A stretch of 34,350 nucleotides of DNA from Oscillospiraceae bacterium (GTDB lineage: Bacteria; Bacillota; Clostridia; Oscillospirales; Ruminococcaceae): NCBI GenBank assembly GCA_017536625.1, contig JAFXGY010000047.1, positions 1 to 34,350 of the forward strand, read 5' to 3'. Below are positions 1 through 34,350 of the stretch, in pieces (the first letter of the stretch is position 1; the number at the start of each line of letters is the position of its first letter). The translations under genes were made by a program, and so were the position numbers. The notes under the pieces are model-generated. The model was not told the DNA's origin, made no database searches, and worked only from the letters and a program-made list of their open reading frames with translations.

Positions 1-3
1 AAA

Positions 4-202
4 AAAGGATTCCCGGAGGGTAGCCTTCCCAGAGGGGAAGGTGGATTTTTTGCAACTTGTTGCAAAAAAGACGGATGAGGGATAATCCCCGACCAATTTC
101 GATAAGCGCTTCTTTTTTCGCATATCAAAATCACTTTCCACTTTATTGAATCCCTCCACCATCTTCGATGGTCCCCCTCCCTTTGACAAGGGAGGTTTTT
201 AC
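4..202 (+). repeat. Variable-hairpin intergenic repeat, copy 1
   Basis: No gene is visible in the first 324 bases. The stretch holds a mosaic repeat: a GC-rich block, a perfect 10-bp-arm hairpin at 46-69 (TTTTTTGCAA, loop cttg, TTGCAAAAAA), a block ending in GATAAGCGCTTC, then a block with CACCATCTTCGATGGT and a CCTCCCTTTGACAAGGGAGG palindrome. Its right part matches the reverse complement of 5650-5765 closely. Downstream at 213-232 is the palindrome GGAACGATCTTGACCGTTCC, and at 250-298 a segment shared with 3276-3327. Confidence 0.75.
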
Positions 203-324
203 CACACCGTAAGGAACGATCTTGACCGTTCCGCAAAAAAACTCTCTTGCCAACTGTAGGGGCGGATATCATCCGCCCGCAAAATGACGGAAGGGTGGAA
301 TCCTGATCTATTTTAATAAGCGTT

Positions 325-1167
325 TTACCCGAAATATTTTTTAATCCGGCCGATGGTTCCTTCCGAAAAATAAAGAAGCCCTGTGGAAACTTCCCTTTCC
401 GTATCGTTCGTAACATGGCCCGAAAGACTTTCGCCGGAATCGCAGAGGACTTTTATAAGGGCGGAATATTTTTCCCTGTCGAAAGCGGAAATATCCGTTT
501 TCGTATAATTGAAAATCACGGAATAAACCCCGCTTTCCGGAAGGAATCTCCGGAGCCTTCGGTTAAAAAACGCGGAAATCATCCGCGAAAGGGTGTCGCA
601 CCTTTCTCCTTCAGAAAATTTCGGGTTCGTTATAATATCACAGATTTTTTTGCCGTTCATGCTCTGCACCCCGGAAATAAGGTTCACATACCTCGTTCCG
701 TCGGAATATCTGATATCCTTCGGCAGAATATAATCGAAGGTTCCTGCTTTTGCAATAAGGGCTTCCGCGCTTTCCCTGTTCCAGATAAGATAGCCCGAAA
801 TTTCTATCCCGAGGTTTGTTTCAATGGTTCCGGCAAAAACTTCCGGCGAAACAGAAGAAAAAAGCTTTCCGGCAGAAATTTTTACCCCGCCGTAATCCAC
901 GGCGGCTTTTTGCGAAAAGGAAAAAACCGGGATTCTTCCGGTTTTTGCATCAAAATTCACAAGAGAAAAAGGCCCGAAATTTTCTTCTTCCTCAAATATC
1001 AGAAGAAAATTCGCCGATTCCGTTTCAAGGAAGACCGCTTCCGCCGGTTTTTCCGGAAGGGCTTCTTCCGGCTTTGCGCCATAATATCGAAAAATAAAAA
1101 GCGCCGCCCCGAAAACGGAAAGAATGAACCCCACCGAAAAAGCCAGCGCGAAAATCCGAATTTTCAT
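325..1167 (-). CDS. LytR-CpsA-Psr (LCP)-like membrane-anchored protein, degenerate
   Basis: A 280-residue protein with an N-terminal transmembrane anchor (residues about 5-27) and an extracytoplasmic region. The order of segments recalls the LCP domain: a strand with NFLLIF, then VDYGGVKISAG, TIETNLGIEISGYL, and near the middle ALIAKAGTFDYILP followed by SDGTRYVNLISGVQ. LCP proteins attach wall teichoic acids or other glycopolymers to peptidoglycan. The usual arginine- and aspartate-rich active-site signatures are not obvious, so it may be a catalytically altered relative. It follows the DUF1385-like gene on the same strand, separated by a hairpin that contains its ribosome binding site. Confidence 0.5.
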   Translation of the reverse strand: MKIRIFALAFSVGFILSVFGAALFIFRYYGAKPEEALPEKPAEAVFLETESANFLLIFEEEENFGPFSLVNFDAKTGRIPVFSFSQKAAVDYGGVKISAGKLFSSVSPEVFAGTIETNLGIEISGYLIWNRESAEALIAKAGTFDYILPKDIRYSDGTRYVNLISGVQSMNGKKICDIITNPKFSEGERCDTLSRMISAFFNRRLRRFLPESGVYSVIFNYTKTDISAFDREKYSALIKVLCDSGESLSGHVTNDTEREVSTGLLYFSEGTIGRIKKYFG

Positions 1168-1210
1168 AAAAAAACGCCTCCCGGGATATTGTTCCCGAAA
1201 GGCGCTTTTA
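1168..1210 (-). terminator. Intergenic terminator-like hairpin containing the Shine-Dalgarno of the next gene
   Basis: On the minus strand the sequence just after the stop of the DUF1385-like gene folds as CGCCT-tt-CGGGA / TCCCG-gg-AGGCG and is followed by seven T, a classic intrinsic terminator. The T run abuts the ATG of the LCP-like gene at 1167. The only Shine-Dalgarno for that gene (GGGAGG) lies in the 3' arm of the stem. The hairpin could therefore both terminate upstream transcription and hide the ribosome binding site. Confidence 0.7.
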
Positions 1211-1951
1211 TAATTCGGTTTTTTGTTCGTTTTCTTCAGAAAAAAGCTTTTTTATTCCTTCAAAGGCAAGCAAAAGGGTTTTTTCATCCGGAACAGCGGT
1301 GACTTTTCGCTGAAAAACCGTCAGCGGGTTATAAGGATTCAGCAGATTGAGGAAAAGCAAAGCCGCCGCCCCAAAAAGAATTGCGAGGAACCACCAAAAA
1401 CCGATTTTCGGAATCAGCCCGAAGGAAGCCCCAAAAACCGCGGAAAGAATCACCGCCGAAGAAGCATAAACCGTTCCGCATTCCCGATGGATTCGGGAAA
1501 AGGTTTTTGCCTTTTCAAAATCAAACTTTACGCCGCTTCTGACAGCGTACGAAACCATCATATGCTCCGCACCGTGGAACTTCCGGAAAGAATCAAAATC
1601 CCTTTCGTCGGCATAGGTTCTTTTGCAGGCAAAAACCAGCACAAGGCATGGGAACCATGCTCCGAGCACGAAAAGAAAAGCCCCCGCCACCGGGAAGAAT
1701 CCTCCGACAAAAATCCAGACCGCGGCAATAAGGGCACCGAAAAAGAGGATTTCACAGCCCACATAGCGAAGAAAACTGATTTTCTGCTCCCGTTCTTTAT
1801 CGAGTTTTTTCATTTTTTCAAGAAGATTCGACCTTTCGCCGGCTTCAACCACCGGCTTTTCTTCCTCAAAACGGCAAAAGACCGCGTTATCGCCGCTTTT
1901 GCCCGTATCATAAAAAACGATTCCCACCGAAGTGGATTCTCCGCCCAACAT
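1208..1951 (-). CDS. DUF1385 (YqhQ-like) membrane protein
   Basis: A 247-residue protein with a soluble N-terminus (about 60 residues), two hydrophobic segments (about 65-110), a loop, and two more near residues 160-205. The signature KFHGAEHMM, followed about 30 residues later by HRECGT, matches the conserved HGAEHK and RCGT motifs of DUF1385/YqhQ. The molecular role of that family is not established. The start ATG at 1951 has only a weak G-rich Shine-Dalgarno. A promoter-like TTGCGC-N17-TATAAT lies just upstream on the minus strand. It lies 59 bases downstream of spoIIID, same strand. Confidence 0.75.
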   Translation of the reverse strand: MLGGESTSVGIVFYDTGKSGDNAVFCRFEEEKPVVEAGERSNLLEKMKKLDKEREQKISFLRYVGCEILFFGALIAAVWIFVGGFFPVAGAFLFVLGAWFPCLVLVFACKRTYADERDFDSFRKFHGAEHMMVSYAVRSGVKFDFEKAKTFSRIHRECGTVYASSAVILSAVFGASFGLIPKIGFWWFLAILFGAAALLFLNLLNPYNPLTVFQRKVTAVPDEKTLLLAFEGIKKLFSEENEQKTEL

Positions 1952-1990
1952 GAATGGAACGCCCCCTTTCCCGAAGAATATTACGGAAAA

Positions 1991-2019
1991 ATTATATCAC
2001 AAAAACCGCTTCAGCGCAA
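1991..2019 (-). promoter_or_regulatory. Candidate sigma-A promoter for the DUF1385-like gene
   Basis: Read on the minus strand: TTGCGC (2019-2014), 17-bp spacer, TATAAT (1996-1991), 39 bases before the ATG at 1951. The -35 overlaps the end of the spoIIID coding region. It suggests the DUF1385-like gene can be transcribed independently of the sporulation regulator. Confidence 0.4.
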
Positions 2020-2262
2020 TTTTGCGTATTTTTCCTTTGTGGCGTTTCCGCCGCGGATATGGCGTTCCTGCTTGTTTTTTTCGAGCACAGCTTTCACTTC
2101 AAGAAACAGCGCAGGATTGATTTTTCGGAGCCGCTCCGAAACGTCCTTATGCACGGTGCTTTTGCTGACCCCGAATTTTTTTGCGGCGGCGCGGACCGTT
2201 GCGCCCTTTTCGATTATGTATTCTGCGGCAAGAATGGTTCTTTCTTCCGGCATTCCCTTCAT
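2011..2262 (-). CDS. spoIIID: Sporulation transcriptional regulator SpoIIID
   Basis: An 83-residue DNA-binding protein. The reading frame is open further upstream, but the ATG at 2262 is preceded by a strong GGGAGGG at good spacing and gives the normal SpoIIID length. The segment VSKSTVHKDVSERL is the diagnostic helix-turn-helix, and the basic C-terminal stretch RHIRGGNATKEKY is nearly identical in SpoIIID proteins. In Bacillus, SpoIIID acts in the mother cell under sigma-E control to repress or activate many sporulation genes. Its presence marks an endospore-forming lineage. It diverges from the Ntn hydrolase gene; the 57-bp gap contains ATTCTT-N5-AAGAAT (2300-2316), a possible binding site. 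Confidence 0.93.
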   Translation of the reverse strand: MKGMPEERTILAAEYIIEKGATVRAAAKKFGVSKSTVHKDVSERLRKINPALFLEVKAVLEKNKQERHIRGGNATKEKYAKLR

Positions 2263-2319
2263 AAAAAAATCCCTCCCAAAAATGATGAGTATAAATCCTA
2301 TTCTTTCGGGAAGAATTTT

Positions 2320-3261
2320 ATGCAGAAAGAACCAAAAGGAGAGATTATTATCTGCACTGCAATGCGCCTTCGCACCTTCGGCACCTTCATCGGAAGAACC
2401 CTTGACCTTGAGCACCGGTATAACGAAACGGTGAGCATCGCCCCGAGGAATTATCCTTTCAGATTCGGGAATCAGCCTTTTTCCTCCGGACATTTTGCCA
2501 TGATGGGAATGGCTTTTGTCCTTTCGGGATATCCGCTTTTTTATGACGCTTTTAACGAGCACGGACTTTTTGCTGCGGGGCTTAACTTCCCGGAAAGCGG
2601 CGTATTCATGCCGAAAAGCAGGGATAAAACCAATATCTCATCTTTCGAACTGATACCCTTCGTCCTTGGGAACTGCGCCAATATCTGTGAAGCAAGAGAG
2701 CTTTTTGAGCACGCGAACATCACCGGCGAAAACTTTCGGGAAGATGTTCCCGCAACGCCCCTTCATTGGTTCATTGGGGATAAAAACGGCGCCATGGTCA
2801 TTGAACAAACCCGCGGCGGTCTTAAAATTTTTGATGATTCCGCAGATGTTCTTACCAACGAACCGCCCTTTGAAAAGCAGCTTGAGCATTGGAACGATTT
2901 TTTGAGCACAAAAACGGAAGACGATCTTCCGGGGGATTTTTCTTCGTGCTCAAGATTTATAAAAGCGGCATATCTCCGGAAAAACTCCGTCTGTTCCGAT
3001 AAAACCGAAGAGTCCGTCACCCAGTTTTTTCATCTTCTTTCCGCAATAAGCCAGCCCGAAGGTGCAAACCGAAAAGAAAACGGTGCTTTGGTGAAAACGA
3101 TTTATACTTCCTGCGCAGATCTTGAAAAAGGGATTTATTATTACAAAACCTATGGCAACGGAAGAATTTCCGCCGTTTCTCTTAAAAATGAAAATCTTGA
3201 AAGCGACCTTCTGATTTCCTACCCCCTCAACGAAAAGCAGGATATCCTTTTCCGCAACTGA
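2320..3261 (+). CDS. Choloylglycine hydrolase / penicillin V acylase family Ntn hydrolase
   Basis: A linear-amide C-N hydrolase of the bile-salt hydrolase/penicillin V acylase family, about 313 residues from ATG 2320. Active-site elements are visible: the nucleophile Cys in CTAMRLRTFG, Arg and Asp in FIGRTLD, Asn in NEHGLFAAGLNF, Asn in VLTNEPPF, and Arg in LPGDFSSCSRF. These enzymes need an N-terminal Cys exposed by removal of Met1. Here the Cys codon (2353) is preceded by ATC, not ATG, with AAAAGGAGAG at 2334-2343 ideally placed for it. Starting at ATG 2320 adds 11 residues (MQKEPKGEIII) before the Cys. Either a rare ATC start, a cleaved propeptide, or a base change is implied. The substrate cannot be told from sequence. 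Confidence 0.88.
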   Translation: MQKEPKGEIIICTAMRLRTFGTFIGRTLDLEHRYNETVSIAPRNYPFRFGNQPFSSGHFAMMGMAFVLSGYPLFYDAFNEHGLFAAGLNFPESGVFMPKSRDKTNISSFELIPFVLGNCANICEARELFEHANITGENFREDVPATPLHWFIGDKNGAMVIEQTRGGLKIFDDSADVLTNEPPFEKQLEHWNDFLSTKTEDDLPGDFSSCSRFIKAAYLRKNSVCSDKTEESVTQFFHLLSAISQPEGANRKENGALVKTIYTSCADLEKGIYYYKTYGNGRISAVSLKNENLESDLLISYPLNEKQDILFRN

Positions 3262-3820
3262 AAAAGCCTTCCCAGCCAACTGTAGGGGCGAATATCATCC
3301 GCCCGAAAAATGACTAAAGGGTGGAAATAAGCTCCCTCTGATGAGGGAGCTGTCAGCGCAGCTGACTGAGGGAGAGAAATCCAGGAACCCGGAGGGTTAG
3401 GCCCCCTTGTGCAAAGGGGGCTGGATTTTTATTCGCTTGCGAATAAAAAGACTGGGGGATTGTAACCCTGTACCATTCTGATAAGCACACTATTGTTTAT
3501 GATTATTAAGATATGTACCCCCATTTCTTTGACTGGCGCAAAGAAACGGCGGTACAACCGTCAAAGAAACGCCTTTCAACCCCTAACCGCTCGCTCCCGC
3601 GAGCGATTCCCCCTATCCAGGGGGAATAAACTCTCCACCGAAAGAATGGAGATTCCGAATCTCGACCGTCGTCGTTCAGGCCGACAACGGATTTTCATTT
3701 TTCCTCTGCCGCCCGACCGTTTTTTTGGTTTTCACCAAACCGTAGGGAACGGTCTTGACCGTTCCGAAATCTCAGCTCCCCTTAATGAGGGAGCCAGGAA
3801 CGCACTGTAATGGGATTTTT
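3262..3820. repeat. Repeat-filled intergenic region, copy 2 of the variable-hairpin element
   Basis: No convincing gene. 3276-3327 repeats the segment at 250-298. 3331-3374 is the GAGGGAGCTGTCAGC/GCTGACTGAGGGAG palindromic element, seen again at 16532-16575. 3384-3486 is copy 2 of the mosaic repeat, with a perfect 11-bp-arm hairpin at 3426-3449 (TTTTTATTCGC tt GCGAATAAAAA) in the place where copy 1 has a different stem. 3560-3640 is another GC hairpin block (CGCTCGCTCCCGCGAGCG). 3746-3765 is the palindrome GGAACGGTCTTGACCGTTCC. Confidence 0.75.
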
Positions 3821-3824
3821 TTGC

Positions 3825-3853
3825 TTGTAAGTGCAAAATATATATGATATAAT
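3825..3853 (+). promoter_or_regulatory. Candidate sigma-A promoter of prfC
   Basis: TTGTAA (3825-3830), 17-bp spacer, TATAAT (3848-3853), 33 bases upstream of the prfC start. The region is AT-rich and free of the repeats that fill the rest of the gap. Confidence 0.55.
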
Positions 3854-3886
3854 AAATTGTTATAGTTTGTTAATGGAGGAATATGA

Positions 3887-5467
3887 ATGTCCAATCTTAA
3901 AGAAGAAATTTCCCGCAGAAGGACTTTTGCGATTATTTCGCACCCCGACGCAGGTAAAACCACCCTTACCGAAAAATTCCTGCTTTATGGCGGCGCCATT
4001 GCCCAGGCAGGCGAAGTTAAAGGCAAAAAAGCAAAAGCCGCAACCTCCGACTGGATGGAAATTGAAAAGCAGCGCGGAATTTCCGTCACTTCCTCCGTTA
4101 TGCAGTTCCAGCACAGCGGCTATTGCATCAATATTCTTGATACCCCCGGACACCAGGACTTTTCCGAAGATACTTACCGCACCCTTATGGCGGCGGATTC
4201 GGCTGTAATGGTAATTGACGGCGCAAAGGGCGTTGAACCCCAGACCAGAAAACTCTTCAAAGTCTGTTCCATGCGCCATATTCCGATTTTCACTTTTATC
4301 AATAAGATGGACCGCGAAACGAAGGACCCCTTTGACCTTTGCGAAGAAGTGGAGCGCGAGCTTGGCATTGATACTTACGCGATGAACTGGCCCATCGGCT
4401 GCGGAAAGGAATTCCAGGGAGTTTATGACCGCGAAAAGAAGAGCATCCTCTTCTTCGGCGATGAGGGTAAGGGAAGAAAATCTTCCTCCGTCGAAATCGA
4501 GCTTGATAACCCGGAAGTTGCGGATTACCTTGGCGAACGCGGCTGGGAACAGATCCGCGACGACGTGGAACTTCTTGGTGCCGGAAGAGATTTTGATATG
4601 GAAGCTGTCAGAAACGGAACATTAAGCCCCGTTTTCTTCGGCAGTGCTCTCACCACCTTCGGCGTTGAACCCTTCCTTGAAGCCTTCCTTAAAATGACCA
4701 CTTCCCCCCTTGCAAGAACTTCCGACGAAGGCGTTATTGACCCAATGGAAGAAGGTTTTTCCGCCTTTGTTTTCAAAATTCAGGCAAACATGAACAAAGC
4801 CCACCGCGACCGCCTTGCCTTTATGCGAATCTGCTCCGGAAAATTTGAGCGTGATTCCGAAGTTTATCATGTTCAGGGCGGAAAGAAAATGCGCCTTTCC
4901 CAGCCCCAGCAAATCATGGCGGCAGAACGCGAAATCGTCGAGGAAGCATACGCCGGCGATATCATCGGCGTTTTCGATCCGGGCGTTTTCTCCATCGGCG
5001 ATACCATCACCATGCCCGGTAAGAAATTCCGCTATTCCGGAATTCCCACCTTTGAACCGGAACATTTTATGTCCGTCCGTCCGAAGGATACCATGAAGCG
5101 CAAACAGTTCATCAAAGGAATTGAGCAGATTGCCCAGGAAGGCGCGATCCAGATTTTCAAAATCCCCGGTTACGGTCTTGAAGAAGCAATCATCGGCGTA
5201 GTCGGCACCCTTCAGTTCGACGTTTTCCGTTACCGCATGCAAAGCGAATACGGAGTCGAGCTTTATATGAGCCCGCTGCCTTATGAGCACCTTCGCTTCA
5301 TTCTCGAAAGTCCCGTTCCGGTAAATCAGCTTGACCTTGCCAACGGCACAAAAGTGCTTGAAGATTACCGCGGACACCATGTTCTTGTTTTCAGCGGAAT
5401 CTGGGCGCTCAACTATATGATGAAAATGAACCCGGGTCTTGTGGTTTCCGAAGAACTGAGAGTTTAA
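3887..5467 (+). CDS. prfC: Peptide chain release factor 3 (RF3), translational GTPase
   Basis: A 526-residue GTPase that recycles class I release factors RF1/RF2 from the ribosome after peptide release. GTPase motifs are clear: G1 SHPDAGKTTLTEK near residue 19, switch I/G2 KQRGISVTSS near 62-72, G3 DTPGHQDF near 86, G4 NKMD near 141. The length is typical for RF3 and the C-terminal region includes the family-like PTFEPEHFMSVRPKD and LQFDVFRYRMQSEYGVE. The ATG at 3887 follows GGAGGA. The gene is monocistronic: a promoter lies upstream and an intrinsic terminator directly downstream. No frameshifts or missing motifs were seen. Confidence 0.97.
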   Translation: MSNLKEEISRRRTFAIISHPDAGKTTLTEKFLLYGGAIAQAGEVKGKKAKAATSDWMEIEKQRGISVTSSVMQFQHSGYCINILDTPGHQDFSEDTYRTLMAADSAVMVIDGAKGVEPQTRKLFKVCSMRHIPIFTFINKMDRETKDPFDLCEEVERELGIDTYAMNWPIGCGKEFQGVYDREKKSILFFGDEGKGRKSSSVEIELDNPEVADYLGERGWEQIRDDVELLGAGRDFDMEAVRNGTLSPVFFGSALTTFGVEPFLEAFLKMTTSPLARTSDEGVIDPMEEGFSAFVFKIQANMNKAHRDRLAFMRICSGKFERDSEVYHVQGGKKMRLSQPQQIMAAEREIVEEAYAGDIIGVFDPGVFSIGDTITMPGKKFRYSGIPTFEPEHFMSVRPKDTMKRKQFIKGIEQIAQEGAIQIFKIPGYGLEEAIIGVVGTLQFDVFRYRMQSEYGVELYMSPLPYEHLRFILESPVPVNQLDLANGTKVLEDYRGHHVLVFSGIWALNYMMKMNPGLVVSEELRV

Positions 5468-5483
5468 TTTTGAAACAAAGAAA

Positions 5484-5515
5484 ACAGCCGCTTTCAAAAA
5501 AGCGGCTGTTTTTTT
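5484..5515 (+). terminator. Intrinsic terminator of prfC
   Basis: Stem ACAGCCGCTT / AAGCGGCTGT with a short loop followed by a run of T, 17 bases after the prfC stop codon. Confidence 0.9.
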
Positions 5516-5616
5516 GTTCAGTAAATATTTTTTGCGGACTGATGATATCCATCTCTGCGGTGGGGTAAAAACCTCCTCAGAGAATGAGGTTTTTACAACG
5601 GATATCACCATTTCAT

Positions 5617-5903
5617 TGTAGGGCGGGGGCTTGCTCCCGCCGTAAACAAGCCTCCCTTGCCTAAAGGGAGGGGGACCATCGAAGATGGTGGAGGGATTCA
5701 ATAAAGCTGAAAGTGGAAAGTGATTTTAATTTGAGGAAAAAGAAGCGCTTATCGGAATGGAACGGGGTTTCAATCCCCCAGTCATTTTCTGTCGAAAATG
5801 CCAGCCCCCTTTACACAAGGGGGCCTAACCCTTCGGGTTACTTTTTTGCGGCGGCAGCAAGCTGCCGCCCTACATTTCGGAACGGTCAAGACCGTTCCCT
5901 ACG
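5617..5903 (-). repeat. Variable-hairpin intergenic repeat, copy 3 (inverted)
   Basis: The reverse complement of 5648-5845 has the same order of blocks as copy 1 (4-202), including CACCATCTTCGATGGT, the CACTTTCCACTTT and GATAAGCGCTTC segments, and a gggggCTGG block. Its central hairpin (5783-5800, CATTTTC tgtc GAAAATG) differs entirely in sequence from those of copies 1 and 2 but stays perfectly paired. Other hairpins flank it: GGCGGGGGC...GCTCCCGCC at 5621-5642, GGCGGCAG...CTGCCGCC at 5850-5869, and GGAACGGTCAAGACCGTTCC at 5879-5898. No gene is visible between prfC and pyrR. Confidence 0.8.
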
Positions 5904-5966
5904 GCAAGGTAAAAACCTCCCCTTTCAGGGGAGGCAAACGCGGCAGCTGAAAGAGGGCTTTGAATC

Positions 5967-5995
5967 TTGCAAAAAGGCGATGGATATGATATTAT
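5967..5995 (+). promoter_or_regulatory. Candidate promoter of pyrR
   Basis: TTGCAA (5967-5972), 17-bp spacer, TATTAT (5990-5995), about 60 bases before the pyrR start. The leader is too short for the usual antiterminator/terminator attenuator found in front of pyrR-led operons, and none was seen. Confidence 0.45.
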
Positions 5996-6054
5996 TTAAT
6001 GGTATCCAAAGACGTTTTCTTGGTTTTATTTATCACCGAAGGGCGGCGCTTTTT

Positions 6055-6591
6055 ATGGAATTTAAATCCGACCTTATGGATTCCGATGCGGTAAAACGCT
6101 CGCTGATCCGTATTTCCCACCAGATTCTTGAACGCAACGGCGGAACAGAAAATCTTTGCCTTGTGGGAATAAAAACAAGGGGCGTTCCCATTGCGGAAAT
6201 CATAAGGGATAATATCCTTTCCATTGAAGGAAAGGAAGTCCCCGTCGGAACCATTGATATCAGCTTTTATCGGGACGATATCGAGCCGGTTTCTTATTCC
6301 CCGAAGATTTCCGGTGCCGATCTTCCTTTTGATATAAACGGAAAAACCATTGTTCTTGTGGATGACGTTATCCACACCGGAAGAACCACCCGCGCCGCCA
6401 TAGACTGCCTTCTTAAACACGGAAGACCCGCATATATCCAGCTTGCGGCGGTGATTGACCGCGGCCACAGGGAACTTCCAATCCGGCCGGACTTCGTCGG
6501 AAAGAACATTCCCACTTCCCGGGAAGAACTTATTTCCGTAAGGGTCCCCGCCATTGACGGCGAATTCGGAGTAAAACTTTATACCAGATAA
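6055..6591 (+). CDS. pyrR: Bifunctional PyrR: pyr operon regulator / uracil phosphoribosyltransferase
   Basis: A 178-residue phosphoribosyltransferase-fold protein. In Firmicutes PyrR binds pyr mRNA in response to UMP and attenuates transcription, and it has weak uracil phosphoribosyltransferase activity. The PRPP-binding loop IVLVDDVIHTGRT lies at residues 99-111. Other family blocks are LVGIKTRGVPIAE (36-48), GTIDISFYRDD (65-75), and DRGHRELPIRPDFVGKNIPT near the C-terminus. The frame is open well upstream through repeat DNA, but the ATG at 6055 gives the standard PyrR length. It stands alone: no pyrimidine genes are adjacent, so its targets must be elsewhere. An intrinsic terminator follows at once. 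Confidence 0.95.
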   Translation: MEFKSDLMDSDAVKRSLIRISHQILERNGGTENLCLVGIKTRGVPIAEIIRDNILSIEGKEVPVGTIDISFYRDDIEPVSYSPKISGADLPFDINGKTIVLVDDVIHTGRTTRAAIDCLLKHGRPAYIQLAAVIDRGHRELPIRPDFVGKNIPTSREELISVRVPAIDGEFGVKLYTR

Positions 6592-6592
6592 T

Positions 6593-6632
6593 AAAAAAGG
6601 CGAACCGGAAAGGTTCGCCTTTTTCTTTTTTT
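6593..6632 (+). terminator. Intrinsic terminator of pyrR
   Basis: Stem AAAAAAGGCGAACC / GGTTCGCCTTTTT with loop ggaaa. Almost the same terminator is used after the glycosyltransferase gene (9115-9146). It may also serve as the end of the convergent minus-strand gene. Confidence 0.9.
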
Positions 6633-6653
6633 ATGCGGCTTTTGCGATGGATT

Positions 6654-7604
6654 TTAAAGGAGCGCCATAGCCGCCATTGCGGCAACTGCAAGAATATTGC
6701 AGATGATGAACGCCTTCCCGAAAAAAGGCCTTGGGTCTTCTTCCTTTTTAAGCCTTTTGCTTTCCGCAAGATATCCGCCAAGGGCAAAACCTATGGAAAC
6801 AAACATCATTCCAAGCAGTGGAAAAGATTTTGCGGAATTGTTTTCAAAACCTTTAAGTTCAAAAACAAGCATAAAAGCGCCGACGGAAAGAAGAATCACC
6901 ACCAAAAGAATTACGGAAGCGGGAAATCCTCTTTTTGCCCTTTTGGCGTCCTCCGGATTTTCATAAATTCTGTCGCCGAATTTATATCCGATGAAGAAAA
7001 TTCCGGCGATAAAAGAGATTATATACCCGATTAAAAGGATATACGCAATTTCAAATTCCGGAACAATGAGCGAAGATGCAGCCATAAGAAAAAGATAGGA
7101 AGCGGTTTCGAACCCAAGCATAAAATCCAGCCCGGCAATATATCTTCTCATTCCGTCAATGTTATATTTTATATCCGGGTCATAACCCGCAAGGAAGGAA
7201 AATTCTCCGCTTTTCACCATGCCCCAAAAAACAAGATGCAGAAAAACGTGCATAGGGAAGGCGATTATCAGAAGCAAAATAAGGATATCCCCGCTGAAAT
7301 TTCCGCTGATTCCGCCGATGACGCAATAGCCGATAAAAATGAGCACGGAAACAGCCGCAAGAATATGCCCGCCGATATGGATTTTCGGTTCCTGCTTTTG
7401 GCTTTCCGTTTCTATTCCGCAGAGTTCATCAAGGCTGCAGCCGAAAATTTCCGCAAGGCGGATTAGATTTTCCGTATCCGGGTTTGATTTTCCGTTTTCC
7501 CATTTTGTGACGGCCTGGCGGGTCACATCGAGCATTTCTGCAAGCTTTTCCTGGGAAATTCCCTTTTGGGTTCTTAAATGCGCAATTTTTTTGCCGAGTT
7601 CCAT
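6654..7604 (-). CDS. XRE-family transcriptional regulator with C-terminal membrane domain
   Basis: A 316-residue protein. Residues 1-63 form an XRE/Cro-type helix-turn-helix (LRTQKGISQEKLAEML...VTRQAVTKWENGKSNPD...LIRLAEIFGCSLDELCG). The rest holds about six hydrophobic segments (near residues 75-95, 105-125, 165-190, 195-215, 235-255 and 262-280, plus a terminal one), so the repressor domain is tethered to the membrane. The start at 7604 was chosen over an upstream in-frame ATG (7688) because AAAAGGAGG precedes it and the HTH begins there. A 10-bp-arm palindrome lies just upstream of its promoter. Such fusions in Clostridia are usually uncharacterised local regulators. No target gene is evident other than itself. 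Confidence 0.85.
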   Translation of the reverse strand: MELGKKIAHLRTQKGISQEKLAEMLDVTRQAVTKWENGKSNPDTENLIRLAEIFGCSLDELCGIETESQKQEPKIHIGGHILAAVSVLIFIGYCVIGGISGNFSGDILILLLIIAFPMHVFLHLVFWGMVKSGEFSFLAGYDPDIKYNIDGMRRYIAGLDFMLGFETASYLFLMAASSLIVPEFEIAYILLIGYIISFIAGIFFIGYKFGDRIYENPEDAKRAKRGFPASVILLVVILLSVGAFMLVFELKGFENNSAKSFPLLGMMFVSIGFALGGYLAESKRLKKEEDPRPFFGKAFIICNILAVAAMAAMALL

Positions 7605-7639
7605 TTTTTCGCCTCCTTTTTTCTGATTTAAGTTTATAA

Positions 7640-7663
7640 TAAAGATTCTGTTTTGGCAAGCAA
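7640..7663 (-). promoter_or_regulatory. Candidate promoter of the XRE-membrane regulator
   Basis: Minus strand: TTGCTT (7663-7658), 16-bp spacer, TATTAT near 7641-7636, about 35 bases upstream of the start codon. Box assignment is approximate because the region is AT-rich. Confidence 0.4.
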
Positions 7664-7666
7664 CTT

Positions 7667-7691
7667 TATATGCAACTTTTGGTTGCATATA
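7667..7691. promoter_or_regulatory. Palindromic operator candidate upstream of the XRE-membrane gene
   Basis: Perfect inverted repeat TATATGCAAC (7667-7676), 5-base spacer, GTTGCATATA (7682-7691). It abuts the -35 of the minus-strand promoter. A partial third half-site, GCAACTTT, precedes it at 7660-7667. A two-fold symmetric site next to an XRE gene's promoter is a likely autoregulatory operator. Confidence 0.55.
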
Positions 7692-7778
7692 TAAAATAGT
7701 TTATTTAACCCGACCGGAAGGCTTTTTTGCGGCGGGGAAGTTAAAAAAATCTTAAGGAAAAATTAAGGTTTTCGGTAA

Positions 7779-7825
7779 TTGTTTCTTAAAAATATTTTCT
7801 TTATCATTTTAAATGAAAATATTTT
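7779..7825 (+). promoter_or_regulatory. Promoter candidate overlapped by an inverted repeat, upstream of the glycosyltransferase
   Basis: TTGTTT (7779-7784), 17-bp spacer, TATCAT (7802-7807). A perfect 11-bp inverted repeat, AAAATATTTTC (7789-7799) and GAAAATATTTT (7815-7825), covers the spacer, the -10 and the probable transcription start. It could be an operator or a weak 5' RNA hairpin. Confidence 0.4.
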
Positions 7826-7843
7826 TGGGAGAGCTTTTGAAAA

Positions 7844-9100
7844 ATGGAAATTCTTCAGACGATAAATTTCATCTTCGCGGCGGCGTTTTTTCTTTGTTAT
7901 TTTTATCAGTTTTTCTATATTCCCGCCGCGCTTTTTAAAAAAGAAAAACCGCATAAGCCGGAAAAGAAGCACCGTTTTGCGGTTCTTATCTGCGCCAGAA
8001 ACGAAGAAAAGGTCATTGGGAACCTTATCGAAAGCATTCGCCGCCAGACTTATGGCATGGAAAATATCAGGATTTTTGTGATGGCGGATAACTGCACGGA
8101 TTCCACCGCCGCTGCCGCAAGAAGAGCAGGTGCTTTTGTTTATAAAAGATTCAGCACCGATAAAATCGGAAAAGGCTTTGCGCTGGAAGCGCTGCTCGAA
8201 AATATTTTGCGGGATTATCCAAAAAGCTGGTTTGACGGTTTTTTCGTTTTCGATGCGGATAATGTCCTTGAGGAAAACTATATTGAGGAAATGAACCGCA
8301 CCTTCTGCGACGGATACAGAATCATCACAAGTTACCGTAATTCAAAAAATTACGGCGATAACTGGATTTCTGCCGGATATGCCCTTTGGTTCCTGAGGGA
8401 AAGCAGATATCTTAACGGAGCAAGAATGCTCCTCGGAAATTCCTGCGCCGTTTCGGGAACCGGATTTTTCTTTTGCAGAGAGATTCTTGAGGAATGCGGG
8501 GGATGGCCTTTTCATCTTCTGACGGAGGATATTGAATTTTCGGTACATAACATTGTGAACGGCGAAAAAATCGGTTTTTGCAAAAAGGCGGTTCTTTATG
8601 ATGAACAGCCCACCTCTTTTCGCCAATCCTGGCGGCAAAGAATGCGCTGGGCGAAAGGTTATCTTCAGGTTTTCGGAAAATACGGAAAAAGCCTTCTTTC
8701 GGGAATTGCGAAGGGGGATTTTTCTTCCTTCGATATGACCATGAACATAATGCCGGCGGCGGTTCTTTCGGTCTGTTCCGTGGCAATCAATTCCGCGGCG
8801 GCAGTTTTTGCCTTGTTTGCGGGCGAAAGCATTCTTCCAATAGTGTTTTCCGCTGCGGAAAGCCTTTTTAATATGTATATCACCCTTTTCCTCATCGGGG
8901 CGGTAACGACGATTTCCGAATGGAAAAGGATTCACACCTCCCCGGTGAAAAAGATTTTTTATACCTTCACTTTTCCGCTTTTTATGTTCACCTATATTCC
9001 CATTTCCTTTGCGGCGCTTTTCAGAAAAGTTGAGTGGAAGCCGATTACCCATTCCGTTTCTGTAACGCTTGCGGAAATTCGGGAAAAGAAAAGCGCTTGA
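7844..9100 (+). CDS. Family 2 glycosyltransferase, membrane-bound (processive type)
   Basis: A 418-residue protein: an N-terminal transmembrane segment (residues about 5-28), a cytoplasmic GT-A catalytic domain (about 45-300), then about four transmembrane segments (about 300-400). Catalytic motifs are present: ICARNEEKVIGNLI at the start of the nucleotide-binding fold, the metal-binding FDADN (DxD type), the TED motif LLTEDIEFS, and QRMRW (QxxRW), all typical of cellulose/chitin/hyaluronan-synthase-like GT2 enzymes. It probably makes or extends a cell-surface polysaccharide or glycolipid; the sugar is unknown. No partner genes are adjacent. A terminator follows. Confidence 0.88.
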   Translation: MEILQTINFIFAAAFFLCYFYQFFYIPAALFKKEKPHKPEKKHRFAVLICARNEEKVIGNLIESIRRQTYGMENIRIFVMADNCTDSTAAAARRAGAFVYKRFSTDKIGKGFALEALLENILRDYPKSWFDGFFVFDADNVLEENYIEEMNRTFCDGYRIITSYRNSKNYGDNWISAGYALWFLRESRYLNGARMLLGNSCAVSGTGFFFCREILEECGGWPFHLLTEDIEFSVHNIVNGEKIGFCKKAVLYDEQPTSFRQSWRQRMRWAKGYLQVFGKYGKSLLSGIAKGDFSSFDMTMNIMPAAVLSVCSVAINSAAAVFALFAGESILPIVFSAAESLFNMYITLFLIGAVTTISEWKRIHTSPVKKIFYTFTFPLFMFTYIPISFAALFRKVEWKPITHSVSVTLAEIREKKSA

Positions 9101-9114
9101 AAAAACATCATATC

Positions 9115-9146
9115 AAAAGGCGAACCGGAAAAGGTTCGCCTTTTTT
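9115..9146 (+). terminator. Intrinsic terminator of the glycosyltransferase gene
   Basis: Stem AAAAGGCGAACC / GGTTCGCC plus six T, loop ggaaaa. Nearly identical to the terminator after pyrR. Confidence 0.9.
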
Positions 9147-9189
9147 GGTGTTCGCTTTTAAAAAGTAAAGAAAAATTTCGGCAAAGCTA

Positions 9190-9219
9190 TTGACAAAACA
9201 GTATCGACAAGCGTACAAT
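9190..9219 (+). promoter_or_regulatory. blaI promoter with embedded cop-box-like operator
   Basis: TTGACA (9190-9195), 18-bp spacer, TACAAT (9214-9219). Inside the spacer and touching the -10, GACAAGCGTA (9206-9215) fits the CopY/CopR cop-box consensus KACANNYGTM. It is close to the TACA-N2-TGTA operators of BlaI/MecI. The location would let the BlaI-type repressor block RNA polymerase, so the operon is probably autorepressed. Confidence 0.6.
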
Positions 9220-9259
9220 AAAGACAACAATAGACACTCGTAAAAAAGGAGAGGTTATT

Positions 9260-9652
9260 ATGTCTGAAAAAAAAGAAATTATCCACATCCCGAGTTCCGA
9301 ACTCGAAATTATGATGGCAATCTGGGAAGCGGACGGCCCGGTTGTGCGTACCTATATCGATGAAAAGCTTGCCGAAAAAAACTGGCAGCCCACCACAATC
9401 CTCAAATTCCTTTCCAGACTTACCGAAAAAGGCTTCCTTAAATGCGACCCTGCCGCAAGCGGAAAGAAAAACCTTTATACCCCCCTTATCACCGAAGAAG
9501 AATATCTTGCTTTTGAAAGCGGAAGCGTGCTCGGCAAATTCTGCGGCAGAAGCGTAAAGGCTCTTGTTGCAAATCTTTATGAAAACAACACTATTGATGA
9601 TTCCGAACTGGACGAGCTTCAGAAATTTATTGAAAGCGCGAAGAAAAAATAA
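9260..9652 (+). CDS. BlaI/MecI/CopY family transcriptional repressor
   Basis: A 130-residue winged-helix repressor. The signature of the family is clear: SSELEIMMAIWEADGPV (helix 1-2), then NWQPTTILKFLSRLTEKGFLK, the recognition helix and wing. The C-terminal half is the dimerisation region. BlaI-type repressors are inactivated by proteolysis triggered by a BlaR1-type membrane metalloprotease, and the next gene encodes one. AGGAGAGG precedes the ATG. The start overlaps a promoter-operator unit just upstream. Confidence 0.93.
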   Translation: MSEKKEIIHIPSSELEIMMAIWEADGPVVRTYIDEKLAEKNWQPTTILKFLSRLTEKGFLKCDPAASGKKNLYTPLITEEEYLAFESGSVLGKFCGRSVKALVANLYENNTIDDSELDELQKFIESAKKK

Positions 9653-9714
9653 GAAAAAAGACACTATAATAATATAGGAATCCTTTTTTTATAATAAAAG
9701 GAGGAGGTGAACCC

Positions 9715-12495
9715 TTGCTCGAAAACCTTTTTATCAATATTCTGGAAATTTCCATAACTTCCGCAGCGGCGATTGCGGCGATTCTTTTGATTTCAGGACT
9801 TTCCGAAAACAAATTCCGCAAAAAATGGCGTTATTGGGTTTGGGTTTTCCTTGCGGTCTATCTTATTGTGCCTTTTAAAATCGATTTTCCCGAAGCACCC
9901 ATAAAAATGGAAATTCCGCCCCACGAAATGGTAATTACCCAAAAGGTGGAAATGCCGGAACCGGACCTTCCTTTTGAATATCATGAAGGAAGCTTTTCCG
10001 GCGAAGGAGAAAACCTTTCAGAGATCGATCCGGAAGCGGAAATACATACCGGAACACAGAAAATTGAAGAGGAAAAGAAAATCTATGTCTATCCGGTAAT
10101 TTATGTGGCTGCGGTAATCTGGGCTGTGGGCGCTGTAATAGTCTGCGGCTGGAACATCGCCATGTATATCCGGTTCATGACCCGTTCCCACCCATGGAAC
10201 AGAAAAGTTGCGGATGAAGATGTGCTTGAACTTTTCGATTCGCTTAAAAGGGAAATGGGAATTCCAAAATGGGTGAAGCTTTATGAAAACCGCCTTATCA
10301 AAAGCCCAATGATGGTCGGATACTTCCGGCCAAGGGTGCTTCTTCCGGCGGAAGCGCTTCTTCCGGAAGAATATGAATTCGTGCTTCGGCACGAACTTAC
10401 CCATTGCAAGCGCGGCGATATCTGGTATAAATTTGCGATGATGCTTGCTGCTTCGGTCCATTGGTTCAATCCTTTGGTGGGAAGAATGTGCCATTATGCG
10501 GAAAACGATATGGAGATAACCTGCGATACCGCGGTGGTAAAAGCAATGGCAGGCGACAGAAGACAGGAATATTGCGCAACGATTCTTAACATTATGCGCA
10601 GAGGACAAAACAGCCCTCTTCTTCTTTCCACAAGTTTTTACGGCGGCGCAAAAATTCTTAAAAAGCGCTTTTCCGCGGTGCTGGAACCCCGTGCTCACCG
10701 GGGAATACTCCTTTTCATAATTGCGATTATGGTGATAATTATAAGCGGAACGCTGGTTGCCTGCAAAACGGTGGAAGTTCCGAAGGATGAAGAACCGGCT
10801 TTGAACGAACAGCAGGAAGAAAGCGTTCTTACCGCCGAAGAAATTGCCGAAGAGGAAGCAGAAAAGCTTATCAGCGGAATTTATAACAACAAATTCAATA
10901 AATTCATCGAAGAAGATGCCCTTGCGGGAATGAGTTTTTCCAAAGAGGCAAAGAAAACCATTGATGAGATCCAAAACGGAAAAACCACCCTTTTCAGCGG
11001 AGAAAAGAAAGTTAAATCGAAAGAACTTTCTTTGAGACTTGATAAAAAAGAGATTATTGCAAACGAAAAAACAGTGGAAATTGTTTTTGACGTTAATTTC
11101 AAATACCTTTCCCCGAACGTTGACAAGGAAGTGGAATCTTCCCACATTATGAAAATCGGTTATGATACCGAAAAGGAAGAATTTACAAAAATCCTTATTT
11201 TCGGCTATAACTGGTTCGAAAACGGAAAGGATAAACCGGAAGTTACCGCTCCGGACGAAAACGGATTCTTCCCCGCCATAAGCGCGGCGGATTGGGACAG
11301 ATGGGTAACTTATAACGGTGAACCCCAGAAGGTAAGACCTTCGGAAGAAATTCCTTCCGCGGCGGAATTCGAAAAAGTTTTTGGCTATCTTAACCAGGAA
11401 TATCCCGAAATTGATGACTGGGAGATTCTTTTTGAGCACAACGAATACGTTCTTCGATATTCCTATGACCCATATACTTACAGCTATCGCGATATCTATC
11501 TTCCGGAATGGTTCGTGCTTCTTAAAACCGAACAGAGCGAAGATTTTGACAGGGTTTTCATAAAAATCGCGAAAGAAATCGATTTATCGGTTGTCAACGA
11601 CAAAAAAGCAGGAACCGGTGCTTACAGACCGGAAGAATTCTTCGGATATTCCGTGGCGGAAGCCTTTGAAAAGGATATTGAAGCCGGGAACATGAAGGGC
11701 GCTGTTATTTTACGCAACGGTGCTTTTGAAGGTTGGGTCGGCGAAAACATAGTATGGTTCCCGAACCGGAAAAAGATGATTTCCTTCGCTTCCATCGGCG
11801 GAAAAGTTTCTGCCTTTGCGGTGGAAGGAATTAACGAACCCCTTTATTGCCAAAAGGCGCAGGTTGCTTTCGGCACAAGGGCTATCGGCGGAGAGGAAAT
11901 GGAAGCTCCCGCCGGAAGAGCAAAGGATATGTTCCTTACCATCGATATTTCGGAGGATAAAAACTTCGAAAAAGGCGGAATCGCTTATTACGATTTTGAA
12001 ACGAAGACGGTTGATATTTATGAAAACTGTATCCGCGAAGGAATAATCGAATATCCGGAGGTTCATTATATAAATTCCGAAATCATTGTTATCAATTCCG
12101 ACGGCGGACTCAGTTTTTACCGTACCGCGCCGCATAACATCATAACCGAAGCCTTTGCACAAATCGGCGGAAACGGAAAAGGCCTTTGCGAAGGAAAAGC
12201 TTCGGTTATGAAGTGGATTCTTATTGACGCAACCAAGGGCGGAAGATATATGGCCTTTTATAAAAACGAGGACGAGGGAACATATTCCATCTGCACATTC
12301 GATGAAAAAGGCAGCATACTTTCGAATTTCAGCACGGGACTTGATTCCGAAGGCTATATCGAAAGCGTGCAATATAAGAGCGGTGTTGTTTATTTCAGCT
12401 ACCGTCCGGATGCGAAAAATCCGGAAGGCGAAATCAACTATGCCGTTGACGCAAGACCGAACGGAAAACAGAAACTTCAGGCAAACGCCTGGTAA
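9715..12495 (+). CDS. BlaR1/M56-family membrane metalloprotease sensor with a large non-penicillin-binding C-terminal domain
   Basis: A 926-residue protein starting at TTG 9715, directed by GGAGGAGGTGA. Transmembrane segments lie near residues 5-27, 35-53, 123-147 and 338-357. Between the last two is the M56 protease: HELTH at residues 226-230 and a downstream ENDMEITCD that supplies further zinc ligands. Beyond residue 357 is a 560-residue extracytoplasmic part with no SxxK/SxN/KTG penicillin-binding signature, unlike true BlaR1. Its last 300 residues look repetitive and strand-rich, perhaps a propeller. It probably senses an envelope signal and relieves BlaI-type repression of its own operon and the following lipoprotein genes. 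Confidence 0.88.
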   Translation: MLENLFINILEISITSAAAIAAILLISGLSENKFRKKWRYWVWVFLAVYLIVPFKIDFPEAPIKMEIPPHEMVITQKVEMPEPDLPFEYHEGSFSGEGENLSEIDPEAEIHTGTQKIEEEKKIYVYPVIYVAAVIWAVGAVIVCGWNIAMYIRFMTRSHPWNRKVADEDVLELFDSLKREMGIPKWVKLYENRLIKSPMMVGYFRPRVLLPAEALLPEEYEFVLRHELTHCKRGDIWYKFAMMLAASVHWFNPLVGRMCHYAENDMEITCDTAVVKAMAGDRRQEYCATILNIMRRGQNSPLLLSTSFYGGAKILKKRFSAVLEPRAHRGILLFIIAIMVIIISGTLVACKTVEVPKDEEPALNEQQEESVLTAEEIAEEEAEKLISGIYNNKFNKFIEEDALAGMSFSKEAKKTIDEIQNGKTTLFSGEKKVKSKELSLRLDKKEIIANEKTVEIVFDVNFKYLSPNVDKEVESSHIMKIGYDTEKEEFTKILIFGYNWFENGKDKPEVTAPDENGFFPAISAADWDRWVTYNGEPQKVRPSEEIPSAAEFEKVFGYLNQEYPEIDDWEILFEHNEYVLRYSYDPYTYSYRDIYLPEWFVLLKTEQSEDFDRVFIKIAKEIDLSVVNDKKAGTGAYRPEEFFGYSVAEAFEKDIEAGNMKGAVILRNGAFEGWVGENIVWFPNRKKMISFASIGGKVSAFAVEGINEPLYCQKAQVAFGTRAIGGEEMEAPAGRAKDMFLTIDISEDKNFEKGGIAYYDFETKTVDIYENCIREGIIEYPEVHYINSEIIVINSDGGLSFYRTAPHNIITEAFAQIGGNGKGLCEGKASVMKWILIDATKGGRYMAFYKNEDEGTYSICTFDEKGSILSNFSTGLDSEGYIESVQYKSGVVYFSYRPDAKNPEGEINYAVDARPNGKQKLQANAW

Positions 12496-12521
12496 CGGAT
12501 ATAAAAATTTTATAATTAATG

Positions 12522-12579
12522 ATAAAAGGGCGGGGTTTTTCCGCACCTTTTATGGAAGTTACCCTTTTTTAAGGGTTTT
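12522..12579 (+). promoter_or_regulatory. Hairpins between the M56 sensor gene and the lipoprotein genes
   Basis: Two inverted repeats fill the 98-bp gap: ATAAAAGG (12522-12529) with CCTTTTAT (12546-12553), and ACCCTT tttt AAGGGT (12561-12576) followed by TTTT. They look like a weak terminator or processing site that would lower expression of the downstream lipoproteins relative to the regulators. The next Shine-Dalgarno, GGGGAGG, follows directly. Confidence 0.4.
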
Positions 12580-12593
12580 GGGGAGGATCCGGC

Positions 12594-13883
12594 ATGAAAA
12601 AAGAGATTTTTACTGCTTTTATAATGATTATCCTTGCGGTATTTTTCAGTTCCTGTGACGAATGGGATATTGAAATTATCGACCCGAGGGATTTTATAAA
12701 CAGCATTGAATCCACCTTTTCGCCGGATACTTCCGAGGAAGAATCTTCCGAAAGCGAAAGCAAAAGCGAAGAATCCGCTTCGGAAAGCGAAAATTCCGAA
12801 AAGGAAAACCACGAAGTTTACAGCGCAAAATCCGTTTTGCGCGACGAAGCGGAAGAATTTTTTGGAACCGAGGAAGCTTTTGACGATATAAAGCTTTTTG
12901 TTTCTCACCTTGGGAACGTAAGTTTTGAAAGAACAAGGGAGATTGTGAACCCGAAGGTTCTTTTGTGGTTCAGCGAAGAAATTTTTGAAGCGGCGGGGAA
13001 ACCCGGAGTTTCCGGAGGATATTTTGACGTTGAAAAAAGCTTTGGCAACCGCTTCATAAAAAAATATTTCGGAACGGATTTTGTTCCGGCGGAGGGAATG
13101 GAAGGTTTTGATGCCGAAACGGATACATACCTTCTGGAAGTTGTTCCTGCGGTGGGGAAAAACCGCTTTTTAAGCTGCGAAACGGAAATGCTTGGCGGAA
13201 ACAGAGCAAAATGCACCGTGCTCATGGTCGGTGCAAAGGACAGCATTGGCGAAAACTTCGTTATTTCCGAAATGGTTTTTGACGTTATGGAAGACGGCGA
13301 AGGAAAATTCCTCCGCATTGTTTCGAACAAAGTTGTGGAAAAATTCCGCGAAGCTTCCTTTGAAGATCAGGCGAAATCCCTTACGGAACTCATTGTTGAG
13401 CAGATGGGAAAAGCCGGATTTGAAAACAGCGTTCAGGTAAAAAACCAGCAGACGGTGCTTGATTTTGCTGTTCGCCTTCAGGCAAAGGTGAATATGCACC
13501 GGGAGTTCGATAAAAAATCTCCCTATATCGGGGAATTTTATCGGGACGACAAAGGATATCACTTCCCGGTATCTTCGCTTAAAAAAATCGCTTTCGAAGT
13601 TTACGGAATCGAAAATATCAATTCAATAACCGACCCGAACTTCGAATATGACCACAAGGAAAAGGAATATACTTCCGGGCTTGGTTGGGGAAACGGAAGA
13701 GGAGCCAACGCGGAAAATATGGAAACTTACGTGAGCGGGAATACTTATATAGTCCGCTTCGACCTTGTTACCCTTGAAAGCGTTGACGGAAACCCGGAAT
13801 GGGTTGCCAAAGAAAAATATAAAATGACTTTTGAACTTATGGAGGGAAGCTTCCTTCGGTTTATCGGTTATGACAGAGCCTGA
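12594..13883 (+). CDS. Lipoprotein with Ser/Glu-rich linker, unknown function
   Basis: A 429-residue lipoprotein. Residues 1-21 are a type II signal peptide with lipobox FSSC, lipidated Cys at 21. Residues about 45-75 are a low-complexity Ser/Glu stretch acting as a spacer from the membrane. The remainder is a folded extracytoplasmic domain that I do not recognise. It belongs to a same-strand run behind the BlaI-M56 pair and is separated by only 11 bases from the next lipoprotein gene, so the three lipoproteins are probably co-transcribed and under BlaI-type control. Confidence 0.8.
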   Translation: MKKEIFTAFIMIILAVFFSSCDEWDIEIIDPRDFINSIESTFSPDTSEEESSESESKSEESASESENSEKENHEVYSAKSVLRDEAEEFFGTEEAFDDIKLFVSHLGNVSFERTREIVNPKVLLWFSEEIFEAAGKPGVSGGYFDVEKSFGNRFIKKYFGTDFVPAEGMEGFDAETDTYLLEVVPAVGKNRFLSCETEMLGGNRAKCTVLMVGAKDSIGENFVISEMVFDVMEDGEGKFLRIVSNKVVEKFREASFEDQAKSLTELIVEQMGKAGFENSVQVKNQQTVLDFAVRLQAKVNMHREFDKKSPYIGEFYRDDKGYHFPVSSLKKIAFEVYGIENINSITDPNFEYDHKEKEYTSGLGWGNGRGANAENMETYVSGNTYIVRFDLVTLESVDGNPEWVAKEKYKMTFELMEGSFLRFIGYDRA

Positions 13884-13894
13884 GGTGATTTTTG

Positions 13895-14533
13895 ATGAAA
13901 AAGCTTTTTTGCGTTTTGCTTTTGCTGTTTTTGCTTTCCGGTTGCGAACCGGCGGAAAAAACAGCCCTTTGCAATGCGGAAAACCTCGGCTTTTCAGAAG
14001 AAGCTTCTTTCCCGAAGATTCAGAAGGCGATGCTTGACGGCGGAAGAACCATTGCCCTTCGGGAAGGGTTCACGGTAAGATATTACAGCGCGGAATATGA
14101 ATTCCTTGGGGAAACAAAGCTTTTTTACGAAGGCTTAGGAAAAGACGTGAACTGCGTTTTTTCGAACAGCGGAATTTTTATCGGGGAAGAAACTTCCCTT
14201 TGCCGCATTGAAGGGGAATGGAAGCTTTGTGGCGGAACATTCTTTAAAAGAGAAGGAGAAATCATCCGGAAGCTGCCGGATAAAGAAGATTTTTATTCCG
14301 AACAAGACTTCATTGAGATAAAACGTTCCCTTTGGGCAGGGGAAAATATTATGGCATTCATCGCCGGGGAACAGATATTTTTTTATGATATAAGCGAGGA
14401 TAAAATTTATCTTTCGCTCGAAATAATTTCCGCAGAAGAAGCGGAGGAAAACTGCATTGCGAAGGGCAAAGCACCGCTTTCGGGCGGTGCTGATGCCGTT
14501 TTTGCGGTTATTGAAAAAGGGGTGATAATTTGA
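13895..14533 (+). CDS. Small lipoprotein, unknown function
   Basis: A 212-residue lipoprotein from ATG 13895 (GAGGTG seven bases upstream; a TTG three bases earlier is possible). Signal peptide with lipobox LSGC, Cys at residue 17. The body has alternating short hydrophobic strands (GEFLGET-, GIFIGEETSLCRI-, GEWKLCGGTF-like) suggestive of a beta-propeller or beta-sheet domain, but I recognise no family. Its stop codon overlaps the TTG start of the next gene (TTGA), so the two are translationally coupled. Confidence 0.75.
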   Translation: MKKLFCVLLLLFLLSGCEPAEKTALCNAENLGFSEEASFPKIQKAMLDGGRTIALREGFTVRYYSAEYEFLGETKLFYEGLGKDVNCVFSNSGIFIGEETSLCRIEGEWKLCGGTFFKREGEIIRKLPDKEDFYSEQDFIEIKRSLWAGENIMAFIAGEQIFFYDISEDKIYLSLEIISAEEAEENCIAKGKAPLSGGADAVFAVIEKGVII

Positions 14534-16461
14534 AGAAGATTTTTTGCGTTCTGCTTGCGCTTCTGATGCTTTCTTCCTGCGGCTGGGAAGTTTCGTTAAG
14601 GAATCCAAAGGAAGAACAGCAGGATTCCGAAAGTTCATCGAGCCTTGCGGAGCTTATTGAAGAAGACCCGGTTGACGAGGAATTTATCGAAATTCCGATT
14701 AAAACCCCGGATATGGAAAGCCTTGATTCCACGGGGCTTTTGCGTTTTAAGGCACATTATTATAACCCTTTTGAATCGATGGAGCCGGATGATTCCGCAA
14801 AGGTGGAATGGGGCAAAAATTACCCGAGAATCTATATTTATGATTCTTTGCAGTGCAAATACGAGGTTTTTGAATACCGGATAGAAGAAGTTTCCGCAAC
14901 GCTGAATCAGCTTGTGGCAGCGACCATTGACCGCATGAATTATAACAGACCCCAGGCGGAAAGCTTTAAAATTTCCGTTTCCTATCAAAAGAGCATGGCG
15001 GTGGTGGATTTTTACGATACCACGGAAGATTTTTGGAGCTATATGGATTTTGATAAGCGCTGCGAACAGATGCTTGGTTCAATCGCCATGACCCTTATGG
15101 AATCTGCAGGATTTGAAAACGTGGGATTCACCGCCGAAGGCGGCGGACAGTTCAAAACAAAATGTATTGAGCTGGAGGCGGACGGATTCGGAAAATACGT
15201 TCCGCAGGAGCTTTATGCCGAAGTTTCCGGCGAGGAATTTGCTTCGCTCCGCGCCCTTTGCGAATATGACGAAAGCTGGGCAGAGGAACTTCCAAGCTGT
15301 TACAGCCACGGACCGAACCTTACGGCGGTTTATGACGAAAGCGTAACTTTGCGCCCGAAGGGGCTTGATATCGTCATCGCCAATGCCGGATATACCGGCG
15401 AATTTCGCTCCCCGGATGAAATCCCGGATTCGGTTATGATCCAGGCTTGTTTTGATACGCCGCTTTTCGTTGATACGCAGAGCACAGATTCGGAAAATTA
15501 TATTCCCGGGCTGGAAGCCATTGAAAAAGAGATAAATGACTTTATTTTTATTCCAAAGGAATGGGTCGAGGAAGTTGCAAAAAGACTTTTTGGCCCGGAA
15601 GCGGAAGTTGAGCACCAAAGCCTTGGAATCTGGACTTACTACGCAGAGGCGGGAGTTTATACCCCGAAGCATATCGGCGGCTGGGCAGATGAATTCCCCT
15701 ATGTTTTCAGCGTTGAGGAAACCGAGGACGGATATATTGCCGAGGCGGCCTATATTGATAACGGAATGGGTGGTTACGGCTTTTGCGGAAGCGGAATCTG
15801 GATTGGGGATTACACAGACTGGGAAAAACCGCTTCAATATGACGAAAAAGCCATGGACTTCATAAAAAACGAAGCGCCAAGATTCCTTGTGACCTTCAAA
15901 TATAATGAGGAAGGCGAGCTTTATATGGCTTCTTCGGAAAAAATCCCGACCCAAATGACCGAAGAACAGCGGGAAATTGCCGCAAAATATATTGCGCCCA
16001 TCCATTACCTTGCGGTGAACGAAAAATGGGTGAACCCGAACGACATTTCGGGCAAAGGATATTATTTTACCTTCTATTCCATGGAACACGGAATGCTTTT
16101 TGTAATAGACCGGGAATATGAGCATTACGGAATTGATAAGCCGGAAAAAGCCCCTTATGAAAGGGCACAAGCTATTCCGACGGAAATTTTCGAGGGTGCT
16201 TTGAAAAAGCATTTCGAAAGCGAACTGCCCTCTCTCCGGAATGAATATTATGATTCGGAAAACGATTGCTATTATTATCCGGAATATATTGGATTCGGAA
16301 ATGATTATTATCCCGTTGTAACATGGGCGGGAGATACCGGTTATGGCTATTATTCGATTCTTTTTGATATTCAGGATTATTCCGGCAATGTGGTTGCAAG
16401 CAAAGAACTGCAAATTGATATTTCCGACCCGGAAAACTGGAAATATAAATACTGCGGTTAA
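14530..16461 (+). CDS. Large lipoprotein with GerMN-like domain
   Basis: A 643-residue lipoprotein starting at TTG 14530, overlapping the previous stop by four bases. Lipobox LSSC with Cys at 17, then an acidic linker. Residues about 110-215 show a pattern like the GerMN domain: a helix with LNQLVAATIDRM, a strand pair KISVSYQKSMAVVDFYD, and a helix plus strand LGSIAMTLMESAGFENVGFT. GerMN domains occur in sporulation/germination and envelope lipoproteins. The rest contains two similar-looking modules (about 335-480 and 545-640) of unknown function. It ends the BlaI-controlled run; a strong terminator follows. The GerMN assignment is inference from pattern only. Confidence 0.75.
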   Translation: MKKIFCVLLALLMLSSCGWEVSLRNPKEEQQDSESSSSLAELIEEDPVDEEFIEIPIKTPDMESLDSTGLLRFKAHYYNPFESMEPDDSAKVEWGKNYPRIYIYDSLQCKYEVFEYRIEEVSATLNQLVAATIDRMNYNRPQAESFKISVSYQKSMAVVDFYDTTEDFWSYMDFDKRCEQMLGSIAMTLMESAGFENVGFTAEGGGQFKTKCIELEADGFGKYVPQELYAEVSGEEFASLRALCEYDESWAEELPSCYSHGPNLTAVYDESVTLRPKGLDIVIANAGYTGEFRSPDEIPDSVMIQACFDTPLFVDTQSTDSENYIPGLEAIEKEINDFIFIPKEWVEEVAKRLFGPEAEVEHQSLGIWTYYAEAGVYTPKHIGGWADEFPYVFSVEETEDGYIAEAAYIDNGMGGYGFCGSGIWIGDYTDWEKPLQYDEKAMDFIKNEAPRFLVTFKYNEEGELYMASSEKIPTQMTEEQREIAAKYIAPIHYLAVNEKWVNPNDISGKGYYFTFYSMEHGMLFVIDREYEHYGIDKPEKAPYERAQAIPTEIFEGALKKHFESELPSLRNEYYDSENDCYYYPEYIGFGNDYYPVVTWAGDTGYGYYSILFDIQDYSGNVVASKELQIDISDPENWKYKYCG

Positions 16462-16486
16462 AGCGTGCTCAAAAAATATAAAATGC

Positions 16487-16526
16487 AAAAAGCTCCGTGC
16501 TCAAATGAGCACGGAGCTTTTTTTTG
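16487..16526 (+). terminator. Intrinsic terminator of the blaI-lipoprotein operon
   Basis: Stem AAAAGCTCCGTGCTC / GAGCACGGAGCTTTT with loop aaat, followed by T run. It marks the end of the chromosomal operon and the left flank of the phage element. Confidence 0.92.
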
Positions 16527-16528
16527 CT

Positions 16529-16729
16529 TTTTGGCTCCCCGGAGGGAGAGCTGTCAGCAAAGCTGACTGAGGGGTTATAAATTCAAGCTATTGATAATAA
16601 ATAATAACAATCCCTCCGTCATTTCCTGAAGGAAATGCCACCTTAGAAACCCTTTTGTCGTCTTCGACGACATTTCCCCTGGTAGGGGAATCTTCTTTAC
16701 ACAAGGGAGGCTTTCATTTGGGAAGGCTT
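16529..16729 (-). repeat. Intergenic repeats at the left edge of the phage element, copy 4
   Basis: 16532-16575 is a second copy of the CTGTCAGC...GCTGAC element of 3331-3374. 16600-16712, read on the minus strand, follows the mosaic layout (palindromic CCTCCCTTGTGTAAAG block, hairpin, CGGAGGGATTGT). Its variable hairpin at 16620-16637 is CATTTCC tgaa GGAAATG. An extra hairpin TGTCGTC ttc GACGACA lies at 16656-16672. No attachment-site repeat could be identified here. Confidence 0.65.
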
Positions 16730-17347
16730 TTAATATTTCTGGCGGCATTCAACAACCTTGCCGAAGATGCGCACGGGGATATTTTCGATTTCGGATTTGC
16801 TGTAAAAAAGCGGTTCGAAATCCGGATTGAACGGACGAAGAAGGATTCCGTCCTTCTGGAACTGGACTTTTTTGACGGTGGCTTCATCTCCATCAACCAT
16901 TACTACGGCGACTTCGCCGTTTTCGATGGTATCCTGCTTGCGGACTATAACAACGTCACCTTCCCACATTCTCGGTTCCATGCTTCTTCCTTTTATCTGA
17001 AGGGCGACGTAATCTCCGGAAAAGGCCATATCGGTTGAAATTTCCTCGTAATCGAGGATATTTTCGACTGCGGTGATGGGGATTCCGGCGGCGACTTTTC
17101 CGAGGACGGGGATTTTTACTCCGACAATGGAATGGCCGGAAATGACGACTTCCTTACCGAGAAGGACGTTCATATTTACGCCGAAATAGGAAGAGATTTT
17201 TTCGAGCTTTTCAAAATCCGGTTCCCTTTCGCCCCTTTCATACATTCCGATGGCGCTGGTTGATAAACCGAGCCTTTTGCCGAGTTCACCCTGGGTGAGT
17301 TCTTTTTCCAGACGGAGGCGGCGGAGAGTTTCGCCGAAATTTGCCAT
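16730..17347 (-). CDS. Phage repressor, LexA/CI-type with S24 self-cleavage domain
   Basis: A 205-residue protein. Residues 1-62 form an XRE helix-turn-helix (TQGELGKRLGLSTSAIGMYERGERE). The C-terminal half is a peptidase S24 domain: cleavage site Ala87-Gly88 in GKVAAGIP, nucleophile Ser122 in GRSMEP, general base Lys159 in ATVKKV. The Ser-Lys spacing of 37 equals that of LexA. Such repressors keep a prophage silent and are inactivated by RecA-stimulated self-cleavage after DNA damage. It is divergent from the structural operon and its promoter is overlapped by an operator, so it should control itself and the rightward promoter. Confidence 0.95.
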   Translation of the reverse strand: MANFGETLRRLRLEKELTQGELGKRLGLSTSAIGMYERGEREPDFEKLEKISSYFGVNMNVLLGKEVVISGHSIVGVKIPVLGKVAAGIPITAVENILDYEEISTDMAFSGDYVALQIKGRSMEPRMWEGDVVIVRKQDTIENGEVAVVMVDGDEATVKKVQFQKDGILLRPFNPDFEPLFYSKSEIENIPVRIFGKVVECRQKY

Positions 17348-17382
17348 AATAAAAGCCCCTTTTCAGTAATTTTTATGACAAA

Positions 17383-17411
17383 AATATAGCACAAAGCGTG
17401 GAATTTGTCAA
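17383..17411 (-). promoter_or_regulatory. Repressor promoter (leftward) with internal operator O1
   Basis: Minus strand: TTGACA (17411-17406), 17-bp spacer, TATATT (17388-17383). The spacer contains operator O1, CACAAAGCGTG on the plus strand at 17390-17400 (CAC-N5-GTG). Near-consensus boxes predict strong repressor transcription, negatively autoregulated. Confidence 0.75.
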
Positions 17412-17429
17412 GTGTTGGTGCGAAAATGT

Positions 17430-17491
17430 CACACATAACGTGTTGACTTTCCGCGAAAGCTGTGGTATAGTACGAATCACACGAAATGTGT
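17430..17491 (+). promoter_or_regulatory. Rightward structural-operon promoter flanked by operators O2 and O3
   Basis: TTGACT (17443-17448), 17-bp spacer, TATAGT (17466-17471). Operator O2, ACACATAACGTGT (17431-17443), touches the -35. Operator O3, ACACGAAATGTGT (17479-17491), covers the expected start site. Both have ACAC-N5-GTGT symmetry. Repressor bound here should shut off the terminase and structural genes. Confidence 0.75.
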
Positions 17492-17580
17492 TTAACATAA
17501 ACCAAAAAAACACTCACGGAAGGCAGAGCAGCTTTTGCGAAGGGTTTTATTTTGCCGTGCAAATTTTTTTGGGAGCAGAA

Positions 17581-17595
17581 AACACAATTAGTGTT
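17581..17595 (+). promoter_or_regulatory. Operator O4 in the rightward leader
   Basis: AACAC-AATTA-GTGTT, the most symmetric of the four CAC-N5-GTG sites, about 60 bases before the small terminase start. It could act as a roadblock or help repressor loops. Confidence 0.55.
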
Positions 17596-17655
17596 AAATA
17601 TTCGTCGGGGAGTGATGCTATGAAAAAAGATACTTAGAAAAACGAGGTGGGGAAA

Positions 17656-18087
17656 ATGGAGCTTTCGGGCAAAGCGGAAAAATTTTGTCGGGAATATATA
17701 GTCGATTTCAATATCCAAAGGGCAGAACAGCGTTCCGGCTGTTCGGAAGGATACGGAAGAAAACTTCTTAAAGATGAAAGGGTTGCCGAAAGAATCTGTA
17801 AGCTTCAGGAGGAATTTATTGAAAAGAACCGATATAACGACAGAAACAGGGTCATTGCCGAAATTTGGAATATGTACGAAAAAGCCATGCAGGCAAAGCC
17901 GGTTGAAATCTGGGATAAGGAACTAAAGGAATATGTTCCCACCGGGGAATATCAGTTCGATGACAAAATCGCCATGAAATGCCTTGAACTCATCATAAAG
18001 CTGGGCGGGAATCCTTCGGAAAAGGAAGGAGAAAAAAGCGAAGGAATCGAAATTATAGTGAAGGTGGAAGATGAAAACGGAACTTAA
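17656..18087 (+). CDS. Phage terminase small subunit
   Basis: A 143-residue protein from ATG 17656, six bases after GAGGTG (an in-frame GTG nine bases earlier lies inside this Shine-Dalgarno). The start LSGKAEKFCREYIVDFN and the helix-turn-helix-like RSGCSEGYGRKLLKDERVAERI match the terminase small subunit family that begins with LTxKQxxFVxEYL. It recognises the packaging site and recruits the large subunit. It overlaps the large subunit gene by 17 bases. It is the first gene of the rightward transcript, directly next to the repressor region. Confidence 0.85.
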   Translation: MELSGKAEKFCREYIVDFNIQRAEQRSGCSEGYGRKLLKDERVAERICKLQEEFIEKNRYNDRNRVIAEIWNMYEKAMQAKPVEIWDKELKEYVPTGEYQFDDKIAMKCLELIIKLGGNPSEKEGEKSEGIEIIVKVEDENGT

Positions 18088-19405
18088 ACTTTTCAGAAAA
18101 CAGATGGAATTTGTGAAATCCACCGGAAAAGCCGACGAAGTACTTTATGGAGGAGCTGCCGGCGGCGGAAAAAGCTTTGGGCAGCTTTGCGACGCGCTTA
18201 TCTATGCGGCGGAATATCCCGGTAGCAAGCAGCTTATTTTGCGAAGGACCCTGCCGGAGCTTGAAAAAAGCCTTATCAGGGTTTCGCTCGAACTTTTCCC
18301 CCGGGAAATTTATAAATACAGCGAATCGAAGCACACCGGAATTTTTTCCAACGGTTCGGTGATAGACTTCGGATACTGCGACAGCGAACAGGACGTTTAT
18401 CGCTATCAGTCCGCGGAATATGACGTCATACGCTTTGATGAGCTGACCCACTTTACGGAGCAGATGTACCTTTATCTTATGTCAAGGCTAAGGGGAGTTA
18501 CGGATTTTCCCAGAGCTATGAAGAGTTCCACAAACCCCGGAGGAATCGGCCACAGCTGGGTGAAGGGAAGATTCATTGATATCGGAAGCCCCGGGGAAAT
18601 CCATAAAATTAAAGGAAGCAGAAGGCTTTTTATTCCGGCAACGGTTTTTGAAAACGGCGCCCTTATGAAGAATGACCCGGATTATGTAAAAAGGCTTCGT
18701 AATCTTTCGGAAAAGGACAGAAGACAGCTTCTTAAAGGGGATTGGGACGTGAACGAAGGGCAGTATTTTTCCGAATGGAGAAGGGAAATCCACGTTATGC
18801 GCCCGTTTGATATTCCGAAAAGCTGGAGAAGGTATTTTGCCATGGACTATGGCCTTGATATGTTGGCGGGATATTGGATTGCGGTGGATCCGTTTGAAAA
18901 CGCGTATGTTTATCGGGAGGTTTATCAGAGCGGACTTATCATCAGCGAAGCGGCAAAGGCGATTTTGGAAGCACAGGGAAGCGACGTTCCGGAAATTTAT
19001 ATTGCGCCGCCGGATATGTGGAACAGAAGGCAGGATACGGGAAAAAGCGTTGCGGAGCTTTTCTTCGAGCAGGGAATTACCCTTTTTAAAGCGAGCAACG
19101 ACAGAATTCAGGGCTGGTACAGCCTTAAGGAATGGCTTCACCCGAGGAAAGATGAATTCGGCGAAACGAAGCCGAGGCTTAGGATTTTTGAAAACTGCAC
19201 CGAAATTATAAGGACCCTTCCGGCACTTTGCTTTGACAGGAACAACCCGAACGACGTTGGAAACCAGGTGCATGAATATACCCACGGGGCGGACGCTCTT
19301 CGTTATTGGGCGGCGGCAAGACCCATGGCGCAGGAACTTGTCTTTGACCCGGAAGAGGAAACTTTTGAGGAAGAAATTGAAAATTTTATGGGGTTTGAAG
19401 GATAA
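18071..19405 (+). CDS. Phage terminase large subunit
   Basis: A 444-residue DNA-packaging motor. The ATPase half has Walker A GGAAGGGKS (residues 27-35), Walker B VIRFDE (119-124) and a coupling motif MKSSTNPGG. The nuclease half starts with the RNase H-like FAMDYGLD and ends with HGADALRYW. The length is normal and no frameshift was seen. It cuts concatemeric DNA and pumps it into the prohead through the portal. The portal gene is not next to it but about 8 kb downstream, which is unusual. Confidence 0.95.
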   Translation: MKTELKLFRKQMEFVKSTGKADEVLYGGAAGGGKSFGQLCDALIYAAEYPGSKQLILRRTLPELEKSLIRVSLELFPREIYKYSESKHTGIFSNGSVIDFGYCDSEQDVYRYQSAEYDVIRFDELTHFTEQMYLYLMSRLRGVTDFPRAMKSSTNPGGIGHSWVKGRFIDIGSPGEIHKIKGSRRLFIPATVFENGALMKNDPDYVKRLRNLSEKDRRQLLKGDWDVNEGQYFSEWRREIHVMRPFDIPKSWRRYFAMDYGLDMLAGYWIAVDPFENAYVYREVYQSGLIISEAAKAILEAQGSDVPEIYIAPPDMWNRRQDTGKSVAELFFEQGITLFKASNDRIQGWYSLKEWLHPRKDEFGETKPRLRIFENCTEIIRTLPALCFDRNNPNDVGNQVHEYTHGADALRYWAAARPMAQELVFDPEEETFEEEIENFMGFEG

Positions 19406-19470
19406 ATAGCGCCGCCCTGCGGAATTCTTTGCCCCAAAGGGAAGGCTTTTTTTAAAAAAGGAGTGATTAT

Positions 19471-20340
19471 TTGAAAAAAGAGATTGAAAAGGAAATTCTT
19501 GCGGAACTTTTGGGTGAAACAAAAGAAGAACCAGCCAAAAACGAGGAAATGAATTTTTTCGGCGAAGGGGAGCTTGAAAGAGAAGAGGAAGCTGAGCACG
19601 AACTTTGCTTCGGAAGTTCCGCAGAGGAATTTGAGCACGGGGATTATGATTTTTCCGGGCACGGAATAAATTTTTCCCTGCCGAAGAAGGCGGCGGAAGA
19701 AATTGCTGCTGCCACCGGAAAGAAACCGGAAGAAATCATCGGGATTTTTGAAAAGGGATGCCGCTTTGAAAAAGTTTTGAAAGAACTTGAAGAAGCAAAA
19801 AGGGATTCGGAAGTTTTTGAAAAACTTGCCGCCATGAGGGGGATTTCCAAAGAAGAAATGAGGGCGGAAATCTTCGGCGCCCTTGAAAAGGCAAAACTCG
19901 GTGCCATCATCGAAAAACTTTTGGCGGAAAACCCGGGAATGAACGAGGAAACCGCCGGCGAACTTGCGAAATTCCGCCTTGAAGCGGAAAAACCGAAAAC
20001 CGCAAAAGAAGAAAAAGAAAACAGAATCGAAAAAATCCTCGATATGCTTAGGGAGATGGAAGATTTTTCTGCAAAGCACAGGGGCGAAGGCATTGAAAGC
20101 CTTGATAACAGCATCATCGAGGAATGGGAAAAGGGAAGCACCCTTGAAAGGGCGTTCGAAAACGCCCGTTTTGCGAAGGAAAAAGAAAAGCTCCTTGCGG
20201 AAATGGAGCAGATGAAGCTTGAAAAAGAAAAGCTTGAAAGAAAGGATTATCTGAGAAAACACAGCCCCGGAAGCGCAACTTCCGCTTCCGGAAATACGGT
20301 CATCGATGCTTTTATCGAAGGACTTTTTAAAGAATATTAA
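19471..20340 (+). CDS. Probable scaffold-like head assembly protein
   Basis: A 289-residue acidic, strongly helical protein starting at TTG 19471 after AAAGGAG. Long heptad-rich Glu/Lys segments (about 85-180 and 215-268) predict coiled coil. The N-terminus is very acidic and the C-terminus ends in a short basic-hydrophobic tail (DYLRKHSPGSATS...IEGLFKEY). Position directly before the major capsid gene, composition and lack of enzymatic motifs suit a scaffolding protein. No maturation protease is recognisable. The family is not identified from sequence alone. Confidence 0.65.
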   Translation: MKKEIEKEILAELLGETKEEPAKNEEMNFFGEGELEREEEAEHELCFGSSAEEFEHGDYDFSGHGINFSLPKKAAEEIAAATGKKPEEIIGIFEKGCRFEKVLKELEEAKRDSEVFEKLAAMRGISKEEMRAEIFGALEKAKLGAIIEKLLAENPGMNEETAGELAKFRLEAEKPKTAKEEKENRIEKILDMLREMEDFSAKHRGEGIESLDNSIIEEWEKGSTLERAFENARFAKEKEKLLAEMEQMKLEKEKLERKDYLRKHSPGSATSASGNTVIDAFIEGLFKEY

Positions 20341-20350
20341 TGAAAAATTT

Positions 20351-20430
20351 AAAAGCAGATTAAATTGGGGAAAAAGAATCCCCTCGCCACCGTATATGCG
20401 ATGTGGCACTTTCCCCTTTAACAAGGGGCG
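20351..20430 (-). repeat. Variable-hairpin repeat inside the phage operon, copy 5
   Basis: Lies between the scaffold-like and capsid genes. It shares AAAAGCAGATT with copy 6 and has the CCCCTTTAACAAGGGG palindrome at the end next to the capsid Shine-Dalgarno. Its own hairpin is GCCAC...GTGGC (20386-20407). The element looks like a host repeat that inserted after the phage became resident. Confidence 0.65.
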
Positions 20431-20455
20431 TAAAAAGAAAGGAGAAATATAAATT

Positions 20456-21535
20456 ATGGCAATTAATCTTGCAAGCAAATATGCAAAAGAACTCGCGCAG
20501 GCATTCAGTCAGAAATCCGTCGTTGACGGTGTTGCCTGCAAAGACTATGAATTCACCGGTGTTAAAAACCTTAAGGTTTACACCGCAATTTCCCAGCCGC
20601 TTAATGATTATAAGCGTAGCGGCAACAACCGTTACGGCGAACCCCAGGAAGCACAGGATACCGTGCAGGATATGGTGGTCGAAAAAGACCGTTCTTTTTC
20701 CATCACCGTGGATAAAGGCAATAATTCCGAACAGATGGGAACAAAGGAAGCTTCCAAAATCCTCAATATTGAAATGAGCGAACAGGCGATTCCCGAGATG
20801 GACAGATATGCTCTTCGCAAATTCATTGATTACGCAGGCACCCTTGAAGAAGCGGCGGAGGAACCTTCCGAAGAAAATATTGTAAAAATGATTTCCGACG
20901 GAATGGTAAAAATGGGCAACAAAAAAGTTCCCCCGGAAGGAAGATATATCTTCATCGGCTGGAGCCTTTTCGGTATGCTCCGACTTTCCAAACAGTTCAT
21001 CGGGGTGGAAGCTCTTGCAAAAGAGGCGCTTGTTAAAGGCGCTGTTGGCACTTTTATGGGTGCCCAGGTTGTGACTGTTCCGGACGATTATCTTATGAAA
21101 GGCGAAAACAGGGCATATTTTCTTATCGTTTACAGAAACTCCGTGCTCCAGCCCAAAAAGGTGCAGGATTATTTCATCAAGGAAAACCCCGCAGGCATCA
21201 ATGGCGCACTTATTGAAGGCAGATTTATTTATGACGCATTCGTAATCGGCGCAAAATGCGACGGCGTTTATGCGGTTGTTGAAAAAGGAACCGTTCAGCC
21301 TGCACCGACCTTCAGCCTCAGCGGAAGCGACCTTTCCGTAACTTCTTCCGGTGCGAATAAAATCAGAATCACCACCGACGGCACCGACCCCCGTTTCAGC
21401 GATTCCGCATTCGAAACCACCAGCGGCGGAAAAATTTCTCTTCCCGCGGGAAAAATTATTGCGAAGGCGGTTGCCTTTGACGAGGAACTTTTCACCTCTT
21501 CCGTTGCGGAAGATATTGAAAGAACCATTGCCTGA
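20456..21535 (+). CDS. Major capsid protein with C-terminal Ig/chitobiase-like domain
   Basis: A 359-residue protein. Residues 1-280 resemble the major capsid proteins of Firmicutes phages: MAINLASKYAKELAQAF, then GVKNLKVYTA, the LNDYKRSGNNRYGEP motif, and SFSITVDKGN. The C-terminal part (about 280-359) reads as a separate strand-rich domain: PTFSLSGSDLSVTS, IRITTDGTDPRFS and IIAKAVAF recall the chitobiase/beta-hexosaminidase C-terminal (CHB_HEX_C_1) or Ig-like domains that decorate surfaces. Such a domain would be displayed on the outside of the head and might bind glycans or mucin. GAAAGGAGAA precedes the ATG. Base use is host-like. Confidence 0.85.
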   Translation: MAINLASKYAKELAQAFSQKSVVDGVACKDYEFTGVKNLKVYTAISQPLNDYKRSGNNRYGEPQEAQDTVQDMVVEKDRSFSITVDKGNNSEQMGTKEASKILNIEMSEQAIPEMDRYALRKFIDYAGTLEEAAEEPSEENIVKMISDGMVKMGNKKVPPEGRYIFIGWSLFGMLRLSKQFIGVEALAKEALVKGAVGTFMGAQVVTVPDDYLMKGENRAYFLIVYRNSVLQPKKVQDYFIKENPAGINGALIEGRFIYDAFVIGAKCDGVYAVVEKGTVQPAPTFSLSGSDLSVTSSGANKIRITTDGTDPRFSDSAFETTSGGKISLPAGKIIAKAVAFDEELFTSSVAEDIERTIA

Positions 21536-21548
21536 TAATGGCAGAAAA

Positions 21549-21581
21549 AATATTCCGGGCGTATAATTCGCCCGGAATATT
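21549..21581. terminator. Strong hairpin after the capsid gene
   Basis: Perfect 13-bp arms AATATTCCGGGCG / CGCCCGGAATATT with a 7-base loop. On the plus strand no T run follows, so it is more likely an mRNA-stabilising or processing hairpin that keeps capsid mRNA abundant. On the minus strand it is followed by TTTTTT and could stop antisense transcription. Confidence 0.5.
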
Positions 21582-21601
21582 ACGGAAAGGAGAGAAAAAA
21601 C

Positions 21602-22171
21602 TTGGCAGAAAGCAATAAAAAAAGAAAACCCGGTCAAAATCAGGGCAATTGGGAAGTTGTTACGGTGGGTGGAGAAAACCCCACCTATTCCGTACCGGAA
21701 GGGAATACTTCCATAAACGGAGCTGTCACCGTTCCGGAAAACCCGGAACCAAAGCCCACGCCGGAAGAAAATGCGCAGACCGCCATTGATGAACTGCGAA
21801 GCAGATATATGGCAGAGCTTCGGGAAGAATTTGAACGAGCAATGAATCTCCTAAGGGGAGAAAGGGACGAGGCTCTTCGGGAAAACTGGATTTTGCAGCA
21901 GCAGGCAAAGGCTGTTCTTCCGGAACAGCTTGCGGCGGCGGGAATAAACGGCGGCGCGGCGGAAACAACCCTTGCGGAGCTTTCCGCCGGATATCAGGGA
22001 GAGCGAAACGACATTAATTCCGGATATTTTGAAGAGCTGGGAGAACTTTCCGCAAAGCAAAGCGAAAAGAAAGCCGATGCGGAAAAGGATTATATGGAAA
22101 AATGGATCGAATATCTTATGAATATTGCAAAGGCGGAAAAGGAACATGAACTTGAAAAGAAATATGGTTAA
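21602..22171 (+). CDS. Small virion-associated helical protein, unknown function
   Basis: A 189-residue protein starting at TTG 21602 after GGAAAGGAGAG. The N-terminal 60 residues are Pro/Asn-rich and probably disordered. Residues about 65-189 are coiled-coil helices with the segment RDEALRENWILQQQAKAVLP and AAAGINGGAAETTLAEL, a pattern I associate with small genes near capsid genes in gut Firmicutes phages. No enzymatic motif is visible. It may be a head-completion or internal protein. It is followed by another host-type repeat and the tail hub gene. Confidence 0.6.
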   Translation: MAESNKKRKPGQNQGNWEVVTVGGENPTYSVPEGNTSINGAVTVPENPEPKPTPEENAQTAIDELRSRYMAELREEFERAMNLLRGERDEALRENWILQQQAKAVLPEQLAAAGINGGAAETTLAELSAGYQGERNDINSGYFEELGELSAKQSEKKADAEKDYMEKWIEYLMNIAKAEKEHELEKKYG

Positions 22172-22231
22172 AAGCAGATTGATGGAATCCCCCCGCCGCT
22201 TCGCGGCCCTCCCCCCTTTGACAAGGGGGGT
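22169..22231 (-). repeat. Variable-hairpin repeat inside the phage operon, copy 6
   Basis: Between the helical protein gene and the tail-hub gene. Layout: AAAAGCAGATT, GGAATCCCCC, hairpin GCCGC ttc GCGGC (22195-22207), palindrome CCCCCCTTTGACAAGGGGGG, then the Shine-Dalgarno of the next gene. Confidence 0.7.
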
Positions 22232-22248
22232 GAAAGGAGAGTGATTAA

Positions 22249-24291
22249 ATGCCGAAGATGATGAATTTTCCCATTGGGAGCAGAGCGGCGAAAAAGAATT
22301 TTGCCGTAACTTCCTTTGCGGGGATAGATCTTTCATCCGCACCGGCGGATATTGACAAAAGAAGAAGCCCGGAAGCGCCGAATATGATGCCGGATTCCCT
22401 TGGGAATCCGATCAAGCGAAACGGATACGAAACCATCGGAAGTTACGGCGGAAGAATTAACGGAAGTTTTTCCTTCGGCGGAAAAAGAATAATCCATGCG
22501 GGGGAATGTCTTTTTCTGAACGGAGAAAAAATCTGGGAAGGCATGGCGGATGAAATTTCCTCCGGGGCGGCCATCGGTGAAAGGCTTGTTATTTTCGATG
22601 GGTTCGAAGCTTTGGCCTTTGACGGGAACGATGTTCACCCCCTTTCCGCGGAAGCTTATATCCCGACGGTGCTCATTTCGAAGAACGCAGATGAAGCGGA
22701 AAAGAAAATTTTGTTTTCCGGCGACGGAATGAGCACGGAGTTTTCTTTTGAGCACGAACCGAAAGAGGTGAAAAGCGCCGAAATTGACGGAATGAGCACC
22801 GATTTCACCTTTTTGGATAATAAAATAATTTTTTCCGCCGCACCGAAAGAAAACGCAAAAATCGAGGTAACGGCGGTTTTTGTTCAGGAACCGGGCGGAA
22901 GCCTCCTCGAAGATTTTAACCTTATATCCCGCAGATGGAAAGAGAGCTTTCTTTGCGATACGGGAACGGAAAAAAGCTTTACTCTTTCGAAGGAAAATCT
23001 TTCTAAAGGCAAAGTTCGGGTTTGGGTAATGGACGAAAAGGGCGAAATGCAGGAAAAGGAAGAAAATATTGATTTTACCGCTGACCGCGAAAAAGGAAAA
23101 ATCCTTTTTAATGAACCGGTTTTGAAAGCGCCGATAACAGGAACCGACAACGTCATAATCGAAGCGGAAAAATATTTTGAGGGATACGAAAACCGAATCA
23201 ACCATTGCAGAAAATGCATTGCCTTTGATTTCGGCGGAGGTTTTTCGAGGCTTTTTGCAGCCGGAAACAGGGAAGAACCCCAAAAGGATTTTTGGTGCGC
23301 CGCAGGGGATCCGACCTATTGGCCGGATACTTATTATTCCGATCTTGCGAGCGGGGATTCTTCCATAATCGGATATTCGATTTTGGGGAATTACCTTGGA
23401 ACACATATTTCGCCTGCGCCGGAAGGAAGAAGCGTCGTATTAAGGGAACCAAAGCTTGACGAGAACGGAAACGTCAGTTTTCCGATAGCGGGGCATCTTC
23501 AGGGCGAGGAGGCATTAGGGCAGGATTCCTTTGTTTTTATGGAAAAGGAAGCGCTTTTTCTTACCGCAAAAGGGGTTTATGCGCTTGCTTCGGCGGATGT
23601 TTCCGGGGAAAAATATACCCAGAACAGAAGTTTTTATATAAATAAGGCGCTTTGCGCAGAACCGGAGCTTGAAAAGGCTTTTTGCGGAAAATGGAAGCAG
23701 TTTTATGTTATTGCCCTTAACAAAAAGCTCTATCTTCTGGATTCTTCCCAGAAAAGCTATCAGAGGGGAGAACCTCTTTCGAGCTTTCAGTATGAATGTT
23801 ATCTTTGGAAGGATATTGACGCAAGAATTATCTGGGAAGAGGAGGGAGAACTTTTTTTCGGGGATAATTCCGGCAATGTTTCAAAATTTACGGAAGGAAA
23901 ATATTCCGATAACGGGAAAGCGATAGACGCTTATTGGACTTTTCCGGATTTTTCGGGAGAAAGTTTTTGGAAGAACAAAACGGTAAAAACCGCGGCAATC
24001 GAAGCGGCGGCTTTTCCCCAGAATGAAATCCGGCTTGAGGTTATGGAAAAGGGATTCTGGAAGGTTTTGAGGGAATGGAGAGGGAAGATTTCGTTCTTTT
24101 CATGGGAATCCCTAAACTGGGCAAACTTTACCTGGAGCGGAAACACAAAACCGAGGACCCTTACCCTTAAAACGAAGATAAAGAAATTTGATAAGGTGAA
24201 CTTCCGCATTGTGTGCGACAAGGCAGATATGGCCTTTGGGCTTTACGGATTCAGCCTTGAATTCACAGAAGGCGGAAGATTTAAAAAGTGA
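22249..24291 (+). CDS. Podovirus-type tail hub / head stabilisation protein
   Basis: A 680-residue strand-rich protein. The start resembles podovirus stabilisation proteins of the P22 gp10 type: FAGIDLSSAPADIDKRRSP, NMMPDSLGNPIKRNGY and ETIGSYGGRINGSF, followed by repeated short beta blades (GECLFLNGEKIWEG, ERLVIFDGFEALAFDG, YVIALNKKLYLLD, EGELFFGDNSGNVSKF) that predict a beta-propeller. Residues about 150-310 look like an insertion with Ig-like repeats (MSTEFSFEHEP, MSTDFTFLDN). Such proteins plug the portal and build the short tail. A GGAGAGTG Shine-Dalgarno precedes the ATG. Lack of any tape measure or sheath gene supports a short-tailed virion. Confidence 0.7.
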   Translation: MPKMMNFPIGSRAAKKNFAVTSFAGIDLSSAPADIDKRRSPEAPNMMPDSLGNPIKRNGYETIGSYGGRINGSFSFGGKRIIHAGECLFLNGEKIWEGMADEISSGAAIGERLVIFDGFEALAFDGNDVHPLSAEAYIPTVLISKNADEAEKKILFSGDGMSTEFSFEHEPKEVKSAEIDGMSTDFTFLDNKIIFSAAPKENAKIEVTAVFVQEPGGSLLEDFNLISRRWKESFLCDTGTEKSFTLSKENLSKGKVRVWVMDEKGEMQEKEENIDFTADREKGKILFNEPVLKAPITGTDNVIIEAEKYFEGYENRINHCRKCIAFDFGGGFSRLFAAGNREEPQKDFWCAAGDPTYWPDTYYSDLASGDSSIIGYSILGNYLGTHISPAPEGRSVVLREPKLDENGNVSFPIAGHLQGEEALGQDSFVFMEKEALFLTAKGVYALASADVSGEKYTQNRSFYINKALCAEPELEKAFCGKWKQFYVIALNKKLYLLDSSQKSYQRGEPLSSFQYECYLWKDIDARIIWEEEGELFFGDNSGNVSKFTEGKYSDNGKAIDAYWTFPDFSGESFWKNKTVKTAAIEAAAFPQNEIRLEVMEKGFWKVLREWRGKISFFSWESLNWANFTWSGNTKPRTLTLKTKIKKFDKVNFRIVCDKADMAFGLYGFSLEFTEGGRFKK

Positions 24292-24300
24292 GGTGGAAAA

Positions 24301-25065
24301 ATGGAACTCAGAAAAATTGAAGAAAGCGACCTTGCGGGAAAAGGAGTTCGGGGACAGGCGGATGTTCCGGGGCTTTCCGCAGAGGAAATGCAGGGAAAAA
24401 TCGAGGAAATCGCAAGATTCGCCATCGAAAAGATAAACGAAATCATCGAATATCTTGCCCAAAACGGGGCGAGCAAGGAAGATTTGCAGAACCTTCTTAT
24501 CAAAGCGGGCTCGGTTTCTTCCGTGTTCGGAAGAGCCGGCGACGTTAAAGCAAAGAAGGGCGATTACAACGCGGAAATGGTTGGCGCCGCGAAGGAAAAG
24601 CACGGCGAACAGCATTGGGCAAATGGAACGGACCCCATCACCCCGGAGGATATCGGCGCGGCGAAGGCTGAACATACCCACGGAAGCATCAGTTCCGACG
24701 GAAAAATCGGAAGCGCAAACGGAATGCTGCTTGTAACGGGGCTTGGCGGAAAAATTGAAGCGCAGGCAAAGGAAAATATCGGTTTTCTTCTTCCGCCGGC
24801 GGTGAAAAGCATAAACGGCGCTTTTACTGCTGAAGATAACGTCATTTATCAGGGAAGCGGCATCGGCGATTTTATCTTTTCCTGCGACGAAGAAAAGAAA
24901 GCTTCCTGCCACGGCTGGGTGACCTTCGGAACACCGGGGAACATCAGCATGAGCGGATTCGACTTCATCGAAGACCCGGAAGATATCGCTTCCGCCGAAG
25001 AAGGAAGCAGATGGGAATTCGACCTTGAGCAGGGGTGCCTTATCGTCAGAAAAAGGAGTGAATGA
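24301..25065 (+). CDS. Tail fibre-like protein
   Basis: A 254-residue protein preceded by GTGAGGTGG. The N-terminus carries a helical segment (MQGKIEEIARFAIEKINEIIEYL). The middle has the tail-fibre words SSVFGRAGDVKAKKGDYNAEMVGA, HGEQHWANGTDPITPEDIGA and EHTHG, common in phage receptor-binding fibres and carrying His residues that often bind metal along the fibre. The C-terminus is a beta-rich tip. It overlaps the collagen-like fibre gene by ATGA or ends just before it. Confidence 0.75.
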   Translation: MELRKIEESDLAGKGVRGQADVPGLSAEEMQGKIEEIARFAIEKINEIIEYLAQNGASKEDLQNLLIKAGSVSSVFGRAGDVKAKKGDYNAEMVGAAKEKHGEQHWANGTDPITPEDIGAAKAEHTHGSISSDGKIGSANGMLLVTGLGGKIEAQAKENIGFLLPPAVKSINGAFTAEDNVIYQGSGIGDFIFSCDEEKKASCHGWVTFGTPGNISMSGFDFIEDPEDIASAEEGSRWEFDLEQGCLIVRKRSE

Positions 25066-25067
25066 AC

Positions 25068-26312
25068 ATGGCGCTTATTGATTTTTATATAAGAAATCAG
25101 AAGCTTTCGAAAAACGGTCCGGAGATTGTTGCGGATACCATAAAATACGTTGACTGTTCCTTCACCTTCAAAACAAGCGACTGGGACGGAACCGATAAAT
25201 GGCTGCTGCTTGAAAAAGGAGGTACCGCCCACGAAGTAAACCTTGTGGATGATGCCATTCCGAAAGAATGCGGGCTTAGCATCGGGGCGGGAATTTGGCA
25301 CGCGAGCCTTTTCGGAATCAGATCGGACGGAACGAGGATCACCACGGATTCCGTCACCCTTGAGGTGAAGGAAAGTTCCATTCCGGAAGGAGGACCTCTT
25401 CCGGTAATTGAGCAGACGGCTTCGGAACAGATTGCCGCAAGAGCGCAGGACGCTTTTGCAAAAGCGAATGAAGCCCTTGAAACCGCGAATTCCGTGAAGG
25501 AAGCGGCGGAAAATGGCGAATTCAACGGAAAAGACGGTTACACCCCGGTTATTGAGCTTGAACAGACCTATGAAGTGGCAACGGACCGCAGTGGAATTCT
25601 TATCAAAGTTCATCATGAGGACGGAAGCATTTCCTTCGCAGGGCTTAGTGACGGCGAAAGAGGAACAAAGGGCGAAAAAGGTGAACCGGGAGCACCCGGA
25701 GAAAAAGGTGAAAAAGGCGAACCCGGGGAACCCGGCGCAGACGGCGAAAAAGGAGAACAGGGAGAACCTTTTACTTATGATAAATTCACACCGGAACAGC
25801 TTGAAGCTTTGAGAGGTCCGCAAGGAGAACAGGGAATCCAGGGCGAACAGGGCGAGAAAGGTGAACGGGGAGAAAAAGGCCTTCCCGGAAATGATGGCGA
25901 ATCCATAACTGTGCTGAACGTCACCCACAACAGTCTTGACGGAGGAATCAATACCGTTCAGTTTTCTGACGGAACCAGCCTTCAGGTGAGGAACGGACAG
26001 AAAGGTTCCAAAGGTGATAAGGGAGATTCCGGCGGATTTTATGTTCCGGTAGTAATAAACGGAATACTTTCCTGGGATGCTTCGGAAGATGATATGCCTG
26101 ACGCAAATTCCGCGGATATCAGAGGCCCAAAAGGTGAACCCGGAGAAAAAGGTGAAAAAGGGGAAACCGGAGCGACCGGTCCCGCATATACTCTTACTGC
26201 GGCGGATAAAAGTTCCATTGTCGCGGCGGTGAAATCTTCGCTTGAACAGCTTACGCTTGTTGGAACAGATGAAAACGGTGCCGAGCACACATGGACCATT
26301 TACGGAAGTTAA
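25068..26312 (+). CDS. Collagen-like tail fibre / baseplate-type protein
   Basis: A 414-residue protein from ATG 25068, nine bases after GGAG; an ATG at 25062 is closer and overlaps the previous stop (ATGA). Residues 1-105 resemble the N-terminal domain of upper baseplate (BppU-like) proteins: MALIDFYIRNQKLSKNG, YVDCSFTFKTSDWDG, GIWHASLFGIRSDG. After a helical stretch come four Gly-X-Y collagen-like blocks near residues 196-235, 250-280, 310-322 and 353-373, separated by folded segments. Collagen blocks trimerise fibres. The protein probably links receptor-binding tips to the tail. Confidence 0.8.
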   Translation: MALIDFYIRNQKLSKNGPEIVADTIKYVDCSFTFKTSDWDGTDKWLLLEKGGTAHEVNLVDDAIPKECGLSIGAGIWHASLFGIRSDGTRITTDSVTLEVKESSIPEGGPLPVIEQTASEQIAARAQDAFAKANEALETANSVKEAAENGEFNGKDGYTPVIELEQTYEVATDRSGILIKVHHEDGSISFAGLSDGERGTKGEKGEPGAPGEKGEKGEPGEPGADGEKGEQGEPFTYDKFTPEQLEALRGPQGEQGIQGEQGEKGERGEKGLPGNDGESITVLNVTHNSLDGGINTVQFSDGTSLQVRNGQKGSKGDKGDSGGFYVPVVINGILSWDASEDDMPDANSADIRGPKGEPGEKGEKGETGATGPAYTLTAADKSSIVAAVKSSLEQLTLVGTDENGAEHTWTIYGS

Positions 26313-26324
26313 GGAGGTAGTCTG

Positions 26325-26903
26325 ATGCTTGATTTCAGCAGTATTAAAACTCTTTCGATAGAGGGGATATCCCTTAAAAAACTTGCCATTAACGGAAAGC
26401 AGATTTGGAAAAAGCAGCCTTCTTTTGTGAACCAGGTTCCTATTTCCGTCGATACGGACGGAAGCATTTTTAACGGTGTCGGATATAAAGAAAACGTGCG
26501 CCTTTCTTCTTCGGGCGGTATCAGCGGTTCTGCACAGAACGGCTCCGTTACCACCGGATTTATTCCATTTCCGGATGGGGATAAAACAATCATTCGCATA
26601 AAGGGCGTTGATTGGATAAACGCACCTTCCAAACAAAACGGTCACTACTATATTATTTTTTATGATGCAAACAAAGCAAGCAATGGATATACCAGCCTTA
26701 TTGAATCTCCGGCAACTGGGTTTAGCCACATTATAACAATCACAAGGGATTCGAATGGCGTAGAAACATTTGATTTTAATGAATCTTATGGTACGACCAA
26801 CGCTATACTCCAATGGATTAGAAATAACGCAAAATTTTTCCGTGTTACTGCATTGGGCAAAGGCGCGGATATGATAGTAACAGTCAATGAGGAGATAGTA
26901 TGA
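26325..26903 (+). CDS. Fibre-associated or tip protein, unknown fold
   Basis: A 192-residue protein with a strong AAGGAGG Shine-Dalgarno. It begins with SSIKTLSIEGISLKKLAINGKQIWKK, a pattern frequent in short phage tail proteins, and continues as a beta-rich domain (GFIPFPDGDKTIIRIKGV, HYYIIFYDANKASNGY) resembling carbohydrate-binding jelly rolls. No catalytic motif. It is placed among fibre genes, so it may be a tip or adhesin. Its stop overlaps the next small gene by ATGA. Confidence 0.65.
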   Translation: MLDFSSIKTLSIEGISLKKLAINGKQIWKKQPSFVNQVPISVDTDGSIFNGVGYKENVRLSSSGGISGSAQNGSVTTGFIPFPDGDKTIIRIKGVDWINAPSKQNGHYYIIFYDANKASNGYTSLIESPATGFSHIITITRDSNGVETFDFNESYGTTNAILQWIRNNAKFFRVTALGKGADMIVTVNEEIV

Positions 26904-27052
26904 TAAACGCATTACATCTTTTGTGGATAATTCCCCTTTCGGGAGTAACAGGCTTTTTTGCTGCGGCAATTTGCGCCGCAAGCGGAAAAGAAGAAAGGCA
27001 GCACGGCAATGATTTTGAAAGGAAGCGAAAGAAACGGACAGACGAAGAATGA
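26900..27052 (+). CDS. Small membrane protein (DUF3789-like), 50 residues
   Basis: ATG 26900 overlaps the previous stop (ATGA) and GAGGAG precedes it. The 50-residue product has one transmembrane helix (LWIIPLSGVTGFFAAAICAA), a G-x-x-x-G-F-F-A motif, and a highly charged Lys/Arg/Glu tail. It resembles short phage membrane proteins with the pattern GFFxAAxCAASG. It could be a holin-like or virion membrane peptide; nothing in the sequence decides. Its stop overlaps the next ATG by four bases (ATGA). Confidence 0.65.
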   Translation: MINALHLLWIIPLSGVTGFFAAAICAASGKEERQHGNDFERKRKKRTDEE

Positions 27053-27501
27053 TGATGGAAAGCGGAAAAACAGAGCCGCTTTTGGTTTTTGAATACGGGA
27101 AAACAAAACTTACAAACGGAACGGCTATTTCAAGCGGTGCAAGATTTGAAAACGGAATTATCAGGGTTGGAACGGTTCATCACATCAGCGGAGATCTGGA
27201 ATGGAACAGTTCCGGCGGAATTGATATTTCCGGAATCGATTTTTCAAAATATAAAACCCTTAAAATTGAATGCAGGGTGGATATTGACGATTATGAAAGC
27301 GGAAAGGAGCTTCACTTTGCCGGCTATGGAGAAAGCACGGGATATCAGAAAGAAAATTATTCGGCTTTTCAGTATGCTCCGGAACATTATCGGGTGCTTT
27401 CTTTTGATATAAGAAAAGAAAAGGGTGAAAAATATATCAAAGCTTCCGCAAACCATGCCGGTACCGCATATATGACGATAAGAAACATCCGGCTGGAATG
27501 A
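27049..27501 (+). CDS. Beta-rich structural or fibre protein, unknown
   Basis: A 150-residue protein starting in a run of three ATG codons (27049, 27052, 27055) overlapping the previous stop; no good Shine-Dalgarno, so it depends on coupling. The body is predicted beta sandwich (LLVFEYGKTKLTNG, GIDISGIDFSKYKTLKIEC, EHYRVLSFDIRK). Its fold pattern recalls the neighbouring 192-residue protein and carbohydrate-binding domains of fibres. Role unknown. Confidence 0.6.
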   Translation: MMMESGKTEPLLVFEYGKTKLTNGTAISSGARFENGIIRVGTVHHISGDLEWNSSGGIDISGIDFSKYKTLKIECRVDIDDYESGKELHFAGYGESTGYQKENYSAFQYAPEHYRVLSFDIRKEKGEKYIKASANHAGTAYMTIRNIRLE

Positions 27502-27511
27502 GGTGAGAAAA

Positions 27512-27736
27512 ATGGCAGAAATTTTTGAAAATATAATCATGGTTCTGCTTGCGTTCGGAGCGGGTTTTCTTCTATCCGAAAACAAAAGGCAAAAGGAGGA
27601 GACAAAAACTTTACCTCCGGAAGAGGCCAGGGTGGATTTTGTGGAGGAAAAAAGCAAAACTCCAAGCCTTATGCGTCAGATGATAAATATAATGAATTAT
27701 AACGGAGAGGAGCAGAGAGAGGAAAATTATGATTAA
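27512..27736 (+). CDS. Small membrane-anchored protein next to portal
   Basis: A 74-residue protein from ATG 27512 after GAGGTGAG. One transmembrane segment (ENIIMVLLAFGAGFLLSE), then a charged tail. The end overlaps the portal gene by eight bases. The pattern fits small phage membrane proteins found between tail and head genes. A holin-like function is possible but not shown. Confidence 0.6.
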   Translation: MAEIFENIIMVLLAFGAGFLLSENKRQKEETKTLPPEEARVDFVEEKSKTPSLMRQMINIMNYNGEEQREENYD

Positions 27737-29270
27737 AAAAGAAAACATCACGCCAAAGGCGGTTTGGGAGGAATATCTTGAAGGGGAAAATTATCACAGA
27801 AGCATAAATCTTCATGAAACGGTGAAAAGAAACGAAAAGTTTTATAACGGCGAACAGTGGGAAGGAGTGAACGCTCCGGACCTTGAAAAACCGGTAATCA
27901 ATATTTTCAGGCGCGCGGTTACATATCTTGAAAGCCAGATAATCAGCGATGACGTGGGAGTTTCCATCGAAGCCCTGGGGGAAAACCATGAAAACGATAT
28001 CCTCGGAAGGCAGATCGAACGCATCATCGAAAAAACCAAGGCAAAAAGCAAGAACAGAGAACTTATCAAGGACGCGGCCATTACCGGTGACGGAGCTTTT
28101 TATGCCTGGTTCGACCCGGAAAAAGGAAAATCCGGCGAAATTGAGCTGGAGCTTCTGGATAATGAAAAAGTGATTTTCAAAAACCCCTTCGAAAAAGATA
28201 TCCAGAAGCAGAAAAGCATAATCCTCGTAAAAAGAATGATGCTTGATGAAGTGAAGGAACTGGCGGAGGAAAACGGAGTTTTGGCGGAGGAGGTTTCGAT
28301 GATTCAGCCGGATGATTCCGGCGATTACGCCGGAGAAAACAAAGATGCGGGCAAAAGGCTTGTTACCGTTCTTCTGCGCTTTTGGAAAGATGATGGAAAT
28401 ATCTGGTTTTCGGAAAGCACAAGGGAGGTTTTCATCAGAAAACCCATAAGAACAAAGGCAAAGCTTTATCACGTTGCGTGGATGAACTGGGATTCGGTTA
28501 AGGACAGCTATCACGGCGCTTCCGCCATGAAGCCTTATATTCCAAACCAGATTTACGTCAACAAAATGTGGGCAATGGCAATGGTCTTCAGCAGCAAAAT
28601 GGCTTGGCCACAGCGTTTTTATGACGCCACAAAAATCCGCGGCGGACTTTCGAACAAAGTCGGACAGGCCATCGGCGTTGCGGGAGATCCGAAATCCGCG
28701 GTTTATTTTGATGCGCCGGCGGGCAATATGAGCGCGCAGGTGCTTGAGCTTGTTGACAGAACCATCAGATACACAAGAGAAAGCCTTGGGGTAACGGACG
28801 CCGCCCTTGGCGAAGTGAAGCCGGAAAACACTTCCGCAATCGTTGCGGCATCGGAACAGACCGCGGCGCCGCTTATCTTCCAGAAGCAGGCGAACCACCA
28901 GCTTTGGGAGGACCTTGTGAACATCTTCATTGATATTATCAGAGAGATGTACGGAAAAAGGGAAATTACCTTTTTTAAAAAAGACGAGCACGGAAACAAA
29001 TTTTTGAGCACCGAAGAATTCGACTTTGATAAAATCGATTACGACGGACTCGATATCAAAATAAATATCGGTGCGGCGACTTATTGGAGCCAGCTTATGC
29101 AGGTGCAGACCATGGACGCTTTCTTTAAAAACGGAATTATTGACGACGCGGTTCTTTATCTTGAGCACCTTCCCGAAGGATATGTTTCCGGCAAAGAGGA
29201 GATCATCCGGGCGATTAAAGAGAGAAAAGAGGCTTTGAGCACGCAAAACCAGCCCATGATGCAGCAGTGA
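27729..29270 (+). CDS. Phage portal protein (podovirus type)
   Basis: A 513-residue portal subunit. Typical features: N-terminal KFYNGEQWEG and PVINIFRRAVTYLESQI, central YHGASAMKPYIPNQIYVNKMWAM, then LGVTDAALGEVKPENTSAI with the conserved N-T-S-A that precedes the channel-lining helix, and LIFQKQANHQLWEDL. Portals form the dodecameric DNA gate at one head vertex. The gene lies after the tail fibres rather than between terminase and capsid. AGAGAGGAA precedes the start. Confidence 0.85.
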   Translation: MIKKENITPKAVWEEYLEGENYHRSINLHETVKRNEKFYNGEQWEGVNAPDLEKPVINIFRRAVTYLESQIISDDVGVSIEALGENHENDILGRQIERIIEKTKAKSKNRELIKDAAITGDGAFYAWFDPEKGKSGEIELELLDNEKVIFKNPFEKDIQKQKSIILVKRMMLDEVKELAEENGVLAEEVSMIQPDDSGDYAGENKDAGKRLVTVLLRFWKDDGNIWFSESTREVFIRKPIRTKAKLYHVAWMNWDSVKDSYHGASAMKPYIPNQIYVNKMWAMAMVFSSKMAWPQRFYDATKIRGGLSNKVGQAIGVAGDPKSAVYFDAPAGNMSAQVLELVDRTIRYTRESLGVTDAALGEVKPENTSAIVAASEQTAAPLIFQKQANHQLWEDLVNIFIDIIREMYGKREITFFKKDEHGNKFLSTEEFDFDKIDYDGLDIKINIGAATYWSQLMQVQTMDAFFKNGIIDDAVLYLEHLPEGYVSGKEEIIRAIKERKEALSTQNQPMMQQ

Positions 29271-29293
29271 GCACGCGAAGGAGGTGAAAAAAG

Positions 29294-29674
29294 ATGAAAG
29301 TCAGGGAATGTTATGAGGCAGCGCTGAGCTTTCTTCCCGAAACGGTGGAAGATAACCCGGAAATGCAGAAATTTATGACCGCATGGTGCAACGTGCTTTT
29401 GGGAGAGATGCTCGGGCACGAAAACACCTTTCGCAGAGCGAACAAATCGGAGGAACTGAAAGTTCCTCCGGTGCTCACGGAAGGAGAGGAGGAGATTCCA
29501 TATAACGAAAGGCTTGTTCGGAGCGCCTTTCCTTACGGAATGGCAAGATGGATGTTCCGCGAAAACGAAGATATTGCCGCCAGCCATGAATATTACGGCC
29601 TTTATATTACCGCCGCAAACGAAGCAACACCCATTATTGAAGGGGAGGTGAGAGATGTTTATGAATTATGTTAA
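29294..29674 (+). CDS. Head-tail connector/adaptor-like protein
   Basis: A 126-residue helical protein with a GGAGGTG Shine-Dalgarno, immediately after portal and overlapping the next gene by 20 bases. Content (ALSFLPETVEDNPEMQKF, AWCNVLLGEMLGHENTFRR, ARWMFRENEDIAASHEYYGLYITA) and position fit an adaptor that binds portal, as P22 gp4-like or gp15/gp6-like connectors do; sequence alone does not prove it. Its opening segment has two degraded copies downstream (32145-32207 and 33562-33624), showing that this region has been duplicated. Confidence 0.6.
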   Translation: MKVRECYEAALSFLPETVEDNPEMQKFMTAWCNVLLGEMLGHENTFRRANKSEELKVPPVLTEGEEEIPYNERLVRSAFPYGMARWMFRENEDIAASHEYYGLYITAANEATPIIEGEVRDVYELC

Positions 29675-31502
29675 GCCGAACAAAGGGAAAAGCATTGAGG
29701 AAAGGCGAGCGGAGGTCATTGCGGATAATCAGGAGCTTTGGGGAACGCAAACAGGTTCGGGAGTGAGCACGGGAGCAAGTTCCGGAGCAAGCACCGGCAC
29801 AAACACAGGAACGGATGATGATTATCGATATTATCATGGGGCCTATAACGGAAAAATGAACAAAATGCCGGATATAAACGCAAAAAAACCGGCGGAAAGA
29901 CCGGAAGAATCCTGGTTCAGAGATGAGGATTTTTTGCCGAGGGACGATGATTATAAAGACGAGGCTTGGGAGAAAGCATTCATAGAAGCGTTTCTTGAAG
30001 AAAGCGGAGTGAAAACGCCCCGAAGCAAAAAAGCCGATGCACTTAACGGTGTTCCCGCCGCAAAACCGAGCGTGGAGGATTTTTTCAATCATTACGGAAA
30101 GCCATCTTTCAGCTTTGACGATATCATTGAGGATTACCGGAAAAGCAACGCGGCTTTGCTTGGCGGAAACAAATTCCCGAGCCAGGAGATGATTTTGCAA
30201 AAAGAGAATGATTTGCCGGGATACAGACCGGGAAGCACCCCCGGAGGTTACCTGAATCCTGCTGCGGATCCGAGGGGGATTGCGGAAAAATATTATATTC
30301 TGGAAGATTATTACGGAAAACCCGGAAAGAATGCTTTTGAAAACGCGATGAAAGGAATGTTCAACAGATTCCGTTCAGCCCCCGGCGAGGCGATAGAAGA
30401 TCTTGCGTTTCTTATAAAAGATTTTGCACCATGGTATAAACCGGCGCAGAACGTTGTTGAGAAAAATACGGCTGGAACTATCGGTAACACCGCAACGGGG
30501 CAGTTCGGACTTGCTAAAGATGAAACCGGATATTTCGGCGACAGGCTTATTGATGCGGCGGATGCAGGTTCTGCTATGCTTGGTCATGCTATGATATTCG
30601 GACCGTCGCATCTTGCACTAAGCCAAAGCGTTGGCGGAGGACTTGACGAATATCGCTATCAGAGGGAAAGCGGAGCAGATAAATCTGAAGCGCTTGTAAG
30701 AGGAGCAGGAACAGGCTTGGTTTCTTACGGAATAGAGCGTCTTGGAGGATTAGGCGCAGATAATTCAGCTTTGCCCAAAATAAATCTGAAAGATACTTTA
30801 TCAATGATTAGAACGGTAACAAAAACAGCGCTGCAGGAAGGCGGAGAAGAAGCTGCGGAATATACAGCAAATTCGCTTATGAATTCTTTGGCGGATGCAA
30901 TTTACAAAGGTAAGATTTCTGTTGATTGGGATGTCGAAGACGCTTTTAACAGTGCTGTTAGCGGGGCGTTGGTTGGCGGAGGTTTGTCGGCAGTACCGAC
31001 GGTCAATGGCAGAGATATTGACATCGTTGATGAAATGAATAAAATAGTAAGTGAAAAAACAGATGTTGATACAAAAATTGAAAATGCGCAAAAGTTGAAA
31101 GATTCTTTAGGATGGCGTAAAAAAGCAGAAAAAGAAGTGGACAAACTATTATGGTATCTTGGAAAGCAAGACTATAGAGGCGTGGATTATGTAACAAGAA
31201 ATGCCATTGAAAGACCAATTATTGGTGTAAATCATTTTAATAAGTTCGGTCTGCCAAATGATATTGTGCAGGTGGGGAAAAATCCAAAGAGAATAGAAAG
31301 AAATTATTTGGATAGCAACGGAAAATGGTTAAAACAGATAAGTAATAGCGACCACGGAAAACCTAAACATCACCCATATGGCGAGAAAGGTGAGCATACA
31401 CATGATATACATTGGAAAGGTGATGAGTTTGAAAAACTGATGCGTAATATAAGCGATGAAGAGAAAAGGGAGAATTTGGATATTTTATGGATGTTAAAAT
31501 GA
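29655..31502 (+). CDS. Virion carrier protein with C-terminal toxin-like domain
   Basis: A 615-residue protein after GGGGAGGTGAGAG. Residues about 36-55 are a Ser/Thr/Gly linker. Residues about 290-450 show the Gly/Ala-rich carrier pattern seen in phage virion proteins with variable tips: SYGIERLGGLG, EGGEEAAEY, SAVSGALVGGGLSAVPTV. Residues 441-467 are encoded by an 82-bp segment repeated at 33634-33715. After that the DNA turns AT-rich and the last about 148 residues are an unrelated tip with a His cluster (SDHGKPKHHPYGEKGEH, HDIHW) and ending ERR-type EEKRENLDIL, a pattern I associate with polymorphic toxin domains, possibly a nuclease. It overlaps the next gene like a toxin-immunity pair. 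The delivery role is inferred. Confidence 0.7.
   Translation: MFMNYVKPNKGKSIEERRAEVIADNQELWGTQTGSGVSTGASSGASTGTNTGTDDDYRYYHGAYNGKMNKMPDINAKKPAERPEESWFRDEDFLPRDDDYKDEAWEKAFIEAFLEESGVKTPRSKKADALNGVPAAKPSVEDFFNHYGKPSFSFDDIIEDYRKSNAALLGGNKFPSQEMILQKENDLPGYRPGSTPGGYLNPAADPRGIAEKYYILEDYYGKPGKNAFENAMKGMFNRFRSAPGEAIEDLAFLIKDFAPWYKPAQNVVEKNTAGTIGNTATGQFGLAKDETGYFGDRLIDAADAGSAMLGHAMIFGPSHLALSQSVGGGLDEYRYQRESGADKSEALVRGAGTGLVSYGIERLGGLGADNSALPKINLKDTLSMIRTVTKTALQEGGEEAAEYTANSLMNSLADAIYKGKISVDWDVEDAFNSAVSGALVGGGLSAVPTVNGRDIDIVDEMNKIVSEKTDVDTKIENAQKLKDSLGWRKKAEKEVDKLLWYLGKQDYRGVDYVTRNAIERPIIGVNHFNKFGLPNDIVQVGKNPKRIERNYLDSNGKWLKQISNSDHGKPKHHPYGEKGEHTHDIHWKGDEFEKLMRNISDEEKRENLDILWMLK
30975..31056 (+). repeat. 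82-bp direct repeat, copy A (pre-toxin junction)
   Basis: From ggcggagg to gtgaaa, matched at 33634-33715 with 80 of 82 identical bases. In both places it is read in the same frame (GGG[L/F]SAVPTVNGRDIDIVDE...). It marks the boundary between the conserved carrier and the exchangeable tip. Confidence 0.95.
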
Positions 31503-32056
31503 TAAAAACATGGTTAAAAAAAGTTATAGATTCAAAGCAATATCTGAAAAAGAGTATCCAAAGGAGCAAATCAAAAGATTTAAAACATATGGATGCGGAA
31601 GAACTTAAAAGTTGGATAAGTGGATTTGATATATTTTTTCGTTATAAAGAAGTTGATGGATATATTGGTCCCATGTGCGGAGAGGTTATATCTTTGAGAT
31701 ATGGTGGGAAAAGTTATAATGCAAAATCTATTGATGAAGCAATGGAATATCCCTTTTTTGATGGAGAATCTTTAAATAAAATAGCAACACAGTTAGATGA
31801 TTTGAAAATTTTCGACATTAAAGATAGCAGAAGGTTTATAAACGCCGAGATACTAAAAGAAGATATTCAAAGTGAAGATGTTAAATTTGAATATATGGAT
31901 TTTGAAGGGGGAGCTATCTATATATCGTCAAATAAAATTGTAATATGGTACAAAGACGATGAGTATGAAGCAAAATCAATAGATGATGCAATGTCATACC
32001 CGATTTTTGATGGCAAAGCATTAAATGAAATTGCGGGAAAAATAAAAATGGTCTGA
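31487..32056 (+). CDS. Immunity-like protein with tandem duplicated domain
   Basis: A 189-residue protein, start ATG 31487 or ATG 31499 (the latter overlaps the toxin stop as ATGA). It holds two copies of one module. Copy 1 reads FRYKEVDGYIGPMCGE, LRYGGKSYNAKSIDEAM, YPFFDGESLNKIA. Copy 2 reads FEYMDFEGGAIYISSN, WYKDDEYEAKSIDDAM, YPIFDGKALNEIA. The same module starts the gene at 34177. Small acidic proteins directly after toxin domains are typically the cognate immunity proteins; that is the inferred role here. AT-rich, unlike the phage structural genes. Confidence 0.7.
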   Translation: MDVKMIKTWLKKVIDSKQYLKKSIQRSKSKDLKHMDAEELKSWISGFDIFFRYKEVDGYIGPMCGEVISLRYGGKSYNAKSIDEAMEYPFFDGESLNKIATQLDDLKIFDIKDSRRFINAEILKEDIQSEDVKFEYMDFEGGAIYISSNKIVIWYKDDEYEAKSIDDAMSYPIFDGKALNEIAGKIKMV

Positions 32057-32144
32057 CTAAATCAAAAAGTGCTGATGATTGCTTAAAAGGCGAAAAGCAG
32101 GCAATAATGAGTGAATAGACAGTGATTCTATTTTATTAAGTAAT

Positions 32145-32207
32145 AGCACGAAATGTGTTATACGCAAAAACAGGCATTTCCCGATATGAACCTTGAAAAG
32201 TGAATAG
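32145..32207 (+). repeat. 63-bp direct repeat, copy A (degenerate connector start)
   Basis: 60 of 63 bases match 33562-33624 (differences at two bases after aaatgtg and one further on). It includes AGCACGAAATGTG, which resembles the repressor operators CAC-N5-GTG (13-base match to O3 in this copy). Confidence 0.9.
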
Positions 32208-32374
32208 CATGGTGCAATGTGCTTTTTGGGGAGACACTTACTGAAGCAGAAAAGGATGCGGTTTTTAATTTGCCGGAAATGCTCCAAAATGGTGCGGTAG
32301 GAAGCATAATGGGAGGAATATTTGGTACCCCAAAACTGGTCGATGAAATTTTTAAGCTGAAGAAAAGTGATTAA
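32145..32374 (+). pseudogene. Remnant: connector start fused to carrier segment
   Basis: Read with one frameshift and one stop, the stretch gives CYTQKQAFPDMNLEK, stop, then IAWCNVLFGETL, which matches CYEAALSFLPE and TAWCNVLLGEML of the connector at 29294. It then runs on in frame as EKDAVFNLPEMLQNGAVGSIMGG and ends at 32372-32374, resembling the carrier segment EDAFNSAVSGALVGG. So the remnant joins connector and carrier sequence with the middle deleted. 32145-32207 is repeated at 33562-33624. Confidence 0.65.
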
Positions 32375-32460
32375 TGTAATTTGTTAAAGGGAATAAGGAA
32401 GATGGTTTTTTCCCTGCCTTTAATCCAAACTAAATAAACGGAGAGGAATATTCAAAGCTC

Positions 32461-32778
32461 TTGCATTTTAATGAGAAGGCCGCTGAAAAAGAAATTGCAA
32501 AACTCAAAGAAGGACGCTATAATTATGGTGGAACAGCTCAAGCGGTTAAAACGACCGCTTCATCTGCGGCAAGCACAATTATTGATAATCAGTTAATGGG
32601 AGAATTGAGCAGACATAAAAAATTGACTGAAAAGTATATTGCAATGGGATATTCCCAGGCTGAAGCGCAACATCTTGCTTTGAACAGTATGGGCAGAGGG
32701 CTTTTGCAGGAAATAATTTCCGAAATAATGGGAGAAAAACTTGCAATAGGGAGAAATGATGATGAGGGGGCGCAATAA
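32461..32778 (+). CDS. Truncated carrier or toxin-associated protein (start uncertain)
   Basis: A 105-residue frame opened by TTG 32461 (GGAGAGG is 13 bases upstream, too far). The same frame continues upstream as INGEEYSKLL to a TAA at 32431 and beyond it as NKEDGFFPAFNPN, so this is probably the 3' part of a longer gene broken by a stop. Segments TAQAVKTTASSAASTIIDNQ and YIAMGYSQAEAQHLALNSMGRG are helical, reminiscent of carrier regions. Its stop overlaps the next ATG by one base, as in a toxin-immunity pair. Function unknown. Confidence 0.5.
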   Translation: MHFNEKAAEKEIAKLKEGRYNYGGTAQAVKTTASSAASTIIDNQLMGELSRHKKLTEKYIAMGYSQAEAQHLALNSMGRGLLQEIISEIMGEKLAIGRNDDEGAQ

Positions 32779-33524
32779 TGGTACCTTTCAGGAGATGGTT
32801 ATACAGCGATTTATCATATCTTGAACTTAATATTTTATATCACAGCAAAGACTGGGACAGATATAAATACTACATGAGTTACAGGAAAAGCGAAGAAATA
32901 GATTTATCCATAGATTTTTATACATACAGAGATAAATATGATGAAATATCGGAAGAACTTATCGGTTTTGCGGCAAGTGCCGGAGAAATCAAAGGTCAGG
33001 CGCCTACTTTTATAAATGGAATCTTTGGATATAAAGGTATTGAGAACAGCGGAGTTGAAATCGATAGTGTAAAAAAAGCGCTGGAAAAGGAACCCCAAAA
33101 AGCAGGTTTCAGTCTGAACTACACTTTGAATGAAAAATGTCTTGTTTCAATGGATTGCCAATCGCTGAGGATTAAAGATGTTAAACCGCTTCTGGATGGA
33201 TATATTCCGATAGTGATAACAGATGAACAGAAAAAGTTTCTTAGTAAGCGCATAAAAAATCTTGATGAGATTCTTTGCAGAAATAATGCAAACGAGCTTT
33301 TGATGGAAATATTTTATCTTTACAATTCAAAGGGATTTCCAAGAAACAGTATTCGTGAGGACATTATGTTTTGGCAGGAATGGTTTGCGCTTACAAAATA
33401 TGATAAAGTTGCAAATGATATGATGCTTAATTCGGGAAGATGGACCGGTGAAAGACGCAGCCGTTTCGGCAGAAAGCTGAACAGAATTTATTACGAAATT
33501 TTTGATCAGAGCAGAAAAGGATAA
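32778..33524 (+). CDS. Unknown AT-rich cassette protein; shares C-terminal domain with 33869 gene
   Basis: A 248-residue soluble protein with GAGGGGG before the ATG. I do not recognise the first 165 residues (SYLELNILYHSKDWDRYK..., KGIENSGVEIDSVKKALEKE). The last about 85 residues (NNANELLMEIFYLYNSKGFP ... RFGRKLNRIYYEIFDQSRKG) parallel the 71-residue protein at 33869, whose end is WFGRKMKRLCREIIQQNRKE. The two genes are followed by almost identical terminators. It is probably an immunity protein or an immunity fused to another module. Confidence 0.6.
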   Translation: MVPFRRWLYSDLSYLELNILYHSKDWDRYKYYMSYRKSEEIDLSIDFYTYRDKYDEISEELIGFAASAGEIKGQAPTFINGIFGYKGIENSGVEIDSVKKALEKEPQKAGFSLNYTLNEKCLVSMDCQSLRIKDVKPLLDGYIPIVITDEQKKFLSKRIKNLDEILCRNNANELLMEIFYLYNSKGFPRNSIREDIMFWQEWFALTKYDKVANDMMLNSGRWTGERRSRFGRKLNRIYYEIFDQSRKG

Positions 33525-33550
33525 GGCGCACCAGCCTGCGCCTTTTTCTT
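33523..33550 (+). terminator. Cassette terminator 1
   Basis: Stem AAGGCGCA / TGCGCCTT, loop ccagcc, T-rich tail. Matches the terminator at 34084-34111 in stem and position relative to the coding end. Confidence 0.85.
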
Positions 33551-33561
33551 TGGAATGTAGC

Positions 33562-33624
33562 AGCACGAAATGTGCCATACACAAAAACAGGCATTTCCCG
33601 ATATGAACCTTGAAAAGTGAATAG
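33562..33624 (+). repeat. 63-bp direct repeat, copy B
   Basis: Second copy of 32145-32207. Here the connector-start remnant is joined directly (with a TAG at 33622-33624) to carrier sequence GGGFSAVPTV, so the deletion end point differs from that of copy A. Confidence 0.9.
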
Positions 33625-33855
33625 GAAATATTCGGCGGAGGTTTTTCAGCAGTACCGACGGTCAATGGCAGAGATATTGACATCGTTGATGAAATGAATA
33701 AAATAGTAAGTGAAATAAGCGACGTTCAAAAAGCATTGCAAACAAAACCAATAAAAATGGGCCAGAATTTATGTTATGTTCTTGATGGGGTTTGTGAAGT
33801 TTATATTAATCCTCTTTCGGGAGAACTGATTGGGGTTTTATCATTAATGCGCTGA
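33625..33855 (+). pseudogene. Orphan toxin-tip cassette
   Basis: An open frame of 76 codons without its own carrier start. Residues 4-30 are the duplicated carrier junction (82-bp repeat, 33634-33715). The rest is a different tip: SDVQKALQTKPIKMGQNL, CYVLDGVCEVYINPLSGELI, end at TGA 33855. It lacks a proper start (an internal ATG at 33694 would give 53 residues, no Shine-Dalgarno). By homologous recombination through the repeat it could replace the tip of the 29655 gene, as orphan CT modules do in CdiA and Rhs loci. Confidence 0.65.
33634..33715 (+). repeat. 82-bp direct repeat, copy B
   Basis: Second copy of 30975-31056, with two substitutions near the start (G to T and G to A). Reading frame preserved. 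Confidence 0.95.
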
Positions 33856-33868
33856 AAGGAGAATAGAG

Positions 33869-34084
33869 TTGATAATATACGACAATCAAAAAAATATATT
33901 GAAACTGTTTATAAGAAATGTTGATAATTTTATTGAAGAAGATAATATTAATGGACTACTGCATGAACTTTACGCTGTATGTATGACGTGGGGGTATAAT
34001 AATAGTAGAGGAAGACTTAACTGGTTCGGAAGAAAGATGAAGAGATTATGTAGGGAAATTATTCAGCAGAACAGAAAAGAATAA
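33869..34084 (+). CDS. Small immunity-like protein, cognate of orphan tip
   Basis: A 71-residue protein starting at TTG 33869, seven bases after AGGAG. It follows the orphan tip at 13 bases. NINGLLHELYAVCMTWGYN and WFGRKMKRLCREIIQQNRKE match the C-terminal domain of the 32778 product. The composition is helical and basic at the end. Its role as immunity protein is inferred from position and from the paralogy; no family is recognised. Confidence 0.65.
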   Translation: MIIYDNQKNILKLFIRNVDNFIEEDNINGLLHELYAVCMTWGYNNSRGRLNWFGRKMKRLCREIIQQNRKE

Positions 34085-34111
34085 AAAAGGCGCACCGGCC
34101 TGCGCCTTTTT
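34084..34111 (+). terminator. Cassette terminator 2
   Basis: Stem AAAAAGGCGCA / TGCGCCTTTTT, loop ccggcc. The DNA upstream (coding end) and the terminator are both similar to 33461-33550, so this end was duplicated as a unit. Confidence 0.88.
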
Positions 34112-34138
34112 CTTCCCGCACACGGTAAGGTTCGTAGA

Positions 34139-34180
34139 ATGAATATAAAAGAAATACTCGAAAATGAGGGATGGATATGA
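34139..34180 (+). other. Short frame overlapping the next immunity-like gene
   Basis: ATG 34139 opens a 13-codon frame (MNIKEILENEGWI) whose TGA at 34178-34180 overlaps the ATG of the next gene (ATGA). It may be the very end of a lost toxin tip that left only its coupling to the immunity gene. Too short to call a gene with confidence. Confidence 0.35.
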
Positions 34181-34350
34181 AAGTAAATGAATTGAGAAAA
34201 CTCATAGACGACTGTTTTACGCCAATATATTTTCAATATAAAGGTGAATGGGGAAACATAGAACCTTGTTGTAATAGGAAAACAGGATATACTTTCGACT
34301 GTTATTATGGCGGTGTGGATCAAAGGGTTTATAACATTGATGATGCGATG
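34177..34350 (+). CDS. Immunity-like protein, partial (runs off the window)
   Basis: 58 codons are visible from ATG 34177. The product MKVNELRKLIDDCFTPIYFQ, then YKGEWGNIEPCC, FDCYYGGVDQRVYNIDDAM carries the same module as each half of the 31487 product (FRYKEVDGYIGPMCGE ... YNAKSIDEAM). It is thus a single-module or multi-module paralogue of the first immunity-like gene. The cassette array therefore continues to the right of the window. Confidence 0.7.
   Translation, partial: MKVNELRKLIDDCFTPIYFQYKGEWGNIEPCCNRKTGYTFDCYYGGVDQRVYNIDDAM

What the first reader, a model, noticed from the sequence alone, without database searches (positions are those of the whole stretch)
30975..34350. Phage-borne polymorphic toxin cassette array
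A carrier gene in a podovirus-like operon ends in a toxin-like tip with a coupled immunity-like gene. It is followed by at least three further units made of junction sequence, alternative tip or broken carrier, and small immunity-like gene. The set-up is like orphan CT/immunity arrays of CdiA and Rhs systems, but the carrier is a virion-type protein beside the portal and connector. It may be a tip-switching effector system delivered with, or protecting against, phage particles.
Basis: partly seen in the sequence, partly recalled or inferred. Interest (0 to 1): 0.85.

Follow-up and report, generated by a model that had tools for sequence, protein, structure and literature searches.

The report
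Domesticated phage with swappable toxin cassettes
A gut bacterium and nearly all the sequenced relatives in its genus keep, apparently at the same place in the chromosome, a stripped-down short-tailed phage that may have become a toxin-delivery device, with one loaded toxin-immunity pair and a row of spare or broken toxin and immunity modules behind it.

Summary
A 615-aa carrier (29655-31502) ends in an intact toxin-like tip whose immunity gene overlaps it; three further units follow, joined by 93- and 68-nt repeats. The tip is a known module: 38 viral contigs carry it, and 10 of 10 carriers tested there are MuF-type head proteins. This carrier is not MuF.

The window is chromosome plus a ~19-kb element with repressor, terminase, capsid, P22/Page-type portal, carrier/array and lysis genes, and no integrase found. 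It occurs in 14 of 15 genus genomes, each with at least one matching host flank. Structural genes are under purifying selection (dN/dS 0.10-0.20) and the portal diverges with the host. An operator-like palindrome marks the repressor promoter and the arrays and nothing else (48 of 48 copies). Related second copies carry a 2,283-2,888-aa protein in the carrier's place.

Best reading: a domesticated podovirus-like particle that delivers a polymorphic toxin on an ejection-type protein, with CdiA/Rhs-like orphan arrays. Particles, toxicity and delivery are untested.

The parts
16730..17347 (-). S24/HTH (CI-like) repressor gene, left end of the element
   Evidence: PF00717 8.1e-29 and PF01381 4e-16; phrog_4 transcriptional repressor
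17432..17490 (+). promoter-like TTGACT-17-TATAGT (17443-17471) with palindrome 17480-17490 and a near-copy 17432-17442
   Evidence: promoter and operator roles inferred
17647..18087 (+). terminase small subunit
   Evidence: PF03592 1e-10, phrog_51
18071..19405 (+). terminase large subunit
   Evidence: PF03237, PF04466, phrog_979
19471..20340 (+). scaffold-like protein (assigned by position only)
   Evidence: no PHROG hit; conserved in relatives
20456..21535 (+). major capsid protein
   Evidence: phrog_422 8.7e-41; phage hits
22249..24291 (+). virion structural protein (phrog_3287), homologous to one of podovirus Page
25062..26312 (+). collagen-like tail fibre
27729..29270 (+). portal protein, P22/Page type
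   Evidence: PF16510 over its cut-off; Bacillus phage Page portal 27.9% over 93%
29294..29674 (+). connector-like small protein (by position)
   Evidence: conserved in relatives; no family over a cut-off
29655..31502 (+). carrier protein, 615 aa: variable N-terminus (1-208), core (about 209-460, incl. Gly-rich stretch), toxin-like tip (about 506-615)
30975..31067 (+). junction repeat D1, first copy (codons 441-471)
31487..32056 (+). immunity gene 1: two copies of one immunity domain in tandem (about 35-107 and 118-189)
32140..32207 (.). cassette-boundary repeat D2, first copy, with palindrome 32147-32157
32219..32778 (+). carrier-like fragments 32219-32374 and 32461-32778 (broken carrier by look; no homologue found)
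32778..33524 (+). unit 2: toxin-like and immunity-like parts in one ORF
33557..33624 (.). cassette-boundary repeat D2, second copy, with palindrome 33564-33574
33634..33726 (+). junction repeat D1, second copy
33694..33855 (+). unit 3: truncated tip in frame with D1
33869..34084 (+). unit 3 immunity-like gene
   Evidence: 52% to a G002 gene that also follows such a tip
34171..34350 (+). unit 4: orphan immunity gene of the same family as immunity 1, completed on contig C14, where the lysis genes follow

Best explanation
The locus is the payload end of a domesticated, integrase-less prophage of the short-tailed (podovirus-like) type, kept at one chromosomal site in this Oscillospiraceae genus. 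The S24 repressor holds the late promoter off; repressors of this family are normally inactivated by the SOS response (recalled). On induction the cell makes and releases short-tailed particles. The carrier is the head-internal, ejected protein of the ancestral phage, cut down and fused to a toxin tip, and it enters a target cell with the particle's ejection. Kin survive through the overlapping immunity gene. Spare and degenerate tip/immunity units behind the carrier arise by recombination at repeated junctions. They serve as a stock for switching tips and as extra immunity. Repressor sites at unit boundaries and before the lysis genes insulate the array or regulate it. Shown: anatomy, gene identities, shared flanks, purifying selection, tip exchange, repeats, palindrome distribution. 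Inferred: particle formation, ejection of the carrier, toxicity, neutralisation, repressor binding.
For: Portal at 71% identity or more in 14 of 15 genus genomes. Of those 14, matching left flank in 8, right flank in 12, both on one contig in 5. No PF00589 or PF07508 hit inside the element in 9 of 9 genomes searched. Median dN/dS: terL 0.10, capsid 0.10, portal 0.13, p22249 0.19, connector 0.20. Portal distances follow prfC distances, Mantel r 0.515, p 0.003, n 13. Same core with different tips, and same tip on different bodies: G014/G001 tip 72%, G008/G013 tip 69%. Repeated segments in 8 of 8 arrays, none in 160 letter shuffles. Ten tip positions are identical in all 17 tips aligned, this one included. 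The next gene is an immunity relative in 21 of 37 viral loci, plus the annotated Streptococcus phage case. 48 of 48 operator-like palindromes lie in repressor-terminase regions (17) or arrays (31); 1.3 expected by composition in all DNA scanned. Carrier versus giant protein of second copies: hhalign probability 88, E 3e-6.
Against: Neither the carrier nor its tip matches Pfam or NCBIfam. Only a weak profile match links the carrier to the giant protein. The relatives that bear names are metagenome-assembled genomes. Right ends of G000, G005, G008, G009, G012 and G013 lie on a contig other than the portal's. No element amidase was found in G002 or G003, whose contigs end in the array or carrier. 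With the midpoint root at G011, the second-copy portals nest inside the fixed-site group (99/98), so a single domestication is not shown; that root rests on a very long branch. The window's own spare units look degenerate, so tip switching is not shown in this genome. G004 keeps the element without carrier or array. Intact terminase genes also fit DNA transfer.
Confidence: 0.57

Rival explanations
1. It is an ordinary temperate phage with a MuF-like polymorphic toxin, used at infection to steer lysogeny or harm competitors; the missing integrase is an assembly or annotation gap.
For: The same tip and immunity occur in Streptococcus and other phages on MuF-type proteins. Related second copies exist in the genus, one with a serine recombinase, and their portals nest among fixed-site portals if the tree is rooted at G011.
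Against: Repressor lies about 0.4 kb from terminase, and lysis genes abut host genes, in the five genomes with both flanks on one contig. Matching host flanks in 14 of 15 genomes. No integrase hit inside in 9 of 9.
Confidence: 0.13
2. It is a gene-transfer-agent-like element: particles carry host DNA between kin, and the toxin enforces kin-only exchange or is a passenger.
For: Terminase genes intact and under selection; shared site; no integrase; G004 keeps the element without the toxin array.
Against: A carrier gene follows the connector in 13 of 14 elements, and tips are exchanged among them. DNA content of particles is unknown.
Confidence: 0.16
3. A decaying prophage remnant that has become a landing site for toxin-immunity genes; toxins act inside the cell as addiction or abortive-infection modules and no particle is made.
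For: Broken tips and carriers in the window; array AT-rich (35% GC against 46% in the structural genes), as for imported DNA; no element amidase found in G002 and G003.
Against: Structural ORFs intact with low dN/dS. Amidase found in 12 of 14 element-bearing genomes, in G012 only in parts. The carrier body, not just the tip, is kept.
Confidence: 0.1
4. The array is an artefact of metagenome assembly around repeats.
For: The contig breaks in the array, and the named relatives are MAGs.
Against: Eight arrays from eight genomes show repeated segments with different tips. In G001, G006, G007 and G010 one contig runs from portal through array and lysis genes into host DNA. The window's break is closed by an exact 135-base overlap.
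Confidence: 0.03

Closest known systems
MuF polymorphic toxins of temperate phages (Jamet 2017, PMC5576092, passages; Zhang 2012, PMC3482391, passages; Bxa, PMC11699363, abstract, one section and passages)
   Same: Head-region phage gene with variable C-terminal toxin tip and overlapping immunity gene; the tip and immunity families found here occur on MuF/min_cap2 proteins. Zhang 2012 already noted MuF toxins in prophage remnants.
   Different: Carrier has no MuF or min_cap2 match and lies at the ejection-protein end of a podovirus-like operon. The element is fixed in the genus without an integrase. It carries orphan arrays with repeated junctions; 'orphan' and 'recombination' do not occur in the held text of Jamet 2017.
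CdiA/Rhs orphan CT-immunity arrays (PMC3150448, passages)
   Same: Main carrier gene followed by tip/immunity modules headed by repeated carrier sequence.
   Different: Delivery module is phage structural genes; no VENN motif in five carriers checked; operator-like palindromes at unit boundaries.
Domesticated prophages: gene transfer agents (PMC8987985, passages), PBSX (recalled)
   Same: Shared chromosomal site, structural plus lysis genes, no integrase found, purifying selection.
   Different: Short-tailed type with P22/Page-like portal, and a polymorphic toxin payload with orphan array.
Tailocins and contractile injection systems (PMC12090994, search listing; general knowledge)
   Same: Phage-derived particles used against other bacteria.
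   Different: Here the head, portal and terminase are kept, and no sheath, tube or tape-measure family is among the hits shown.
Pagevirus podoviruses of Bacillus (NC_022764)
   Same: Portal and one virion protein homologous; a very large gene, Page_20 (19786-24825), follows the tail genes.
   Different: Free phages; the carrier found no match among phage records except by its tip, in Streptococcus phages.

Membership tests
MuF polymorphic toxins | N-terminal MuF / Phage_min_cap2 domain | tested here: not met
   0 Pfam and 0 NCBIfam families for the 615-aa carrier at E up to 1; 10 of 10 viral carriers of the same tip tested do match
MuF polymorphic toxins | C-terminal toxin module plus adjacent immunity gene of the same families | tested here: met
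Polymorphic toxin systems (general) | constant delivery region with exchangeable C-terminal tips | tested here: met
Polymorphic toxin systems (general) | tip toxic, cognate immunity protein protects | not testable with these tools
   needs expression; conserved positions present
CdiA/Rhs-type orphan arrays | displaced tips preceded by a repeat of the carrier junction, each with an immunity gene | tested here: met
   repeated segments in 8 of 8 arrays, copies of the first carrier's interior in 7 (G002's are boundary, N-terminal or tip-immunity repeats), none in 160 letter shuffles; window unit 3 truncated
Domesticated prophage / GTA-like | same chromosomal site in many species, no integrase | tested here: met
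   some right ends on separate contigs
Domesticated prophage / GTA-like | structural genes under purifying selection and diverging with the host | tested here: met
   (Nei-Gojobori; dS high, so approximate; single origin not shown)
Gene transfer agent | particles package random host DNA | not testable with these tools
   terminase genes intact; no particle data
Podovirus-type particle | podovirus portal and no long-tail genes | tested here: met
   PF16510 over cut-off, Page portal annotated 'podovirus-type'; no tape measure, tube or sheath family among the hits shown (25 of 55 fibre hits shown)
Ejection (internal virion) protein | protein inside the head, ejected into the target | tested here: inconclusive
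   position only, plus a weak profile match to the giant protein of second copies

The most novel reading that the evidence does not exclude
A whole-head, short-tailed counterpart to tailocins: a genus-wide domesticated podovirus-like particle whose ejected protein was rebuilt into an interchangeable toxin warhead. Spare cassettes are bracketed by the element's own repressor sites, so one SOS-type switch would control particle, payload and lysis while immunity genes are insulated from the lysis genes.
Probability: 0.37. Interest if true: 0.9.

Novelty: new variant of a known kind. Interest (0 to 1): 0.77.

Why it matters
Phage-borne polymorphic toxins have been proposed to be delivered by virions, but the phage carriers in the passages I read are MuF proteins. 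Here the host seems to have kept the particle genes and lost phage mobility, which points to a host benefit. It also makes delivery testable in a simple setting: induce, purify particles, look for the carrier, ask whether kin without the immunity gene die. The 15-genome comparison offers natural controls, including one element without array (G004) and second copies with a giant protein in the carrier's place.

Tried and rejected
Carrier against IMG/VR: no relatives. The core seems confined to this genus: 2 of 247 sampled family genomes, this one and one congener; 9 of 15 in the genus. Immunity gene 1 against INPHARED by tblastn: none, although single-pair comparison and viral-contig genes do match. 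PDB profile searches for tip, portal and giant protein gave nothing meaningful. PADLOC, seven proteins: nothing. p22249 against Page_10: no match; the right partner is Page's later virion protein. Promoter scan of the array: no excess over shuffles (13 against 13.7), so array promoters are not shown. Other tips against phage records: the G002 first-carrier type hit one faecal phage record at 33%; the G012/G006 and G007 types hit none. Carrier-like fragments 32219-32374 and 32461-32778 found no homologue. Unit 3 as an intact spare tip was dropped after alignment showed the front missing. The palindrome motif was chosen after looking at array boundaries, so the array counts are partly post hoc; the repressor-terS hits were not used to define it. 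Literature: ten searches. No toxin-tipped ejection protein with an orphan array in a domesticated podovirus-like element appeared in the listings; only open-licence PMC papers were searched, and the listings of long results were capped.
Full report
WHAT THE WINDOW IS. Bases 1 to about 16,600 are ordinary chromosome (prfC, pyrR-like, a blaI/blaR1-like pair and others; names from reading the ORFs). From 16,730 a phage-derived element begins: a divergent S24/HTH repressor, then terminase small and large subunits, scaffold-like protein, capsid, virion proteins, collagen-like fibre, portal, connector, carrier and array. The contig stops at 34,350. Another contig of the same genome, C14, shares the last 135 bases exactly and continues with the rest of the orphan immunity gene, an XhlA-like protein, holin, amidase and then host genes. 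From the end of the repressor gene to the end of the amidase the element measures about 19.2 kb.

WHO CARRIES IT. Named records for six carrier loci are Oscillospiraceae metagenome-assembled genomes; five of the six titles name sheep, goat, water buffalo or dairy cattle gut. The portal is found at 71% identity or more in 14 of 15 genomes of the genus; the fifteenth, G011, has only a 49% relative. A carrier gene follows the connector in 13 of the 14 (in some cut by a contig end); G004 has none.

SHARED SITE. Left of the repressor, within about 9 kb, 8 of the 14 share host genes: NADH oxidase, thioredoxin, a cysteine-desulfidase-like gene or a permease in G001, G002, G003, G004, G006, G007 and G010; the blaI/blaR set in this genome and G007, where NADH oxidase and permease lie further out. 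Right of the amidase, 12 of the 14 share host genes (UPF0126, sigma factor or M42 peptidase): G000, G001, G004-G010 and G012-G014. Both flanks lie on one contig in G001, G004, G006, G007 and G010. In G000, G005, G008, G009, G012 and G013 the right end is on a contig other than the portal's, so the link is inferred (for G000 by the exact overlap). In G002 and G003 no element amidase was found; their contigs end in the array or carrier. Tyrosine integrase (PF00589) and serine recombinase (PF07508) searches over nine of these genomes found many hits elsewhere, none inside the element. Replication genes were not searched for by profile; none was recognised in the gene lists, where the repressor is followed by terminase. 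A second, different copy in this genome (contig C31) has a serine recombinase. Second copies, where resolved, have a very large protein in the carrier position: 2,888 aa in C31 and 2,283 aa in G005 C201 complete, with contig-cut starts in G012 C28 and G002 C83.

SELECTION AND DESCENT. Terminase large subunit, capsid, portal, p22249 and connector ORFs are full length in the 11 best-covered fixed-site elements, except that terL of G014 is cut by a contig end. Median pairwise dN/dS by Nei-Gojobori is 0.10, 0.10, 0.13, 0.19 and 0.20. Synonymous divergence is high (7 of 55 connector pairs saturated), so these are approximate, and the host gene prfC is more constrained (pN/pS 0.05). Portal protein distances correlate with prfC nucleotide distances (Mantel r 0.515, p 0.003, 13 genomes; G004 left out, its prfC was not found). 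In a portal tree the 14 fixed-site sequences and the 4 second copies fall on two sides of one branch (89/90; 87% of 200 bootstrap trees). But with the midpoint root at G011 the second copies nest inside the fixed-site group (a fork of 11 fixed and 4 second copies has 99/98). G011 sits on a very long branch, so the root is unsure. The tree neither shows nor excludes one domestication followed by vertical descent; prophages arising from, or recombining with, the fixed element are also possible.

THE PARTICLE TYPE. The portal exceeds the Pfam cut-off for P22_portal and matches the portal of Bacillus phage Page, annotated 'podovirus-type', at 28% over 93%. p22249 matches a virion protein of the same phages. 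No tape-measure, tube or sheath family is among the hits shown. In Page a very large gene follows the tail genes, as in the second copies here.

THE CARRIER. Residues about 208-354 are shared with carriers of seven other genus genomes at 34-53%, and a contig-cut one in G013. The Gly-rich part up to about 460 is shared fully only with G002 (61% over residues 226-460). A profile of carriers aligns with the N-terminal part of the giant proteins (hhalign probability 88, E 3e-6, 161 columns, 24% identity), which suggests, weakly, that the carrier is a shortened descendant.

TIPS SWAP. G014's carrier body is 92% identical to G003's, while its tip is 72% identical to that of G001, whose body is of another class; the following small genes are 81% identical. 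G008's body is 71% identical to G010's, while its tip is 69, 67 and 56% identical to those of G013, G006 and G012, whose bodies are of the first class. In G006 an orphan ORF starts with 52 residues identical to the main carrier and, over 146 residues, is 71% identical to the end of G009's main carrier (all). In G010 three orphan ORFs start with the same junction as the main carrier; between the three, the DNA repeats are 94-97% identical over 221-265 nt. Past the junction one of them has a tip of the main carrier's own family (61%), one is at most distantly similar (26%, E 2e-4) and one is unrelated. Repeated segments occur in 8 of 8 arrays tested, and none in 20 letter shuffles of each. In 7 of the 8 they are copies of the first carrier's interior; in G002 they are boundary, N-terminal or whole tip-immunity repeats. 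Arrays are AT-rich: 34-35% GC against 44-47% in the structural genes in the five genomes measured. One tip (G001) is DUF6883 above its cut-off; G005's is a sub-threshold match.

THE WINDOW'S OWN TIP. Residues about 517-612 match the C-terminus of head proteins in nine Streptococcus phage records. The tip is found in 38 IMG/VR contigs and in 11 of 391 sampled genomes of the class, this one included. Ten of ten viral carriers tested, out of 37 with an ORF, are Phage_Mu_F or Phage_min_cap2 proteins. The immediately following gene is a relative of the window's immunity genes in 21 of those 37. In the other 16, all Streptococcus-type, my script picked a different ORF, but the annotated overlapping gene of phage IPP40 matches (36% over 58 residues). 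Ten positions, including an HxH pair, are identical in all 17 tips aligned, this one among them. No fold or solved relative was found, so the enzyme class is unknown. Immunity gene 1 is two immunity domains in tandem, and unit 4 is a third member, so this cell would hold three immunity domains of one family.

THE OTHER UNITS. Unit 2 is a toxin-like and an immunity-like part in one ORF, as in G002, G013 and G014. Unit 3 joins the D1 junction in frame to the rear part of a tip whose front is missing. A D2 boundary repeat lies ahead of each. The reservoir in this genome is therefore partly decayed; orphan CdiA modules also vary in how much of the carrier they keep (PMC3150448, passages read).

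A SHARED OPERATOR-LIKE SITE. The palindrome CACRAAAYGTG occurs 48 times in 673 kb of fetched DNA, against 1.3 expected by composition. 17 copies are in the repressor-terminase intergenic regions (9 of 10 resolved regions have one or more; G001 has only near-matches) and 31 in arrays, including sites just before the lysis genes. None lies elsewhere in the element or in 447 kb outside it, contig C31 with the second copy included. In the window one copy lies at 17480, just after the -10 of a TTGACT-17-TATAGT promoter-like sequence, and a near-copy adjoins the -35. In G004, which has no carrier or array, no copy precedes the lysis genes. The array boundary element also includes conserved sequence after the palindrome. 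I read the palindrome as the repressor's operator. At the array it may block read-through into the lysis genes from immunity-gene transcription, or it may control array promoters; neither is shown, and the promoter scan found no excess. Sites in related arrays are not independent, and the motif was picked from the array boundaries.

VERDICT. The finding is confirmed and larger than described: probably not a phage with an odd toxin, but a host-kept, short-tailed phage remnant under selection with an exchangeable toxin payload. Polymorphic toxins on phage head proteins, orphan arrays and domesticated prophages are each known. The combination, the non-MuF carrier at the ejection-protein position, and the operator-tagged arrays are new as far as the searches named in Tried and rejected go. 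Hence: new variant of a known kind, with high interest because delivery can be tested directly.

Noticed in passing
G004 C47, 24895-26581 (locus L117): The element here has no carrier and no array: connector is followed directly by the lysis genes. A natural payload-free version.
   Followed up: partly
G000 C31, 84096-118755 (L088-L090): Second, related prophage-like copy in the same genome with serine recombinase, a HicA/HicB-like pair (by reading) and a 2,888-aa protein with an HExxH motif in the carrier position. Its terL ORF starts late (95142) although tblastn aligns from 94749, so it may be interrupted.
   Followed up: partly
arrays of G001, G002, G007, G009, G010, G013, G014: Many orphan units begin with a GC-rich, near-perfect inverted repeat that equals the codons for an AAEKSAA-like motif of carrier N-termini; it may be a recombination point.
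   Followed up: no
L094:18087-18872 (G010 orphan tip): Sub-threshold match (E 0.03, 14.5 bits against a cut-off of 27.4) to Pfam ATLF; probably not meaningful.
   Followed up: no
window 34216-34350 and G000 C14 end: The two contigs overlap by 135 identical bases inside an orphan immunity gene, the point where the assembly broke.
   Followed up: yes
window 9260-16461: BlaI/BlaR1-like pair and lipoprotein-like genes (by reading) next to the element, shared in part with G007 and, further out, G003.
   Followed up: no
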